Source of the DNA: Sporichthya brevicatena
GTDB taxonomy: Bacteria; Actinomycetota; Actinomycetes; Sporichthyales; Sporichthyaceae
Assembly: GCF_039525035.1 (NCBI RefSeq)
Contig: NZ_BAAAHE010000021.1
Coordinates: forward strand, 56,930-120,929
Direction of reading: 5' to 3'
Length of the DNA stretch: 64,000 nucleotides
Positions 1-64,000 of this stretch are shown one piece after another. The notes under the pieces were generated by a model. That model had not been told where the DNA came from and ran no database searches. It worked only from the letters and a program-made list of their open reading frames with translations. The translations under genes and the position numbers were made by a program. How positions within the stretch are numbered: position 1 is the stretch's first letter; every line of letters begins with the position of its first letter.

Positions 1-231
1 GCCCCCCCCGACGACGGGAGAGGGGGAAATGATCTTGGTCCCCGCATTGCCTTTCCCAGCGGCAGGACGACCACTACGCCGTTGGGGTGTGGCCTCCGTC
101 ACGTCGCCCGGCCAGGATCTGCGTGACCGATCAACTACATCGCGTCATACGCCCAGCGTCTGCGCCTCGCACGAAACCTGACGGTGTGCCCGGGCTGTCC
201 GGTACCGAAACCTCCGCGGGTCAATGCGTAG
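1..231. other. Upstream intergenic DNA, no gene recognised
   Basis: I see no convincing coding region here. The open frames that cross it lack a believable start, ribosome binding site or family resemblance. The stretch leads into the promoter of the heme operon. A gene lying mainly left of the window edge cannot be excluded. Confidence 0.5.
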
Positions 232-260
232 TTGACACCGTTTTGAGGCTCGGCTTAGGT
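232..260 (+). promoter_or_regulatory. Putative sigma-70-type promoter of the heme uptake operon
   Basis: TTGACA at 232-237 is separated by 17 bases from TTAGGT at 255-260. This is a good -35 with an actinobacterial-style -10 (TAgg.T). Transcription would start near 267, right at the edge of the iron-box palindrome, which is the layout expected for repression by an iron-loaded DtxR/IdeR regulator. This is read by eye; no transcript data are available. Confidence 0.55.
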
Positions 261-267
261 GACGGCT

Positions 268-289
268 CAGGTAAGGCTTTCCTTACCTG
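268..289. promoter_or_regulatory. Iron-box-like palindrome (DtxR/IdeR-type operator)
   Basis: CAGGTAAGG and CCTTACCTG form a perfect 9-base inverted repeat around CTTT. The AGGTAAGG/CCTTACCT half-sites resemble the TTAGGTTAGSCTAACCTAA iron box of actinobacterial DtxR/IdeR/DmdR repressors. The site lies just downstream of the putative -10 and 84 bases before the hmuT start, so it would repress hmuTUV and the genes after it when iron is plentiful. A second, closer match to the consensus lies before efeO at 47091. Confidence 0.65.
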
Positions 290-373
290 GTCGGGGACGC
301 CCCCTCGACACGACTGTCGGAACGGCCCGGAGACACCCCTGTCTCTTCGGCCGGTGTCGTGTGAAGGGTTCGG

Positions 374-1546
374 ATGCTCCCCGCTTCGCTGCGCCCTGCC
401 CGCGTGCAGGTCGGCGCCCCGGTACGAGCCGCGGTGGCGGCCTCGGTCGCGGTCACGTGCCTCGGACTGGCCGCGTGCGGCGCGACCGAGCACCCCTCGA
501 CCGCGCTGACCGGCGCGCAGGTCGACCAGTCCGCCGGGGCGTCGGACGGCGGCGCGCGGGCGGGGGACCCGGAGACCACGGGGACGACGAGCGGGACGAG
601 TGAGCGCCGCTGCGTCGGGCCGGCGACAGCGGTCGCGAACGGCACGGTCGCCCCGGTCGCGACGGGCACCACGCCGAATCTGCCCGTCACCTACACCGAC
701 AGCCGCGGCAAACAGCTCACGATCACCAGGGCCGAGCGGGTGCTCGCCCTCGACGTGGCCGGCACGATCGCCTCGACCGTCCACGCACTCGGGCTCGGCG
801 ACCGTCTCGTCGGCCGCGACGTCTCGACCGGCATCCCGGAACTCGCGGACCGACCGGTCGTCACGCACAACGGCCACGAGCTCAACGCCGAGGCGATCCT
901 CGACCTGGCCCCCGACCTCGTCGTGACCGACTACAGCATCGGCCCGCTCGAGGTGCAGATGCAGATCGAGGAGTCGGGCGTCCCGGTCGTCATCCTGTCG
1001 AGCCTGCGCAACCGGTCGACGATCGCGCCGCAGATCCGCGAGGTCGCCGGCGTCTTCGGCCTCCCCGATCTCGGCGATCAGCTCGCGAACCGCGTCGAGG
1101 CCGACATCGCCGCCGCCGAGGCGCGCATCGCGGCGCTGGCGCCGGCCGACCCGGCCCAGCGACTGCGGATGGCGTTCCTCTACCTGCGCGGCACCGCCGG
1201 CGTGTACAGCTGGCTCGGCAAGGGCTCGGGCGCCGACGACCTGATCACGTCGCTGCGCGGCATCGACGTCGCGAGCGAGCTCGGCATCCCCGGCTCCCGG
1301 CCGATCAACGCCGAGGGTCTCGTGAAGTCCGACCCCGACCTGTTCCTGATGATGAGCCACGGTCTGGAGTCGGTCGGTGGAGTGACGGGGCTTCAGAAAG
1401 TCCCGGGCATCGCCGACACCGACGCGGGCCGCGCCGGCTGCGTGGTCGACATGGTCGACTACCAGATCCTGAGCTTCGGCCCGCAGTTCCCCGCCACGCT
1501 CGACGCCCTCGCCACCGCCGTGTACGAGCAGGCGGCGCCGCGATGA
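374..1546 (+). CDS. hmuT: Heme/hemin ABC transporter substrate-binding lipoprotein
   Basis: This 390-residue protein should capture heme outside the membrane and pass it to the permease encoded next. The N-terminus has a basic and hydrophobic signal ending in the lipobox LAAC, with Cys35 as the lipid-modified residue. A low-complexity spacer of about 70 residues rich in Gly, Ala and Asp follows. From about residue 110 the sequence is a class III periplasmic-binding fold of the HmuT/BtuF type (segments such as LAPDLVVTDYSIGPLEV and SYxxRGTAGVYSWLG-like). GAAGGG just before the ATG supports the start. The stop overlaps the permease start by four bases. Heme rather than siderophore or B12 specificity is inferred from the HtaA-like and HugZ-like neighbours. 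Confidence 0.85.
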   Translation: MLPASLRPARVQVGAPVRAAVAASVAVTCLGLAACGATEHPSTALTGAQVDQSAGASDGGARAGDPETTGTTSGTSERRCVGPATAVANGTVAPVATGTTPNLPVTYTDSRGKQLTITRAERVLALDVAGTIASTVHALGLGDRLVGRDVSTGIPELADRPVVTHNGHELNAEAILDLAPDLVVTDYSIGPLEVQMQIEESGVPVVILSSLRNRSTIAPQIREVAGVFGLPDLGDQLANRVEADIAAAEARIAALAPADPAQRLRMAFLYLRGTAGVYSWLGKGSGADDLITSLRGIDVASELGIPGSRPINAEGLVKSDPDLFLMMSHGLESVGGVTGLQKVPGIADTDAGRAGCVVDMVDYQILSFGPQFPATLDALATAVYEQAAPR

Positions 1547-2805
1547 CGACCCAGCACCACGTCGGCGCGCACCCCGTGCCCCCGCCGGTAGCCTGGCCGC
1601 CACGGCCGGCGACGGTCGAGTCGCACGACTGCCCGGACTGCCGGGCGCGCGCCGCGGTCGCTGCGCCGGCTCCCGCGGTCGCGCCCGAGCCGGCCGTCGC
1701 GCCGCGCGCCAAGTCCATCGACCGGGGACGCCCGGCCACCCCGCCGAAGGTCCCCGATCTGCCGCCGACGCACGGCCGTCGCGCCGTCGTCGTGCTCGCC
1801 GGCCTCGCCGTCGCGTTGTTCCTCGCCGGCCTGGTCTCGGCCGGGACCGGTCAGCTGCACGTCGCGCCGGACGAGGTCTTCGGCTCGCTCATGCACAAGA
1901 TGAACATCTCCCTGGGTCCGATGCCCTCGCACCCCAACGGCGACGCGGTGCTGTGGAACATCCGCTTCCCGCGCCTGGTGATGTGCCTGCTCGTGGGGGC
2001 GGCGCTGGGGGCCAGCGGCGCGGTCATGCAGGGCGTGTTCAGCAACCCGCTCGCCGAGCCCGCAGTCATCGGCGTCTCGTCGGGCGCGGCCGTCGGCGCC
2101 TGCGCCGTCATCGTGTTCGGCTGGACCTTCGCGGGGTCCCTGACGATCGCGGCCGCGGCCTTCCTCACCGCGCTGTTCACGACGCTGCTCGTGTACACGC
2201 TCTCGCGCCGCGAGGGCCGCACCGAGGCGGTCACCCTCGTCCTCATGGGCATCGCCGTGCAGGCGGTGTGCAGCGGCCTGATCGCCTACCTGGTCTTCCT
2301 CGGCGACACCGCGTCCCGCGAGCAGATCGTGTTCTGGCAGCTCGGCAGCTTCAACGGCAGCCGCTGGCAGCACGTCTACATCGCTGCTCCCTGCATCGCA
2401 GTCGGCATCCTCGGCGTGCTGTTCCTGTCGAAGCAGCTCGACCTGCTCGCCCTCGGCGAGCGGCCGGCGCGCCACCTCGGCGTCAACGTCGAGCGGCTGC
2501 GCCTCACCTCGATCGTGCTCGTGACGCTCTGCGTCGCGGCGGCGGTCGCCTTCTCCGGAATCATCGCGTTCATCGGCCTCGTCGTCCCGCACCTCGTGCG
2601 GATGGCGGTCGGGCCCGGGCACACCGTGCTGGTACCGGCGTCGGCCCTCGGCGGCGCGCTGGTGCTGACGATCGCCGACCTGGTCGCGCGCACGGCGGTC
2701 GACTACGCCGACCTGCCCATCGGGATGCTGACGGCGCTCGTCGGCGGCCCGTTCTTCTTCTGGCTCCTCATGCGGGCCCGCGCGAAGGCGGGTGGCTGGG
2801 CGTGA
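1543..2805 (+). CDS. hmuU: Heme ABC transporter permease, FecCD family, with a Pro-rich Cys/His N-terminal extension
   Basis: A 420-residue polytopic membrane protein of the FecCD/BtuC family. It carries the family motifs GAALGASGAVMQGVFSNPLA and, near the C-terminus, FIGLVVPHLVRM. It should form the channel of the HmuTUV importer. It overlaps hmuT (ATGA) and hmuV (GTGA), so the three are translationally coupled. The first 80 or so residues precede the first membrane helix and are not part of the normal fold. They are rich in Pro, Ala and His and contain His28-Asp-Cys30-Pro-Asp-Cys33, a possible metal or heme ligand set on the cytoplasmic side. The rest has normal family length, so this is an added N-terminal piece. 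Confidence 0.88.
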   Translation: MTTQHHVGAHPVPPPVAWPPRPATVESHDCPDCRARAAVAAPAPAVAPEPAVAPRAKSIDRGRPATPPKVPDLPPTHGRRAVVVLAGLAVALFLAGLVSAGTGQLHVAPDEVFGSLMHKMNISLGPMPSHPNGDAVLWNIRFPRLVMCLLVGAALGASGAVMQGVFSNPLAEPAVIGVSSGAAVGACAVIVFGWTFAGSLTIAAAAFLTALFTTLLVYTLSRREGRTEAVTLVLMGIAVQAVCSGLIAYLVFLGDTASREQIVFWQLGSFNGSRWQHVYIAAPCIAVGILGVLFLSKQLDLLALGERPARHLGVNVERLRLTSIVLVTLCVAAAVAFSGIIAFIGLVVPHLVRMAVGPGHTVLVPASALGGALVLTIADLVARTAVDYADLPIGMLTALVGGPFFFWLLMRARAKAGGWA

Positions 2806-3671
2806 AGACCACCACCCTCACCCAGCGCGAGCTCCGGCTCCCCGCCCCGAAGGCCCCCGGCGACATCGTCGCCGAGGCGCGCGACGTGTGCGTCACGCTC
2901 GGCGGCGCGGCGATCCTGCGCAACGTCGACCTGCAGATCCGCGCGGGCCGGGTCCTCGCCCTCGTCGGACCCAACGGCGCGGGCAAGTCGACGCTGCTCG
3001 GCGCGATCTCCGGCGACCTCGAGCCGACGTCCGGCACGGTCAGCATCGACGGCGCCTCCCCCTCGGCCTGGACGTGGCGCGAGCTGGCGATCCGCCGTGG
3101 GGTGCTCATGCAGCGCGTCGACGTCACGTTCCCGTTCGCCGTGACCGAGGTCGTGCGGATGGGCCGCTCCCCCTGGGCCGGCACGCCGGCCGAGGACTGG
3201 GACGACGAGGTCGTCGCCGACGCGATGGCCGAGGCCGACGTCACCAAGTTCACCGACCGCGTCTTCAACTCCCTCTCCGGTGGTGAGCGCGCCCGCGCGG
3301 CCATGGCCCGGGTGCTCGCCCAGGAGGCCGGCCTGCTGCTGCTCGACGAGCCGACGGCCGCGATGGACATCAAGCACCAGGAGCTCGTGCTCCACCTCGC
3401 CCGCGGTCGCGCCCGGCGCGGCGACGCGGTCGTGGTCGTCATGCACGACCTCGCGCTCGCGGCCGCCTACGCCGACGAGATCGCGGTCATGTCGCGCGGG
3501 CAGATCGCCGCCGTCGGCCACCCGGTCACCGTGCTCACCCCCGAGCTGCTGACCCGCGTCTACGAACACCCGATCGAGGTCCTGCGCCACCCCCGTACCG
3601 GCGCGGTCGTCGTCCTGCCCCGACGGGACTTCTCGGTCGTCCCCACTGCCCCATCGCAAAGGAGTTACTGA
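2802..3671 (+). CDS. hmuV: Heme ABC transporter ATP-binding protein
   Basis: The 289-residue ATPase has Walker A GPNGAGKST, signature LSGGERARA, Walker B LLLLDEPT and the switch His in VVVMHDLALAAAYADEI. It should power HmuU and matches HmuV/FecE proteins in length and motifs. The GTG start at 2802 overlaps the hmuU stop. A later start would cost this coupling. The stop TGA shares one base with the ATG of the next gene, so the secreted protein that follows is in the same transcription and translation unit. Confidence 0.9.
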   Translation: MKTTTLTQRELRLPAPKAPGDIVAEARDVCVTLGGAAILRNVDLQIRAGRVLALVGPNGAGKSTLLGAISGDLEPTSGTVSIDGASPSAWTWRELAIRRGVLMQRVDVTFPFAVTEVVRMGRSPWAGTPAEDWDDEVVADAMAEADVTKFTDRVFNSLSGGERARAAMARVLAQEAGLLLLDEPTAAMDIKHQELVLHLARGRARRGDAVVVVMHDLALAAAYADEIAVMSRGQIAAVGHPVTVLTPELLTRVYEHPIEVLRHPRTGAVVVLPRRDFSVVPTAPSQRSY

Positions 3672-4630
3672 TGCGCCGTCAGATTGCTGCCGCGCTGCTC
3701 GCCTGCGGTCTGGCCGGTGTGGCGCTCCCCGCCGCCGCCGTCCCGACCGGTCAGGGCACGGGCAACCCCACCCTCTCCGCGTCGCCGTCGACCGGGCTCG
3801 CCGCCTCGGGCAAGACGACGATCCAGGTCCGCGGCATCGACTACCTCGTCCCGCCGTCGGCCGAAGGTGTTCCCGTCGAGGGCGGTATCTACGTCTTCTT
3901 CGGCTGGGTCGACACCGCGAAGAAGTGGGGACCGAGCGGCCGCAACATCAACAACACCGACGGCAACTTCGGGACGACCTACCTCTACCCCGGTGCCGGC
4001 GGCAGTGCGGACAGCCGCGACAACGGCAACGGCACGGTCTTCGTCTCGTTCAGCGCCTCGGGCGAGTCCGGCGACGCCACCGGCTTCCACATGGACCGCA
4101 ACGGCAACTGGTCGGTCCCGATCGAGGTGCCGGGTGCCGTCTTCACCACCGAACTGCCGGGCGGTGCCGGGACCAAGACCACCGACTGCCGGCAGGTCAC
4201 CTGCGGCGTCTTCACCTTCGGCGCGCACGGCAAGGCCAGCGCCACCAACGAGAAGTTCACCCCGCTGAGCTTCGCGGGCGGCTCCACCGGCGGCTCGACC
4301 GGCGGCGTCACCGCGACGCCGAAGCCCAGCAGCACCCCGAACATCACCACCACCGTGGCCCCGACGCCGCCGAGCGCGACGCCGAAGGCCACCACCTCCG
4401 GGTACGACGCGAACGGCGCCCCGACGCGGCTTCCCCAAACCGGAATCGCCGAGGACTCCCCCGTCACGGTCGCCCCCGCCCCGCTCGACGGCAGCACCGT
4501 TGCCGTCGGCGTGAGCGCCGCGAGCGACTCGGGCGGCGGGGGCCTCGCCATGTTCGGCGTGGCCGCCCTGGTCGCGCTGGTCGTCGCACTCACGGCATCC
4601 CTGTTCTGGCGCTACGGCGTCCGGGACTAG
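3671..4630 (+). CDS. Secreted heme-locus surface protein with LPQTG and a C-terminal membrane anchor
   Basis: A 319-residue protein with an N-terminal signal peptide (cleavage likely near AAA-VP, residues 22-24). A compact domain (about residues 30-200) reads like a secreted Ig-like fold found beside actinobacterial heme uptake genes (segments IQVRGIDYLVPP, GGIYVFFGWV, FTFGAHGKA) with one Cys pair. A Thr/Pro/Gly-rich stalk follows, then LPQTG at 254-258, a hydrophobic helix at about 293-312 and the basic tail WRYGVRD. The LPQTG is about 35 residues before the helix, further than in normal sortase substrates. It may bind heme or hold HtaA partners at the wall; that is inference. Its start is fused to the hmuV stop. 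Confidence 0.72.
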   Translation: MRRQIAAALLACGLAGVALPAAAVPTGQGTGNPTLSASPSTGLAASGKTTIQVRGIDYLVPPSAEGVPVEGGIYVFFGWVDTAKKWGPSGRNINNTDGNFGTTYLYPGAGGSADSRDNGNGTVFVSFSASGESGDATGFHMDRNGNWSVPIEVPGAVFTTELPGGAGTKTTDCRQVTCGVFTFGAHGKASATNEKFTPLSFAGGSTGGSTGGVTATPKPSSTPNITTTVAPTPPSATPKATTSGYDANGAPTRLPQTGIAEDSPVTVAPAPLDGSTVAVGVSAASDSGGGGLAMFGVAALVALVVALTASLFWRYGVRD

Positions 4631-4695
4631 CCCGTCGGTCGACGGCAGTACCACTTGTAACACGCAGCACCACAACCAAAGGAGGAGCTGACCAC

Positions 4696-5979
4696 ATGAC
4701 GGTCACTCAGCTGAAAGAACGCGGGCGACCACGCCTGCGCGCGCTGGCGGCCGCCGCCGCGGGGGCCCTGGCCCTCACGGGCATCGGCGTCGTCAACGCG
4801 TCGACCGCGAACGCCGAGGTGCTCAACGCCACCGGTGGTTCCCTGCAGTGGGGTATCAAGACCAGCCTCCTGAGCTACCACTTCGCCCTGCACTCCGGCA
4901 CCACGCAGGGCGTCGTCGCGGGCGACGGAGCGACCGCGAGCACGGAGACGCGCGGGTCGGGTGCGGAGACGTACCCGCTGTACTGGAACTTCCCGTTCGT
5001 CAGCGGCAGCTACGACTCGACCACCCAGAAGTACACCGCGCAGTACGGCGGGTCCGTGACGCTGACCGAGAGCAACCCGGCGGCGAGCACCGGCCCGGGG
5101 AGCGCCAGCCCCTTCAAGAACTTCAAGGTGGCCAACCCGAAGGTCGTCATCGACCTGGCGAACAACACCAAGTCGCTGGTCCTCGACGTGGACGGCGGTG
5201 ACGACGGTGACCCGGCGACCCCGGTCGACCCGCTGCTGACCGGCGTCGACTTCGGCACGTTCCCGAACCTCACCACCGCGGTCGCCCCGACCGGTGGCGC
5301 CATCTCGTACACGAACGTGGCGGCGGCCCTGACCGCGGCCGGCTCCGACGCCTTCGGCGGGTTCTACGGTGCGGGCACCGAGATCGACCCGGTGTCGTTC
5401 TCGCTCACCGGCCTCGCCGGCGGTGGCGGCGAAACCCCCGAGCCGACCCCGACCCCGACCCCGGAGGCCCCGGGTGACGGCGAGCAGCGGATCACGTTCT
5501 CGGTGCCGGAGGCGGCCGAGGAGTGCGCCGGTGAGATCGCGTGGGCGATCAGCTCGGGCGAGGACGGCCTGGTCACCATGTCCGAGGCGGCCCTCAACGG
5601 CGACCACCTGGTCTCGACGGGCGCGATCGACCCGATCACGATCTCGGACAGCCGGACCGGCGACGGCCAGGAGTGCTACCCCTCCTTCGGAGTCTCGGGC
5701 CAGGTGACCGACTTCGCCGGTCCCAACGGGGCCTCGATCCCTGGTGCGAACCTGGGGTGGGCGCCGAACAGCTCCGCCGGCTTCATCGTCGCGGGCAGTT
5801 CGGTGGCCTCCGGCTACAACGGCGCGGGCCCCGGCCTGTCCCAGCCGTCGACCCTGGCGACCGTCGAGGGCGGCCAGCCCGGCACCGGTGACGCGGGTGC
5901 CGACCTGGAGCTCAAGGCACCGGTCGAGGCCGAGCCCGGCGAGTACGAGGCGACTCTGACCCTCACCGGCCTCACCTGA
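4696..5979 (+). CDS. Secreted HtaA-like heme-binding protein with C-terminal WxL-like domain (first copy)
   Basis: A 427-residue exported protein. A strong AAAGGAGGAGCT ribosome site precedes the ATG, and the signal peptide ends near NASTANA-EV (about residue 44). Residues 45-250 look like an HtaA domain, the heme-binding module of Corynebacterium HtaA (GGSLQWGIKTSLLSY, SGSYDSTTQKYTAQYGGSV, VANPKVVIDL). A TPTPTPE linker leads to a C-terminal domain of about 165 residues (GVSGQVTDF, GANLGWAPN, EYEATLTLTGLT) that is repeated in the next gene and resembles WxL-like wall-binding domains. The likely job is to catch heme at the wall for HmuT. The heme ligands cannot be assigned by eye. Confidence 0.75.
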   Translation: MTVTQLKERGRPRLRALAAAAAGALALTGIGVVNASTANAEVLNATGGSLQWGIKTSLLSYHFALHSGTTQGVVAGDGATASTETRGSGAETYPLYWNFPFVSGSYDSTTQKYTAQYGGSVTLTESNPAASTGPGSASPFKNFKVANPKVVIDLANNTKSLVLDVDGGDDGDPATPVDPLLTGVDFGTFPNLTTAVAPTGGAISYTNVAAALTAAGSDAFGGFYGAGTEIDPVSFSLTGLAGGGGETPEPTPTPTPEAPGDGEQRITFSVPEAAEECAGEIAWAISSGEDGLVTMSEAALNGDHLVSTGAIDPITISDSRTGDGQECYPSFGVSGQVTDFAGPNGASIPGANLGWAPNSSAGFIVAGSSVASGYNGAGPGLSQPSTLATVEGGQPGTGDAGADLELKAPVEAEPGEYEATLTLTGLT

Positions 5980-6032
5980 TCGACCGATCCGACCGACTGG
6001 TCTGACGATCAGTCAGTTGCACCTCACATCGT

Positions 6033-6071
6033 GGGGCGGTGGGTCCGAATGGAGCGCGGACCCACTGCCCC
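6033..6071 (+). repeat. Intergenic hairpin, copy 1 of a pair with a shared loop
   Basis: GGGGCGGTGGGTCCG at 6033-6047 pairs with CGGACCCACTGCCCC at 6057-6071 with one mismatch. The loop reads AATGGAGCG. It sits in the 150-base gap between the two HtaA-WxL genes. There is no T run, so it is not a classical terminator. A second hairpin with nearly the same apex lies at 7598-7630. It may slow decay or attenuate between genes of this operon. Confidence 0.55.
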
Positions 6072-6129
6072 CCGATCCCCCACCGACCGACCGGGCCGGC
6101 CTTTTGCGGCCCAGAAGGCAGCGTCAGAC

Positions 6130-7542
6130 ATGAAAACCCATCAGAAGCGTGAGGCCAGACACGGCCTGCGCCGGGTCACCGCGGTGACCGGCGCCGCCGC
6201 CCTGGCCGCCGCCACGCTCGTCGTCGGGGCCACCCAGGCCACGGCGGCGGAGCAGACGATCACCGGCGCCTCGTTCACCTGGGGCCTGACCGACTACATC
6301 CAGTACACCGGCACCGGTGCGCCCGGCACCTGCCACTACCTGTCCGCCGGTTCGCTCGACGGGACCAGCGGCGCCAACACCCAGAGCTCTTACAAGGCCG
6401 TCGACGGCAACGTCACGATCAAGCTGGGTGACGGCGACCCGACCTGGGCCACCAAGTGCAGCGGCTTCGGGAACTTCACCGGCGGCCAGACGGCCACCGG
6501 CAGCCCGGCCAACCAGCGGGTCGTCTGGAGCGGCGGCACCGGGACCCGGGACTCGTCCACGGGCGAGGCCACCATCACCTTCCCCGGCACGCTGTCGGTG
6601 AAGTTCAGCGGCGCGCCGTTCCGCATCGTCGACCCGGTCCTGACCATCGACAGCGCGGGCACCGGCACCCTGAAGGCAACCATCAAGGCCGGGGCCGACC
6701 CGCTGGCCACGGTCGACACGCCGGGCGTCACCGTCGCCGAGCTGACCGGGCTCAACACCGGGAGCACGGCGGAGTTCACCACGACGCCGACCTTCGCCGG
6801 CCGCACGATCACCGTGGGCGCCAACACGGTCCCGACCGAGGCGGTCCAGACCGCCTACGACGCACTCGGTGCCGACCGGTGGGGCGCCTGGCCGGAGTCG
6901 TTCGTCAACGCGGCGAACACCGGCAGCGTCAACGCGGGCGGCCGGTTCTACAACTCCGGCACGACGACGACCGGTGACGGCTTCAAGTACCCGCTGCCGA
7001 TCACCGTCAACTACGGCACCGTGACCGGCGGCGAGACGCCGGGGGACGGCCAGACCATCACGGTCACGGTGCCGGAGGCTCCGGAGGAGTGCGCGGGTGA
7101 GGTCGTCTGGGCGCTGAAGAACGGCACCGACGGTGACGTCGCGCTGACCCCGGGCACCGCGGGTGCGGACCACCTGCCGTTCACGGGCGCGCTCGACCCG
7201 ATCACCTTCACCGACGGTCGGACCGGCGACGGGGCGGCCTGCTACCCGTCCTTCGGGGTCTCCGGCCAGGTGAGCGACTTCACCGGGCCCGAGGGCGCCA
7301 CGATCTCCGGCGCGAACCTCGGCTGGACGCCGAACGTCACCGGCGCGGGCCTGACGGCCGGCGCTCCGGTCGCGTCCGGAATCGGCGGCGGTTCCGGTCT
7401 CTCGCAGCCCGCGACGCTCGCGACCACGACGGCCGGCAGCACCGGTTCCGGTGACGCCGGGGCGGACCTGGAGCTCAAGGCTCCGCTCGATGCCGACGCC
7501 GGTGATTACGAGGGCACCTTGACCCTCACCGCTCTGACCTGA
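6130..7542 (+). CDS. Secreted HtaA-like heme-binding protein with C-terminal WxL-like domain (second copy)
   Basis: A 470-residue paralogue of the preceding product. The signal peptide ends near TQATAA-EQ (about residue 44). The N-terminal region (45-300) is a longer HtaA-like module: SFTWGLTDYIQ at its start, then a GEATITFPGTLSVKF strand pair and DPVLTIDSAGTGTL, with extra Cys residues not present in the first copy. The C-terminal domain (about 307-470) is clearly homologous to that of the first copy (PEECAGEVVWAL, GVSGQVSDF, GANLGWTPN, DYEGTLTLTALT). The ATG at 6130 starts at a good signal peptide; weak GGCAGCG upstream is the only ribosome-site candidate. The two copies differ most in the heme-facing half, so they may do different steps in a heme relay. 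Confidence 0.72.
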   Translation: MKTHQKREARHGLRRVTAVTGAAALAAATLVVGATQATAAEQTITGASFTWGLTDYIQYTGTGAPGTCHYLSAGSLDGTSGANTQSSYKAVDGNVTIKLGDGDPTWATKCSGFGNFTGGQTATGSPANQRVVWSGGTGTRDSSTGEATITFPGTLSVKFSGAPFRIVDPVLTIDSAGTGTLKATIKAGADPLATVDTPGVTVAELTGLNTGSTAEFTTTPTFAGRTITVGANTVPTEAVQTAYDALGADRWGAWPESFVNAANTGSVNAGGRFYNSGTTTTGDGFKYPLPITVNYGTVTGGETPGDGQTITVTVPEAPEECAGEVVWALKNGTDGDVALTPGTAGADHLPFTGALDPITFTDGRTGDGAACYPSFGVSGQVSDFTGPEGATISGANLGWTPNVTGAGLTAGAPVASGIGGGSGLSQPATLATTTAGSTGSGDAGADLELKAPLDADAGDYEGTLTLTALT

Positions 7543-7597
7543 CGTCAGGCACCGCCAGTCGCTGCCGCCAATTCCGACAGGGCGGCAGATGCAAAGA

Positions 7598-7630
7598 GGG
7601 CGGGGTCCGGATGGAGCCCGGACCCCGCCC
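7598..7630 (+). repeat. Intergenic hairpin, copy 2 of a pair with a shared loop
   Basis: GGGCGGGGTCCGG at 7598-7610 is perfectly complementary to CCGGACCCCGCCC at 7618-7630, around the loop ATGGAGC. It lies in the 200-base gap between the second HtaA-WxL gene and the DUF916-type gene. The apex GGTCCG-R-ATGGAGC-S-CGGACC is common to this hairpin and the one at 6033-6071. There is no T run. Confidence 0.6.
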
Positions 7631-7742
7631 CAGAGCACCACCGAGACCCCTTACGAGTTCCAGCAGCCCCACCAATGTAACCGGCCACCACGGCCAGATC
7701 CGGCCGTCTCGCAGTTGCGGCCGGTCGAGAGGAGCAACGTCG

Positions 7743-8897
7743 ATGAGTCGCCAGGCCACTGTCAGTACCGCGGGCACAGCCGCTCGCCCCACCGGCCGAC
7801 GCCGCCCATCCGGGCTTCTCGCCGCCGCGGTCGTCGCCACGCTCGGCGGCGCGCTGGCCCTCGGGCCGAGCGCCGTCGCCGCCGACAACCCCACGCCCGG
7901 CACGATCGGCGGGGCCCCGTCGGCCGAGTCCCAGGAGGAGAACACCCTCACCTGGTCGGTCCGCCCGACCCCGCGGGAGGAGGGCGACAACCGCCCGAAC
8001 TACCTGCTGGACGTGAAGGCGGGCGACGTGGTGAAGGACGCCATCCGCGTCCGCAACTTCGGCAAGACCGAACTCCCGCTCACGATCTACGCCAGCGACG
8101 CCATCACCACGTCGACCGGCGCCATCGACCTGCTCCCGGCCGGCGAGACGCCGCGCGACGTCGGGGCCTGGATCGAGCTCGAGCGCTCCGAGCTCCGCAT
8201 CGCCCCCGGCGAGCACGTGGACGTGCCGTTCACCATGACCGTGCCGAGCAACGCCGAGTCCGGGGACCACACCGGCGGCATCGTCACCTCCTACATCGCA
8301 CCCGGTCAGGACGACGACGGGCAGCCGGTCAAGCTCGACCGCCGGCTCGGCAGCCGCGTCCAGGTCCGCGTCGACGGCGAGCTCCGGCCCGGCCTGAGCA
8401 TCACCGACTTCCGGACCTCCTACGACGGCACCGCGAACCCGGCCGGCAAGGGCGACATGACCGTCACGTACACGGTCACCAACACCGGCAACGTGCGCAT
8501 GTCCGCGCTGCAGACGTTCAAGGTCGCCGGCCCGTTCGGCCTGTCCGGCAAGACCGCGGACCTCAACCCGATGCCCGAGCTGCTCCCGGGCAACTCGCTG
8601 ACGATGTCCAGCACGCTCTCGGGCGTCTGGCCGATCCTGCGCAACAGCGCCGACCTCGAGGTCCGGCCCGTGCCGACCCGCCCCGGTGACAACTTCCCGG
8701 CGCTGAAGTCGGCCAAGGCCTCGTCGGGTCAGTGGACCGTTCCGTGGACGCTCGTGTTCCTCCTCCTGCTCGGCGCCGCCGGCACCAGCGGCACGATCCT
8801 CGCCCGGCGTGAGCTCAAGCGCCGCGAGGCCGCCCGCGTCGACGAGGCCGTCCAGGCCACCCTGGCCGCGCACGGTGTGACGGAGGGTCAGTCGTGA
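7743..8897 (+). CDS. Secreted DUF916-type WxL partner protein (WxL-interacting, membrane-anchored)
   Basis: A 384-residue exported protein with a signal peptide (to about residue 45, ending SAVAADN), a long extracellular part and one C-terminal helix (WTVPWTLVFLLLLGAAGTSG) followed by a basic cytoplasmic tail. Residues 65-210 match the DUF916 / WxL peptidoglycan-binding-partner pattern: VKAGDVVKDAIRVRNFGKTELPL, then IAPGEHVDVPFTMTVP and GDHTGGIVTSY. A second Ig-like part follows. In Firmicutes such proteins are encoded beside WxL proteins and hold them at the surface, which fits the two preceding genes. GAGAGGAGC precedes the ATG. The stop overlaps the next start (GTGA). Confidence 0.75.
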   Translation: MSRQATVSTAGTAARPTGRRRPSGLLAAAVVATLGGALALGPSAVAADNPTPGTIGGAPSAESQEENTLTWSVRPTPREEGDNRPNYLLDVKAGDVVKDAIRVRNFGKTELPLTIYASDAITTSTGAIDLLPAGETPRDVGAWIELERSELRIAPGEHVDVPFTMTVPSNAESGDHTGGIVTSYIAPGQDDDGQPVKLDRRLGSRVQVRVDGELRPGLSITDFRTSYDGTANPAGKGDMTVTYTVTNTGNVRMSALQTFKVAGPFGLSGKTADLNPMPELLPGNSLTMSSTLSGVWPILRNSADLEVRPVPTRPGDNFPALKSAKASSGQWTVPWTLVFLLLLGAAGTSGTILARRELKRREAARVDEAVQATLAAHGVTEGQS

Positions 8898-10699
8898 CCC
8901 CGAGATCGAGGGTCGCGCTCGCCATCGCGGTCGCGACCGGGACCCTGGGCAGCACCCTGATCACCGCGGGCGCGTTCGCGTACTCCACGACGCCCGCTCT
9001 CCCGGCCGCGGCCCAGTGCCCGGCGGGGACGGTGCTCTTCCGCACCGCTCCCCCGGCTCCGGCGCCCACCCCCAGCCCGAGCCCCACCCCGGTGCAGGTG
9101 CCGCAGTACCAGGCGCCGCAGTACCAGCCCACGCCGCAGTACCCGCAGTACCAACCGCAGCCGCAGTACCAGGTCCCCCAGTACCAGGCCCCGCAGTACC
9201 AGGGTCCGCAGTACCAGGCGCCGCAGCCGCAGTACTACTCGGCCCCGCAGCCGCAGGCCCCGCAGTCGTACGTCCCGCCGGCGAGCACGACGGGGGCGAG
9301 CGCGGCGTACATCGCGCAGTCGACGCTCTCGAACGTCGAGGGGTCGACGATGGCGGAGACGCCGGTGGACCCGGCGACCGCGGCGGCGACGACCGACGTC
9401 ACCGACCCGTACGCGAGTGCCTCGATCGACCCGGACGCGTTCATCTGCGTCGTCCCGGGATACGGATCCGCACCCGCACCGACGGCGCCCAGCACCCCGA
9501 CGACACCGGTGGACCCGGCCATGCCGGCGGACCCGGCGGCCGCGCCCACCGCGGAACCGACCCCGGCCGCGGAACCGACGCCCACCCCGACGCCGGCCGT
9601 GGTCGACCCGGGCATCACCGGGCCGGCGCCCGGCATGATCCCGACCAGCCCGGCCCAGCCCGAGACCCCGGTGGTCCCGGCCGACTCCGACCAGGAGCCG
9701 CCGGCCGCGGAGGAGCCCGCCGAGGACAAGCCCTCGACGGGCCAGGGTCCGAACGACGGCGGTGAGCGTCCGAGCACCCCGCAGAAGGGTGACAACGACT
9801 CCGGCAAGGGCAAGCGGATCACGCGCGACGAGGTGATCGGACGGGCCGTCAGCTGGGTGCTGCAGCAGGTGCCCTACAGCCAGACCTCGTGGTGGACCGA
9901 CTCCAACGGCACCTACCGCCAGGACTGCTCGGGTTACGTCTCCATGGCGTGGAACCTGAACCAGCGCATCAACTACTGGACCGGCAACCTCGCCTCGGTC
10001 TCGCACCGGATCGCGACGAAGTCGCTCAAGCCCGGCGACATCCTGCTGCTGCCGCGCTCGCACGTCGTGATCTTCGCGGGCTGGGCGAACTCGGCGAAGA
10101 CGAAGTTCCACCTCTACGAGGAGTACTCGCGCGGCAAGCCGGCGCGTTACCTCACCGGCGCCGACCTCAGCTACTACCTGAACCGGGGCTACGGCGCCTA
10201 CCGCTACGACAAGATCGCCGACGTCCAGCGCGGCAAGCCCGGTCCGCAGTCGACGGTCTACAACAACGCGATGCACACGACGGGCACCGTCGTCGACCCG
10301 GTTCTCGACGCGGCGCTCGACCCCGCGCTCGACCCGACGGCCGACCTGAACGACGGCATGGTCGACATCGCGGCCCAGGTGCCCGGCCAGGAGTGGACGC
10401 CCGCGGCGGCCGCCGAGGCCGAGTCCGAGGCGGAGCGCACCGCTCCCCCGGCGCACGACGAACAGATCACGCCGGACCCGGTGCCGAACCTGCCGGTGAC
10501 GACGCTGATCGACGTGCAGCTCGCGACCGACATGCGGGCGCTGGCGCCGGACGAGCTGCCGTCGGTGAAGAGCGCCTCCGGGATGGTGCTGCTCGCGGCG
10601 GGCGTGGCGCTGTTCTTCCTCGGCTTCCCGCTCGCGGCGGCCGCGAGAGCCGGCGTCTTCCTGCCCGGCGTGCCGATGCGGCGGGAGGACCTGGCATGA
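8894..10699 (+). CDS. Secreted NlpC/P60-type cell-wall peptidase with Gln/Tyr/Pro repeats and C-terminal membrane helix
   Basis: A 601-residue protein with an N-terminal signal, about 25 copies of short PQY/QYQ/PQ repeats (residues 60-135), a long Pro/Ala/Thr stalk, and a catalytic domain at about 310-440. The likely nucleophile is Cys345 (QDCSGYVSMAW) and the catalytic His is His390 (RSHVVIFAGW), the arrangement of NlpC/P60 and CHAP peptidases that cut peptidoglycan stem peptides. A second low-complexity stretch and one membrane helix (GMVLLAAGVALFFLGFPLAAA) end the protein. It overlaps both neighbours by 4 bases, so it belongs to the heme/WxL operon. It may open the wall for assembly of the surface proteins; that is inference. 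Confidence 0.8.
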   Translation: MTPRSRVALAIAVATGTLGSTLITAGAFAYSTTPALPAAAQCPAGTVLFRTAPPAPAPTPSPSPTPVQVPQYQAPQYQPTPQYPQYQPQPQYQVPQYQAPQYQGPQYQAPQPQYYSAPQPQAPQSYVPPASTTGASAAYIAQSTLSNVEGSTMAETPVDPATAAATTDVTDPYASASIDPDAFICVVPGYGSAPAPTAPSTPTTPVDPAMPADPAAAPTAEPTPAAEPTPTPTPAVVDPGITGPAPGMIPTSPAQPETPVVPADSDQEPPAAEEPAEDKPSTGQGPNDGGERPSTPQKGDNDSGKGKRITRDEVIGRAVSWVLQQVPYSQTSWWTDSNGTYRQDCSGYVSMAWNLNQRINYWTGNLASVSHRIATKSLKPGDILLLPRSHVVIFAGWANSAKTKFHLYEEYSRGKPARYLTGADLSYYLNRGYGAYRYDKIADVQRGKPGPQSTVYNNAMHTTGTVVDPVLDAALDPALDPTADLNDGMVDIAAQVPGQEWTPAAAAEAESEAERTAPPAHDEQITPDPVPNLPVTTLIDVQLATDMRALAPDELPSVKSASGMVLLAAGVALFFLGFPLAAAARAGVFLPGVPMRREDLA

Positions 10700-12075
10700 G
10701 TGAGCAACCGCTGCGCACCCGGCGGTCGCGGCTCGGCCGGGTGACGGCCGGCATCACGCTGGCGATCGCGGTCGTCACCGCCGGCGTCGTCGGGTTCTCG
10801 GCCAACCGCGCCGACGCCGACCCCAACGGTGAACTGAAGTACCCCGCCGGGGCAACCGCGACGCGGTTCACCGGGCAGGCGTTCGACACGTGCGCCGCGC
10901 CGTCGGTGTCGACGATGCGGGCCTGGCTCGACTCGCCGTACCGCGCGATCGGCATCTACATCAGCGGGAAGCTGCGCGCGTGCCGGCAACCCAACCTGAC
11001 GGCCTCGTGGGTCCGCGAGGTCTCGGCGATGGGGTGGAAGCTCATCCCCATCGACGTCGGTCGGCAGGCGCCGTGCACGAAGTTCTCACTGCGCATCAGT
11101 TCGAACAGCAGCGAGGCCCGGCAGCAGGGCATCGCCGCCGGCCGCTCCGCCGTCAGTGCGGCGCGCGCGCTCGGGATCCTCCCCGGCAGCGCGCTGTACT
11201 CGGACATCGAGAACTACGACAGTCGCGACAAGATCTGCTCCGGCGACGTCCACGCCTACCTCAACGGGTGGACGCGCGCGCTGCACTCGGCCGGGTACCT
11301 GTCCGGCGTCTACGGGAACCTGCAGCCGCTGGTCGACGACCTCGTCGACGCCCAGCGGACGGCGAACTCCGGCAAGGGACGCGAGGGCACGATCCGACCG
11401 GACATGCTCTGGAACGCGGAATGGGACCGCACGCCCAAGCTGACCGGCTGGAGCGGCGTCGAGTCCCACCTGTGGGCGGCGCAGCAGCGGATAAAGCAGT
11501 ACCGCGGCGACCACCGCGCCACCTACGGCGGCGTTCCGCTGACGATCGACAGCAACGTCGTCGACGCCGCCGTGGCCACGGTGGCCTACTCGGTGGCGAC
11601 CCCCACAGGCGTCGACCTGGTTAGCAAGGTGGCGCCGTCGGAGGCCGCAGCGGGTCGCAGTCCCGGCGCGCGCCTCGACCTCGTCTGCGTCACGCACTCC
11701 GCGATCTCCAGCCTGGGGGCGTGGTACCAGACCGCCGACGCGACCTGGATCCCCAAGGCGGCGCTGGACGGCAATTCGACGGTGGCGCGCTTCGCGGACC
11801 GGATCCCGACCTGCGCGACGCCGTACCAGGTGGGGCCGGGCCTGAAGCCGCTGCGCAGCGCGCCGACGGAGACCGCCGACTCGCCGGGCACCCTGGCCGG
11901 CGGGACGGTCGCGTGGATCGTCTGCGAGCAGCCCGGCTCCGTCGGCGGCGCGCCCGGGTTCTGGCAGCGGCTGGAGACCGGGCAGTGGGTCAGCGGTGTC
12001 GACCTGCTCCGGTCCTCGGACCGGGCCGACTCCCCGGCGATCCCGGCGTGCCCCTTTTCGGCAGGCCTCACGTGA
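10696..12075 (+). CDS. Secreted DUF1906 (glycoside-hydrolase-like, Rv2525c family) protein
   Basis: A 459-residue exported protein with a signal peptide ending at about NRADA-DP (residue 36). Residues 50-300 are a DUF1906 TIM-barrel-like domain: GQAFDTCAAPSVSTMRAWL, YRAIGIYISG, KLIPIDVGRQ, LYSDIENYD and a C-terminal TIDSNVVD. Acidic residues at SDIE and DSN lie where GH25-like enzymes have theirs. The remaining 150 residues form an SH3-like pair with Cys residues that may bind the wall. DUF1906 proteins are thought to act on peptidoglycan, though activity is unproven for most. It is translationally coupled to genes on both sides (ATGA and GTGA overlaps). Confidence 0.8.
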   Translation: MSEQPLRTRRSRLGRVTAGITLAIAVVTAGVVGFSANRADADPNGELKYPAGATATRFTGQAFDTCAAPSVSTMRAWLDSPYRAIGIYISGKLRACRQPNLTASWVREVSAMGWKLIPIDVGRQAPCTKFSLRISSNSSEARQQGIAAGRSAVSAARALGILPGSALYSDIENYDSRDKICSGDVHAYLNGWTRALHSAGYLSGVYGNLQPLVDDLVDAQRTANSGKGREGTIRPDMLWNAEWDRTPKLTGWSGVESHLWAAQQRIKQYRGDHRATYGGVPLTIDSNVVDAAVATVAYSVATPTGVDLVSKVAPSEAAAGRSPGARLDLVCVTHSAISSLGAWYQTADATWIPKAALDGNSTVARFADRIPTCATPYQVGPGLKPLRSAPTETADSPGTLAGGTVAWIVCEQPGSVGGAPGFWQRLETGQWVSGVDLLRSSDRADSPAIPACPFSAGLT

Positions 12076-12797
12076 GCAGCCGGTACCGGCAGCAGCCCGG
12101 CCGGACGGCCGCGCTGCTTCTGCTCGCGGTGACGTTCTGCGTCACCGCGCTGTTCGCCGGCGGCGCGTTCGACTCCGAGGTCGATCTCTCCGAGGGCAGC
12201 ACGGCGATCCTCAGCCCCGAGGAGGCGGCCGCCCAGGCCGCCGCCGACGACGACGGGGGTAACACCGCGCTGCTCGCGTTGCTCGGGTTGCTCCTGCTCG
12301 TCGGCGGCGTTCTCCTGCTCCAGTTCGCGCTGCCGAGCCGACGCGAACGCCGGCGCCTCGCCCGCGAGACCCGCACGGGAGCTCCGGAGCCACCTCCGGT
12401 GGTGGCCGGCCCGGAACCCGTCGGCGTCCGCCGCCGGATGCCGTACGCCGACTCCGACCCGACGCTCGTCCTCACCCCGATCGCACCTCCACCGGCGCCG
12501 GCACCGCCGCTGTGCCGGTGCGGCGCTCCCATCCACGAGCCCCTGGTGCTGATCGACCCGGCGTGTCCCCCGGCGCCCCCACCCGCCCCCACCCCGACTC
12601 CGGAGCCGGTGCCGGCTCCGGTGGCAGTTCCCGTTCCCGTCTCAGTTCCCGTTGCAGTTCCCGTCTCAGAGAACCCGGTCCCCGTTCCGACAACCCCACC
12701 AACACCCGCACCCGCCCTGCGGCGAGTCGGGGCGCGGATCGGGCACACGGCATCCGTCCGGATGAGTGCCGTTGCCCCAGTTTCGACCCCTCGTTAG
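12072..12797 (+). CDS. Membrane protein with long Pro/Val-rich cytoplasmic tail, function unknown
   Basis: A 241-residue protein read from the GTG at 12072 that overlaps the preceding stop. It has an N-terminal hydrophobic segment (about residues 13-33), a short acidic outside loop, a second helix (about 65-85, LLALLGLLLLVGGVLLLQFA), then a basic patch RRERRRLARETR and 140 residues rich in Pro, Ala and Val. The tail contains CRCGAPIHEP (a possible metal site) and an imperfect VAVPVPVSVPVAVPVS repeat. I recognise no family. Coupling to the DUF1906 gene suggests a role in the same surface machinery. Confidence 0.62.
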   Translation: MSSRYRQQPGRTAALLLLAVTFCVTALFAGGAFDSEVDLSEGSTAILSPEEAAAQAAADDDGGNTALLALLGLLLLVGGVLLLQFALPSRRERRRLARETRTGAPEPPPVVAGPEPVGVRRRMPYADSDPTLVLTPIAPPPAPAPPLCRCGAPIHEPLVLIDPACPPAPPPAPTPTPEPVPAPVAVPVPVSVPVAVPVSENPVPVPTTPPTPAPALRRVGARIGHTASVRMSAVAPVSTPR

Positions 12798-12854
12798 CGT
12801 CACTGCCCAGTGCACGAATCGGGCCGCACCCGCGAGCCCAGGAAGGAACGTTCG

Positions 12855-13694
12855 ATGGCAGAGCGATTCGGCGGCCACCAGGTCCCCAAGGACGCCAAGG
12901 ACCAGACCGCAGCGACGCTGCGCGCCACCACCGGGATCCTCGGCATGCCGAGCGACGCGGAGCGCTCGCGGACGCTGATGATGATCGGCAGCGGTGGCTC
13001 CCTGGCCACGATGAGCACCGAGTGCCCCGGCTTCCCGTTCGGTTCGCTGGTCACCTACTCGGTCGACGAGCGCGGCAACCCGATCATGTGTCTGTCGAGC
13101 CTGGCCGAGCACAGCCACAACCTGGCCGCGGACCCGCGCGCCTCGCTGATGGTCACCGCGCCCGAGGACGGCGTGAACGACCGTCTCGCGCTCTCGCGGG
13201 TCACGCTCGTCGGCGAGATGAAGATCCTCTCCGGTGAGGACAAGGAGGCGATGATCGAGCTGTTCCTGGCCGGTCACCCCAACGCGTTCTACGTCCGCTT
13301 CGACGACTTCGCCACCTACCGGCTCGAGGTCTCCGCGATCCGCTACGTCGGCGGTTTCGGGCGCATGAGCTGGGTCACCGCCGAGGAGTACGCCACGGCG
13401 GAGCCCGACCCGCTGCTCGGCGGCTCCGCGAAGCGGATCATCGAGCACATGAACGACGACCACGGCGACGCGCTGATTGCGTACTGCCAGGTGTTCGCCC
13501 GGTTCGACGGCATCGAGTCGGCGCGCATGGTCGGCGTCGACCGTTACGGCATGGACGTGTTGGCGACGATCGAGGGCGGCGAGCAGCGCGCCGCTCGCAT
13601 CTCCTTCACCGCGCCGGTCACCACGACCGACGAGGTCCGTCAGCAGACGATCGAACTGCTCAAGGAAGCGCGCAGCCAGCTGTCCGCCTCCTGA
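12855..13694 (+). CDS. HugZ-like heme-utilisation protein (split-barrel FMN-binding fold plus DUF2470)
   Basis: A 279-residue cytosolic protein. Residues 20-180 form a pyridoxamine-phosphate-oxidase-like split barrel (ATMSTECPGFPFGSLVTYSVDERGNP, SSLAEHSHNLAADPRASLM, NAFYVRFDDFATYRLEV). Residues 190-275 are a DUF2470 domain (AKRIIEHMNDDHGDAL). This pairing is that of HugZ/HutZ-type proteins, some of which open the heme ring to release iron. Its place after a heme importer fits a heme-degrading or heme-binding role; enzyme activity cannot be read from sequence. AGGAAGGA before the ATG at 12855 is a good ribosome site. It is the last gene before a strong terminator. Confidence 0.8.
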   Translation: MAERFGGHQVPKDAKDQTAATLRATTGILGMPSDAERSRTLMMIGSGGSLATMSTECPGFPFGSLVTYSVDERGNPIMCLSSLAEHSHNLAADPRASLMVTAPEDGVNDRLALSRVTLVGEMKILSGEDKEAMIELFLAGHPNAFYVRFDDFATYRLEVSAIRYVGGFGRMSWVTAEEYATAEPDPLLGGSAKRIIEHMNDDHGDALIAYCQVFARFDGIESARMVGVDRYGMDVLATIEGGEQRAARISFTAPVTTTDEVRQQTIELLKEARSQLSAS

Positions 13695-13710
13695 CACCGA
13701 CGGCCGCCGG

Positions 13711-13744
13711 GACCCCGGGCGGAGGGCAACCTCCGCCCGGGGTC
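13711..13744. terminator. Strong hairpin terminator after the heme locus
   Basis: GACCCCGGGCGGAGG (13711-13725) and CCTCCGCCCGGGGTC (13730-13744) are perfectly complementary over 15 bases with a GCAA loop. It lies between the convergent ends of the HugZ-like gene and the deaminase gene, so it can stop transcription from both sides. There is little T run, as is usual in high-GC actinobacteria. Confidence 0.85.
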
Positions 13745-13775
13745 CTTGCCGTTCGTGGCGCGGGCCGAGGGTGCG

Positions 13776-15158
13776 TCAGACCTGCTGCAGGCGACGACTG
13801 ACGGCGGCGTGCCGGGCGAGGATCGCCTCGAGGCCGGGCTGGGTCGGACGTGCGTCCTCGACGAGCACCCGGCCGGCCACGACGGTCTCGCGGGCCGCGG
13901 ACGGGCCGCAGCGCAGCCACGCCTCGACCGGGTCGGAGACGGCTCCCGCGAACGCCGGACCGGTCTGGTCCCAGATCACGACGTCTCCGGCGGCTCCGGG
14001 CGTCAACTGTCCGATCTCGCCCGTCCGGCCCAGGCAGGCCGCACCGCCACGGGTGGCGATCTCCAGGACCTGACGGGCCGTCATTCCCGTCGGGCCCGAG
14101 CGCTGGCGCGCGAGCAGCAGTGCGGTGCGCGCCTCCAGCCAGAGTGAGGCGATGTCGTTCGACGCCGAGCCGTCGCAGCCGAGCCCGACGGGGGCACCCG
14201 CGGCGCGGAGGTCACGGACGCGGCAGATCCCGCCACCGCCGAGGATCATGTTCGAGCTCGGGCAGTGCGCGACGCCGACGCCGGCGAGACCGAGGCGCTC
14301 GACCTCGGTGTCGGAGAAGTGGATCCCGTGCGCGACCCAGGCGCGCGGGCCGAGCCACCCGACCTCGGCGAACTGGTCGACCGGCCGGCGGCCGAACCGG
14401 GCGAGGCAGTACTCCTCGTCCTGCGGGTCCTCGGCGAGATGCGTGTGCAGCCGGACGTCGAGCCGTTCGGCAAGTTCAGCGGTCTCGCGCATCAGGCGCT
14501 CGGAGACGTTGAACGGCGCGCACGGTGCGAGGCCGACGCGCACCATCGACAGCGGCGCCGGGTCGTGGTGGCGCGCGACCAGCCGCTCGCAGTCGGCGAG
14601 GACGTCGTCGGTGTCCTCGACGAGGTTGTCCGGCGGCAGGCCGCCGTCCTTCTCCGACACCGTCATCGAACCGCGCGTCGGGGCGAAGCGCAGCCCGACC
14701 TCCGCCGCCGCGGTGATCTCGGCCGACCACAGGTCACCGCCGCCGCGTGGGCCGATGTAGAGGTGGTCGCTGCTCGTCGTGCAACCGCCGAGCGCGAGCT
14801 CGGTCAGCCCGACCCAGGCCGCGAGGTAGGAGGCCTCCTCGTCGACAGTGGTCCAGCGCGGGTAGAGACCGGTCAGCCAGGAGAACAGGTTCTCGTTCAC
14901 GACCGGGGCCCAGGCCCGGGTGAGGTTCTGGAACAGGTGGTGATGAGTGTTCACCAGCCCGGGGGTGACGAGGCAGTCGGTCGCGTCGATCGTGCGCGTC
15001 GCCGCCGGCCGGGCGTCGGTCGAGGTGCCCACCGCGGCGATCGCCCCGCCCGCGATCGCGACCCAGCCGCCGGGCAGTTCGCGCCGTTCGTCGTCGCACG
15101 TCGCGACCAGCCGCGCGTTGGCGATCAGCAGGTCGACGGGACCGTTCGAGGCGTGCAT
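13776..15158 (-). CDS. 8-oxoguanine deaminase-like amidohydrolase
   Basis: A 460-residue metal-dependent hydrolase of the amidohydrolase superfamily. It has the N-terminal metal motif VNTHHHLFQNLTRAW, the middle ligands HTHLAED and HGIHFSD, and the C-terminal metal Asp in LGCDGSASND. The pattern around GCTTSSDHLY and GSMTVSEKDGGLPPD is that of the 8-oxoguanine deaminase group rather than guanine deaminase or AtzB proper. It should convert 8-oxoguanine to urate plus ammonia. Length is normal. It stands alone, with the heme locus converging on its 3' end. Confidence 0.8.
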   Translation of the reverse strand: MHASNGPVDLLIANARLVATCDDERRELPGGWVAIAGGAIAAVGTSTDARPAATRTIDATDCLVTPGLVNTHHHLFQNLTRAWAPVVNENLFSWLTGLYPRWTTVDEEASYLAAWVGLTELALGGCTTSSDHLYIGPRGGGDLWSAEITAAAEVGLRFAPTRGSMTVSEKDGGLPPDNLVEDTDDVLADCERLVARHHDPAPLSMVRVGLAPCAPFNVSERLMRETAELAERLDVRLHTHLAEDPQDEEYCLARFGRRPVDQFAEVGWLGPRAWVAHGIHFSDTEVERLGLAGVGVAHCPSSNMILGGGGICRVRDLRAAGAPVGLGCDGSASNDIASLWLEARTALLLARQRSGPTGMTARQVLEIATRGGAACLGRTGEIGQLTPGAAGDVVIWDQTGPAFAGAVSDPVEAWLRCGPSAARETVVAGRVLVEDARPTQPGLEAILARHAAVSRRLQQV

Positions 15159-15250
15159 CGCGACGAGCGTACGCGGATGGAGTGCGGCTCTTGATCACGT
15201 AGGCGCGGGATGCCTAGGTTTCGGCGACCGACACGAAAGGGGGGCCGGCC

Positions 15251-17284
15251 ATGTCCGCACGCTCACTGGCGCTCGGCCTCACGAGCGCGATGTGCGTCTC
15301 GCTGGCCATGACACTCGCCGCACCGACTGCGCAGGCCGCGACTCCGGTGACACTCCACGTCAGCGCGACCGGCAACGACGCCGGGAACTGTACGACCGCT
15401 CCGGGGTGCCGCACGATCCAGCGCGCGGTCAACGTCGCCGCGTCGTTCCTGCCGACGCCGATCGACGCGACGATCCTCGTCGGGCCGGGCACGTTCGCCG
15501 AGAGCAGCGCCGACACCAGCGCGGGGCTGACGATCACGTCGTCCGCGTTCAGCGCGCTGAAGATCGCCGGCGCCGGAGCCAACCTCACGACGATCAGCCC
15601 GGCGCAGGCGCGGCGCGTGATCCGCATCGCCGGGGCGTACCCCGTGACGATCTCCGGGGTCACGATCACCGGCGGCAAGGCCCCGGCGGCCACCGCGCAG
15701 GCCCCCGTCAACGACGGTGGCGGCATCCTGCGGACGGGCGGCGGCAACCTCACCCTCGACGGCGTCGTCCTGACCAGGAACGGGGCCGGCCCGGGACTCG
15801 CCGGGACGGCCGGCGCCGACCGCGGCACCGGTTCGCCCGACGGCGCCGACGGCGGTACGTCCACCGCCGGCGGGCCGGGCGGCAGCGGCGGCGGCGTCGC
15901 GATGGCCGGCGGGGTGCTCACGGTCGTCAACAGCACGGTCGAGCGCAACGCCGCGGGAGCGGGCGGCGCCGGTGGCAAGGGCGGCAACGGTGGCGACGGG
16001 CGCAGCGGCGGCCTGCTCTCCTCCGCGGGCGCCGGCGGCGACGGGGCCGCGGGCAGCGCAGGCGGGATCGGCGGGTCCGGCGGGGGGATCGCCTTCGCCG
16101 GCAGCGTTCTGACGATCGCGAACTCGACGATCGTGTCGAACGCGTCCGGGCGGGGCGGCGCCGGCGGCGCGGGCGGTTCGGGCGGCGCAGGTCACGGATC
16201 GAAGGCCGGCGGCAACGCGGCGCGCGGTGGATCCGGCGGCGCGGGCGGCCAGGGCGGCGGCATCGCCCTGCTCTCCGGCGTCACTGGCGCGACGCTGACG
16301 CACGTCACCCTCGCGGCCAACGCGACCGACGCCGGTGGCGCGGCCGGGGCCAACGGCACTGTCGGCAAGGGCAAGACCAACGGCTCCCTGGTCGGCGCGG
16401 CCCCGACCAACGGTGGTCAGTTCCTCTCCGGTGGTCTCGCCGCGGCGGCGGGCACCGTCACCCTCGAGGCGTCCCTGCTCGCCAACGCACAGGCGAACTG
16501 CGTCCCCGCGGCGACGACCGCGGTCGCATCGGTCGCGAGCGACGCATCCTGCTTCACCGACGGCTCCGGCCCGGCCGAGGCGCCGAACAAGGTCAGCACG
16601 TCCGCGAGCGCACTCTCGGCGCTCGCCGCCAACGGCGCGCGGACTCCGACGGCCGCCGTCGCGAACACCAACGCCGCCTTCGGCGCGGTCCCCGTGTCGT
16701 CCGGCCTCTGCGGCGGCGACACGAACGGCCAGGACCAACGCGGCGAGGCCCGGCCCGGGATCTCCGGCCCGAATGCCTGCACCGCCGGTGCGTACGAGCC
16801 GCAGGTGCCGCCGGTCGCACCGACGATCACCGGCAAGATCGCCAGCGCCGCCGGCAAGACCAAGTACGGCTGGTACCGCGACACCGTCACGGTGACCTTC
16901 ACGTGCACGCCGGGCAGTTCGCCGCTGACCGCCCCGTGCCCGAAGCCGATGGTGCTCTCGAGCTCGGGGGCCAACCGCGGCGGCACCGTCACGATCACCA
17001 ACCAGCAGGGCCTGAGCGCCTCGATCAAGATCGCGCTGAACATCGACAAGAACAAGCCGACGATCGCGATCAAGGGCGTCCAGAAGGGCAAGACCTACAC
17101 CGCGCCCCGCCAGGTCCGCTGCGTCGCCGGTGACAGCCTCTCCGGCCCGTACATGTGCCAGGTCACCGCGACCGCGAAGCTGGTCAGGAAGAACCGCGCC
17201 GTCCGCGTCGACTACACCGCCACCGCCCTCGACCGCGCCGGCAACGTCCGGACGAAGAAGGGCTACTACGTCTACACCCGATGA
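15251..17284 (+). CDS. Secreted Gly-rich parallel beta-helix-like protein
   Basis: A 677-residue exported protein; GAAAGGGGGG lies before the ATG and the signal peptide ends near AQAA-TP (about residue 30). LHVSATGNDAGNCTTAPGCRTIQRAVNVA starts a pectate-lyase-like right-handed beta helix of the kind seen in polymorphic surface proteins. Residues 190-370 are a Gly/Ala/Ser-rich insert (GGxGGxGG runs) interrupted by VLTVVNSTVERN and VLTIANSTIVSN helix coils. From about 510 an Ig-like or Cys-containing domain (ITGKIASAAGKTKYGW, FTCTPGSS) ends in a basic strand-rich tail. No catalytic site is visible. It may be a surface adhesin or matrix protein. Confidence 0.72.
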   Translation: MSARSLALGLTSAMCVSLAMTLAAPTAQAATPVTLHVSATGNDAGNCTTAPGCRTIQRAVNVAASFLPTPIDATILVGPGTFAESSADTSAGLTITSSAFSALKIAGAGANLTTISPAQARRVIRIAGAYPVTISGVTITGGKAPAATAQAPVNDGGGILRTGGGNLTLDGVVLTRNGAGPGLAGTAGADRGTGSPDGADGGTSTAGGPGGSGGGVAMAGGVLTVVNSTVERNAAGAGGAGGKGGNGGDGRSGGLLSSAGAGGDGAAGSAGGIGGSGGGIAFAGSVLTIANSTIVSNASGRGGAGGAGGSGGAGHGSKAGGNAARGGSGGAGGQGGGIALLSGVTGATLTHVTLAANATDAGGAAGANGTVGKGKTNGSLVGAAPTNGGQFLSGGLAAAAGTVTLEASLLANAQANCVPAATTAVASVASDASCFTDGSGPAEAPNKVSTSASALSALAANGARTPTAAVANTNAAFGAVPVSSGLCGGDTNGQDQRGEARPGISGPNACTAGAYEPQVPPVAPTITGKIASAAGKTKYGWYRDTVTVTFTCTPGSSPLTAPCPKPMVLSSSGANRGGTVTITNQQGLSASIKIALNIDKNKPTIAIKGVQKGKTYTAPRQVRCVAGDSLSGPYMCQVTATAKLVRKNRAVRVDYTATALDRAGNVRTKKGYYVYTR

Positions 17285-17350
17285 CGGCCGACGACGGTCG
17301 ATGACGGTCGATGACGGTCGCCGACTGCCGATGACGGTCGATGACGGCCG
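17281..17350 (+). repeat. 10-bp tandem repeat array (ATGACGGTCG)
   Basis: Seven consecutive 10-base units fill 17281-17350: three exact ATGACGGTCG, two ATGACGGCCG, and two degenerate (ACGACGGTCG, CCGACTGCCG). The first unit contains the TGA stop of the beta-helix gene. Such arrays are prone to slippage, so the copy number may vary between strains. Confidence 0.8.
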
Positions 17351-17376
17351 CGCCGTCGTCCGAATCCGTGGTGAAG

Positions 17377-17547
17377 AAAGGGTGACACCCCTTACTGCGC
17401 AGTAAGGGGTGTCACCCCTTCTTGACAATGGGCGACGTCAAAAGGGGTGTCACCCTTTCCTGACGAGCGACGACGTCAAGAAAGGGTGTCACCCTTTCTT
17501 GACAGCCAGGCGGTGCCAATCCCCCGTTCAACAAGGGGTGTCACCCC

Positions 17548-17549
<2 letters not shown>
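17377..17549. repeat. Cluster of five GGGTG-N-CACCC palindromic repeats
   Basis: Five copies of a palindromic core (A)AAGGGTG-N-CACCCTT(T) occur in about 170 bases. Copies 1 and 2 are in opposite orientation and together make a perfect 38-base palindrome at 17380-17417 (arms of 19). Copy 3 at 17437-17464 is imperfect. Copy 4 at 17475-17503 is a perfect 14-base inverted repeat around a T, bordered by GTCAAG/CTTGAC. Copy 5 at 17533-17549 is perfect and overlaps the stop codon of the carboxylase gene. They separate two convergent genes and can act as terminators, but the number of copies exceeds that need; a REP-like family is plausible. Confidence 0.85.
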
Positions 17550-23088
<5,539 letters not shown>

Positions 23089-23242
23089 CGATGTCCTCTC
23101 GTCCGCCGCACCCTGCGCGGGGGTCTCCCGCTGTTCGGGGAAACCCTATGGCCAGGCCCGCCGACGTCCGCGGTGTCCTCCGCGACAACAATCGGCGGAC
23201 GGTTTTGGATCCCCGCAGCAGGTTCCCGAGAAAAGGCTTCCC

Positions 23243-24016
23243 GTGCGTGACGACGGTGTGAACGTGTACGTGATCGGCATCGGTTCCGGCGACCCGGAAC
23301 AGCTGACGCTGCAGGCGGTGCGGGTCCTGTCGGGCCTGGACGTGGTCCTGGTCCTGGACAAGGGCGAGGCGAAGTCCGAGCTCGTCGACCTGCGGCACGA
23401 GATCTGCTCCCGGCACATCGCCCGGCCCTACCGTGTGCTCACCGTCACGGACCCCGAGCGCGACCGCGCCGCCGCGGACTATCCCGGCGCGGTCCGGGAC
23501 TGGTACGACGCCCGCGCGGACCTCATCGAGGCCGCGCTGCGGGACGAGGTCTCACCCGGCGAGAACGTCGGGATCCTCGTCTGGGGCGACCCGGCGCTCT
23601 ACGACAGCACGCTGCGCGTACTGGACCGCGTCCAGCAGCGAGGGACCGTCGAACTCACTCACGAGGTGATTCCGGGGATCACGTCGCTGCAGACGCTGGC
23701 CGCGCGACACCGGGTGACGTTCACCGGCGTCGGCGCGCCGGTGCACGTCACGACCGGGCGCCGGCTCGCCGCCGAGGGCATGCCGGCCGAACTGGACGAC
23801 GTTCTCGTCATGCTCGACGGCTCCGCGGCGTTCGCCGGTCTCGACGACCCGGACCTGGACATCTACTGGGGCGCCTACCTGGGCATGCCCGGTGAGGTCC
23901 TGGTGGCCGGAGACCTACAGGAACGCAAGGCGGAGATCGTCGCCCTCCGGGCGGAGCACCGGGAGCGGCACGGCTGGATCATGGACAGCTACCTGCTCCA
24001 TCGCCGCCGCGCCTAG
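23243..24016 (+). CDS. cobF: Precorrin-6A synthase (deacetylating)
   Basis: A 257-residue SAM-dependent methyltransferase of the tetrapyrrole methylase fold (VYVIGIGSGDPEQLTLQAV, GILVWGDPALYDST, VIPGITSLQTLAA). CobF methylates C1 of precorrin-5 and removes acetate; it occurs only in the aerobic B12 pathway. The closing segments (YWGAYLGMPGEVLVAGDL, RHGWIMDSYLL) are typical of CobF. The GTG at 23243 has AAAAGG six bases upstream and aligns with the family start. It is divergent from the carboxylase gene. The other aerobic markers cobG and cobN lie 8 kb away. Confidence 0.9.
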   Translation: MRDDGVNVYVIGIGSGDPEQLTLQAVRVLSGLDVVLVLDKGEAKSELVDLRHEICSRHIARPYRVLTVTDPERDRAAADYPGAVRDWYDARADLIEAALRDEVSPGENVGILVWGDPALYDSTLRVLDRVQQRGTVELTHEVIPGITSLQTLAARHRVTFTGVGAPVHVTTGRRLAAEGMPAELDDVLVMLDGSAAFAGLDDPDLDIYWGAYLGMPGEVLVAGDLQERKAEIVALRAEHRERHGWIMDSYLLHRRRA

Positions 24017-24051
24017 CGGGTCGGTGGGCCAGCTCGGCCCCGTGCGGTTGC

Positions 24052-24435
24052 TCATGCCGTGCGTGCGCTCTCGTCCGTCGCGGTGACCAGGCGGTGGGCG
24101 TCGAGGGGCCCGAGGCCGCCGGCCAGGACGCCGCAGACGCGGTGCAGCCCGAGGAGGCCGAGCTGGTTGCGCGCCTCGACCTCGGTGCCGGGGTCGCAGA
24201 TCAGCGCGATCTCGGCGTTCCCGCAGAACGCGAGCGTGGCCTGCAGCGCGAACGGCCCGTCCAGCGCGATGTTGACCGACCCCGGCCAGTGCCCGGCGGC
24301 GAAGCGCTCGGCGTCCCGGGTGTCGAGGACCACCACGCCCCGCGCCTGCGCCTCCAGCAGCGCCGCCCGGCTCAGCGAGAGCACGGGCGCCTCGGGGTCG
24401 AAGCCGAGACAGGGGCGGGCGGCGGAGACGGTCAT
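24052..24435 (-). CDS. Rhodanese-like domain protein
   Basis: A 127-residue single-domain protein. It has the rhodanese signatures GVVVLDTRDAERFAAGHWPGSVNI and a C-terminal HRVCGVLAGGLGPL. The active-loop Cys in ALICDPGTEVEAR is present but the loop is not the compact C-x4-R of active sulfurtransferases. It resembles the C-terminal rhodanese domain of MBL-fold/rhodanese fusions. The ATG at 24435 has AGGAGG at proper distance; a further upstream ATG would ignore it. A perfect inverted repeat lies just upstream at 24470-24489. Confidence 0.72.
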   Translation of the reverse strand: MTVSAARPCLGFDPEAPVLSLSRAALLEAQARGVVVLDTRDAERFAAGHWPGSVNIALDGPFALQATLAFCGNAEIALICDPGTEVEARNQLGLLGLHRVCGVLAGGLGPLDAHRLVTATDESARTA

Positions 24436-24469
24436 CGGGTCCTCCTGGTGCTCGTGCGGGCTCAATCAG

Positions 24470-24489
24470 AGTAACTCGACTTAGTTACT
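24470..24489. promoter_or_regulatory. Perfect inverted repeat, likely operator between divergent genes
   Basis: AGTAACT (24470-24476) and AGTTACT (24483-24489) are perfect 7-base arms around CGACTT. This AT-rich dyad stands out in a GC-rich background. It lies 35 bases upstream of the rhodanese start and about 75 bases before the PPOX gene. The form suits a small dimeric regulator such as an ArsR or MarR protein. No such regulator gene is next to it. Confidence 0.6.
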
Positions 24490-24562
24490 TTGCAATGGCG
24501 AGTTCGGGGCGTGTCGTAGGTTTCGACCCGTGGAGCGAGCTCGAGTACGGAAGGCCTCTCAC

Positions 24563-24955
24563 GTGCTGGCCATCGACGACCGCGACCTCGTCGCGTTCTG
24601 GCAGGAGCGGCACCTGTGCACGCTCACGACCCTGCGCGCCGACGGCCGCCCGCACGTGGTGCCCGTGGGCGCGACGCTGGACCCCGAGGCCGGGCTCGCG
24701 CGGATCATCGCCGGCCGGACGTCGCTGAAGGTCCGCCACGTCGCCGCGGCCGGTCCGGCGGGCGCACCGGTCGCCGTCTGCCAGGTGGACGGCCGCCGCT
24801 GGTCGACCATCGAGGGCACGGCCACGATCGGCGAGTCCGCCGCCGAGGTGGACGAGGCGTGCCGCCGGTACGCCGAGCGCTACCGCGAGCCCCGGCCCAA
24901 CCCCGAGCGCATCGTGATGCTGATCCGCGTCGACCGGATCGTCGGGAACGTATGA
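24563..24955 (+). CDS. PPOX-class F420-dependent enzyme
   Basis: A 130-residue single-domain split-barrel flavin/F420 protein. It reads AIDDRDLVAFWQERHLCTLTTLRADGRPHVVPVGATLDPE, then SLKVRHVAA, VAVCQVDGRRWSTIEGTA and an end RIVMLIRVDRIVGNV, the pattern of the F420-dependent PPOX family of actinobacteria. FbiC at 40110 shows that this genome makes F420. The GTG at 24563 has GGAAGG about 9 bases upstream; an in-frame GTG at 24530 would add 11 residues without a good ribosome site. It overlaps cobL by four bases, so it is coupled to B12 synthesis. The substrate is unknown. Confidence 0.8.
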   Translation: MLAIDDRDLVAFWQERHLCTLTTLRADGRPHVVPVGATLDPEAGLARIIAGRTSLKVRHVAAAGPAGAPVAVCQVDGRRWSTIEGTATIGESAAEVDEACRRYAERYREPRPNPERIVMLIRVDRIVGNV

Positions 24956-26169
24956 GCACCCGGCCGGTCACGGTCGTCGGCATCGGCGCCGACGGCTGGG
25001 ACGGCCTGGCCGCGACCTCGCAGGCGGCCGTCCGCGCCGCGGAGGTCGTCGTCGGCGGCCGGCGCCACCTGACCTACCTGCCGCCGGACGTCACGGCCGA
25101 GCGCGTCCCGCTCCCCACTCCCCTACTCCCGGCGCTGTCGGGCCTGCTGGCCGCGCACGCCGGGCGGTCGCTGTGCCTGCTCGCCAGCGGCGACCCGATG
25201 TTCTACGGGATCGGGGCGACGCTGGTCCGCGAGGCACCCGACGTCCGCCTACGCGTGCTGCCCCACCCGTCCTCGGCGGCGCTGGCGTGCGCGAAGCTCG
25301 GCTGGCCGGCCGACGACGTCGAGGTCGTCAGCGCCGTCGGGCGCAACCTGGCCGCCGTCCGCGCCGTGCTGGCGCCGGGTCGGCGCCTGCTGGTGCTCTC
25401 CTCCGGCTCGCAGACCCCGGACGCGCTCGCGGCGCTGCTGGTCGACGCGGGCTATGGCGCGAGCCGCCTCGCCGTCCTGTCGCGCCTGGGCTCTCCGGAC
25501 GGCACGGTCGTGACCGGGACTGCGGCAGGCTGGGACCCGCCGGCGGGCCGGATCGACGCACTGAACCTGGTCGCCGTCGCCTGCGGGGCCGACGCCGGCA
25601 CCGCGCCGCTCGGCCGCGTCCCCGGCCTGCCCGACGACGCCTACGAGCACGACGGCCAGCTGACCAAGCGCGAGATCCGCGCGGTGACGCTGGCGCGCCT
25701 GGTCCCACTCCCCGGGCAGTTGCTCTGGGACGTCGGCGGCGGCGCGGGCAGCATCGGCATCGAGTGGCTGCGGGCCGAGCGGACCGCGGAGGCCGTCGCG
25801 ATCGAGGAGCGCGCCGACCGGGCCGAGCGGATCGTCGCCAACGCCGCGGCCCTGGGCGTCCCGGACCTGCAGGTGGTCACCGGGGCCGCCCCGGACGCGC
25901 TCAAGGACCTCCCCGCCCCCGACGCCGTGTTCGTCGGCGGCGGCGCGAACGACCCCGGCGTCCTCGAGACGTGCTGGGAGGCGCTGCGGCCCGGCGGCCG
26001 GCTGGTCGTCAACGCGGTCACCCTGCAGACCGAGGCGCTCGTCGTCGCCCGGCAGGCCGAGCTCGGCGGGGACCTGGTCAAGCTCGCGATCTCGCGCACC
26101 GCGCCGGTCGGCGGGTTCACCGTCTGGCGGCCCGCGGCCCCCGTGACGCAGTGGACGGTCGTGAAGTGA
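24952..26169 (+). CDS. cobL: Precorrin-6Y C5,15-methyltransferase (decarboxylating), CbiE-CbiT fusion
   Basis: A 405-residue fusion. The first half (about 1-205) is a CbiE tetrapyrrole methylase (VTVVGIGADGWDGL, LLASGDPMFYGIGATL). The second half is a CbiT class I methyltransferase (LTKREIRAVTLARL, LLWDVGGGAGSIGIEWLR, DAVFVGGGAN). Together they methylate C5 and C15 and remove the C12 acetate carboxyl of the ring precursor. Length is typical of CobL. The ATG overlaps the stop of the PPOX gene and the stop overlaps the cobM start. Confidence 0.93.
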   Translation: MSTRPVTVVGIGADGWDGLAATSQAAVRAAEVVVGGRRHLTYLPPDVTAERVPLPTPLLPALSGLLAAHAGRSLCLLASGDPMFYGIGATLVREAPDVRLRVLPHPSSAALACAKLGWPADDVEVVSAVGRNLAAVRAVLAPGRRLLVLSSGSQTPDALAALLVDAGYGASRLAVLSRLGSPDGTVVTGTAAGWDPPAGRIDALNLVAVACGADAGTAPLGRVPGLPDDAYEHDGQLTKREIRAVTLARLVPLPGQLLWDVGGGAGSIGIEWLRAERTAEAVAIEERADRAERIVANAAALGVPDLQVVTGAAPDALKDLPAPDAVFVGGGANDPGVLETCWEALRPGGRLVVNAVTLQTEALVVARQAELGGDLVKLAISRTAPVGGFTVWRPAAPVTQWTVVK

Positions 26170-26909
26170 CCGTGCACTTCATCGGCGCCGGCCCCGGCGC
26201 CGCGGACCTGATGACGCTGCGGGGCCGTGATCTGATCGCCGCCTCCCCGGTGTGCCTGTACGCCGGGAGCCTGGTGCCGCCGGAGGTCCTGACCTGGTGC
26301 CCGGCCGAGGCGCGGCTGGTGGACACCGCGAACCTCGACCTCGACGCCATCACCGCGGAGCTCGTGGCCGCGCACGTCGCGGGCCAGGACGTGGCGCGCC
26401 TGCACTCCGGCGACCCGTCGCTGTACTCGGCGATGGCCGAGCAGATGCGCCGCCTCGACGAGGCCGGTGTGCCCTACGACGTGACGCCCGGCGTGCCCGC
26501 CTACGCCGCGGCCGCCGCGGCGCTGGCCCGGGAGCTGACCGTCCCGGGCGTCGGGCAGTCGGTGCTGCTCAGCCGGATCTCGGCCGCGTCGACGCCGATG
26601 CCGCCGGGCGAGGACCTCCCCTCGCTGGCCCGGACGCGGACGACGCTGGTGCTGCACCTCGCCGTGCAGCGCATCGAGCAGGTCGTGGCCGAGTTGGTGC
26701 CCGAGTACGGCCCGGACGCGCCGGTCGCCGTCGTGGCCCGGGCGAGCCGGCCGGACGAGCTCATCCTGCGCGGGACGCTGGCCGACATCGCGGAGACCGT
26801 CCGCGCCGCGGGCGTCGTGCGCACCGCGGTGATCATCGTGGGCAACGTCCTGACGGCGAATCAGTTCAGCGACAGCCACCTGTACTCGACCACGCGGTGC
26901 CGCTCCTGA
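26166..26909 (+). CDS. cobM: Precorrin-4 C11-methyltransferase
   Basis: A 247-residue tetrapyrrole methylase beginning VTVHFIGAGPGAADLMTLRG with the CobM/CbiF signatures VCLYAGSLVPPEVL, ARLHSGDPSLYSAM, DVTPGVPAYAAAAA and RTTLVLHLAVQRI. It methylates C11 of precorrin-4. GTG at 26166 overlaps the cobL stop (GTGA). An in-frame GTG two codons later is an alternative start. The stop shares a base with the cobK ATG. Confidence 0.93.
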   Translation: MTVHFIGAGPGAADLMTLRGRDLIAASPVCLYAGSLVPPEVLTWCPAEARLVDTANLDLDAITAELVAAHVAGQDVARLHSGDPSLYSAMAEQMRRLDEAGVPYDVTPGVPAYAAAAAALARELTVPGVGQSVLLSRISAASTPMPPGEDLPSLARTRTTLVLHLAVQRIEQVVAELVPEYGPDAPVAVVARASRPDELILRGTLADIAETVRAAGVVRTAVIIVGNVLTANQFSDSHLYSTTRCRS

Positions 26910-27646
26910 TGCGGACCGTCCTCATTTTGGGCGGCACGTCCGAGGCGCGGGCCCTGGCGGCGGGGCTGGCCGACGACGGCCGCTGGCGGGTCGTCAGTTC
27001 GCTGGCGGGGCGGGTCAGTTCGCCCGCGCTGCCGGTCGGGGAGGTCCGGGTCGGCGGGTTCGGCGGCCCGGAGAAGCTCGCCGCGTGGCTCACCGAGCAC
27101 GACGTCGCCGCGGTCGTCGACGCCACGCACCCGTTCGCCGCGCGGATCTCGGCGTCCGCGGCGCAGGCGGCCCCGGCCGCGGGGGTCCCCTTGCTGTTGC
27201 TCCGCCGCCCGGGCTGGACCGCGGGCCCGGACGATGCGTGGACCCGCGTTCCGGACATGCCCGCCGCGGCCGCCGCCGTCGCAGCCGGCGAGGGGCCGGT
27301 TCTGCTGACGACGGGGCGCGGCGGTCTCGCCGTCTTCGCCGACCTGCCGCACCGGTTCGTGATCCGGACCGTCGACCCGCCGGAACCCCCGCTCCCCGCC
27401 GACGCGGTCGTCCTGCTCGCCCGCGGGCCGTACACGGTCGACGGCGAGCGTGCGCTGATGCGCGAGCACGGCGTCCGCACCCTCGTCACCAAGGACAGCG
27501 GCGGGGCCATGACCGCCGCCAAGCTCGCCGCGGCCCGCGAACTCGGCGTCGCGGTCGTGATGGTCGACCGGCCCCCGGCGCCCGCGGGGGTGCCCACGGT
27601 CGCCGACCCGGCCGACGTCCTCGCCTGGCTGGACGGGCTCAGCTAG
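26909..27646 (+). CDS. cobK: Precorrin-6A reductase
   Basis: A 245-residue NADPH-dependent reductase: VLILGGTSEARALAAGL at the nucleotide site, VVDATHPFAARISASA, LLTTGRGGLAVFADL, RGPYTVDGERALMREHGVRTLVTKDSGG. It reduces the precorrin-6A ring and is normal CobK/CbiJ length. The ATG at 26909 overlaps the cobM stop by one base; a GTG at 26897 is possible. Its 3' end overlaps the end of the convergent NAD-binding gene by 8 bases, so there is no room for a terminator between them. Confidence 0.92.
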   Translation: MRTVLILGGTSEARALAAGLADDGRWRVVSSLAGRVSSPALPVGEVRVGGFGGPEKLAAWLTEHDVAAVVDATHPFAARISASAAQAAPAAGVPLLLLRRPGWTAGPDDAWTRVPDMPAAAAAVAAGEGPVLLTTGRGGLAVFADLPHRFVIRTVDPPEPPLPADAVVLLARGPYTVDGERALMREHGVRTLVTKDSGGAMTAAKLAAARELGVAVVMVDRPPAPAGVPTVADPADVLAWLDGLS

Positions 27647-28610
27647 GGGTCTTGTCGCCGGACTCGCTGGCCTCGGCCGAGGCGTCGTCGGCGGTCGCGG
27701 CGTCCTGGCCCCGGCGCCGCTTCTCCTTCGGCGGCTTGGGCTCCTTGGCCTTCTTCGCCTTCTCCTCCTTGGCCGCCGCCTTCGCGGCCGCCTTGGCCTC
27801 GGCCTTGTCCTCGGCCGGCTTGCCCTGAGCGGCCATCAGTTCGGTCATGAACTCGGCGAAGGTCTGATGCCCGACGAGGCGGTCCGGCGCGAGGTGCCAG
27901 CCCTCGCGGTAGCCGGCGTAGAGCTTGCCCCGCTTGCGGACGGGAATCAGCTTCCGCTTCTTGCCGACGACGTTCAGCCAGTAGGCGGTGAGGTCCTCGG
28001 CGTCGATGATCTCCGGCCCGCCGACGTCCGGGAGCTGGTGCGCCTGCATCGGGGTGCACAGGTCGACGAGCCGGTTCGCGACGTCCTCGGCCGCGATCGG
28101 CTGGTAGCTGGTGTCCGCCGGGACGAACATCCACGGCTTGCGGCTCGCACGGCGCAGCGCGGCGTCGATGTGCTCGTGCAGGTGCCCGACGCGGACGACC
28201 GTCCACGGCAGCTCACTGTCGGCGAGCAGGCGCTCGATCGCGCGGCGGTCGCGGTACGCGGCGTCCTCGATGCGGTCGGCGCCGATCATCGAGGGGTAGA
28301 CGATGTGAGGCTTCTCCGCCCGGGTCGCCGCGATGAGCAGCTGTGCCGTCGCCTCGACGTCGTGACCCGGGACGCTCGCGCAGTGGACGACGATGCCCAC
28401 ACCCTCGAGCGCCTTGGCCAGGCCGTGGCCGGTGCGCAGGTCGCCGACGAACCAGTCCGGCCAGTCGGGAAGCTTCGGGGTGCCGGGCTCGACACCGGGC
28501 CGGTCCTTGCGGCTGAGCACCCGGACGTCCCGGCCCGCGGCGACCAGCTTCCGGACGAGCTTGCGTCCCACTGTCCCGGTCCCGCCGGTCACCAGGATCG
28601 CCGCGCTCAT
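27639..28610 (-). CDS. NAD(P)-binding NmrA/SDR-like protein with a histone-like Lys/Ala tail
   Basis: A 323-residue protein. Residues 1-255 are an atypical short-chain dehydrogenase of the NmrA or NAD(P)H-binding type (AAILVTGGTGTVGRKLVRKLVAAG, VVHCASVPGHDVEATAQLL, LPWTVVRVGHLHEHI). There is no clear YxxxK catalytic pair, so it may be a regulator or act on quinone-like substrates. From about 258 to the end the sequence changes to a repeat of Lys, Ala, Glu and Pro (KAEAKAAAKAAAKEEKAKKA) followed by KEKRRRG and an acidic end, like the tails of actinobacterial nucleoid proteins. AAAGGCGG precedes the ATG. Confidence 0.75.
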   Translation of the reverse strand: MSAAILVTGGTGTVGRKLVRKLVAAGRDVRVLSRKDRPGVEPGTPKLPDWPDWFVGDLRTGHGLAKALEGVGIVVHCASVPGHDVEATAQLLIAATRAEKPHIVYPSMIGADRIEDAAYRDRRAIERLLADSELPWTVVRVGHLHEHIDAALRRASRKPWMFVPADTSYQPIAAEDVANRLVDLCTPMQAHQLPDVGGPEIIDAEDLTAYWLNVVGKKRKLIPVRKRGKLYAGYREGWHLAPDRLVGHQTFAEFMTELMAAQGKPAEDKAEAKAAAKAAAKEEKAKKAKEPKPPKEKRRRGQDAATADDASAEASESGDKTPS

Positions 28611-28674
28611 CGTCCGCCTTTCCGAGCCTTTGCCCGGGCCGCTGCGCACCGGGTCCACTGCGTAGTCTGCCTCC

Positions 28675-29034
28675 ATGATCGTCGCTGGTGTCGCACGCCG
28701 CCCCTCGACCCTCGTAGCTGTCGGTCTCCTGGGAGGATTCGCAGCTGCCCAGCTCACCGGGATCCGGCCGCTGGGTGGGCTGATCTTCGCGGCCGCCGGC
28801 GCCGCCGCCGTGCCGGGATTCCTCCGCTCCGTCGGGCGGGCACGCACCGCCGCGCTGGGCGGGACCTACGTCGCCGCCCTCGTCGGGTCGCACCCGCTCG
28901 CCCACCTGATCGGCACCTGGCCCGCCGTCCTGACCGTCACCGCGGCGATGGCCGGGGTCTCCGAGGCCGCGCTCCGCTCCCGCAGCACGCCGGACGTCAG
29001 CGAGACCGAGCGTCATAGCGCTCGATCCCGCTGA
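28675..29034 (+). CDS. Small membrane protein, function unknown
   Basis: A 119-residue protein with three or four hydrophobic segments (LVAVGLLGGFAAAQL, LIFAAAGAAAVPGFL, AALGGTYVAALVGSHPLAHLI, PAVLTVTAAMAGV) and a polar tail of about 20 residues. It is divergent from the NAD-binding gene. I recognise no family. The start ATG has only a weak upstream site. The frame is open and hydrophobic enough to be believed as a gene. Confidence 0.6.
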   Translation: MIVAGVARRPSTLVAVGLLGGFAAAQLTGIRPLGGLIFAAAGAAAVPGFLRSVGRARTAALGGTYVAALVGSHPLAHLIGTWPAVLTVTAAMAGVSEAALRSRSTPDVSETERHSARSR

Positions 29035-29055
29035 CGTTGCGGGTCGATCCGGGGG

Positions 29056-30579
29056 TCAGTTCCCGGGGTACCAGCGCGGGGTGAAGACGGCGGGACGGCC
29101 GTCGCCCCGGCGGGTGGCGGTGGTCGTGGAGCTGCCGACGATCAGCAGGCACCGCATGTCGACCGTCTCGGGGTCGAGCTCGCCGAGCGTGGTGACGACG
29201 ACGTGCTCGGCGGCGCCGCCGACGTCCCGGCCGACGACGACGGGGGTCTCGGGGGCGCGGTGCTCCAGGAGGATCTCCTTCGCCCGGCCGAGCTGGTGCG
29301 GACGGGCCTTGGACCGGGGGTTGTAGACCGCGAGGACGAGATCGGCGGCTGCGATCGCGGCGAGGCGGGTCTCGATGACCTCCCACGGCTTGAGCCGGTC
29401 CGAGAGCGAGAGCACGCAGAAGTCGTGGCCGAGCGGGGCGCCGACGCGGCTCGCAACGGCCTGAGCCGCCGTCAGACCGGGCAGGACACGGACGGGGACG
29501 TCCTTGTAGCGGTCCTCCCCCGCGACCTCGAGCACCGCGGCGGCCATCGCGAAGACGCCGGGATCGCCCGAGGAGACGACCGCGACACGGCGGCCGCGAC
29601 GGGCGAGGTCGAGGGCGAACTCGGCACGCTCGGACTCGACCTGGTTGTCGCTGGCGTGCCGGACCTGGCGCGGGTTGGCCGGGACGCGGTCGAGATAGGG
29701 CCCGTAGCCGACGAGGTCCTCGGCCGCGGTGAGCGCCGCCTGCGCCTGCGGGGTGAGCCACTCCCGGCCGGCGGGACCGAGGCCGACCACGACGACCTCG
29801 CCGCGGCTCTGGGGCTGGTCCTGCACCCGTTCCGGGGCGGCGAGCTCGGCGCGGGTCGCTTCGTGCACGCGGCTCGGCAGCAGCGCGACCGAGAAGTACG
29901 GCACGGTCGCCGGGTCGACCTCGGCGAGCGGGGCGATCCGCTGGCGGTCGGTGGTGGCGCGCTCGACGTACCAGGCCTCCTCCAGACGGCCGGCGATCGC
30001 CAGCGCGTCCCGGACCCCGGCGAACGTGCGACCGAGCTTCATCACGACCGCGGAGTCCGCCGCGGCGAGCTTGGTGGCGAGGACGTCGGGCGAGAGCGTT
30101 CCGGGCAGAACCGTCAGCGTCTCCTCACGCTCGACGAGCGGACGACCGAGCTCGGCCGCGGCACCGGCGACGCTGGTGACGCCGGGGACCACGACCGCGG
30201 GGTAGCGACCGGCCAGGCGCTTGTGCATGTGCATGTACGAGCCGTAGAAGAACGGGTCGCCCTCGCAGAGGACGACGACGTCGCGGCCCGCGTCGAGGTG
30301 GGCGGCGAGGCGCTCGGCGGCGCCGTCGTAGAACTCCTCGAGCGCACCGCGGTAGCCGCCGGGGTGGTCGGTGGTCTCGACGGTGACCGGGTAGAGCAGT
30401 GGCTCCTCGATCTGATCGCCCGTCATGTAACCCCGGGCGATGGACAGCGCGACGCTGTTGCCGTGCCGGGCGGCGTGATAGGCGATGACGTCCCCGGCGG
30501 CGATCAGGCGCGCGGCCTTGACCGTCACCAGTTCCGGGTCGCCCGGCCCGAGGCCGACGCCGTAGAGGGTTCCGGTCAT
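29056..30579 (-). CDS. cobIJ: Fused precorrin-2 C20-methyltransferase / precorrin-3B C17-methyltransferase
   Basis: A 507-residue fusion of two tetrapyrrole methylases. Residues 1-240 are CobI ([56 protein letters not shown]). Residues 262-507 are CobJ ([77 protein letters not shown]). It adds methyl groups at C20 and C17. This CobI-CobJ fusion is common in actinobacteria. Its ATG overlaps the cobH stop. Confidence 0.93.
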
Positions 30580-31205
30580 TCCTGCTCACTCGCGATCGCG
30601 TTGACGGCGGCGACGGCCATCGCGGACCCGCCGCGCCGGCCGTGCACGACGAGGTACTCCAGGCCGAGCGTGTTCTCCGCGAGCGCGACCTTCGACTCGG
30701 CGGCGCCGATGAATCCGACGGGCAGGCCGAGGATCGCGGCCGGACGGGGCCCGCCGTCGGCGATCAGCTCCAGCAGCCGGAACAGCGCGGTCGGGGCGTT
30801 GCCGATCGCGACGACCGCGCCCTCGACGCGGTCCCAGAGGTCGAGCGCCGCGGCGGAGCGGGTGTTGCCGATCCGCTGCGCGAGCTCGGAAACACCCGGC
30901 GCGTTGAGCGTGCAGCGGATCTCGTTGCCGGCGGGCAGCCGCTTGCGAGTGATGCCGGAGGCGACCATCTCGGCGTCGCAGTAGATCGGGGCACCGGCGA
31001 GCAGCGCCTCGCGGGCCGCCTTGACCGCGTTCGGCGAGAACGCCAGGTCCTCGACCAGGTCGGTCATCCCGCAGGAGTGGATCATCCGCACCGCGACGCG
31101 GGCGACGTCCGTCGGCAGGTGCTCCAGCCGCGTCTCGGCCCGGATCGTCGCGAACGAGCGCCGGTAGATCTCGGCCCCGTCGCGGATGTAGTCGAGTTCG
31201 GTCAT
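30576..31205 (-). CDS. cobH: Precorrin-8X methylmutase
   Basis: A 209-residue protein with the CobH/CbiC pattern: [24 protein letters not shown] with the catalytic His, [45 protein letters not shown]. It moves the methyl group from C11 to C12 to form hydrogenobyrinate. GAGAGGCAGG precedes the ATG. It overlaps cobG upstream and cobIJ downstream, so the three are one coupled unit. Confidence 0.94.
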
Positions 31206-32236
31206 GCCTGCCTCTCGGTGTGCAGCCCGAAGGCCGCGAGTGCGGCGGTCACGGTACCCACCGCCTCCGGCGGCAGGTCCGGCAGCACCACACCCCGCCA
31301 GGGCGTGACACGGAGCCCGGCCGGCCCGTCGCGGTGCTGCTGGGCCTGGTGCTGCTGGGCCTGGTGCTGCTGGGCCTGGTCGGCGAGGGCCCGGAACGCA
31401 GCCGCGGTCAGCCGGCCGTCCCCGGCGTCGAGGACGAGGGCCGTCCGCCCGTCGGCCTGGCGGTACTCCCCCGGCTCCAGCGCCCGCGCCCCGCTCATGC
31501 ATGAGCAGGGCGTCGATTTTCCGGCGTCCGGTGTCCGAATTTCGACCACCCGCTCATGCATGAGCGACGGGTCGAGGCGGGCGGCGACGCGGGCCGGGCC
31601 CTCGGCGAGCTCGGCGAGGCGCCAGGCGGGTGAGTGCTGGGCAGCCCGCTCGGCGAGGAAGGCCCGGGCGGCCGCGAGGGCGAGCGCGGCCGGGGCCGTC
31701 GTCAGGCCGATCTTGGCCCCACCGAGGCGCACGACGAACCCGTCGGGGACGGCGTGCAGCGTCACGTCGGCGTCGAGTCCGGAGACGTCGAGGCTGCCGT
31801 CGTCGATCGCGAACAGGAACCGGCCCGGCAGAGCGGCCAGGTGCGGGTCGTCGCAGAGCCCCTCGTCGAGGTCGGTGACGATCGGCCCGACGTCCGGGTG
31901 CTCGCGCAGGCCGCTCAGCGGCGAGGCGACGATGTTGCGGACCCGGTCGTGGGTGTCGCTCGGGAGCAAGCCGGCGGCCCGCAGCCGCGGCGCGAGGGCG
32001 TGCTCACCCGCCGGCTGCAACCCTCTGATCTGCACGTTCGCGCGCGAGGTCAGCTCCAGGACGCCACTGCCGAGCTCCTCCGCCGCGGTGGCGAGCACCC
32101 GCGCCTGCTCGACCGAGAGCCGGCCCCCGGGAATCCGGACCCGCGCCAGCCCCCCGTCGGCCGCCGACCACACCGACCGGACCCCGGGGCAGGCGTCGGG
32201 ACCCTCCCGGCGGACGGACGACTTCGGTGACGGCAC
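31202..32236 (-). CDS. cobG: Precorrin-3B synthase-like protein, short at the C-terminus and carrying an insertion
   Basis: A 344-residue protein with the CobG opening ([26 protein letters not shown]) and two nitrite/sulfite-reductase ferredoxin-like halves ([25 protein letters not shown]). CobG normally continues into a region with Cys ligands for a [4Fe-4S] centre and siroheme-like pocket. Here the chain ends right after the second half ([14 protein letters not shown]), at a stop overlapping the cobH start, and none of the expected C-terminal Cys pairs are seen. Between about residues 224 and 248 an in-frame palindromic insertion interrupts the alignment, and residues 287-301 are three QAQQH repeats. 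The GTG at 32236 fits family starts. It may be impaired. Confidence 0.8.
31333..31377 (-). repeat. 15-bp tandem repeat, three copies, inside cobG
   Basis: Three exact copies of GGTGCTGCTGGGCCT (plus-strand reading) run head to tail. On the coding strand they give QAQQH three times. They keep the frame. They lie in a part of CobG that is variable in the family, and could change copy number by slippage. Confidence 0.85.
31493..31565. repeat. In-frame palindromic insertion in cobG bounded by GCTCATGCATGAGC
   Basis: The perfect 14-base palindrome GCTCATGCATGAGC occurs at 31493-31506 and again at 31552-31565. Between them lie 45 bases beginning AGGGCGTCGA and ending TCGACCACCC, which are less GC-rich (ATTTT, GAATTT). 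GTCGA/TCGAC make the inside an imperfect inverted repeat too, so the whole 73 bases can fold. It encodes about 24 residues not expected in CobG. It looks like a small palindromic element inserted in a gene without breaking the frame. Confidence 0.7.
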
Positions 32237-32284
32237 CCGGCGATCGTACGAGCGCACCGCAGCGGAGGACGGACGGCCGGTGGC

Positions 32285-32440
32285 CGTGTGCGAGAGTGGG
32301 CGGCAATCGCGACGACCAGCGGAGGAAGCCGGTGCAAGCCCGGCGCCGTCCCGCGACTGTGACCGGGAACGCTTCCGCGGAAGCGTTCCGGGGAGCCAGA
32401 CACTCCCGTCGTCGCCGACGCCGGCCCGGGGCGCGGACCC
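32285..32440 (+). promoter_or_regulatory. Cobalamin riboswitch upstream of cobN
   Basis: The leader contains the core GGAAGCCGGTGCAAGCCCGG, then GTCCCGCGACTGTGA, a perfect 12-base hairpin (GGAACGCTTCCG/CGGAAGCGTTCC at 32366-32389) and GGGAGCCAGACAC. These match the conserved core and B12-box side of cobalamin riboswitches. The GAGGGAGGA ribosome site at 32442-32450 lies right after, so bound B12 would block translation of cobN. It reads toward cobN only; cobGHIJ are transcribed away from it. End points are approximate. Confidence 0.9.
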
Positions 32441-32459
32441 CGAGGGAGGAAGTACGACC

Positions 32460-35400
32460 GTGGCGACCCACCTGCTGCTGTCCACCTCGGACACCGACCT
32501 GCTCTCGGCCCGGTCCTCCGGTGCGGAGTACCGGCTCGCGAACCCCTCCCGGATCGAGGTCGCCGACCTGCCCGGGCTGCTCGACGGCGTCGACCTCGTC
32601 GTCGTCCGTATCCTCGGCGGCTACCGCGACTGGCAGGACGGCATCGACGCCCTGCGCGCCGACGGGCGGCCGTTGGTCGTCCTCGGCGGCGAGTCGCTGC
32701 CGGACGCCGACCTGATGGCGCTCTCGACGGTCCCGGCCGGCGTCGCGGCCCAGGCCCACGCCTACCTCGCCCACGGCGGCCCGGTGAACCTCGCCGAGCT
32801 CCACGCCTTCCTCTCCGACACCGTCCTGCTGACCGGCGAGGGCTTCGCTCCCCCGGCCGAGCTCCCGGACTGGGGTCACCTCGAGCGCGAGGCCGCGACC
32901 AACGACGGGCCGCGAATCGGGATCCTCTACTACCGCGCGCACCACGTCGCCGGGAACACCGCGTTTGTCGACGCGCTCTCGAAGGCCGTCGAGGCCCACG
33001 GGGCGACGGCGATGCCGATGTACTGCTCGTCCCTGCGGGTGCCCGACCCCGGCCTGTTGGAGCAGCTCGCGGCCGCGGACGCGCTCGTCGTCACGGTCCT
33101 CGCCGCGGGCGGGCGCCGCCCGGCGGACGCGAGCGCCGGCGGCGACGACGAGGCGTGGGACGTGCAGGCCCTCGCCGCGCTCGACATCCCGATCCTGCAG
33201 GGGCTGTGCCTGACGTCCTCGCGCGAGACCTGGGCCGCCTCCGACGACGGCCTGTCCCCGCTCGACACCGCGACCCAGGTCGCCGTCCCCGAGTTCGACG
33301 GCCGCCTGATCACCGTCCCGTTCTCCTTCAAGGAGATCGACGCGGACGGGCTGCCCGTCTACGTCCCGGACCCCGAGCGGTGCGCCCGCGTCGCCGGCAT
33401 CGCCGTCCGGCACGCGCGGTTGCGGCTCATTCCCGCCGCGGAGAAGAAGCTCGCGCTGATGCTCAGCGCCTACCCGACCAAGCACGCCCGCATCGGCAAC
33501 GCCGTCGGTCTCGACACCCCGGCCAGCGTCCTCGAGCTGCTGCACGCCCTGCGCGGGGCCGGCTACCAGGTCGGCGACCTGCCCGGCCTGGAGGCGCGCG
33601 ACGGCGATGCCCTCATGCATGCCCTGATCGCCGCCGGCGGGCAGGACCCCGACTGGCTGACGGACGCTCAGCTCGCGGCCAACCCCGTTCGCATCCCCGG
33701 TGCGGTGTACGCGGAGTGGTTCGCGACCCTGCCGGCCGAGCTCCGCGAGGCGGTCGAGGAGCACTGGGGTCCGGCACCGGGCTCGCTGTTCGTCGACGGC
33801 GGCGACATCGTCCTCGCGGCGATGGTCGCGGGCAACGTCGCGCTGATGGTCCAGCCCCCGCGCGGGTTCGGCGAGAACCCCGTCGCGATCTACCACGACC
33901 CGGACCTGCCGCCCAGCCACCACTACCTCGCGGCCTACCACTGGCTCGGCGGCAAGCACGGGGCCTGCTTCGGCGCGGACGCGATGGTCCACGTCGGCAA
34001 GCACGGCAACCTCGAGTGGCTGCCGGGCAAGACCGCCGCCATGTCGGCGGCCTGCGCGACCGACGCGGCGATCGGCGACCTGCCGCTGATCTACCCGTTC
34101 CTCGTCAACGACCCGGGCGAGGGCACGCAGGCCAAGCGCCGCGCCCACGCGACACTGGTCGACCACCTCGTCCCGCCGATGGCGCGCGCCGAGACCTACG
34201 GCGACATCACGCGCCTGGAGCAGCTGCTCGACGAGCACTCCAACATCGCGGCGATGGACCCGGCCAAGCTGCCCGCGATCCGCGCCCAGATCTGGACGCT
34301 GATCCAGGCCGCCAAGCTCGACCACGACCTCGGGCTCTCCGACCGGCCCCACGACGCCGAGTTCGACGACTTCCTGCTCCACGTCGACGGCTGGCTCTGC
34401 GAGATCAAGGACGTTCAGATCCGCGACGGCCTGCACGTCCTCGGCCAGGTCCCCAGCGGCGAGGCCCGCATCGACCTGATCCTGGCCATGCTGAGGGCAC
34501 GTCAGATGTGGGGTGGCCAGGTCGCCGCCCTCCCCGGCCTCCGCGAGGCCCTCGGCCTCCCCGAGGACGGCTCGGCGACCCGCGAACAGACGGACGCGAT
34601 CGAGGGCACCGCCCGCGCCCTCGTCGCCGCCATGGACGCCGCCGGCTGGGACCCGGCCGCCGCCGCGACCGTCACCGACGACAGCCGAGTGGCGGAGATC
34701 CTTCGGTTCGCGGCGACGGAGATCGTGCCCCGGCTGGACAGGACGACCGACGAGATCGCCCACGTCCTGCACGCGCTCGAGGGCGGGTACGTGCCGGCCG
34801 GGCCGAGCGGGTCGCCGCTGCGCGGGCTGATCAACGTCCTCCCGACCGGGCGGAACTTCTACTCGGTCGACCCCAAGGCCGTGCCGTCCCGCCTCGCGTA
34901 CGCGACCGGCGCCTCGATGGCCGACTCCCTCCTCGAGCGGTACCGCCGCGAGAACGGCGAGTGGCCGCGCTCGGTCGGGCTCTCGGTCTGGGGCACGTCG
35001 GCGATGCGGACCTCCGGCGACGACATCGGCGAGGTCCTCGCGCTCCTCGGCGTCCGGCCGGTCTGGGACGAGGCCTCGAGGCGGGTCACCGGCCTGGAGG
35101 CGATCCCGCTCGACGAACTGACGCTGAACGGCGAGCGGCGGCCCCGCGTCGACGTGACGGTCCGTATCTCGGGGTTCTTCCGCGACGCCTTCCCCCACGT
35201 GGTCGCGATGTTGGACGACGCCGTCGCCCTCGTCGCCGGTCTCGACGAGAGTCCCGAGCACAACTTCGTCCGCGCCCATGTCGACGACGACCTCGCGACC
35301 CACGGCGACCGCCGGCGCGCGACGCTGCGCGTCTTCGGCTCGAAGCCCGGTGCCTACGGCGCGGGCCTGCTCCCCCTCATCGACTCCCGCAACTGGCGCG

Positions 35401-36047
35401 ACGACGCGGACCTCGCGGAGGTCTACGCGGTGTGGGGCGGTTACGCCTACGGCCGCGACCTGGACGGCCTGCCCGCACGCCCGGACATGGAGACGGCCTA
35501 CAAGCGCATCGCGGTCGCGGCGAAGAACGTCGACACCCGCGAGCACGACATCGCCGACTCCGACGACTACTTCCAGTACCACGGCGGGATGGTCGCGACC
35601 GTCCGTGCGCTGACGGGCAAGGCGCCCGCGGCGTACATCGGCGACTCCACCAACCCGGACGCGGTGCGCACCCGGACCCTCTCCGAGGAGACGGCCCGCA
35701 TCTTCCGGGCCCGCGTGGTGAATCCGCGCTGGATCGCGGCCATGCGCCGGCACGGCTACAAGGGCGCGTTCGAGCTCGCGGCGACCGTCGACTACCTCTT
35801 CGGGTACGACGCCACCGCCGGCGTGGTCGAGGACTGGATGTACGAGAAGCTGACGGAGTCTTACGTTCTCGACCCCGAGCAGCGGAAGTTCTTCGCCGAG
35901 TCGAACCCGTGGGCCCTGCACGGCATCACCGAGCGCCTGCTCGAGGCGGCCGACCGGGGGCTCTGGGAGAACCCCGACCCCGAGACGATGGCGGGCCTGC
36001 GGCAGGCCTACCTCGAGACCGAGGGCGACCTCGAAGCGGGAACCTGA
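32460..36047 (+). CDS. cobN: Cobaltochelatase large subunit
   Basis: A 1195-residue CobN/magnesium-chelatase H protein that inserts cobalt into hydrogenobyrinate diamide with ATP. Family segments include GILYYRAHHVAGNTAFVD, LQGLCLTSSRETW, SAYPTKHARIGNAVGLDTP, HVGKHGNLEWLPGKT, FFRDAFPHVVAMLDDAV and YFQYHGGMVATVRAL. Length is normal. The GTG start follows GAGGGAGGA by 9 bases. The likely ATPase partner is the ChlI/ChlD-type protein at 61744-63747; no cobS/cobT pair of the Pseudomonas type is present. It is controlled by the riboswitch in its leader. Confidence 0.95.
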   Translation: MATHLLLSTSDTDLLSARSSGAEYRLANPSRIEVADLPGLLDGVDLVVVRILGGYRDWQDGIDALRADGRPLVVLGGESLPDADLMALSTVPAGVAAQAHAYLAHGGPVNLAELHAFLSDTVLLTGEGFAPPAELPDWGHLEREAATNDGPRIGILYYRAHHVAGNTAFVDALSKAVEAHGATAMPMYCSSLRVPDPGLLEQLAAADALVVTVLAAGGRRPADASAGGDDEAWDVQALAALDIPILQGLCLTSSRETWAASDDGLSPLDTATQVAVPEFDGRLITVPFSFKEIDADGLPVYVPDPERCARVAGIAVRHARLRLIPAAEKKLALMLSAYPTKHARIGNAVGLDTPASVLELLHALRGAGYQVGDLPGLEARDGDALMHALIAAGGQDPDWLTDAQLAANPVRIPGAVYAEWFATLPAELREAVEEHWGPAPGSLFVDGGDIVLAAMVAGNVALMVQPPRGFGENPVAIYHDPDLPPSHHYLAAYHWLGGKHGACFGADAMVHVGKHGNLEWLPGKTAAMSAACATDAAIGDLPLIYPFLVNDPGEGTQAKRRAHATLVDHLVPPMARAETYGDITRLEQLLDEHSNIAAMDPAKLPAIRAQIWTLIQAAKLDHDLGLSDRPHDAEFDDFLLHVDGWLCEIKDVQIRDGLHVLGQVPSGEARIDLILAMLRARQMWGGQVAALPGLREALGLPEDGSATREQTDAIEGTARALVAAMDAAGWDPAAAATVTDDSRVAEILRFAATEIVPRLDRTTDEIAHVLHALEGGYVPAGPSGSPLRGLINVLPTGRNFYSVDPKAVPSRLAYATGASMADSLLERYRRENGEWPRSVGLSVWGTSAMRTSGDDIGEVLALLGVRPVWDEASRRVTGLEAIPLDELTLNGERRPRVDVTVRISGFFRDAFPHVVAMLDDAVALVAGLDESPEHNFVRAHVDDDLATHGDRRRATLRVFGSKPGAYGAGLLPLIDSRNWRDDADLAEVYAVWGGYAYGRDLDGLPARPDMETAYKRIAVAAKNVDTREHDIADSDDYFQYHGGMVATVRALTGKAPAAYIGDSTNPDAVRTRTLSEETARIFRARVVNPRWIAAMRRHGYKGAFELAATVDYLFGYDATAGVVEDWMYEKLTESYVLDPEQRKFFAESNPWALHGITERLLEAADRGLWENPDPETMAGLRQAYLETEGDLEAGT

Positions 36048-36100
36048 ACGCCCGCTGAAAGTTTTCGTCCTCCCGGCCAAACGGTCGCTACATTGAGCCG

Positions 36101-36907
36101 ATGGCTGAGCGCCCCACGGCGAGCGACCACCCCACCCGCTCGCGACGGAAGTTCGCGGGTCTGACGCAGTGTGCGTTGGTCGCCGCGTGCGCCGCGCTGT
36201 ACTTCCTCACCCGGAACTTCACCGAGGGCTCGCAGGAGCGCGCGACCGAGAACGCCTACTCGATCCTCAGCTTCGAGGACCGGCTCGACATCGCGTGGGA
36301 GAACAGCATCCACTCGGCCGTCGTGGCCCATCAGAGCATGATCACGTTCTTCAACTGGGTCTACATCTGGGGCCACTGGCCCGTCATCATCACCACGCTG
36401 GTGCTGCTCCACCGCTACGCCCGGCCGGCGTACACCCAGCTCCGGAACGCGATGATCGTCTCCGGCGGCATCGGCCTGCTGATCTTCGCCCGGTACCCGG
36501 TCAGCCCGCCACGGCTGCTGCCCGAGGCGGAGTTCGTCGACACCGTGACGGTCTGGTCGCACTCCTACCGGGTCCTGCAGCCGCCGGCGTTCGTCAACCA
36601 GTACGCCGCGATGCCGAGCCTGCACGTCGGCTGGAACCTGCTCGTCGGGATCGTGGTCTGGCGGGCCGCGCGGCACTGGGTGCTGCGTGCCCTGGCCGTG
36701 GCGTCCCCTGTCCTGATGGCGACGGCGGTCGTGGCCACCGCCAACCACTACGTCCTCGACGTGGTCTGCGGGTCGGTCGTGGCGCTCACCGGGTACAGCG
36801 CCGTCCTCGCCTACGAGCGCTTCCGCGGCCGCTCACCGAAGTCTCCCGGTCAACGTCGTCAGCCGAACCTGCACTGGCGTCCCGGAGCAGTCCCCCATCG
36901 TGCCTGA
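36101..36907 (+). CDS. PAP2-family membrane phosphatase / lipid phosphotransferase
   Basis: A 268-residue protein with about six hydrophobic segments. It shows FARYPVSPPRLLP, then AMPSLHVGWNLLVGIVVW and ATANHYVLDVVCGSVVAL, the C2 and C3 motifs of PAP2 enzymes with catalytic His in each. The wide spacing and the PSLHVGW form are those of actinobacterial inositol-phosphoceramide-synthase-like PAP2 proteins, which work on lipid phosphates. The basic C-terminal tail is probably cytoplasmic. It is 53 bases after cobN and could be co-transcribed. Confidence 0.8.
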   Translation: MAERPTASDHPTRSRRKFAGLTQCALVAACAALYFLTRNFTEGSQERATENAYSILSFEDRLDIAWENSIHSAVVAHQSMITFFNWVYIWGHWPVIITTLVLLHRYARPAYTQLRNAMIVSGGIGLLIFARYPVSPPRLLPEAEFVDTVTVWSHSYRVLQPPAFVNQYAAMPSLHVGWNLLVGIVVWRAARHWVLRALAVASPVLMATAVVATANHYVLDVVCGSVVALTGYSAVLAYERFRGRSPKSPGQRRQPNLHWRPGAVPHRA

Positions 36908-36918
36908 CGGCACGTCAG
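36904..36918. terminator. Short hairpin between convergent genes
   Basis: CTGACG (36904-36909) and CGTCAG (36913-36918) flank GCA. The left arm includes the stop codon of the PAP2 gene, and the tsaD stop is at 36926. A six-base stem is weak; it is the only candidate terminator in the 18-base gap. Confidence 0.35.
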
Positions 36919-36925
36919 ATCCCGC

Positions 36926-37975
36926 TCAGGCCGGGACGAGGGTGGCGGCCTGAAGGATCGCGGACGGGTCGGCGCCGAGCGAGAGGGCGTCCGGCGCGGC
37001 ACCGGAGACGACGAGCATGTGACCGACCGAGGCGATCATCGGGCCGTTGTCGGTGCAGTACTTCAGCGCCGGGATCCGCAGGCGCACCCCGGCGGCCGCG
37101 GCGCGCTCGGCGGCGACCTCCCGCAGGCGGCTGTTGGCCGCGACTCCGCCGACGATGAGCAGGTCGCCGCACTGCCGCTCCCCGCAGGCGGCGAGCGACT
37201 TGTCGACGAGCACGTCGACCACGGCGTCCTGGAACGAGGCCGCGACGTCCGCGACCGGGATCGGCTCGCCGGCGCGCTCGCGGGCCTCCACCCAGCGGGC
37301 GACGGCGGTCTTGAGGCCGGAGAACGAGAACTCGAACGGCGGGTCCTGCGGACGCGAGAGCCCACGCGGGAACGCGATCGCGGTCGGGTTCCCCTCCTTG
37401 GCGATCCGGTCGATGGCCGGGCCGCCGGGGAACGGCAGCCCGAGCACCCGGCCGACCTTGTCGAACGCCTCACCGGCGGCGTCGTCGAGCGTGTCGCCGA
37501 GGTGCTCGATGGGGTCGTTCACGAGGTCGCGGCAGTACAGCAGCGACGTGTGCCCGCCGGAGACGATCAGGACGACGCAGGGGTTCGGCAGCGCGCCGTG
37601 CGCCAGCGCGTCGGCGGCGACGTGCCCGGCGAGGTGGTGGACGCCGTAGAGCGGGACGCCCCACGCGATCGAGTACGCCTTGGCGGCGGCGAGGCCGACC
37701 TGCAACGCGGTCGCGAGGCCCGGTCCGGCGGTGACGGCGATCGCGTCGACGTCGGCCGAGGTGATGCCCGCCCGCTCCAGCGCCAGCTCCATGGCCGGCA
37801 CCAGCGCCTCCAGGTGGGCCCGCGCCGCGACCTCGGGGACGACGCCGCCGAAGCGGGCGTGCTCGTCCATGCTCGACGCCAGCGCCTCGCCGATCAGCTC
37901 ACCGTCACGAACGACGCCGACACCGGTCTCGTCGCACGAGGTCTCGATCCCCACCACCACAGGCATGGGGCCCAT
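36926..37975 (-). CDS. tsaD: tRNA N6-adenosine threonylcarbamoyltransferase
   Basis: A 349-residue ASKHA-family protein: [29 protein letters not shown] with the metal-binding His pair, [42 protein letters not shown]. It transfers threonylcarbamoyl to A37 of tRNAs reading ANN codons. Length is standard. Two ATGs lie close (37975 and 37966); GGGGCC before the second could serve it. It follows a small gene that is next to the terC-like gene on the same strand, but partner tsaB and tsaE genes are not in the window. Confidence 0.94.
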
Positions 37976-37981
37976 TGTGAC

Positions 37982-38344
37982 TCAGGGGTGCGCGCGGGCG
38001 AACTCGGCGAGGCGCTCGGCGGCCCGGGCGCAGTCGAAGGCGGCCTGGCGGAAGGCCACGGCGGCGGCCAGCAGCTCGGGCTTCCCCACGTTCTCCCCGA
38101 CCGGGTGGTGGTCCTGCGTCTGCAGATAGCGCCGGGCGGCGGCCTCGGTGTCCGCGTCCAGCTCGGACCACCCCGCCGGGGCGGTCGCGGGGTCGGTGAA
38201 GCGGGCGCGCAGCTCGCGCTGGGCGGAGTCCATGCGCGCGAACGCCTCGGCGGCCGCCTCCTGCGCCGCCCGGGCCTCCCACGCCCGGCGCTTCTTCCCG
38301 CGCAACCGGCGCGGGGGCTCGGCCCCGAGACCCGTGGTACTCAC
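37982..38344 (-). CDS. Conserved small charged protein, function unknown
   Basis: A 120-residue soluble, mostly helical protein starting VSTTGLGAEPPRRLRGKKRRAWEARAAQEAAAEAFARM with many Arg, Ala and Glu. It reads YLQTQDHHPVGENVGKPELLAAAVAFRQAAFDCARAAERL near the end. The GTG at 38344 overlaps the stop of the upstream TerC-like gene by four bases, so it is coupled to that gene. It ends 7 bases before tsaD. I do not recognise the family. Confidence 0.65.
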   Translation of the reverse strand: MSTTGLGAEPPRRLRGKKRRAWEARAAQEAAAEAFARMDSAQRELRARFTDPATAPAGWSELDADTEAAARRYLQTQDHHPVGENVGKPELLAAAVAFRQAAFDCARAAERLAEFARAHP

Positions 38345-39465
38345 GACGCGCTCACCTCCGTGCGGCGCGAGGCCGGTCCGCCCATCCGCTTGTTGTGCGC
38401 GACCGAGCTGGCGATGCCGCCCAGGACGAAGAGCAGACCGATGCCGCCGGTGATGAGTTCGTCGACGTGGATCGAGATCGTCAGCAGCAGGATCACCGCG
38501 AGCGCCCCGATCGCCCACATCGCGCCGTGCTCCAGATAGATGTAGTCGCCGAGAGTCCCGCGCCGCACGAGGAAGACCGTGAACGAGCGGATGTAGAGCG
38601 CTCCGATGCCGAGGCCGAGCGCGATGATGATCGGGTCCTGGGTGATGGCGAACGCGCCGAGCACGCCGTCGAACGAGAACGACGCGTCGAGGATGTTCAC
38701 GTAGAGGAACAGGAAGAACCCGGCCTTGCCCGTGGCCGCCGCGGTCGCCGACGGACCGCTACGTGTCACCGGGACGGTCGGCAGCGCGTCGTCGGAGTCC
38801 TCGGACAGGACGTCCTCCCCCACACCCTGGCTCTCGAACAACCGGCCGAGGCCGTCGACCAGCAGGTACGTGATCAGGCCGAGGACGCCGGAGATGAGGA
38901 CCTCGCCCGGGTCGTCGGCGAGGTACTCCGCGGCCAGCGCCAGCGAGGTCAGGGCCAGGATGATCGAGGCCGTCGGCAGGACGCCGGCCCGGGCCAGCGG
39001 TCGTTCGATGAGGGTCAGCCAGTGGTGCGGGCGCTCGGTGTCGAACAGGAAGTCCAGGAAGAGCATCAGCAGGAACATGCCGCCGAAGGACGCGACCAGC
39101 GGGTGTGCCTCGTCGAGCAGGTACGCGTAGGACCCCGGTTCGTGGATGTCGCCCTTCTCCAGGGCGAGGTCGATCGCCTCGATCGGCCCGAGGTGGGCGG
39201 TCACACCGACGATGAGCAGCGGGAACACCAGGCGCATGCCGAAGACCGCGATGAGCACGCCGACGGTGAGGAACATCCGCTGCCAGAAGTGGCTCATCCG
39301 TTCGAGGATCTTCGCGTTGACGACCGCGTTGTCGAACGAGAGCGAGATCTCCAGGATCGACAGGATCGCGACCAGCAGGAGGCCCTCGATCCCGCCGTAC
39401 AGCAGGCCGGCGGCCAGGCCGAGAGCAGTGATCCCGAAGGACCACCCGAAGGTCTTGAGGATCAA
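38341..39465 (-). CDS. TerC/DUF475-family integral membrane protein
   Basis: A 374-residue protein with about nine membrane helices. Paired motifs LEISLSFDNAVVNAKIL and NILDASFSFDGVLGAFAI carry the intramembrane Asp residues of TerC-type metal-related transporters. This longer form with FWQRMFLTVGVLIAVFGMRLVFPLL is the DUF475 branch. It may export or handle metal ions such as Mn; the substrate is not known. The TTG start at 39465 has AAGGCGG five bases upstream and aligns with the family opening xLKTFGWSFGIT. No earlier start with a ribosome site is seen. Confidence 0.82.
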   Translation of the reverse strand: MILKTFGWSFGITALGLAAGLLYGGIEGLLLVAILSILEISLSFDNAVVNAKILERMSHFWQRMFLTVGVLIAVFGMRLVFPLLIVGVTAHLGPIEAIDLALEKGDIHEPGSYAYLLDEAHPLVASFGGMFLLMLFLDFLFDTERPHHWLTLIERPLARAGVLPTASIILALTSLALAAEYLADDPGEVLISGVLGLITYLLVDGLGRLFESQGVGEDVLSEDSDDALPTVPVTRSGPSATAAATGKAGFFLFLYVNILDASFSFDGVLGAFAITQDPIIIALGLGIGALYIRSFTVFLVRRGTLGDYIYLEHGAMWAIGALAVILLLTISIHVDELITGGIGLLFVLGGIASSVAHNKRMGGPASRRTEVSAS

Positions 39466-39657
39466 CGAACCGCCTTGCCGTCGCGTCCGATCTCGGGACG
39501 CGGCGAGCCTAGTCGGACACCGAGCGCCACTTTGCGCGGGCGCACATCGCGGCGAACCGGACGAATCGCTCCGCGCGGACCCGGACGTGTTCTCACCCAC
39601 AGTGATTGTTCGTGTACAGATCTGGTAACGAACAGGTCTCGCGCCTACCCTTCCAGA

Positions 39658-40074
39658 GTGCTGTTCACGTCCCGCCCTGCGATCGCCGGCGCTCTCGCGC
39701 TCGGTGCGGTCGCCGCGCTCGCGGTCCCCGCGGCCGCGGCGCCGACGGTCCGCGAGGCCGACGACCGGAGCGGGGTCCTGGTCTCGATCAGCGCCCCGGC
39801 GACCGTCGACCGCGGCCAAGACGCGACGCTCGGCGTCACCGTCCGGGACGTCGGCTCCGGGCAGCCGATGGCCGAAACGCTGGTCGTCGTCCTCCGCCGG
39901 GCCGCCGGTGAGGGCGGCTGGGCCGAGGCCGAGCGGACCGTCACCGACGCCCGCGGGCGCGCGGTCGTCTCGGCGGCCGTCAAACCGCCGTCGACGGACT
40001 TCAAGGCCAAGGTTCCGCGCAGCGACACCCACCGGTGGGGCCGCAGCGCCAAGGTGACCGTCACCGTCAACTGA
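39658..40074 (+). CDS. Small secreted Ig-like protein
   Basis: A 138-residue exported protein beginning VLFTSRPAIAGALALGAVAALAVPAAA-AP, a clear signal peptide. The mature part of about 110 residues is one beta-sandwich unit (VLVSISAPATVDRGQDATLGVTVRDVGSG, AEAERTVTDARGRAVVSAAV, STDFKAKVPRSD, GRSAKVTVTVN) as in single Ig-like/invasin-type repeats. It stands alone, divergent from the TerC-like gene and convergent with fbiC. Role unknown. Confidence 0.7.
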   Translation: MLFTSRPAIAGALALGAVAALAVPAAAAPTVREADDRSGVLVSISAPATVDRGQDATLGVTVRDVGSGQPMAETLVVVLRRAAGEGGWAEAERTVTDARGRAVVSAAVKPPSTDFKAKVPRSDTHRWGRSAKVTVTVN

Positions 40075-40109
40075 CTCCCGTCCCCGGCCGAGGACAGGGG
40101 TCGGCGGAC

Positions 40110-42674
40110 TCAGACCGCCGTGATCGGCAACTGCCGGCCGAGGCGGCGGGACGCGGCGATCCGGTCCGGGTCCACGACGCCGTAGGTGGTCGTGCGTTGC
40201 CGGGTGGGGCGGCCGATGCCGGTGGCGATGGCTTCGAGCTCGAGCGGGGTCTTCTGCGACCCGTGCTCGGAGCCGGCCATCCGGGAGATCGTCTCCTCCA
40301 TCAACGTGCCGCCGAGGTCGTTGACCCCGGCGCGGAGCATCGCGCGGGTGCCCTCGACCCCGAGCTTGACCCAGGAGGTCTGGATGTTGTCGATCCGGCC
40401 GTGCAGCAGCAGACGGGCCATCGCGTGGACGGCGAGGTTGTCCCGCTGCGTCGGGCCCGGACGGGCGACGCCGGCGAGGTAGAGCGGCGCGCTCTGGTGC
40501 ACGAACGGGAGCGGGACGAACTCGGTGAACCCGCCGGTCTCGCCCTGCAGGCGCGCGAGCAGTTTGAGGTGCGCGACCCAGTGGGCCGGGGTGTCGACGT
40601 GGCCGTACATCATCGTCGAGCTCGACCGGATCCCGACGGCGTGCGCGGTCGTGACGACCTCGATCCACGCCGCGGTCGGAAGCTTGCCCTTGGTCAGGAT
40701 CCAGCGGACCTCGTCGTCGAGGATCTCCGCCGCCGTGCCCGGGATGGTGTCGAGCCCGGCCTCACGGGCGGCGCTCAGCCACTCGCGGATCGACAGGCCG
40801 GCGCGGGTCGCGCCGTTGACGACCTCCATCGGGCTGAAGGCGTGCACGTGCATGCCCGGGACCCGGCGCTTGACCTCACGGACGAGATCGAAGTACGCCG
40901 TGCCGGGCAGGTCGGGGTCGATCCCGCCCTGCATGCAGACCTCGGTCGCGCCGACCTCCCACGCCTCGGCGGCGCGGTCGCCGACCTGTTCGACCGACAG
41001 GGAGTACGCGTCGGCGTCGGTGCGCCGTTGGGCGAACGCGCAGAACCGGCATCCGGTGTAGCAGACGTTGGTGAAGTTGATGTTCCGGTTGACGACGTAG
41101 GTGACCTCGTCGCCGACGACGTCCCGGCGGACCGCGTCGGCGAGGTCCAGCAGCGCCGTCAGCGCCGGCCCGTCGGCGGTCATCAGCGCGAGGGCCTGAT
41201 CGTGCGTCAGATCGGCCGGGGACCGCTCCGCCGCCCGCAGCGCCGCAGCGACGTCGGCATCCAGCCGCTCGGGCGCAACAGCGATCCGACGGGCGTCCTC
41301 GCGGACCGCGTCCCAGTCCCCGTAGGCGGCGTCGATGTCCGACCGGGTCTCGGTGCGCCGGCCCTCGGTGTCGATCGCGGTGTGCAGGTCCACCCGGCCC
41401 GCTCCACCGGCGCCCCACTCCGGGTCCGGCTCCTGCCACGGCAGCCCCGTCGGGATCACGCCCGGCTTCGCGAGACCGGTCTCGGCGTCCGCGAGAGCCT
41501 CGACGTGCGGGCGCACCCGCGGATCGATCCACGGCTCGGGGTTGCGCACGTACTCGGGATGCACCGTCAGCCGCGGCATCAGCGTGAACCCGGCCGCCTC
41601 GGTCGCCGCGCCGAGCACGTCCAGCGCCGGCCACGGCCGCTCCGGGTTGACGTGATCCGGCGTCAGGGGCGAGACCCCACCCCAGTCGTCCACGCCCGCG
41701 GCCAGCAGGTCAGCCAATTCCGCGGTGTCGGACAGGTTCGGCGGCGCCTGCACCCGCACCTTCGCCCCGAGCACCACCCGCGCGGTCGCGACCGCGGCGA
41801 GGTACTCCTCGCGGTCGGCGTCCGGGACCGACCGCATCGCGGTGTCGGGCTTGGCGCGGAAGTTCTGGATGATCACTTCCTGCACGCCGCCGTAGGCCCG
41901 AGCGACCCGGCGCAGCGCGAACAGCGACTCCGCCCGCTCCGCGACGGTCTCCCCGATGCCGATCAGCAGCCCGGTCGTGAACGGCACGTTCAACCGGCCC
42001 GCGTCCTCCAGCACGCGCAGCCGCACCGCGGGGTCCTTGTCCGGCGAGCCGTAGTGCGCGCCCCCGGGTTCGGTGAACAACCGAGTCGCGGTCGTCTCCA
42101 GCATCATCCCCATCGACGGCGCGACCGGCTTGCACCGCGCGATCTCCTGCCACGACATCACGCCCGGATTCAGGTGCGGCAGCAGGCCGGTCTCCTCCAG
42201 GACCCGCACCGCGAGCGAGCGGACGTAGTCCAGCGTCGAGTCGTACCCCTTCGAGTCCAGCCACTCCCGCGCCACCGGCCAGCGGTCCTCGGGCCGGTCC
42301 CCCAGCGTGAACAACGCCTCCAGGCACCCGAGCTCGGCGCCCTCCTTGCACAACGCCACCACCTCGTCCGGGGACAGGTAGGGCTCGCGCTCCTCACGCC
42401 GCAGTGCGCCCGGCGTCGTCACGAACGTGCAGTAGTGACACCGGTCCCGACACAACCGGGTCACCGGGACGAACACCTTCGGCGAGAACGTCACGACGCC
42501 CGGACGGCCCGCGGCCACCAGCCCGGCATCCCGCACCCGGCCCGCGGTGGCCATCAGATCGGCCAGGTCCTCACCCCGGCACGCCAGCAGGACGGCCACC
42601 TCGTCGAGGTTGAGCGTCGACCCGTCGCGGGCTCGGCGCAGGGCACGTCGCACTTCGGCCGCGGTCGGTGTCAC
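40110..42674 (-). CDS. fbiC: FO synthase (CofG-CofH fusion), F420 biosynthesis
   Basis: An 854-residue protein with two radical-SAM halves. The N-terminal CofG half has [10 protein letters not shown] (about residues 75-84) and the C-terminal CofH half has [10 protein letters not shown] (about residue 535), each giving a CX3CX2C cluster site. It joins diaminouracil and tyrosine to make the F420 chromophore FO. Segments [16 protein letters not shown] and [19 protein letters not shown] are typical. Normal length for actinobacterial FbiC. It makes the coenzyme needed by PPOX enzymes such as the one at 24563. Confidence 0.96.
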
Positions 42675-42724
42675 ACGACCATCCTCGGTACCGGGCCCGC
42701 GGGACCGGAAACCGGGGGTGCACG

Positions 42725-43291
42725 TCAGGCGGCGAACCGCTCCACCAGCATCGCGCAGAACGCCTTCAGGTCGTCGGGTTTGCGGGAGCTGATCAGCACG
42801 CCCGGGCCGGACTCGTCGACCACGACCTCCTCGTCGACCCAGGTCGCCCCGGCGTTGCGCAGATCGGTCGCGAGGCTCGGCCAGCTCGTCAGGGTGCGGC
42901 CGCGGACGACGTCCGCCTCGACGAGCGTCCAGGGCCCGTGACAGATCACCGCGACCGGCTTACCGGAGTTCACCATCGCCGCGATGAAGCCGACCGCCGC
43001 CGCCTCGGACCGCAGCTGATCCGGGTTCGCGACGCCGCCGGGCAGGACGAGCGCGTCGAACTGTTCCGCGGACACCTCGGCGACGACCTCGTCGACGGGG
43101 AAGGTGTCGGCCTTGTCCAGGTGGTCGAAGGCCTGCACGGTGCCCTCGTTCGGCGCGAGCAGGCGCGGGGTGCCGCCGGCGGCCTTCACGGCCTCCCACG
43201 GCTCGGTGAGCTCCACCTGTTCGGCGCCCTCGTTGGCGACCAGGAACGCGACCGTCCGGCCGCGCAGTCCGTCCGTCAGTTGTTCCGTCAT
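42725..43291 (-). CDS. DJ-1/PfpI-family protein
   Basis: A 188-residue protein with the DJ-1/PfpI pattern: [55 protein letters not shown] with the nucleophile Cys at the elbow, and [24 protein letters not shown]. It belongs to the PfpI branch of deglycase/protease-like stress proteins; actual activity is not readable. Just upstream of its start lies a small inverted repeat (GTCCGGGT at 43306, ACCCGGAC at 43329). Confidence 0.85.
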
Positions 43292-43305
43292 CGTCAGCCC
43301 CTCTC

Positions 43306-43336
43306 GTCCGGGTCTCCTGAAGGCGGCTACCCGGAC
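43306..43336. promoter_or_regulatory. Inverted repeat upstream of the PfpI-like gene
   Basis: GTCCGGGT (43306-43313) pairs with ACCCGGAC (43329-43336) across 15 bases. It lies between the hydrolase stop and the PfpI-like start on the minus strand. It could be a terminator for the hydrolase gene or a leader hairpin. The role is not clear. Confidence 0.4.
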
Positions 43337-43358
43337 CGGGGCGGGACATGTCGGAGGC

Positions 43359-44255
43359 TCAGGCCCCCGCGAGCTTCGTCCGGAGGAACTTCGCGACGCC
43401 GTCGATCGCGTCGAGCGCCTCGGGGATCTGCGCCATCGAGCGGGCGAACCCGTGCATCTGGCCGTCGAAGCTGACCCGCTCCACGGGCACGCCGGCCTTC
43501 TCGATGGCGTCGGCGAGCGCGAGACCCTCGTCGCGCAGTGGGTCGAAACCGGCCGTGAGGACCTGCGTCGGCGGGAGCTTCGACAGGTCGAGCTCGAGCA
43601 GGTCGGCGGGCAGCGCGGTCCGCGGCTCCGGGTTGAGGTACTGCTCCCAGTACCAGCGCATCGACTCGCGCGTCAGGCCGTAGCCGCTACCCAGCGTCTC
43701 CCAGGACGGGGTGTCGAGCTTCGGCGAGACGACGGGGTAGATCAGGCCGAGGCCGGAGATCGGGATGCCCGCCGTGCCGGCGACGCTCGCGACCAGCGTG
43801 ACCAGGTGCGCGCCGGCGCTGTCGCCGCAGAGGGCGATCGGGTTGCCCTCGGTCATGGACGCCTGGACGACCTTCATCACCTGGCCGGCCGCGACGGGGT
43901 GCTGCGCCTCGGGCGCCAGCGTGTACCCGACGGAGACGACCGTGACGCCGGACCGGTTCGCCAGCGCCCGGCAGACGGTGTCGTAGGTGTCGAGCGTCCC
44001 GGTGACCCAGCCGCCGCCGTGGGCGTAGACGATCCCGGCCGGGGCGGCGTCCACCGGGCGGTACACCCGGACGAGGACCTCGTCGATCTGCCCGTCGACG
44101 ACCGTCTCCACCGGCTCGCCCGGACCGGACAGGAACTCGGCGCGCGCGGCGTGCGCGGCCTGCGCCTCTTCCGGGGTCCCGGCCTCGACCGGGGTACCCG
44201 GCAGGGCCTGGAGTGCTTCGAGCAGGGCGGCAGCGGAGGCGTCGAGCGAGGTCAT
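43359..44255 (-). CDS. Alpha/beta hydrolase, hormone-sensitive-lipase family
   Basis: A 298-residue hydrolase. HGGGW at about residue 80 is the oxyanion motif, GDSAG carries the nucleophile Ser, and the acid and His are in FDPLRDEG and MHGFARSM. This order is that of HSL/family IV esterases, which cut short- to medium-chain esters. No signal peptide is present, so it is cytosolic. It stands upstream of the PfpI-like gene on the same strand. Confidence 0.9.
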   Translation of the reverse strand: MTSLDASAAALLEALQALPGTPVEAGTPEEAQAAHAARAEFLSGPGEPVETVVDGQIDEVLVRVYRPVDAAPAGIVYAHGGGWVTGTLDTYDTVCRALANRSGVTVVSVGYTLAPEAQHPVAAGQVMKVVQASMTEGNPIALCGDSAGAHLVTLVASVAGTAGIPISGLGLIYPVVSPKLDTPSWETLGSGYGLTRESMRWYWEQYLNPEPRTALPADLLELDLSKLPPTQVLTAGFDPLRDEGLALADAIEKAGVPVERVSFDGQMHGFARSMAQIPEALDAIDGVAKFLRTKLAGA

Positions 44256-44310
44256 GGGCTCACGTTAGCCGGATCACGCCGACGCGCTGCGGCGCCGTCC
44301 GCTCCGGAGA

Positions 44311-44634
44311 TCACCGCGTCGGCACGTGCAGCCCGCGCGTTCCGACCGGCCCCACGAGGTGGAAGTGCTCGAGCGCGGGCTGGTCGGGGAATTCCAGCCG
44401 GCCCCGGGCCACGGCGACCGCGCAGACCCCCGCCATGACGATCCCGCACCCGCCGAGGATCGCCGCGGCGAGGAGCACGACGGTCGTCACCAGCCAGCCC
44501 GGCACGTCGGCGACGGCGAGGATCGGGACGCAGAGGAGGAACACGGCCGGCGAGTAGAACGAGACCCACGCGTCGACCTGCATGACGCGGCGCAGCATGC
44601 GGTCCTCGGGCCGGGCCGTCGCGTTCGGAGTCAT
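44311..44634 (-). CDS. Small membrane protein, function unknown
   Basis: A 107-residue protein with two or three hydrophobic stretches (WVSFYSPAVFLLCVPILAVADV, WLVTTVVLLAAAILGGCGIVMAGVCAVAVA) and a polar C-terminus (FPDQPALEHFHLVGPVGTRG). I recognise no family. The frame is clean and on the same strand as its neighbours. Confidence 0.6.
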   Translation of the reverse strand: MTPNATARPEDRMLRRVMQVDAWVSFYSPAVFLLCVPILAVADVPGWLVTTVVLLAAAILGGCGIVMAGVCAVAVARGRLEFPDQPALEHFHLVGPVGTRGLHVPTR

Positions 44635-44689
44635 GCTCCCAGCCTGGCCGCCGCCGTGCGGAGAGTCGATTACCTGTCAGGTAGTCAGG

Positions 44690-45286
44690 TCAGGACCGCC
44701 GGCGGTGCACCGAGACGGCGTACCCGCCCTCCGGCGTCCAGTCCTCGCCGTCCCAGGTGCCGCGGCGGTCGACGGAGCTCAGACCGGCGGCCGCGCACCA
44801 GGCGTCGTAGTCCTCGATCGGGACGATCGCGGCGGGCTCGGGCAGGTGAGCGCGGTCCAGGCCGAACCCGGAGACCAGCAGCCCGTCCGGGCGCAGGTGT
44901 GCGGCCAGTCGCTGCAGGACCCGTTCCCCGGTGCCGGGCGCGAGGAACGGGAACACGTTGCCGGCGGCCACCACGAGATCGAACGGGGCCGCGTCGGGGG
45001 TGGTGCTCAGGTCGAGCTCGGCGAGGTCGGCCAGGTACCAGCGCACGCCGGGGATGCGCCGGGCGACCGCGAGCATCGAGACGTCGACGTCGGCGCCCGC
45101 GACGTCGAACCCGAGCTCGGCCAACCGGGCACCGACGCGTCCGGTCCCGCACCCGGCATCGAGGATCCGCGCGCCGGGCTCCACCAGCGCCGCGACGAAA
45201 TTCGCCTCGCCGTGCATGTCCTTGCCGGTCGCGGCGAGGGCCGCGATCCGGGCGGCGTAGGCCTCCCCGTCGAACGGGGTGCTCAC
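44690..45286 (-). CDS. Class I SAM-dependent methyltransferase
   Basis: A 198-residue protein with motif I ARILDAGCGTGRVGARLAELGFDVAGADVD and a DLVVAAGNVFPFL strand for the acceptor side. The fold is complete but the substrate is not readable. The GTG start overlaps the stop of the YciI gene by four bases, so both are made together. Confidence 0.85.
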   Translation of the reverse strand: MSTPFDGEAYAARIAALAATGKDMHGEANFVAALVEPGARILDAGCGTGRVGARLAELGFDVAGADVDVSMLAVARRIPGVRWYLADLAELDLSTTPDAAPFDLVVAAGNVFPFLAPGTGERVLQRLAAHLRPDGLLVSGFGLDRAHLPEPAAIVPIEDYDAWCAAAGLSSVDRRGTWDGEDWTPEGGYAVSVHRRRS

Positions 45287-45585
45287 GGGGTGCCCGCCGC
45301 CGGCAGCGCGGTACCGACGACGGTGTTCCAGGTCCGGATCCGCCAGTCGGTGACCAGACCGTTCGCGACGTACGGGTCGGCGGCGACGAAGGCCGCGATC
45401 GCGTCCTCGCTGCCCTCGGCCCAGACCAGCAGCGCCCGGTCGTAGGGGTCGGCCAGGGCGCCGGCGAGCACCAGTTCGCCGCGCTCGACCGCGGCCTCCA
45501 GCAGACCGAGGTGCGCGGCGCGGAACTCGCCCCGGCGTTCGAGGTAGGTGTCGGCGAGCGAGTACTCCAGAACCACGTGCGTCAT
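45283..45585 (-). CDS. YciI-family protein
   Basis: A 100-residue dimeric ferredoxin-like protein. It opens VVLEYSLADTYLERRGEFRAAHLGLLEAAVERGELVLAGAL and has DPYVANGLVTDWRIRTWNTVVG, with the His and Asp residues of YciI proteins (HLGLL, FVAADPY). Their chemical role is poorly known. Coupled to the methyltransferase gene that follows and divergent from the acyl-CoA synthetase. Confidence 0.85.
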   Translation of the reverse strand: MTHVVLEYSLADTYLERRGEFRAAHLGLLEAAVERGELVLAGALADPYDRALLVWAEGSEDAIAAFVAADPYVANGLVTDWRIRTWNTVVGTALPAAGTP

Positions 45586-45619
45586 GGCGGCAACCTACTC
45601 ACCCGCCACACTGGAGCCC

Positions 45620-47083
45620 ATGTCTCCGGCTTCCTCCCCGGTTCACCCGAGCCTGTCGCTCCGCCAGCTCTTCCCTGGTCTCGTGCAGGGGGCGGGGCGC
45701 GGCGACGACCGGCCCGACGCCCTCGCGGTGGACGGCGTCAGCTGCTCGCGGGCGGACCTGCTCGCCGCGGCGCTGTCCCTCGCCGGTCGGCTGACCGGGG
45801 CGCGCACGGTGGTCGTCGAGGCCACGCCGACGCTCGACACCGTCACCGCCGTCGTCGGGGCGCTGGCGGCCGGGGTCGCGGTGGTCCCGCTCGCGCCGGA
45901 CGCCGGACCGCTCGAACGCGGCCACGTGCTGCGGGACTCCGGTGCCGACGCCGTCCTCGGCGACCCCGCGTGGGCCGGCGAGGCCGAGTCGCCGCTCGAG
46001 CGCATCCCGGTGCCGGCGCCCGGCACCGACGAGGCCTGCCGCCTCGACGCGGACACCCGCGCAGGGTCGTTCGTCATGTACACCTCCGGCACCACCGGAC
46101 CGCCCAAGGGCGTCGTGCTCTCCGCCGGCGCCGTGGCCGCCGACCTCGACTCCCTCGCCGAGGCGTGGGCCTGGACGGCGGAGGACGTCCTCGTCCACGG
46201 CCTGCCGCTGTTCCACGTGCACGGGCTCGTGCTCGGCGTGCTCGGGTCGCTCCGGACCGGCAATGCGCTCGTGCACACCGGCCGGCCCCTGCCCGAGCGC
46301 TACGCCGCCGCCGGCGGCTCGCTCTACTTCGGCGTGCCGACGGTGTGGTCGCGCATGGTGGCCGAGCCCGCGACCGCCGCCGCGCTGCGCCCCGCGCGTC
46401 TGCTGGTCTCGGGCAGCGCCGGGCTCCCGGCGCCGGTCTTCGACGCCCTCACGGGGCTGACGGGCCATCAGCCCGTCGAGCGGTACGGCATGACGGAGAC
46501 CCTGATCACCATCGGCGCCCGCGCCGACGGCGAGCGCCGGCCCGGCCAGGTCGGGCTGCCGCTGTCGGGGGTACGCACGCGGATCCTCGGCGAGGACGGG
46601 GATCCGGTGCCCCACGACGGCGAGACCGTCGGCGACCTGCAGGTGCAGGCCCCGACGATGTTCGACGGCTACCTGAACCGGCCCGAGGCCACCGCCGCCT
46701 GCTGGACCGAGGACGGCTGGTTCGTCACCGGCGACGTCGCGACGATCGGGCCCGACGGCTGGCACCGCATCGTCGGCCGGGCGTCGGTGGACCTGATCAA
46801 GAGCGGCGGCTACCGCATCGGCGCCGGCGAGGTGGAGGCCGCGCTGCTCGCGCACCCCGGTGTTCGCGAGGCCGCCGTCGTCGGCGAACCCGACCCCGAC
46901 CTGGGTCAGCGCATCGTCGCGTTCGTCGTCGCCGACGAGGGGACGGACCCCGCGGTCCTCACGCAATTCGTGGCGGACGGACTCTCCGTGCACAAGCGGC
47001 CACGGCGCGTGGAGTTCGTCGAGAGCCTGCCACGTAACGCTCTGGGCAAGGTGCAGAAGTCGCTGTTGATCCCGGGAGCCTGA
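45620..47083 (+). CDS. Acyl-CoA synthetase (AMP-forming)
   Basis: A 487-residue ANL-superfamily enzyme with the P-loop-like YTSGTTGPPKGVVLS, the motif VERYGMTET, hinge Asp/Arg in GWFVTGDVATIGPDGWHRIVGR and the C-terminal catalytic Lys in LPRNALGKVQKSLL. It activates a carboxylic acid to its CoA ester. The compact size and sequence are near malonyl/fatty-acyl-CoA synthetases of actinobacteria; the substrate is not certain. The ATG at 45620 follows CTGGAG; an earlier in-frame ATG would overlap the YciI start. Confidence 0.85.
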   Translation: MSPASSPVHPSLSLRQLFPGLVQGAGRGDDRPDALAVDGVSCSRADLLAAALSLAGRLTGARTVVVEATPTLDTVTAVVGALAAGVAVVPLAPDAGPLERGHVLRDSGADAVLGDPAWAGEAESPLERIPVPAPGTDEACRLDADTRAGSFVMYTSGTTGPPKGVVLSAGAVAADLDSLAEAWAWTAEDVLVHGLPLFHVHGLVLGVLGSLRTGNALVHTGRPLPERYAAAGGSLYFGVPTVWSRMVAEPATAAALRPARLLVSGSAGLPAPVFDALTGLTGHQPVERYGMTETLITIGARADGERRPGQVGLPLSGVRTRILGEDGDPVPHDGETVGDLQVQAPTMFDGYLNRPEATAACWTEDGWFVTGDVATIGPDGWHRIVGRASVDLIKSGGYRIGAGEVEAALLAHPGVREAAVVGEPDPDLGQRIVAFVVADEGTDPAVLTQFVADGLSVHKRPRRVEFVESLPRNALGKVQKSLLIPGA

Positions 47084-47090
47084 CCGGGGC

Positions 47091-47109
47091 TAAGGTGAGG
47101 CTCACCTTA
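47091..47109. promoter_or_regulatory. Perfect iron-box palindrome upstream of efeO
   Basis: TAAGGTGAG and CTCACCTTA are perfect 9-base arms around a G. The 19-base length and AAGGTGAGG/CTCACCTT half-sites match DtxR/IdeR/DmdR operators well. It lies between the acyl-CoA synthetase stop and the efeO start 28 bases later, so it should repress efeO-efeB when iron is available. Confidence 0.85.
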
Positions 47110-47136
47110 ACGAGATCGGCCAGGAAAGAGTTCCCC

Positions 47137-48162
47137 ATGCGCCTGCCCCGCGCTCCCCGCCGCCTCGCGGCCGCCACCGCCGTCGCCGCGCTCGTGCTCA
47201 CCGTCGCCGCCTGTGGCGACGACGACGAGGCGACCTCGCGCAACATCACGCCGACCTCCGGCCAGATCGGGGCCTCCGGCTCCGGTTCGGGTTCCGGCTC
47301 CGGATCGGGGTCGGGCTCCGGGTCCGCGTCGGGCGCCTTCCAGGACCAGGAGTCGGCCGGCCCGCTCACGCCCGAGGAGCAGAAGGCGGTCGACGACTAC
47401 CGCGCCTACGTCACGGCGCAGGTCGCCGACAGCATCGCCAAGTCCGAGGACCTGCTCCAGGCGATCAAGGACGGCAACGTCGCGAAGGCGAAGGAGCTCT
47501 ACCCGCAGTCACGCGTCGGCTGGGAGAGCATCGAGCCCGTCGCGGCCGCGTTCGGCGACCTCGACCCGCGTCTGGACCTGCGTGAGGCCGACGTCGAGAG
47601 CGGGGACACCTGGACCGGGTGGCACGTCATCGAGAAGGCGCTCTGGGAGGACAAGACCACCGACGGCATGCAGCAGGTCGCCGAGACCCTCCTGAAGGAC
47701 CTCGACGAACTTCGACAGTCGGTGCGGACCGTGGTCATCACCCCCACGCTGATGGCGAACGGTGCGAAGGAACTCCTCGACGAGGTCGCCTCCGGGAAGA
47801 TCACCGGCGAGGAGGAGGCCTTCAGCCACACCGACCTCTGGGACTTCGACGCCAACGTCGCCGGCGCCAAGAAGGTCTTCGACCTCCTCAAGCCGATCGC
47901 GGAGAAGAACGACGCCGACCTCGTGAAGAAGATCGAGGAGGAGTTCGGTGACGTCGCGAACGAGCTCAAGAAGTACCGGAGCGGCGACGGCTTCGTCTCC
48001 TACGACACCGTCAAGGACGCGCAGCGCAAGGACCTGTCCGACGCCGTGAACGCCCTCGGCGAGCCGCTGTCCAAACTGGCCGGCGCGGTCCAGCCCAGCT
48101 CCAGCTCGAGCGGCAGCGGAAGTGGCAGTGGCAGTTCGAGCGGGAGCAGCAGCACCAGCTGA
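47137..48162 (+). CDS. efeO: Iron-uptake lipoprotein, EfeM/EfeO type (imelysin/M75 domain)
   Basis: A 341-residue lipoprotein; the signal ends in VAAC with the lipid Cys, followed by GDDDEATSRN and a spacer of seven or more SG pairs. Residues 90-320 are the helical imelysin/M75 domain with the HxxE motif in WHVIEKALWED. It lacks the N-terminal cupredoxin domain of Escherichia coli EfeO, so it is the short EfeM-like form. A second Ser/Gly-rich tail closes the protein. It should bind ferric or ferrous iron outside the membrane. AGGAAAGAG lies before the ATG at 47137. It is under an iron box and is followed by efeB. Confidence 0.87.
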   Translation: MRLPRAPRRLAAATAVAALVLTVAACGDDDEATSRNITPTSGQIGASGSGSGSGSGSGSGSGSASGAFQDQESAGPLTPEEQKAVDDYRAYVTAQVADSIAKSEDLLQAIKDGNVAKAKELYPQSRVGWESIEPVAAAFGDLDPRLDLREADVESGDTWTGWHVIEKALWEDKTTDGMQQVAETLLKDLDELRQSVRTVVITPTLMANGAKELLDEVASGKITGEEEAFSHTDLWDFDANVAGAKKVFDLLKPIAEKNDADLVKKIEEEFGDVANELKKYRSGDGFVSYDTVKDAQRKDLSDAVNALGEPLSKLAGAVQPSSSSSGSGSGSGSSSGSSSTS

Positions 48163-48194
48163 GGCTCCGTCACCACCGCACGGAGGTGAGCGAG

Positions 48195-49496
48195 ATGAGT
48201 TCCGAGCCCACGAACGACGAGAGCACCGAACTGACCCCGGAGGTCAGTCGCCGGCGGGCGCTCGGGATCGCCGGGCTCGGGGCCGCCGCGATCGGTGGAC
48301 TGGCGTACGTCGGCCGGGAGGCCGTCGCGAGCGCGGACTCGGAGAAGGCGTCCGCGCTCGCCGCCGGTGGGCTCGCCCCCCGCGGCCTCCCGATCGCGTT
48401 CCACGGTCCGCACCAGGCCGGGATCGCCACCCCGGTGCAGGACCGCCTGCACTTCACGACCTTCGACGTGAAGACCGAGAACCGGGGCGAGCTGATCTCG
48501 CTGCTGCAGGCGTGGACGCGCGCCGCGGAGCGGATGTGCAGCGGTCTCGACGCGGTCGAGGGCGGCGCCTTCCCGCGCATCCCCGAGTACCCGCCCGGTG
48601 ACACCGGCGAGGCGGTGGGGCTGCCGGCGTCCCGGCTCACGCTGACGATCGGCTTCGGCCCGACGCTGTTCCGCAAGGGCGGCAAGGACCGCTTCGGCCT
48701 GACGGGGCGTAAGCCCGAAGCGCTGGAGGACCTGCCGAAGTTCCGCGGCGACACCCTCGACCCGCTCCGCAGCGGCGGCGACATCGCCGTCCAGGCGTGC
48801 TCCGACGACCCGCAGGTGGCGGTCCACGCGATCCGCAACCTCGCCCGCATCGGTTTCGGCACCGTGTCGGTGCGCTGGTCCCAGCTCGGCTTCGGCAAGA
48901 CGTCCTCCACGACGCCGGAGGAGCAGACCCCACGCAACCTGTTCGGGTTCAAGGACGGCACGAACAACCCCGCGGTCGACGACACCGCGACGCTCGACCA
49001 ACACATCTGGGTCGGAGCCGAGGACGAACCCGAGTGGCTCCGCGGCGGGTCGTACCTGGTCGCCCGGCGCATCCGGATGCTCATCGAGATCTGGGACCGC
49101 ACCTCGCTGGTCGAGCAGGAAAGGATCATCGGCCGCGACAAGGCCGAAGGGGCCCCGGCCGGTCTCCGGTTCGAGCGCGACCCCGTCGACCCGGCCAAAC
49201 AACCGCCGGACTCGCACGTTCTGCTCGCGATGCCGGAGACCAACGACGGCGCGACGATCCTGCGCCGCGGTTACTCGTTCGTCGACGGCTCGGACGGCCT
49301 CGGCCGCCTCGACGCCGGTCTGTTCTTTCTCGCCTACCAGCGCGACCCGCGGACCGGCTTCATCCCCGTCCAGCAGAAGCTCGCGCGCGCCGACGTCCTC
49401 AACGAGTACATCCGGCACACCGGCTCCGGCGTCTACGCCTGTCCGCCCGGCGTGACCGGGCCCGACCGCTGGTGGGGCGACACGCTGTTCGCCTGA
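48195..49496 (+). CDS. efeB: Tat-exported dye-decolorizing (DyP) heme peroxidase, EfeB type
   Basis: A 433-residue protein with a twin-arginine signal (SRRRALGIAGLGAAAIGGLAYVG). The DyP fold follows with the GxxDG motif in GFKDGTNNP, the helix NLARIGFGTVSVRWSQLGFGK and end segments LFFLAYQRDPRTGFIPVQQKLARADVLNEYI. EfeB oxidises ferrous iron or releases iron from heme in the EfeUOB uptake route. GGAGG eight bases before the ATG at 48195 favours that start over the GTG at 48186. The membrane permease EfeU is not encoded beside it. Confidence 0.9.
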   Translation: MSSEPTNDESTELTPEVSRRRALGIAGLGAAAIGGLAYVGREAVASADSEKASALAAGGLAPRGLPIAFHGPHQAGIATPVQDRLHFTTFDVKTENRGELISLLQAWTRAAERMCSGLDAVEGGAFPRIPEYPPGDTGEAVGLPASRLTLTIGFGPTLFRKGGKDRFGLTGRKPEALEDLPKFRGDTLDPLRSGGDIAVQACSDDPQVAVHAIRNLARIGFGTVSVRWSQLGFGKTSSTTPEEQTPRNLFGFKDGTNNPAVDDTATLDQHIWVGAEDEPEWLRGGSYLVARRIRMLIEIWDRTSLVEQERIIGRDKAEGAPAGLRFERDPVDPAKQPPDSHVLLAMPETNDGATILRRGYSFVDGSDGLGRLDAGLFFLAYQRDPRTGFIPVQQKLARADVLNEYIRHTGSGVYACPPGVTGPDRWWGDTLFA

Positions 49497-49598
49497 TACC
49501 TGAGCGTTTCCCAAGAACCCGGGCCGCTTGGGGCATTCGGGACATCTCGCACCGCCCCCTTCCCTAGGCTCCGCGACAAGCGAACTGGGGAGGGCGCT

Positions 49599-50612
49599 TT
49601 GGACGAGTTCGTCGCGATCCCGGCACAGGGGGCGACCGGGGGAATTCGGGTACGGGGCGCACGGCGCACGTTCGGTGCGCTGGCGGCCGTGGACTCCATC
49701 GATCTCGACGCGCGGCCCGGGGCGGTCACCGCACTGGTGGGCCCGTCGGGGTCCGGCAAGACGACGATGTTGATGATGCTGGCGACGTTGGTCGCCCCGG
49801 ACGGCGGCGAGATCCGCGTGGCCGGCTTCGACCCGGCACGGAGTCCGGGTCAGGTCCGCGCGCGCGTGGGCTGGATGCCGGATTCCTTCGGCACCTACGG
49901 CAATCTGACGGCCCGTGAGGTTCTTGAGGTGGTCGGCGCGGCCCACCGCTTCCCCCGGCCGGAACGGTCGACGCGAGCCGCGGAACTGCTCCGCCGCGTC
50001 GGCCTCGGCAACGTCGCCGAGCGGCCGGTCCAGGCGCTGAACCGCGGCGAACAGCAACGCCTCGGCCTGGCTCGCGCGATGGTGCACCGCCCGCGCGTCC
50101 TCCTGCTGGACGAGCCCACCGCGGGTCTGGACCTGGTCAGCCGCGGCGAACTCACGCGCCTGCTCCGGGAGCTCGCCGGCGAGGGGCACACGATCCTGCT
50201 GACCGCCCGTACGCCGGCCGAGGTGGCCGGCATCGCCGACCACGTCGTCCTGGTCGCGGCCGGCCGTACGGTCTCCCGGCCCGACGCGGCACCGGGGGGA
50301 CGCGCGCGGCCGGCGACGGAATCCCGGCCGTGGCGCATCCGCGCCCTGGACGACGACGTTCTGCTGACCGCCCTGCGCGCCTACGGCTTCCACCACGCCG
50401 CGTCGGCGACCATCGGGGTGCATGTGCTGCTGCGCGGGGACCAGGAAGCGGCCGATCTGCTCACCGCCCTCGTACGCGACGGAGTGCGCGTCGTCACACT
50501 CCAACCCGCCGAGATGACGGCGGGTGACGTCCGTCCTGGGGTCATTGCCGGATTTGGTGCTCATGACGGACCAGTTGCCGTGACGCAGCATCACGGGAAC
50601 TCCACCGCGTGA
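49599..50612 (+). CDS. ABC transporter ATP-binding protein without an adjacent permease
   Basis: A 337-residue ATPase with Walker A GPSGSGKTT, signature-like LNRGEQQRLG (degenerate from LSGGQ), Walker B VLLLDEPTAGLDL and a changed switch region LLTARTPAEVAG in place of the usual switch His. About 110 extra residues follow, as in exporter ATPases of the CcmA/DrrA type. The TTG start follows GGGGAGGG at a good distance. No permease is next to it; the neighbour is the FHA-HTH gene. The altered switch and lone position leave its partner unknown. Confidence 0.82.
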   Translation: MDEFVAIPAQGATGGIRVRGARRTFGALAAVDSIDLDARPGAVTALVGPSGSGKTTMLMMLATLVAPDGGEIRVAGFDPARSPGQVRARVGWMPDSFGTYGNLTAREVLEVVGAAHRFPRPERSTRAAELLRRVGLGNVAERPVQALNRGEQQRLGLARAMVHRPRVLLLDEPTAGLDLVSRGELTRLLRELAGEGHTILLTARTPAEVAGIADHVVLVAAGRTVSRPDAAPGGRARPATESRPWRIRALDDDVLLTALRAYGFHHAASATIGVHVLLRGDQEAADLLTALVRDGVRVVTLQPAEMTAGDVRPGVIAGFGAHDGPVAVTQHHGNSTA

Positions 50613-50741
50613 CGCCCGTGCCGGATACGTCCGATCCCGGGTAACCCGTTCGGCAGCATTCGCTGCGCGCGACTCCGCTAGTAGCTTTTCCCCCCTGCGG
50701 ATAACGCCGCTCGGGGGTTTGAAGCCTCCGCGGGATGGGGA

Positions 50742-51347
50742 GTGGACGTGGTCGCGCATTTGGTTGTCTCACGGCCGGGGGGCCCTGAGTTCGTTGTGCT
50801 GTCGGCGTCCGGCATGAGCATGGGCCGGGCACCCGACAACGACGTGATCATCGCGGACGAGAGCGTCTCGCGCCTGCACGCGATCCTGGAGGCCCGCTCC
50901 GGCGGGTGGTCGATCCGGGACCTCGGCTCGCGCAACGGCACCTTCGTCAACGGGGAGCGGATCCTGGGCGAACGCGCGTTGCGCGATCGCGACGAGATCC
51001 GCGTCGGTGGGGCGCGGCTGGCGTTCCGGCCGGACCCGGAGGCCGAGCGGTACGCCGAGACGCTCGCCGCCGACCCGCCGCCGGAGCTGACGCGCCGCGA
51101 ACGCGACGTGCTGCTCGCGCTCTTCCAGCCGGCCGGCACGGCCGACGTCTTCATGGAGCCGGCGTCGACCCGGCGCATCGCCGAGGTGCTCTTCGTCAGC
51201 GAGGCGGCGGTGAAGCAGCACCTGCTCAAGCTGTACGAGAAGTTCGGCATCCGCGCCGGCGGCGACCGCCGGCGCGTGCAGCTCGCCAACGAGGCATTGC
51301 GCCGCGGCGCGGTGTCCTTCAGTGAGGTGCGCGACATTATGCGCTGA
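50742..51347 (+). CDS. FHA domain protein with C-terminal winged-helix/LuxR-like DNA-binding part
   Basis: A 201-residue protein. Residues 5-90 are an FHA phosphothreonine-reading domain with the core GRAPDNDVIIADESVSRLHAIL and RDLGSRNGTFVNG. Residues 110-200 form a helix-turn-helix-like region (LTRRERDVLLALF, STRRIAEVLFVSEAAVKQHLLKLYEKFGIR) as in OmpR/LuxR-type regulators but without a receiver domain. It likely binds DNA under control of Ser/Thr kinase signalling. The kinase gene lies 1.3 kb away. GTG at 50742 is the first of two near starts. Confidence 0.85.
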   Translation: MDVVAHLVVSRPGGPEFVVLSASGMSMGRAPDNDVIIADESVSRLHAILEARSGGWSIRDLGSRNGTFVNGERILGERALRDRDEIRVGGARLAFRPDPEAERYAETLAADPPPELTRRERDVLLALFQPAGTADVFMEPASTRRIAEVLFVSEAAVKQHLLKLYEKFGIRAGGDRRRVQLANEALRRGAVSFSEVRDIMR

Positions 51348-51650
51348 CACCTTTTCCGGCGGAGCCATTTCCCGGTAATGCATAACCGCCGGAAAAGCAC
51401 TGATCGGCCGTTCGAGCGTTACCGGCCGGTACGTCGAACACCGCGAAACACCAGGTCAGGGGCCCTTCGGGGCCCCTTTTCCGTTTTGCTGCAGGTCATT
51501 TCCACCCCCCTGACCATGCGGTCAGATCGGCCTTACCCGACGGTGCGGAACCGCTGTCGCTCGCGGCCATTACCGCTGCGGGTCCCGCAGCGAAGGATTC
51601 GACTGCCGAGGAAATGTGCTCGGCACTGTTCGAGGGGGGTCGAACGTTTG
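51348..51650. other. Intergenic region with a terminator and a long leader
   Basis: This gap of about 300 bases holds the terminator of the FHA gene (51458-51480) and about 170 bases of leader for the secreted CAP gene. The leader contains CTGACC-ATG-CGGTCAG and GCGGG-TCC-CGC type small hairpins. I see no open frame with a convincing start and no recognised riboswitch. Confidence 0.5.
51458..51480 (+). terminator. Rho-independent terminator after the FHA-HTH gene
   Basis: AGGGGCCC (51458-51465) pairs with GGGCCCCT (51470-51477) over a TTCG tetraloop and is followed by TTTTCCGTTTT. It is the best classical terminator in the window. Confidence 0.88.
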
Positions 51651-52583
51651 ATGAATCGACGCAGAACCGCGCCGGGACGGGTCCTGGTCGTCGCGTTCCT
51701 CGCCGCCACCGGCCTGGTTGCCTACGCCGCACCCGGTCTCGCCGCCGAGGCCGGGCCCACGCCACCGCTGACCGCCGTCGCGGCCACACCGGCGGAACCG
51801 GCTCAGCCGGCCGCGCGGACCGGGGACGACCCGGACGACGAGCCGTCGGGGGGCGGCTGGCGCGGGACCCGTGAGGACGAGGACAGCGACGGCGACTCCC
51901 GTGAGGAGGAGTACGACTCCGCCGGGTCGTCCGACGCCGACGAGCGGTACGTCGTCGACGGGGAGAAGAAGTCGAGCAAGGCCAAGAGCACGAGGATCAC
52001 GACCAAGAAGAAGAAGGACAGCAAGAAGTCCGCCAAGGCCAAGCAGGCGGCGAAGAAGAAGGCCGCCAAGAAGGCCGCCGCCAAGAAGGCGAAGCAGAAG
52101 GCCGCCGCCAAGAAGAAGCGCGAGCAGGCGCTCAAGGCCGCGCGGGCCGCGCAGCAGCGCGAGCAGCAGCGCCGGGCTCGGGCCGACGACGGCGACTCGG
52201 GCGGGTCGATCGACTCGATGCGGCAGGCGATCCTCGACCTGACCAACCGCGCGCGGGCCTCCGCCGGTTGCGGGCGGCTGCGGTACAGCACGCAGCTCGA
52301 GCGGTCCGCCCAGGCCCACGCCAACGACATGGCCAAGCACAACTACATGTCGCACACCTCGCGCAGCGGGAAGAACTCCGACCAGCGCATCCGGGCGACG
52401 GGCTTCAACGGCGACAAGACCGGGGAGAACCTCGCGAACGGGTTCTCCTCCCCCGAGTCCGTCTTCAAGGCGTGGATGAACTCACCCAGCCACCGACGGA
52501 ACATCCTCGACTGCAAGTTCAAGATCCTGGGCGTGGGCTACGTCGGCTCCGGCGGCTACTGGGTCCAGCACTTCGGGGGCTGA
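51651..52583 (+). CDS. Secreted CAP/SCP-domain protein with a Lys/Ala-rich linker
   Basis: A 310-residue exported protein. The signal peptide (RRRTAPGRVLVVAFLAATGLVAYAAPGLA) is followed by an acidic Ser/Asp segment (to about 105), a very basic Lys/Ala linker of about 75 residues (KKKAAKKAAAKKAKQK), then a CAP domain at 185-310 (ILDLTNRARASAGCGRL, AQAHANDMAKHNYMSHTSRSG, GENLANGFSSPESVF, WMNSPSHRRNILDCKFKILGVGYV). CAP proteins of bacteria bind or act on wall material; the role is not known. The Lys/Ala linker may bind anionic teichoic acid or peptidoglycan. GAGGGGGGTCG lies before the ATG. Confidence 0.85.
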   Translation: MNRRRTAPGRVLVVAFLAATGLVAYAAPGLAAEAGPTPPLTAVAATPAEPAQPAARTGDDPDDEPSGGGWRGTREDEDSDGDSREEEYDSAGSSDADERYVVDGEKKSSKAKSTRITTKKKKDSKKSAKAKQAAKKKAAKKAAAKKAKQKAAAKKKREQALKAARAAQQREQQRRARADDGDSGGSIDSMRQAILDLTNRARASAGCGRLRYSTQLERSAQAHANDMAKHNYMSHTSRSGKNSDQRIRATGFNGDKTGENLANGFSSPESVFKAWMNSPSHRRNILDCKFKILGVGYVGSGGYWVQHFGG

Positions 52584-52622
52584 CCCCACCACGGATCACC
52601 ACTCTGGATCACCACTCTGTTG

Positions 52623-52664
52623 CGTCCGGCCAACGGGGGCCTAGGGCCCACCGTTGGCCGGACG
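52623..52664. terminator. Bidirectional terminator between convergent genes
   Basis: CGTCCGGCCAACGG (52623-52636) is complementary to CCGTTGGCCGGACG (52651-52664) over 14 bases, with an internal GGGCC-TA-GGGCCC. It lies between the stops of the CAP gene and the kinase gene, which converge. Confidence 0.88.
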
Positions 52665-52670
52665 TAGCGG

Positions 52671-53789
52671 TCAGGACGAGAAGGAGCGACGGTCGCGGGC
52701 GGCCGGGAGGCGGACACCGCGCCAGCGGGCCGCGAGTTCGGACAGGTCGGCGGTCTCGGCGTTCGGGTCGGGTGTCACTGCTCGGCGGGCGCCGGTCCTC
52801 CCCTCCAGGCCGGCGCCCGCCGAGAGAGCGCGTACCGCAGCGGGCCGCGGTACGACGACCAGGTCCGCGGCGCTGCGGCGCGCCGCGGAGAGAACATCGG
52901 TGAGACCGATCGCGAACGACAACGCACCGCCGGGGCGGTGGGCCGGGTCCTTCGCCAGCGCCGCGTCGAGCAGACGCACGAGGCCGTCCGGCGACGACGG
53001 GGCCACGGGCGGGAGATCCCGCGCGATTCGCAGGTAGAGACCCGCCAGGGTCTCGTCCGGCGCGGCGACGAACGGCGGGACGCCCGCGACCAGGAAGAAG
53101 ATCGTGGCCGCCAGTGAGTACACGTCAGAAAGCGCTGTCGCCGGGGATCCGTCGAGCACCTCGGGCGCGCAGTACGGCACCGACCCGACGACGCGGACCG
53201 GCTCGACCGGTGCATCACCCTCGCCGTCGTCCGTGTTCGACAGCGCGTCCGGAAGCGCGTCCGGCAGCGCATCGGCCAGCGCCGAACCGAAGTCGGCGAG
53301 CAACGGTGCTCCCGTGTCGGAGAGCAGGACGTTCTGCGGTTTGACGTCGCGATGCAGCACTCCGCGGCGGTGGGCGGACTCGAGCGCACCGGCGAGCTGG
53401 ATGCCCATCCGCGCCGCCTGGTGCCACGGCAGCGGGCCGTAGCGCAGGATGTGATCGTGCAGCGTGCCGCGCAGCGCGTAGTCCAGGACGAGATAGGGAC
53501 GACCGTCGTCCAGCGTCCCGGTCGCGTGCACCGCCAGCACGTGCGGATGCCCGGAAAGCCTTCCCAGCGCGACGGATTCGTGTACGAACCGGCGCGATCC
53601 CGCGGCCCGCTCGGCGGCGCTCGGACCCACGTCGACGGTGGAGACCTTCACCGCGACGTCGCGGTCCAGCGCCTCCTGACGCGCGCGGTAGACGACCGCG
53701 AACGCGCCGCGCCCGATCACGGTGAAGTCGCGCAGTCCAGGGATGCCCGGAACCTCAGGAAGGTTCGGCACCGCGCCGTCCAACGCCAC
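52671..53789 (-). CDS. Soluble eukaryotic-type Ser/Thr protein kinase
   Basis: A 372-residue kinase. FTVIGRGAFAVVYRARQEALDRDVAVKVS holds the Gly loop and ATP Lys, VLHRDVKPQNVLL is the catalytic loop, ADFGSA the Mg Asp, and PYCAPEVLDGSPATALSDVYSLA the P+1 region. After about residue 285 there is a low-complexity tail of about 85 residues. An acidic insert with DALPDALPDAL repeats lies in the activation segment. There is no membrane helix or PASTA domain, so it is cytosolic. The FHA-HTH protein 1.3 kb away is a plausible phospho-reader. Confidence 0.9.
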   Translation of the reverse strand: MALDGAVPNLPEVPGIPGLRDFTVIGRGAFAVVYRARQEALDRDVAVKVSTVDVGPSAAERAAGSRRFVHESVALGRLSGHPHVLAVHATGTLDDGRPYLVLDYALRGTLHDHILRYGPLPWHQAARMGIQLAGALESAHRRGVLHRDVKPQNVLLSDTGAPLLADFGSALADALPDALPDALSNTDDGEGDAPVEPVRVVGSVPYCAPEVLDGSPATALSDVYSLAATIFFLVAGVPPFVAAPDETLAGLYLRIARDLPPVAPSSPDGLVRLLDAALAKDPAHRPGGALSFAIGLTDVLSAARRSAADLVVVPRPAAVRALSAGAGLEGRTGARRAVTPDPNAETADLSELAARWRGVRLPAARDRRSFSS

Positions 53790-54082
53790 TGTTCCACCTC
53801 GTGATCGGATACGTCCGACTTGCTCGACGAGGCGGATACTGACACGGTTCGACGCCCCCTACCCTGGTCTGACCGGGTAGCAAACTCGTGTCGTCACGCA
53901 GTTCACCCGAGTGGCCCAATGTGACGTCACAGCGGCACGATTCCCGTCCAGCACCGCGACCGGACCGGTCCGGACATTCCCGGAGATGTCGCCTGGTCGC
54001 AGGGCCGAACGCGACCACGGGCGCCCTCGCCCACACGGCCCAACGGCACCGATCGGCCCAACGCCGGTCAAAGGAGAAAGTG
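53790..54082. other. Intergenic region upstream of the kinase gene
   Basis: This gap of 293 bases separates the kinase start from the end of the TrmH-type gene, both on the minus strand. It should hold the kinase promoter. CTACCC-TGGTC-T-GACC-GGGTAG at 53859-53880 is an imperfect inverted repeat and could be an operator or the terminator of the B12 operon. I see no gene in it. Confidence 0.45.
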
Positions 54083-54889
54083 CTATCGCGTCGCGTAGAA
54101 CGCGACCGCCGCGGCCGCTGCGACGTTGAGGGAGTCGATGCCGCCGGCCATGGGGATCGTCACCTCGACCGCCGCCGCGGCGATCGTCGAGGCCCGCAGA
54201 CCGTCGCCCTCGGAGCCCAGGACGAGGGCCACCGCGGCGGGACGCCGCGCGACGAACTCGTCAAGAGGGACGGCCCGCTCCCCCAGGGTCAGCGCGGCCG
54301 TGACGAACCCGGCGTCGTGGAGCAGGGCGATGTCCTCGGGCCACCGCTCCAGTCGGGTCCACGGCACGGTGAAGCAGGCGCCCATCGAGGTGCGGATCGC
54401 ACGGCGGTACAGCGGATCGGCACAGCTCGGCGTGACCAGCACCGCGTCGACCCCGAAGGCGGCGGCACTGCGCATCGCCGCCCCGACGTTCGTGTGGTCG
54501 GTGATGTCCTCCAGCACGGCGACCCGACGCGCGCCGGCCAGCACCTCGGCGATGGTCGGGAGCGGGCGGCGGTCCATGGCCGCGAGCAGGCCCCGATGGA
54601 CGTGATACCCCGTCAGACGTTCGAGCACATCGGGCCCGGCGACGAAGACCGGTGCGCCGGCCGCGGCGACCCGTGCGGCCAACGCCGCCGCCGGCTCTAC
54701 CCGGTTGGGCGCCAGCAGCAGCGATCGCGGTGTGAACCCGGCGTCGAGGGCCCGCTCGAGCACCGTGGCGCCCTCCGCGATGAAGACGCCCGCGGCGGGC
54801 TCACGTCGGACCCGGTGCCCGACGTCGGTGAGTCGGGCGTAGTCGGCGAGGCGCGGGTCCGTCGGGTCGCCGACCTCGACCGGGATCAC
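54083..54889 (-). CDS. TrmH/SpoU-family RNA 2'-O-methyltransferase
   Basis: A 268-residue SPOUT methyltransferase with motifs EDITDHTNVGAAMRSAAAFGVDAVL, VALVLGSEGDGLR and IPMAGGIDSLNVAAAAAVAFYA, which form the knotted SAM site. It methylates ribose in tRNA or rRNA; the target is not readable. The GTG at 54889 overlaps the stop of the cysG-like gene by four bases, so it is the last coupled gene of the B12 operon, an unexpected place for an RNA enzyme. Confidence 0.9.
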   Translation of the reverse strand: MIPVEVGDPTDPRLADYARLTDVGHRVRREPAAGVFIAEGATVLERALDAGFTPRSLLLAPNRVEPAAALAARVAAAGAPVFVAGPDVLERLTGYHVHRGLLAAMDRRPLPTIAEVLAGARRVAVLEDITDHTNVGAAMRSAAAFGVDAVLVTPSCADPLYRRAIRTSMGACFTVPWTRLERWPEDIALLHDAGFVTAALTLGERAVPLDEFVARRPAAVALVLGSEGDGLRASTIAAAAVEVTIPMAGGIDSLNVAAAAAVAFYATR

Positions 54890-56112
54890 GACGGGGGCAG
54901 GGTGTCGCCCAGCGCGACGACCGCACCGACGACCACGATCGCCGGCGGCCGGATGCCGTGCTCCGCGACAGCGGCAGCGATCCCGCTCAGCGGCGCACGC
55001 ACGGTGCGCTGAGCGCTGGTGGTGCCCTCCTGGATCACCGCGGCCGGGGTGCCGGGGTCGCGGCCGTGCTGCACGAGAGCGGCCGCGATCGCGCCGAGCT
55101 TGTCGATGCCCATGAGGATGACGAGCGTTCCGCGCATGCGCCCGAGGGCGGCCCAGTCGGTCAGGGAGTCCGCGTGGTCGGGGCCGATGTGGCCGGAGAT
55201 CACGGTGAACTCGTGGGCGACCCCGCGGTGCGTGACCGGGATGCCGGCGACCGCGGGCACGGAGATCGAACTGGTGATGCCGGGCACGACGGTGCAGGGG
55301 ATCCCGGCCTCCGCGCAGGCCTGGACCTCCTCGAAGCCACGGCCGAAGACGTAGTTGTCGCCGCCCTTGAGGCGGACGACGAACTTGCCGGCCTTCGCGT
55401 GCTCGACGAGGGCGTCGTTGATCGCCTCCTGCGCCATCTGGCGGCCGTAGGGGATCTTCGAGGCGTCGATCACCTCCACGTGCGGCCCGAGCTCGGCGAG
55501 CAGAGCCGCCGGCGCGAGCCGGTCGGCCACGACGACGTCGGCCTGAGCCAGCAGCTGCCGGCCCCGGACCGTGATCAGGTCCGGATCACCGGGCCCGGCA
55601 CCGACGAGGGCGACCCCGGCCACGCGCTCGCGAACCCCGGTCGTGTCGACGGAACCGTCGCGGAGGGCGTTCAGGACGTTGTCGCGCACCGCTGCGGCGC
55701 GGCGCGGATTGCGGCCGGCCAGCACCGCGAGGGTGAGGCCCTCGTAGCGACCGGAGGCGGCGGTCCACGCGGTGGCGGCGGTCGCGTCGTCCGCCCGGAC
55801 GCAGAAGATGCGCCGCGCCTCCGCGTCGGTCGCGACGGCGGCATTGACGGTCGGATCCGCGGTGAGGGCGAGCGCGTACCAGGCCCCGTCGAGATCTGAC
55901 GGCTCGTAAGGCCGACGCTCCCAGCGCAGGCGGCCGTGGTCGGCGAGGGCGTCGATCGCCGGCGTCGCCTCGGGCGAGACCACGACGACGTCGGCGTGCG
56001 CGTCGAGGAGGGCGGGCACCCGGCGGGCAGCGACCTGGCCGCCGCCGACGACCACGACGCGGCGGCCGGACAGGCGCAGGCCGACCGGATAGGGCAGGGA
56101 CTCGTCGGTCAC
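54886..56112 (-). CDS. Fused siroheme-synthase dehydrogenase domain / uroporphyrinogen-III C-methyltransferase
   Basis: A 408-residue CysG-like fusion. Residues 1-160 have the NAD-binding GRRVVVVGGGQVAARRVPALL of precorrin-2 dehydrogenase/ferrochelatase. Residues 165-408 are SUMT (VALVGAGPGDPDLITVRGRQLL, VVRLKGGDNYVFGRGFEE, VVPGITSSISVPAVAGIPVTHRG). SUMT makes precorrin-2, the entry compound for both siroheme and B12. It overlaps the bluB-cobT stop by four bases and the trmH-like start, so it is in the B12 operon. In many species the SUMT of the B12 set is a single-domain CobA; here one fused protein may serve both paths. Confidence 0.9.
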   Translation of the reverse strand: MTDESLPYPVGLRLSGRRVVVVGGGQVAARRVPALLDAHADVVVVSPEATPAIDALADHGRLRWERRPYEPSDLDGAWYALALTADPTVNAAVATDAEARRIFCVRADDATAATAWTAASGRYEGLTLAVLAGRNPRRAAAVRDNVLNALRDGSVDTTGVRERVAGVALVGAGPGDPDLITVRGRQLLAQADVVVADRLAPAALLAELGPHVEVIDASKIPYGRQMAQEAINDALVEHAKAGKFVVRLKGGDNYVFGRGFEEVQACAEAGIPCTVVPGITSSISVPAVAGIPVTHRGVAHEFTVISGHIGPDHADSLTDWAALGRMRGTLVILMGIDKLGAIAAALVQHGRDPGTPAAVIQEGTTSAQRTVRAPLSGIAAAVAEHGIRPPAIVVVGAVVALGDTLPPS

Positions 56113-57848
56113 TTCTCGGTCACCCCGGCGGAGTCGAAGGTCGCGACCTCAGCGAGCGCCCGCGCCGCGGACTGCACCAGCGGCAGCGCGAGCAGCGCCC
56201 CGGTGCCCTCCCCCAGCCGCAGGTCGAGCGCGACCAGCGGCCGCAGGCCGAGCGCGTCGAGTGCGACGGCGTGACCCGGTTCGGCGGAACGGTGGCCCGC
56301 GAGCCACGCGACCGACGCGTCCGGATGCAGTGCCGCAGCCACCAGCGCGGCGGCACCGGCGATGACACCGTCGAGGATCACCGGCACGCGCAGCGCCGAC
56401 GCCGCGAGCAGGAACCCGGCGAGAGCGGCGTGCTCGAGCCCACCGACGGCGGCGAGCACGGCCACGGGGTCGGCCGGGTCCGGGCGGTGCCGCTCCAGCG
56501 CCGTGCGGACGATCTCGACCTTGTGCGCGTGCATCGCGTCGTCGATCCCGGTGCCCCGGCCGGTGACCACTGCCGGGTCGACGCCGGTGAACGCCGCGAT
56601 CAACGCGGCGGAGGCGGTGGTGTTGGCGATGCCCATGTCGCCGGTGATCAGGCAGCGGTTGCCGGCCGCCACCAGGTCGCGCGCGACCTCGATGCCGATC
56701 TCGACGGCCGCGACCGCCTCCGCGCGGGTCATGGCCTGACCCTGCGTCAGATCAGCGGTACCCGGACGAACCTTGCGTGGCAGCAGGCCCGGCACGGTCG
56801 GCAGCTCCGCGGCGACACCGACGTCCACGACGGCGACCTCGGCCCCCACCTGCGCCGCGAAGGCGTTGACGACCGCCCCGCCGGCGAGGAAGTTGGCGAC
56901 CATCTGCGCCGTGACCTCCTGCGGCCACGGCGTGACGCCCTGGGCGTGCACGCCGTGGTCGGCGGCGAACACCGCGACGGCCGCCGGCTCCGGCAACGGG
57001 GGCGGGCACTCCCCCGCCAGGCCCGCGAGCTGGACCGAGACGTCCTCCAGGACGCCGAGTGCGCCCTGCGGCTTGGTCATCCGGTCCTGGCGGTCCCGGG
57101 CCGCGTCGACCGCGGCGCCGTGCGGCGGCGCGAGTTGCGCCAGCGTCTGCGCCAGCAGGTCCATCGGTTCCTCCCCGGGTAGGCCTCGCCGGCCGAATTC
57201 TTCCGAATGGACCGCCCAGCCCAGCGGGCGGCGGTGCGCCCAGCCCGCCGCGGCCAGTTCGGGCTCGTCCGCGAAGGCGTCCACGTGCCCCAGGCAGAGG
57301 TACGCGACGAGCTCCAGGTGGGCGGGCAGGCGCAGCTCGGCGGCGAGCGCCGCCGCGTCGAAGAAGCTGACCCAGCCCACCCCCAGGCCCTCGGCTCGCG
57401 CGGCCAGCCAGAGGTTCTGCACGGCCCCCGCGACCGAGTGCGCCGCGGTCTGCGGCTGGCTGTGGCGGCCGAGGGTGTGGCGGCCGCCCCGCGTCGGGTC
57501 GCAGGTGACGACGATCCCGACCGGCGCCTCGCGGATCGCCTCCACGCGGAGCTTCGCGAAGGCGCGGGCGCGCGCGGTCGGCAGCGAGGCCGCGTAGGCG
57601 TCCCGGGCCGCCGTCGCCAACGCGTGCAGCCGTTCGCGCGTCTGCGGCGAGCGGATCACGAGGAAGTCCCAGGGCTGGGAGAACCCGACGCTCGGTGCCG
57701 CGTGGGCCGCCGCCAACACGCGCGTCAGCACCTCGTCGGCGACCGGGTCCGGCCGGAAGCCGGTGCGGACGTCCCGGCGTGCGGCGATGACGTCGTAGAC
57801 CGCCGCCCGCGCCGCCGCCCCGAACCCGGGGTCCGCGTCCGCGCTCAT
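56109..57848 (-). CDS. bluB-cobT: Fused 5,6-dimethylbenzimidazole synthase (BluB) and DMB phosphoribosyltransferase (CobT)
   Basis: A 579-residue fusion. Residues 1-215 are BluB, a nitroreductase-fold enzyme that breaks FMN to DMB with oxygen (ARRDVRTGFRPDPV, AAPSVGFSQPWDFLVIRSP, TLGRHSQPQTAAHSVAGAVQNLW, GLGVGWVSFFD). From about 229 on it is CobT (GALGVLEDVSVQLAGL, AVFAADHGVHAQGVTPWPQEVTAQMV, GDMGIANTTASAAL, LRLGEGTGALLALPLVQSA with the catalytic Glu). The enzyme makes the lower ligand and activates it. The ATG at 57848 overlaps the aminotransferase stop. The fusion may channel DMB and implies that this organism makes true B12 in air. Confidence 0.93.
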   Translation of the reverse strand: MSADADPGFGAAARAAVYDVIAARRDVRTGFRPDPVADEVLTRVLAAAHAAPSVGFSQPWDFLVIRSPQTRERLHALATAARDAYAASLPTARARAFAKLRVEAIREAPVGIVVTCDPTRGGRHTLGRHSQPQTAAHSVAGAVQNLWLAARAEGLGVGWVSFFDAAALAAELRLPAHLELVAYLCLGHVDAFADEPELAAAGWAHRRPLGWAVHSEEFGRRGLPGEEPMDLLAQTLAQLAPPHGAAVDAARDRQDRMTKPQGALGVLEDVSVQLAGLAGECPPPLPEPAAVAVFAADHGVHAQGVTPWPQEVTAQMVANFLAGGAVVNAFAAQVGAEVAVVDVGVAAELPTVPGLLPRKVRPGTADLTQGQAMTRAEAVAAVEIGIEVARDLVAAGNRCLITGDMGIANTTASAALIAAFTGVDPAVVTGRGTGIDDAMHAHKVEIVRTALERHRPDPADPVAVLAAVGGLEHAALAGFLLAASALRVPVILDGVIAGAAALVAAALHPDASVAWLAGHRSAEPGHAVALDALGLRPLVALDLRLGEGTGALLALPLVQSAARALAEVATFDSAGVTEK

Positions 57849-58873
57849 CCGCGACGACCGAGGTCGGCCCAGGCGGTGACGAGGGCGTCGGTGGTGGCGG
57901 CGTCGCGGACCGCGATGCGCAGCCAGTCCGGCCCGAGGCCGGGGAAGGAGTCGCCCCGGCGCACGGCGAAGCCGGCGGCACGGAGGCCGGCGCGGACGGT
58001 CTCGCCGTCCGGCACCGCGACGAGGACGAACGGCCCCCGCGGGTCGCCGACCACCCGCAGGCCCAGGCTCCGCAGGCGGCGCTGCAGGTAGCCGCGGTCG
58101 ACTGCGACCTCCCGCGCGGCGCCGGCCGCCTCCAGGAGCGCGGCGGGCGTGCTGGTGACCTCGGCGGCGACCAGCGCCGGTGCGCTCACCGACCAGTGCG
58201 GCTGGACGCGCGCGAACGCGGAGACGAGGTCCGGCGGCGCCAGGCAGTAGCCGATGCGCAGGCCGGCCAGGCCCCAGGTCTTCGTCAGGCTGCGGAGCAC
58301 GACGAGCCCGGGCAGAGCGGCGGTGGCGAGGGTCTCGGTCTCCCCCGGGATCGCGTCCATGAACGCCTCGTCGACGACGAGCACCCGCCCGGGCCGGGCC
58401 AGCGTCGCGAGGGTGGCGGCGGGGTGCAGCACCGAGGTCGGGTTCGTCGGGTTGCCAACGACCACGAGGTCCGCGTCCGGCGGGACCGCCGCGGGGTCGA
58501 GGGTGAAGTCGTTCTCGGAGCGCAGCAGCACCCGCTCCACCGGGTGCCCGGCGGCGCGGAGCGCGGCCTCGGGCTCGGTGAACTGCGGGTGCACCACGAC
58601 CGCGCGGCGCGGGGTCAGGGCCCGGGCGATCAGCGTGAACGCCTCGGCCGCACCCGCGGTGAGCAGCACCTCGGCGGGCGACCGTCCGTGCCGGGCCGCG
58701 ACCGCCTTCCGCGCCGCGTCGGGCTTGGGGTAGGCGGCGAGGTCGGCGAGGGACTCCGCGAGCCGGGTCCGCAGCCACTCCGGCGGGGTCCCGGGCCGGA
58801 CGTTGACGGCCAGGTCCACCAGGCCCGGAGCGAGCTCGTCGTCGCCGTGGTGGTGGAGGTCGAACTCGCTCAC
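57845..58873 (-). CDS. cobC: PLP-dependent aminotransferase, Rv2231c/CobC family
   Basis: A 342-residue class I/II aminotransferase-fold protein: VNVRPGTPPEWLRTRLAESLADLAAYPKPDAARKAVAARHG, VLLTAGAAEAFTLIARAL, VVVGNPTNPTSVLHP, VVDEAFMDA and the PLP Lys in LRSLTKTWGLAGLRIGY. It is related to histidinol-phosphate aminotransferase and L-Thr-O-3-P decarboxylase CobC/CobD. In mycobacteria the same gene lies in the B12 set and is named cobC. It may supply the aminopropanol arm. The GTG start overlaps the cobB stop. Confidence 0.83.
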   Translation of the reverse strand: MSEFDLHHHGDDELAPGLVDLAVNVRPGTPPEWLRTRLAESLADLAAYPKPDAARKAVAARHGRSPAEVLLTAGAAEAFTLIARALTPRRAVVVHPQFTEPEAALRAAGHPVERVLLRSENDFTLDPAAVPPDADLVVVGNPTNPTSVLHPAATLATLARPGRVLVVDEAFMDAIPGETETLATAALPGLVVLRSLTKTWGLAGLRIGYCLAPPDLVSAFARVQPHWSVSAPALVAAEVTSTPAALLEAAGAAREVAVDRGYLQRRLRSLGLRVVGDPRGPFVLVAVPDGETVRAGLRAAGFAVRRGDSFPGLGPDWLRIAVRDAATTDALVTAWADLGRRG

Positions 58874-60312
58874 GGCCGGGCGAGCCGCCGCGGGTCGACA
58901 CGGCGCGCGGCCTCGACGATGCGCCGGGCCAGCCGCGGCCGGCCCGCCCAGTGCAGGTGCAGGTAGGAGGCGTGCACGTTGCCGGTCGTGTGGCCCTCGG
59001 CGACGCCGGACCCACCCGTGGACGGGCGAACGGTCCAGGCCGGCCGGGTCCCGTCGGCGCCCGCGGCCGGCTCGCACACGGTGCGGTGGAACTCGTGCCC
59101 GCGGAGGCGCGTACCCGCCCGGCACAGCACCGAGTCGGCCGCGGCGACGGCCTCCCGGTAGCCGAGCGTCAGGCGGGGCGTCATCACCGCGGAGACGTCG
59201 AGCACGCCGCACATGGGGACCGCGTCGAGCTCACGCGCGAGGTAGAGCAGCCCGGCGCACTCGGCGACGACGACACCGCCGGAGGCCGCGAGGTCGGCCA
59301 CGTCCTTGCGCAGCCGCTCGTTCTCCGACAGCGCGGCCGCGTGGATCTCGGGGAACCCGCCCCCGACGACGAACGCGGTCGTGCCGGTCGGCAGCGACTC
59401 GTCGCGCAGCGGATCGATCGTGACGACGTCGGCGCCGGCGGCGACGAGCAGCTCGACGTGCTCGGCGTAGCTGAAGGTGAACGCCGGCCCGCCGGCGATC
59501 GCGATGCGCGGGCGGCGGCCGAGCCGGCCACGGGGCGTCGGGCCGAGCGCGAGGTGCGGATCCCACGGTGTCGCGGACATCCGGGGCGCGGTCGCGGCCA
59601 TCGCGCAGATCGCTTCGAGGTCACAGGTGCGGGCGACGAGGTCGCCCATCGCCGCGACGGCGTCGACGGCCTCCGTGGCGCGCTCGGCCACCGGGACCAG
59701 CCCGAGGTGCCGGGACGGCGTCGAGACCTTGTCCTCGCGGCGGATCGCCCCCAGAACCGGGACACCGAGCCCGGCGAGCGCGTCCCGCAGGATCTGCTCG
59801 TGCCGGTCGGAGCCGACGCGGTTGAGCACGACCCCACCGATGCGGACGGCCGGGTCGAACGTCGCGAAGCCGTGGACCAGCGCGGCCACCGAACGGGCCT
59901 GCGCGGCGGCGTCGACGACGAGCAGGACGGGAGCGTCCAGCAGACGGGCGACGTGCGCGGTCGAGGCGAAGTCCTCGATCCCGTCCGCCCCGCCGGTCAC
60001 GCCGTCGAACAGGCCCATGACGCCCTCGACGACGGCGATGTCGGCGTCCGCGGCTCCGTGCAGGAACAGCGGCGCGATCACCTCCGGCGAGGTCATCCAG
60101 GCGTCGAGGTTGCGCGCGGGGCGGCCCGCGGCCAGGGCGTGGTAGCCGGGATCGATGTAGTCCGGGCCGACCTTGTGCGGCGAGACGCGCAGACCCCGCG
60201 CCCGCAGCGCGGCGATCAGGCCGGTCGCGACCGTGGTCTTGCCGTGTCCGCTGGCGGGAGCCGCGACGACCAGGCGCGGCGGACCGCCGGGGACCGGAAG
60301 ACGAGGGCTCAC
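58870..60312 (-). CDS. cobB: Cobyrinic/hydrogenobyrinic acid a,c-diamide synthase
   Basis: A 480-residue amidotransferase. The N-terminal part has the P-loop VVAAPASGHGKTTVATGLI, HKVGPDYIDPGYH and VVEGVMGLFDGV. The C-terminal part is a class I glutaminase domain with FVVGGGFPEIHAAALSEN and the Cys nucleophile in VVAECAGLLYLA, ending in VHASYLHLHWAG with the catalytic His. It amidates side chains a and c before cobalt insertion in the aerobic path. The GTG at 60312 is preceded by GTCGAGG. Length is normal for CobB. Confidence 0.93.
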   Translation of the reverse strand: MSPRLPVPGGPPRLVVAAPASGHGKTTVATGLIAALRARGLRVSPHKVGPDYIDPGYHALAAGRPARNLDAWMTSPEVIAPLFLHGAADADIAVVEGVMGLFDGVTGGADGIEDFASTAHVARLLDAPVLLVVDAAAQARSVAALVHGFATFDPAVRIGGVVLNRVGSDRHEQILRDALAGLGVPVLGAIRREDKVSTPSRHLGLVPVAERATEAVDAVAAMGDLVARTCDLEAICAMAATAPRMSATPWDPHLALGPTPRGRLGRRPRIAIAGGPAFTFSYAEHVELLVAAGADVVTIDPLRDESLPTGTTAFVVGGGFPEIHAAALSENERLRKDVADLAASGGVVVAECAGLLYLARELDAVPMCGVLDVSAVMTPRLTLGYREAVAAADSVLCRAGTRLRGHEFHRTVCEPAAGADGTRPAWTVRPSTGGSGVAEGHTTGNVHASYLHLHWAGRPRLARRIVEAARRVDPRRLARP

Positions 60313-60367
60313 GCCTCGACGGTAAGGCCCCGCCCTCGTCCAGCCAATGCCGGGTGGGACGCGCGGT

Positions 60368-61018
60368 TCAGGACGCCTGGGCCGAGACCACGCTGGTCGG
60401 CTCGGCGTCGACCGGGGAGGCGAACCAGATCGTGCGCTTGGTCCACAGACCCGGGCCGAGGCGCTGGCCGGAGCAGACGACGATCGCGATCTGGGGCTTG
60501 CCCTTCTTCGCGAAGTACGGCTTGTAGACGCCGGCCGCGACCTCACGCCGGTCGGTGACCTCGTAGCAGAGGTACCCCTTCGGCCCGTGGACGCGGATCT
60601 GGTCGCCCTCCCGCAGGCCGTCCAGGAGCTTGTTCCCGAGCGCGCTGCCGTCGGGGTAGGTGTGGGCGTTCAGCAGGGCGTTGCCGCGGGAGTCGCCGGG
60701 CCGGATGCCCTGCCCCAGGTCGAAGGCCATGGCCATCTTCCCGCCGCCGGTGAGCGGCGGGGTGCCGGGAACGCCGTTCGCGTCGCGCGGCAGCGCCATC
60801 ACGTTGATGTTCTTGCCGACCTTGGGGATCGTGACCCCGGTCGGGACGAACCGGCCGTCCGCGGTGCTGCACTTCGGCTTCGGGGTGGGGGTGGGCGCGG
60901 CCGCGACCGTCTGGGTTCCGCCGTCGTCGCGGGTGACGACGACGCCCACGACCAGCCCCACTGCGGCCAGCAACGCGACCGGCAGCGCAAAGCGCCTCAC
61001 CGGCTTCGATCCGTCCAC
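60368..61018 (-). CDS. Class F sortase
   Basis: A 216-residue membrane-anchored protein: short basic start, one helix (FALPVALLAAVGLVVGVVVTR), a Pro/Thr linker and a sortase domain. The catalytic residues are His119 (LLNAHTYPDGSALGN), Cys182 (IAIVVCSGQRL) and Arg195 (WTKRTIWFAS). Class F sortases occur mainly in actinobacteria and cut LPxTG-type proteins, but their targets are poorly known. It stands in the middle of the late B12 operon, between cobO and cobB on the same strand with gaps of 55 and 111 bases. The only LPxTG-like protein I see in the window is the heme-locus protein at 3671. Confidence 0.88.
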   Translation of the reverse strand: MDGSKPVRRFALPVALLAAVGLVVGVVVTRDDGGTQTVAAAPTPTPKPKCSTADGRFVPTGVTIPKVGKNINVMALPRDANGVPGTPPLTGGGKMAMAFDLGQGIRPGDSRGNALLNAHTYPDGSALGNKLLDGLREGDQIRVHGPKGYLCYEVTDRREVAAGVYKPYFAKKGKPQIAIVVCSGQRLGPGLWTKRTIWFASPVDAEPTSVVSAQAS

Positions 61019-61129
61019 GACTGCCCCGCCCCCTGCGGTCGTTCTGTGGTGTACGTCGAGACCGTAACCCGAAACTTCCCCGCGTGCAGCCGCCGGTCCG
61101 CAGGATCGGCCGAACGTCTCATGTCCGGC

Positions 61130-61744
61130 TCACCACTCGATCCCGCGCTGCCCCTTTTGCCCGGCGTCCATGGGGTGCTTGATCTTGGTCATCTCGGTGA
61201 CGAGGTCCGCGGCCTCGAGCAACGCCGGCGGGGCGTACCGGCCGGTGATGACGACGTGCTGGTGCCCGGGCCGGTTCGCCAGGGTCTCGACGACGTCGTC
61301 GACGTCCACCCAGCCCCAGTGCATCGGGTAGGTGAACTCGTCGAGGACGTAGAGGGTGTGGGTCTCGGCCGCGATGCGGCGCCGAATCTCGGCCCAGCCC
61401 TCGGCAGCGTCGGCGGCGTGGTCCTCCTCGGACCCGGCCTTGCGCGTCCAGGACCAGCCCACGCCCATCTTGTGCCACTCGACCGGTCCGCCCTCGCCGG
61501 TCTGCTCGTGCAGCCGGCCGAGCGCGCGGAAGGCCTCCTCCTCGCCGACCTTCCACTTCGCGCTCTTGACGAACTGGAAGACCCCGATCGACCAGCCCTG
61601 GTTCCAGCCGCGCAGCGCGAGACCGAAGGCGGCGGTCGACTTCCCCTTCATCTCGCCGGTGTGGACGATCACCAGCGGCCGGTTCCGGCGCTGACGGGTC
61701 GTCAGACCGTCGGCGGGGACGGTGGTCGGTACTCCTTGCGGCAT
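61130..61744 (-). CDS. cobO: Cob(I)yrinic acid a,c-diamide adenosyltransferase
   Basis: A 204-residue CobO/BtuR-type ATP:corrinoid adenosyltransferase with the P-loop VHTGEMKGKSTAAFGLALR, then FVKSAKWKVGEEEAF, YVLDEFTYPMHWGWVDVDDVVETL and a C-terminal EMTKIKHPMDAGQKGQRGIEW. It attaches the 5'-deoxyadenosyl group to the reduced corrinoid. Its ATG overlaps the stop of the chelatase gene (TGATG). Confidence 0.95.
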   Translation of the reverse strand: MPQGVPTTVPADGLTTRQRRNRPLVIVHTGEMKGKSTAAFGLALRGWNQGWSIGVFQFVKSAKWKVGEEEAFRALGRLHEQTGEGGPVEWHKMGVGWSWTRKAGSEEDHAADAAEGWAEIRRRIAAETHTLYVLDEFTYPMHWGWVDVDDVVETLANRPGHQHVVITGRYAPPALLEAADLVTEMTKIKHPMDAGQKGQRGIEW

Positions 61745-63747
61745 CAGGCGGCCCTCCGGACGGAGCGGACGGCGCCGGCGAGCCCACCGCCGCCCTCGAG
61801 CTCGTGCAGCCGCAGCAGCGGCGCGTTCAGCAGCGTCGCGATCCCCCCGGCCAGGCCGAGCCGGACCGGGCCGTCCTCGCAGTCGACGACGACCGCCGCG
61901 ACCCCGTCCGCCGCCAGGGCGGCCGCGGCGCGGTGGGCGTGGGTGAGCGGGTCGCCCGGAGTCCCCGGGGCGGCGGTGGCGCGCCCGTCGGTGACCAGGA
62001 CCAGCAGCGGGCGCCGGGCCGGGTCCCGCAGGCGCTCGACGGCGAGGACGTGCCGCGCCTCGGCGAGCCCGGCCGCGAGCGGGGTGCGCCCGCCGGTGGG
62101 CAGGTTCCGCAGCCGGGCGGCCCCGGCCTCGACCGAGGAGGTCGGCGGCAGGTCCAGCGTCGCGTCGGACCCACGGAACGTCACCAGCCCGACCTTGTCG
62201 CGGCGCTGGTAGGCGTCGAGGAGCAGCGAGAGGACGGCCGCCTTCACCGCGCCCATGCGCGTGCGGGCGCCCATCGAGCCGGACGCGTCGACGCAGAACA
62301 GGACCAGGTTGCCCTCGCGGCCCTCGCGCACGGCCTCGCGCAGGTCGCCGGGGCGCAGCCGCAGCCCCTGGCCGGGTTCACGGCCCCGCTCACGCTGGAA
62401 CGGCGCGGCCGCGCGCAGGGTCGCGGTCGCGTGCAGGGCACCGAGGCGGCCGACCGGCCGGCGTGCGCCGGAGGTGTGACCCGACGGCGTCTCGGCCCGG
62501 GATCGCCGGCCCGGCGTCCCCGCCCCGACGCCGGGGACGGTCAGCAGCTTCGCGCGGTACGTCGCCTCGGGCGGCGTCACCTGCTCGGGCACGACCCCGC
62601 CGCCGGCGCCCGCGGGGGGCGCTGCTTCAGCGGGATCGGTCGTCATGGCGCCCGATTCCGCTGACGTCCGGGGGCTCCCCCCACCGCCACCGCCGTCGGG
62701 ACCGCCGTCCGGGTCGGGGTCCGGCTCCGGCGGCGGACCGGACTCCTCCAGTGCCTTGTCGAGCTGGGCCTCGTCGAGGCCGGGCGCGTCGAACGGGTCC
62801 CGGCGGCGCCGGTGCGGGAGGGCGAGGCGGGCGGCGGCGCGGACGTCGTCCGCGGTCACCTGGGCCCGGCCCTGCCAGGCGGCGTGGGCGCGGGCGGCGC
62901 GGGCGATGACGAGGTCGGCGCGCATGCCGTCGACCTCGAACTCCGCGCAGACGCCGGCGATGCGCTCGAGCTCGGCGTCGGGCAGCGACACGTGCGGCAG
63001 GAGCTCGCGCGCGGAGGCGATGCACTCGGCGAACTCGGCGTCCGCGGGGGCCCAGACGGCGGCGAAGCGGTCGGGGTCGGCCTCGTACTGCATCCCGCGG
63101 CGGACGATCTCGGCGCGGACGGCGGGCTCGCGGCTGGCGGCGACGTGGACGGTGAGCCCGAACCGGTCGAGCAGCTGCGGCCGCAGTTCCCCCTCCTCGG
63201 GGTTCATCGTCCCGACCAGCAGGAACCGGGCTGCGTGCGAGACCGAGACGCCCTCCCGCTCGACGTAGCAGCGGCCCATCGCCGCCGCGTCGAGGAGGAC
63301 GTCGACGAGGTGGTCGTGGAGCAGGTTGACCTCGTCCACGTAGAGCACGCCGCGGTGCGCGGCGGCGAGCAGCCCGGGCTCGAAGCTGCGCACGCCCTCG
63401 GTGAGCGCACGCTCGAGGTCCAGCGAGCCGACGACCCGGTCCTCGGCCGCGCCGACGGGCAGCTCGACCAGCCGCGCGCGGCGGCGGTCGGTGGCCACCT
63501 CGGCCGGGTGCGGACCGTCCGGACAGTCCGGGTCCGGCGCGGCCGGGTCGCAGGCGAAGCGGCAGGTCGCGACGACGTCCTGCTCGGGCAGCAGCGCCGC
63601 GAGGGCACGCACGACCGTGGACTTCGCGGTCCCCTTCTCGCCGCGGACCAGCACCCCACCGATCTGGGGCGCGACCGCGTTGAGAGCGAGCGCGAGCTTG
63701 AGGTCGTCCATCCCGACGACGGCGGAGAACGGATATCCGGCTGGCAC
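61744..63747 (-). CDS. Putative cobaltochelatase subunit, ChlI/ChlD-type AAA ATPase with VWA domain
   Basis: A 667-residue protein. Residues 1-330 are a magnesium-chelatase I-type AAA+ ATPase ([84 protein letters not shown]). A Pro/Gly-rich acidic linker follows, then a C-terminal VWA domain (about 470-667) with the metal site [16 protein letters not shown]. In actinobacteria this fused protein sits with cobO and works with CobN in place of CobS/CobT. It is the first gene of the operon and its start faces a divergent secreted protein gene 86 bases away. Confidence 0.9.
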
Positions 63748-63833
63748 CGGGCGAGCCTATTCACACCGTCCGGACGGGTCCGCCCCGGCGCGTCCGACCC
63801 GCGTCTTCCATCCCCATCAGTCACATTAACCAC

Positions 63834-64000
63834 ATGCGTTACAGCTCTGACCGTTCCACCCCGGCCCGCCTGACCGCGGCCCGCCTGACCGCTGCACTCC
63901 TGGCCGGCGGCCTCGTGCTCGCCACCGCCGGAGCGGCCGGTGCGGCCGCCGGACCCGTGACCGCCCCCGCCGCGTGCCGGGGAGCGGCGGGCGACACCCT
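63834..64000 (+). CDS. Start of a secreted protein gene (runs off the window)
   Basis: An ATG at 63834 opens a frame that stays open to the window edge. The 55 visible residues start MRYSSDRSTPARLTAARL and form a signal peptide (LTAALLAGGLVLATAGAAGAAAG), then VTAPAACRGAAGDT. It is divergent from the chelatase gene. The product cannot be identified from this part. Ribosome site is weak. Confidence 0.55.
   Translation, partial: MRYSSDRSTPARLTAARLTAALLAGGLVLATAGAAGAAAGPVTAPAACRGAAGDT

Follow-up and report, generated by a model that had tools for sequence, protein, structure and literature searches.

The window analysed here, a 64-kb stretch of Sporichthya brevicatena DNA, carries an array of genes on one strand downstream of a candidate iron box:

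267..285, + strand: IdeR/DtxR-like iron box (candidate), TCAGGTAAGGCTTTCCTTA, ~90 bp 5' of hmuT
374..1546, + strand: hmuT, HmuT heme-binding lipoprotein (phmmer E 2e-70 to C. glutamicum HmuT 5az3)
1543..2805, + strand: hmuU, HmuU, FecCD-type permease (PF01032 E 1.9e-93)
2802..3671, + strand: hmuV, HmuV, heme ABC ATPase (NF010068 305 bits, cut-off 261)
3671..4630, + strand: g4, secreted, conserved Cys pair, C-terminal TM helix; between HmuV and the CR proteins
4696..5979, + strand: g5, signal peptide, HtaA CR domain, linker and WxL-like domain (PF04213 E 2.4e-22)
6130..7542, + strand: g6, signal peptide, HbpA-like CR-superfamily domain and WxL-like domain (Foldseek HbpA 9bcj E 2e-7)
7743..8897, + strand: g7, WxLIP with DUF916, DUF3324-like second domain and C-terminal TM (PF06030 E 1.7e-8)
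8894..10699, + strand: g8, secreted NlpC/P60-like protein, Pro-rich linkers, C-terminal TM (PF00877 weak, E 0.0036)
10696..12075, + strand: g9, secreted Rv2525c/DUF1906 glycoside-hydrolase-like protein (PF08924 E 8.4e-46)
12072..12797, + strand: g10, small membrane protein, Pro-rich tail (no Pfam match above cut-off)
12855..13694, + strand: g11, cytosolic CREG/PNPOx barrel with C-terminal DUF2470 (PF13883 3e-22, PF10615 1.2e-21)

Neighbouring genes overlapped by 4 bp at hmuT/hmuU, hmuU/hmuV, g7/g8, g8/g9 and g9/g10, and by 1 bp at hmuV/g4, with intergenic gaps of 65 bp (g4–g5), 150 bp (g5–g6), 200 bp (g6–g7) and 57 bp (g10–g11). The gene positions and gene content given in a first-pass annotation of this DNA were borne out, but the array begins with hmuT at 374 and not at 3671, and g4 and g10, which that annotation leaves undescribed, are also members of it.

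HmuT possesses the axial His and the Tyr-x-Arg motif of C. glutamicum HmuT (5az3). The iron box, which has two mismatches (chance expectation 0.11 matches per 64 kb), sits in the palindrome AGGTAAGG-CTTT-CCTTACCT; the sole other match in the 64-kb window precedes EfeO/EfeB, and the same box was present in the sister species. In a comparison across loci, the heme loci yielded 26 boxes over 186 kb; the other WxL loci, 526 kb in all, yielded four. We infer from the box that the locus is iron-repressed.

Both secreted proteins g5 and g6 had been proposed to carry HtaA-like modules, and this held for each of them. The CR domain of g5 (aa 47–236) scored 80.7 bits against PF04213, well above the cut-off of 24, and is followed by a WxL-like domain (about aa 259–427) with no C-terminal TM. 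Its S57-x3-Y61 aligns with the axial Tyr of C. glutamicum HtaA and the Ser four residues before it, and its FY motif with the propionate Tyr; g5 is predicted to bind heme via the axial Tyr. The helper His (or Tyr) of the β6–β7 loop is missing, TESN being found there instead; the fused HtaA domains of loci L068 and L070 retain GH at this place. The g6 match to PF04213 was weak (E 0.015; 16.3 bits, under the cut-off of 24). The predicted fold of its N-terminal domain resembles that of HbpA, the hemoglobin receptor of C. diphtheriae, which took ranks 1 and 2 in a Foldseek search (E 2e-7 and 4e-6; HtaA CR domains ~1e-5) and rank 1 in a sequence search with profile A4 (E 8e-5); g6 is predicted to be a hemoprotein or heme receptor.

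Over their C-terminal halves, g5 and g6 share 63 % identity, in agreement with the earlier view that the two proteins share this domain. As judged from its sequence, it is a divergent form of the WxL domain. Profile alignment (hhalign) to Bacillota WxL gave 93.6 % and E 2.1e-7 over just 57 columns, around D-x-R...GW, and PF13731 matched 22 of 37 relatives of the domain (E ≤ 10; best 6.4e-6). Single proteins with both HtaA and WxL matches were found, and four heme-locus fusions reached 20.3–24.6 bits, below the PF13731 cut-off of 25. The previous assignment as WxL-like stands on the alignment, the relatives and the neighbouring WxLIP gene, but PF13731 found no match in the genome itself, the domains of g5 and g6 included, and both Trp residues are lost in this pair. 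The proximal W-x-[LVI] is retained in 33 of the 37 relatives, whereas the distal Trp of Yxxx(L/I/V)TWxLxxxP is replaced by another hydrophobic residue in all 37. That WxL fell slightly short of the Pfam cut-off in the cases checked suggests a reason why annotation overlooks this heme layout. The predicted model of the g5 domain had a pLDDT of 93. Searches of the PDB by sequence profile and by Foldseek brought up no solved WxL structure: the profile search returned only noise and the Foldseek matches (pilin-like and GH123) were weak, none falling below E 0.001, so the fold has no support from that side. The weak pilin-like matches do agree with the strand insertion between WxL and WxLIP predicted by others (PMC10599100).

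The g7 product was confirmed as the DUF916-type partner (PF06030 E 1.7e-8; 35 bits, cut-off 27.3), and 26 of 27 relatives also matched this family. A profile of its relatives (alignment A3) retrieved EfmWxLIP1 (9i25, E 2.4e-7), and hhalign to Bacillota WxLIP (96.7 %, 276 columns) extended through the second domain up to the TM; DUF3324 did not appear among the Pfam matches listed for g7 and its relatives. The C-terminal TM was present in 41 of 44 WxLIPs of the related loci, and alignment A3 shows a basic tail behind it. The WxLIP gene was immediately next in 43 of 44 heme loci and, in one set, directly 3' of the WxL gene in 37 of 45 cases. WxL and WxLIP distances were correlated (Mantel r 0.84), and the count for within-genome partner swaps was 0/2000. 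WxL and WxLIP are thus linked and covary.

The search for related loci, seeded with the HbpA-like alignment A8, gave 71 named loci; one seeded with alignment A1 gave no relatives. In 39 of the 71, representing at least 14 other genera, CR-WxL, WxLIP and HmuT occurred together. A C-terminal hydrophobic segment was found in none of the 45 CR-WxL proteins of the related loci but in 44 of 78 CR proteins without WxL, which agrees with the proposal that the WxL anchor stands in for a C-terminal membrane helix. The idea that this anchor belongs to heme uptake was not supported: HmuTUV genes adjoin just eight of 38 surveyed WxL loci, and the heme label has to change several times on the WxL tree. Also discarded as the simplest reading was one WxL lineage specific to heme, since the label changes six times on that tree and well-supported branches force at least two of these changes. 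In actinobacteria, WxL–WxLIP is a display module of general use that has apparently been recruited to heme on more than one occasion.

The g4 gene was found in 55 of the 71 related loci, and its conserved features (Cys pair, TM helix) were read from alignment A7. A Pfam search gave no domain, NF040680 (enediyne chromoprotein) matched only weakly, and a search for solved relatives found none. It was not called a sortase substrate, as its LPQTG lies ~60 residues ahead of the C-terminus.

Among the downstream genes, the DUF1906 assignment of g9 was upheld by PF08924 (E 8.4e-46). The proposed secreted NlpC/P60 peptidase, g8, has a DCSG motif with a His further downstream, but its PF00877 match is below cut-off. 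HugZ was ruled out for g11, which scored 65.9 bits against TIGR04109 (cut-off 240), and the suggested intracellular use of heme by such an enzyme is not supported; PF01126 heme oxygenases were absent from the genome. The closest match of g11 was the heme-binding protein MSMEG_6519 (5bnc, E 5.7e-46), and plant HOZ was matched as well (6m09, E 6.8e-36); g11 is likely to be a heme-binding or heme-handling protein.

The locus is quite probably an iron-repressed system for the acquisition of heme, perhaps also of hemoprotein, in which CR-WxL receptors held by a WxLIP feed HmuTUV. Two secreted CR-superfamily receptors without a membrane anchor, the HtaA-like g5 and the HbpA-like g6, would end in divergent WxL domains and be held by one membrane-anchored WxLIP, g7, a donor strand of which probably completes the WxL β-sandwich, with contacts to peptidoglycan as well. 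Heme would then reach g4, tethered by its TM, or HmuT, or both, and enter the cell by way of HmuUV; inside, g11 may bind it or break it down. The chances seem evenly balanced for the wider proposition that a WxL domain without the distal Trp, completed by the donor strand of a membrane-anchored WxLIP, is a general actinobacterial module recruited more than once to hold heme or hemoprotein receptors in the wall, giving a heme relay in which the outer receptors themselves lack any membrane or sortase anchor.

It is possible, if somewhat unlikely, that the C-terminal domain is instead an interaction platform, with CR-WxL and WxLIP assembling into a membrane-bound receptor complex in which binding to peptidoglycan has no part. 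The TM and basic tail of WxLIP (41/44) could alone hold such a complex, and the Trp motifs of WxL are eroded; however, homology extends to both partners, and Bacillota WxL domains bind the wall, according to PMC5817068, which cites Brinster 2007. Shedding of g5 and g6 mainly into the medium as soluble hemophores, WxL being only a transient wall contact, appears improbable: in C. diphtheriae a portion of HtaA and ChtA is secreted (PMC12494546) and WxL proteins also occur in the medium (PMC5817068), yet almost all loci pair the WxL gene with a WxLIP gene that has diverged to a matching degree.

Two further readings concern the limits and the substrate of the system. The entire array (374–13694), with its NlpC/P60, DUF1906 and HugZ-like genes, is unlikely to be one functional unit with wall remodelling. 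It is preserved whole in the sister species (L058), and g7/g8/g9/g10 are joined by 4-bp overlaps, but no homologues of g8–g10 were found in any other surveyed heme or non-heme WxL locus; the 'dedicated wall remodelling' put forward earlier is unsupported, given this restriction to the genus and the low g8 score. Much of the window consists of cobalamin biosynthesis genes and BtuC models also score HmuU, so that an ABC transporter for cobalamin or another chelate, with these neighbours as its real context, was considered. This is highly improbable, and cobalamin transport was rejected on the match of HmuT to C. glutamicum HmuT (E 2e-70) with both axial ligands present; in addition, HmuV exceeds a heme-specific cut-off, the locus contains an HtaA domain and an iron box, and the association of HmuTUV with CR proteins recurs across genera.

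The heme locus proposed here has HmuTUV, CR-domain receptors, a DtxR-type iron box and a fold of the HbpA type in common with the hmuTUV-htaA, cht and hbpA systems of Corynebacterium. In the Isd system of Staphylococcus, receptors embedded in the wall feed a membrane ABC transporter (summarised in PMC5341603). Isd is analogous in its working but uses NEAT domains and sortase anchoring, and no receptor or anchor family shared with the g5–g7 locus was found. Corynebacterium CR proteins end in a nonpolar stretch that is taken to be a TM helix (PMC12494546), where WxL and WxLIP form the anchor here. HtaA domains are likewise displayed on the actinobacterial surface by Streptomyces and Corynebacterium proteins with C-terminal tails, these being LPXTG or Tat tail-anchored (PMC10924467) in place of WxL. 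The Bacillota WxL clusters (CscA/B/C) place secreted proteins with C-terminal WxL beside a DUF916-DUF3324-TM partner, an arrangement resembled by g5–g7 with the DUF3324-like second domain of g7, and the ratio of two WxL proteins per WxLIP found here is that of the commonest published cluster (PMC10599100). They differ from the present locus in its order (WxL-WxL-WxLIP), loss of the distal Trp, heme receptors rather than adhesins as cargo, and actinobacterial hosts.

In the literature the WxL–WxLIP platform is almost entirely or mainly one of Lactobacillales and Bacillales (PMC10599100, PMC5817068). No description of the CR-WxL heme layout, or of WxL with HtaA, was found in the open-licence PMC literature, and one may exist elsewhere. 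The locus joins two separately described systems, corynebacterial CR-domain heme uptake and the WxL–WxLIP surface platform, in a layout common to at least 14 other actinobacterial genera. These offer many natural WxL–WxLIP pairs, mostly from non-pathogens, for study of the function of the pair and the location of the WxLIP helix. If the reading is true, environmental hosts argue that this helix lies in the bacterium's own membrane, contrary to the published idea of insertion into the host membrane.

The C-terminal domains of g5 and g6, the two proteins in which a CR domain (the HtaA-type heme-binding superfamily) is fused to a WxL-like domain, were 63 % identical to each other and clustered with sister-species copies in a tree of 50 such domains. 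Relatives were found in 74 of the 385 genomes and 28 of the 136 genera sampled from the class. PF13731 (WxL) was matched by 22 of 37 relatives, and profile comparison with WxL proteins of Lactococcus, lactobacilli, E. mundtii and Vagococcus gave 93.6 %. Three proteins combined PF04213 (5e-42 to 6e-50) and PF13731 in one chain, the latter at 20–21 bits, below its cut-off of 25. The proximal W-x-[LVI] was present in 33 of the 37 relatives and missing from g5 and g6, and the distal Trp was substituted in all 37. Strict application of the two-motif definition would bar these domains from the canonical WxL group; judged by profile, position and partner, divergent WxL domains are the best reading.

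The partner, g7, is a WxL-interacting protein (WxLIP): its PF06030 score exceeded the cut-off, and its profile matched the solved EfmWxLIP1 and Bacillota DUF916–DUF3324 proteins, in the latter case through the second domain up to the transmembrane helix. Across the class, 79 of 129 WxL matches were followed within 1.5 kb on the same strand by a PF06030 match (about 2e-4 expected per match), and 79 of the 94 PF06030 matches considered were preceded by a WxL match. With g7 as query, a homologue lay directly after 37 of 45 WxL genes. Pairwise distances of WxL domains and neighbouring WxLIPs were correlated (r 0.84), a value reached in none of 2000 within-genome partner swaps. Adjacency, distance correlation and swap test are strong evidence for cognate pairs, short of proof of contact. 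At another locus (L044, 4898–6805) a glycoside hydrolase family 18 protein with a terminal WxL-like domain adjoins a WxLIP gene, so the module displays enzymes too. In a genome of the same genus without an HtaA match, a predicted β-propeller protein (L046, 8809–10386) ends in a WxL-like domain, with no WxLIP homologue detected nearby. A plasmid record labelled Klebsiella pneumoniae (CP069367.1, 102097–102480) encodes a WxLIP 54 % identical to that of E. faecium, perhaps through enterococcal contamination.

The N-terminal domain of g5 was assigned to HtaA by Pfam and retained the heme-contacting Ser-x3-Tyr and FY of solved CR domains. The helper His was absent; in ChtA, removal of the helper residue lowers affinity only about two-fold (PMC12494546). 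The N-terminal domain of g6 is a distinct family, whose AlphaFold model (pLDDT 79) and sequence profile both ranked C. diphtheriae HbpA first and HtaA next. Several genomes carried HtaA domains and relatives of this domain inside single very long reading frames.

By a simple hydropathy test, a hydrophobic segment within the last 70 residues was called in none of 45 CR–WxL proteins, 44 of 78 CR proteins without WxL and 41 of 44 WxLIPs. These counts support an outer receptor held through WxL–WxLIP, with an inner receptor on its own helix at many loci. The WxL model faintly resembled chaperone–usher pilins, which are donor-strand proteins. For Bacillota, the published prediction is that a WxLIP strand enters the WxL domain and completes its sandwich (PMC10599100); the pilin resemblance, not significant alone, fits such an insertion. 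We infer both the transfer of heme and its direction, which would be from g5 and g6 to g4 (a secreted Cys-pair protein with a C-terminal transmembrane helix) or HmuT.

WxL domains have been placed almost entirely or mainly in Lactobacillales and Bacillales (PMC10599100, PMC5817068), and CR proteins have been described with C-terminal helices (PMC12494546) or LPXTG or Tat tails (PMC10924467). No paper naming both WxL and HtaA was found among the open-licence PMC papers searched; some actinobacterial plasmids already carry DUF916 annotation.

HmuTUV genes adjoined eight of 38 surveyed WxL-gene regions, to which the window and L104 are additional. Iron boxes numbered 26 in 186 kb of heme-linked loci versus four in 526 kb of other WxL loci, a density about 18 times higher. 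With the HbpA-like domain as query, 71 named loci were recovered; 57 of them had HmuT, 45 WxL and 43 both WxL and WxLIP. Having been selected in this way, these loci give an HmuT frequency that describes that domain, not WxL generally. CR–WxL, WxLIP and HmuT occurred together in 39 of them, in Microbacterium, Cellulomonas, Pseudoclavibacter, Herbiconiux, Labedella, Luteimicrobium, Brachybacterium, Oerskovia, Cellulosimicrobium, Gulosibacter, Occultella, Pseudactinotalea, Subtercola, Streptomyces and other genera. The window's order (HmuTUV, g4, CR, CR/WxL, WxLIP) was common among these loci; others, many of them from Microbacterium, have the WxL pair oriented divergently to hmuT.

HmuT matched C. 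glutamicum HmuT (5az3, E 2e-70) and retains both the axial His and the Tyr-x-Arg, and HmuV scored above the heme-specific NCBIfam cut-off. The gene positions of the first-pass annotation held; its unit start at 3671 did not, as the array opens with hmuT at 374. Overlaps of 4 bp link hmuT-U-V and g7-g8-g9-g10, hmuV and g4 overlap by 1 bp, and the remaining four junctions have gaps of 57–200 bp. An IdeR/DtxR-like box lies at 267–285, with a sole further match in the 64 kb at 47091 (0.11 expected). This second box, TAAGGTGAGGCTCACCTTA, is directly 5' of the iron-uptake pair of imelysin-type EfeO and Dyp-peroxidase EfeB (47091–49496).

The dedicated wall remodelling first proposed for the locus is not supported: among the surveyed loci, homologues of g8 (NlpC/P60-like), g9 (DUF1906-type) and g10 (a small membrane protein) were confined to the same genus. 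Nor did g11, first described as HugZ-like, reach the curated cut-off for HugZ. It is a CREG/DUF2470 protein near MSMEG_6519 and plant HOZ; the genome gave no PF01126 heme oxygenase match, which leaves g11 as a candidate, no more, for handling imported heme.

Near the heme locus, a large secreted Gly/Ala-rich protein without a Pfam match is encoded at 15251–17284, followed by a very long reading frame (17548–23088, 1846 aa) resembling a fused acyl-CoA carboxylase. Apparent cobalamin biosynthesis genes occupy much of the window downstream (23258–36047 and 54083–63711), and 51651–52583 encodes a secreted CAP-domain protein (PF00188).

Follow-up and report, generated by a model that had tools for sequence, protein, structure and literature searches.

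The window analysed here, 64,000 nucleotides of Sporichthya brevicatena DNA, holds at 17377-17549 a run of 173 bases between convergent genes that carries five GGGTG-T/A-CACCC palindromes. On the left is an open reading frame of 677 aa (15251..17284, + strand) for which Pfam and NCBIfam give no match, and on the right a multidomain biotin-dependent (acetyl-CoA type) carboxylase of 1846 aa (17548..23088, - strand). The first palindromic unit (17377-17393) is A-centred and the second (17404-17420), third (17442-17458), fourth (17481-17497) and fifth (17533-17549) are T-centred, so that only units 1 and 2 pair head-to-head, in a REPIN-like arrangement (17371..17427) around the spacer ACTGCGCAGT (17394-17403). 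This pair contains a perfect 38-bp palindrome (17380-17417, dyad at 17398/17399). Units 3 and 5 are solo units on the + strand, AAGGGGTGTCACCCTTT and AAGGGGTGTCACCCCTT, the latter sharing two bases with the carboxylase stop codon (TTA at 17548-17550 on the + strand). Unit 4 lies inside a perfect odd palindrome of 29 bp (17475-17503, + strand), with 14-nt arms, one central base and GTCAAG/CTTGAC ends.

The unit coordinates confirm an earlier note on this DNA, which had reported five palindromic cores including the perfect 38-bp and 29-bp ones. The cluster has 10 both-strand matches at up to three mismatches against 0.06 expected, a number reached in none of 100 shuffles. As RNA it is predicted to fold at -106.7 kcal/mol, whereas shuffles average -66.5 (z -8.1). 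An Rfam scan gave no family at gathering score, the weak miRNA and sRNA matches being hairpin look-alikes. A 10-bp unit (CGATGACGGT type) is also repeated in seven near copies at 17269-17358, about the stop codon of the 677-aa frame and directly beyond it, and short tandem duplications of this kind after stop codons are visible beside other sites of the palindrome.

The units belong to a dispersed family, here called F1, whose copies were counted in the S. brevicatena genome (G000; 5.2 Mb, 89 contigs), a sister species of the same genus (G001), a third species of the family (G002) and two further family genomes from a second genus, which complete the set G000-G004. At up to two mismatches over the 17-mer, the F1 unit gives 255 forward and 261 reverse matches in S. 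brevicatena (reversed control 0/0), and thus about 255 units, since palindromic units mostly match both strands; the sister species gives 245/225. The 38-bp pair core, at up to three mismatches, is present in 103 copies in S. brevicatena and 75 in the sister species, and no copy was found in 391 of the 393 class genomes searched. The 57-bp stretch 17371..17427 occurs at about 40 places in S. brevicatena, and the solo form of 17475-17503 recurs in the sister species (4502516) and nearly so in S. brevicatena (C21:44929). The earlier proposal of a REP-like dispersed palindromic family is thus borne out, with most units in inverted pairs at gene 3' ends; other copies abound in the genome and in the sister species, and strict conservation at a single place in all relatives is not what is seen. 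The cluster is one F1 pair and three solo units, piled up in S. brevicatena.

In its basic form F1 spans about 58 bp and consists of two T/A-centred palindromes, each of 17 nt, set head-to-head on either side of the spacer ACTGCGCAGT. The consensus of 51 S. brevicatena pairs is TGTCAAGAAAGGGTGACACCCCTTACTGCGCAGTAAGGGGTGTCACCCTTTCTTGACA, outside which conservation fades. One A-centred and one T-centred unit placed head-to-head is the commonest arrangement, found in exactly this form at 33/80 places in S. brevicatena and 23/44 in the sister species (fetched stretches, counting places of F1 and of the second family, F2, together). Pair ends often read TGTCAAG...CTTGACA, and 140 of them fall into the classes TGTC (50), CGTC (21), TGTG (17), CGTG (8), GGTC (4) and GGTG (2), with 38 unclassed. 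In about 12 to 14 of the 140, CTTGACA gives way to a recurrent alternative, CTTTTCCACAGG (for example L160 4125-4152 and L164 9031-9058). Tandem arrays of F1 units with a 33-bp period that includes the pair spacer are found at L174 7663-7795 and L158 8986-9090.

F2, found in S. brevicatena (184/174 matches) and the sister species (86/92), is TGGAGATGTCATCTCCA with GTGCA-type borders and has the TGTCA core in common with F1. It is placed more loosely than F1, some copies lying within called genes. The third species has few F1 matches and palindromes of its own, in which other self-complementary stems surround the TGTCA core; its families AACGGATGTCATCCGTT, AAGGCGTGTCACGCCTT and AAGGGATGTCATCCCTT (loci L119, L121-L137) lie mostly close after stop codons. 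At the stringency searched, the two second-genus genomes gave no palindromes of F1, F2 or third-species type beyond chance-level hits.

Genes outside the window were called with a simple in-house caller, whose stops are more reliable than its rather rough starts. The earlier note had asked whether copies sit between convergent genes: 37 of the 52 intergenic F1 places in S. brevicatena do, 15 are tandem and none is divergent, where random placement by length gives means of 7.8, 28.3 and 15.9. The sister species has 21 convergent, 6 tandem and 0 divergent among 27 (random 4.1, 14.6 and 8.2). F1 places lie a median of 17-18 nt from the nearest stop codon, tandem copies are closer to the upstream stop in 14/15 cases in S. 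brevicatena and 6/6 in the sister species, and 2 of 55 F1-only places lie within a called gene. F1 is found in 37 of 84 convergent gaps of at least 40 nt in the fetched S. brevicatena stretches and in 21 of 57 in four near-whole contigs alone, fractions that are not genome-wide rates because the stretches from both species were partly picked around known copies. Of the 140 pair ends, 89% have at least five T residues among the nine bases that follow the stem core, giving the terminator hallmark of a GC-rich hairpin and then a T tract, just after stop codons.

As read from sequence, this placement and these T tracts are the pattern of bidirectional intrinsic terminators. Since RNA from either strand would fold into a long hairpin, with a GC-rich stem followed by a T-rich stretch, F1 probably acts as such a terminator, stopping transcription from both sides just past the stop codons and chiefly between convergent genes. 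The earlier argument, that a single terminator is the most that two convergent genes require, does not rule this role out, given the share of convergent gaps that F1 occupies and the two-unit version that the sister species retains at the window locus. A generic terminator pattern scan of 15200-23100 lends no support, since it found 2 sites, one of them inside the cluster, against 1.5 in shuffles. In solo units, outer-stem complementarity beyond distance 8 is hardly above that of mixed left and right arms, so compensatory change there adds no further support.

Most F1 copies look inherited rather than lately moved. At the window locus the sister species has two units with another spacer instead of five, and also a unit at the position of the window's unit 5 (17533..17549), whilst the inverted repeat that fills the gap in the third species is unrelated. 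A loose search places a unit at the orthologous sister-species position for 27 of 38 placed S. brevicatena places; this search takes in chance hits in coding sequence, so that the 11 and 7 ‘absent’ rows of the comparison are mostly not elements. When 24 S. brevicatena pairs were placed, 18 had one sister-species pair between the flanks. Orthologous pair cores differ by a mean of 3.1 of 46 against 3.6 for non-orthologous ones, a slightly greater likeness that suggests inheritance; the 3.1 includes mispaired rows (3/18, where adjacent pairs map to one sister-species pair or the sister-species spacer differs). The ungapped outer flanks of the orthologous pairs differ far more than the cores, which, with the shared positions, speaks for maintenance of the element. 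Homogenisation of the element, as judged from these ortholog and paralog distances, was rejected as having only a slight effect.

Some places do differ between the two species. S. brevicatena has F1 pairs at two places (C1:128206, C21:5345) and an F2 pair at one (C4:40108) that the sister species lacks, and these were accepted as real together with C7:186885 (S. brevicatena only) and one site found only in the sister species. No target-site duplication, a MITE trait, is visible at C4:40108, C1:128206 or C21:5345 against the sister species, the flanks having diverged, and the comparison of the two genomes yielded no clean transposition event.

The explanation that we consider likely is that F1 is a REP-like dispersed palindrome that works as a bidirectional terminator and has spread by enzyme-driven copying. 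Its dispersal, its pairing and its placement at 3' ends are observed, as is the absence of a Y1 transposase; termination and copying through an enzyme are inferred. The PF01797 profile (Y1, RAYT-type) gave no matches in G000-G004, one of which is a single contig, with positive controls, so the REP-associated tyrosine transposase that had been suggested is absent from S. brevicatena and from the four other family genomes. Among 118 relatives, 12 possess a Y1 gene, and the 20 Y1 loci taken from them carry no F1-like palindrome.

A version of this explanation that names the lost enzyme is possible, if a good deal less probable than the general form. F1 would have been spread by a Y1 transposase of RAYT or CGTC type that has since been lost, and its relics kept as terminators. 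F1 fits REPs in being paired, placed at 3' ends and present in many copies, 71/140 F1 pair ends are TGTC or CGTC, and most copies are common to S. brevicatena and the sister species; CGTC REPs, in the part of their description available, likewise lack a dedicated transposase and form head-to-head dimers (PMC3733652). However, none of the five family genomes has a Y1 gene, the stem and loop of F1 are unlike those so described for the CGTC families, and the presence/absence differences between the two species suggest some movement after their split.

A different enzyme, proposed from an association seen in the sequences, is an unlikely candidate for the mobiliser. In a tree of the 46 DUF222 (PF02720) genes of S. 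brevicatena and the sister species, 14 of the 15 members of one DUF222-HNH (‘13E12’) clade are immediately preceded by F1, F2 or both, in an order that does not vary. The other 31 genes have neither near the start, though five of these negatives have less than 610 nt of upstream sequence, and 2 of the 31 have F2 units downstream. F1 and F2 might then be non-autonomous partners of the element, which would carry both as a 5' module. The HNH nuclease of this clade, taking the part played by RAYT in REP systems, would drive copying or conversion among gene ends and so move or homogenise the palindromes, copies being retained as bidirectional terminators. Within the clade the gene copies group by species, even though the host sequence beside several loci is shared between the two; at some of these loci the species differ in their 5' modules, which looks like conversion. 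Two loci have the gene in the sister species and F1 plus F2 alone in S. brevicatena. To our knowledge, no activity of the DUF222-HNH family on palindromic DNA of this type has been described. In the third species, 0/10 DUF222 loci carry its own dispersed palindrome types, which are located elsewhere. Upstream of its closest homologue (57%, C368) the host sequence resembles that of C4:138919 but contains no palindrome, which may mean that the gene was there before F1. As the link is missing from this species, in whose palindromes the TGTCA core is retained, DUF222 as the mobiliser is treated only as a lead. Between the F1 units of the window there is no gene and hence no DUF222-HNH gene.

Modules of the clade with both F1 and F2 are found at L164 19806-19903, L173 10482-10574, L186 2910-3040 and L188 8360-8470. 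At L186 and L188, in the sister species, the module further includes TTATCCACA, which we take to be a DnaA-box-like word.

The constancy of the TGTCA core in F1, F2 and the third-species families, while the stems change, could instead reflect a dimeric DNA-binding protein that recognises a palindrome centred on it, the cluster being an array of its sites. We consider this improbable, since regulatory sites are expected near gene starts, whereas F1 follows stop codons and none of 79 intergenic places in the two species is divergent. Ordinary terminators that have come to look alike through convergence rather than copying would be placed as F1 is, and the unrelated inverted repeat of the third species in the same gap would suit them, but the recurrence of a 38-bp sequence, spacer included, 103 times at up to three mismatches makes this scarcely credible.

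What is found is a REP-like system of two palindrome families in actinomycetes, five genomes of whose family lack a Y1 transposase, with F1 occupying over a third of the convergent gaps in the stretches read. It opens two questions to testing: by what route REPs with no transposase of their own disperse, and whether their hosts retain them for termination. Through its link to the palindromes, DUF222-HNH is a candidate for the enzyme, which would give a possible role to a family that is widespread in actinobacteria and as yet without an assigned function.

Among known systems are the REP13E12 loci of Mycobacterium; these include DUF222 and, in the available parts of two papers (PMC13061034, PMC10589994), are called hotspots of gene conversion. 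They have the same Pfam domain, PF02720, and are likewise multi-copy paralogues, but the upstream F1/F2 modules are seen only in one clade of S. brevicatena and its sister species. A word-based search of the open-licence literature gave no paper tying DUF222 to dispersed palindromes, PMC10589994 being no exception as far as its available text goes, and none on the F1 family, the same being true of that of PMC12306157. With bidirectional intrinsic terminators F1 has in common a both-strand hairpin with a T-rich tail between convergent genes, and it differs from them in being a stereotyped sequence at about 100 loci. The GTAG-tagged REPs that go with a RAYT are, in the excerpts available, short intergenic palindromes in more than 100 copies, in inverted pairs and near gene 3' ends. 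F1 is like these REPs and REPINs in copy number (255/261 unit matches and 103 pairs per genome), in its inverted pairs (BIME/REPIN) and in its extragenic 3'-end placement, but it is not filed with them, because no GTAG tag occurs in the 102/140 classed pair ends and its genomes lack the Y1 transposase.

The CGTC REPs come closer. In the portion available of Di Nocera et al. 2013 (PMC3733652), a paper whose text lacks the word ‘actinobacteria’, they have no dedicated transposase, form mainly head-to-head dimers, often have CGTC changed to TGTC, and prefer convergent or unidirectional gaps close to ORF 3' ends; each has a stem of 8-9 bp, a loop of 4-5 bp and a CCA tail. Against that description, the stems of F1 are almost perfectly paired up to one central base, with no such loop, and the consensus lacks a CCA tail; CGTC or TGTC stands at 71 of the 140 pair ends scored, a partial likeness without being a consistent tag. 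In the lack of a dedicated transposase, in the head-to-head dimers and in the convergent or tandem placement at 3' ends the two are alike. The nearest described kind to F1 is thus the REP and, within the REPs, those tagged with CGTC.
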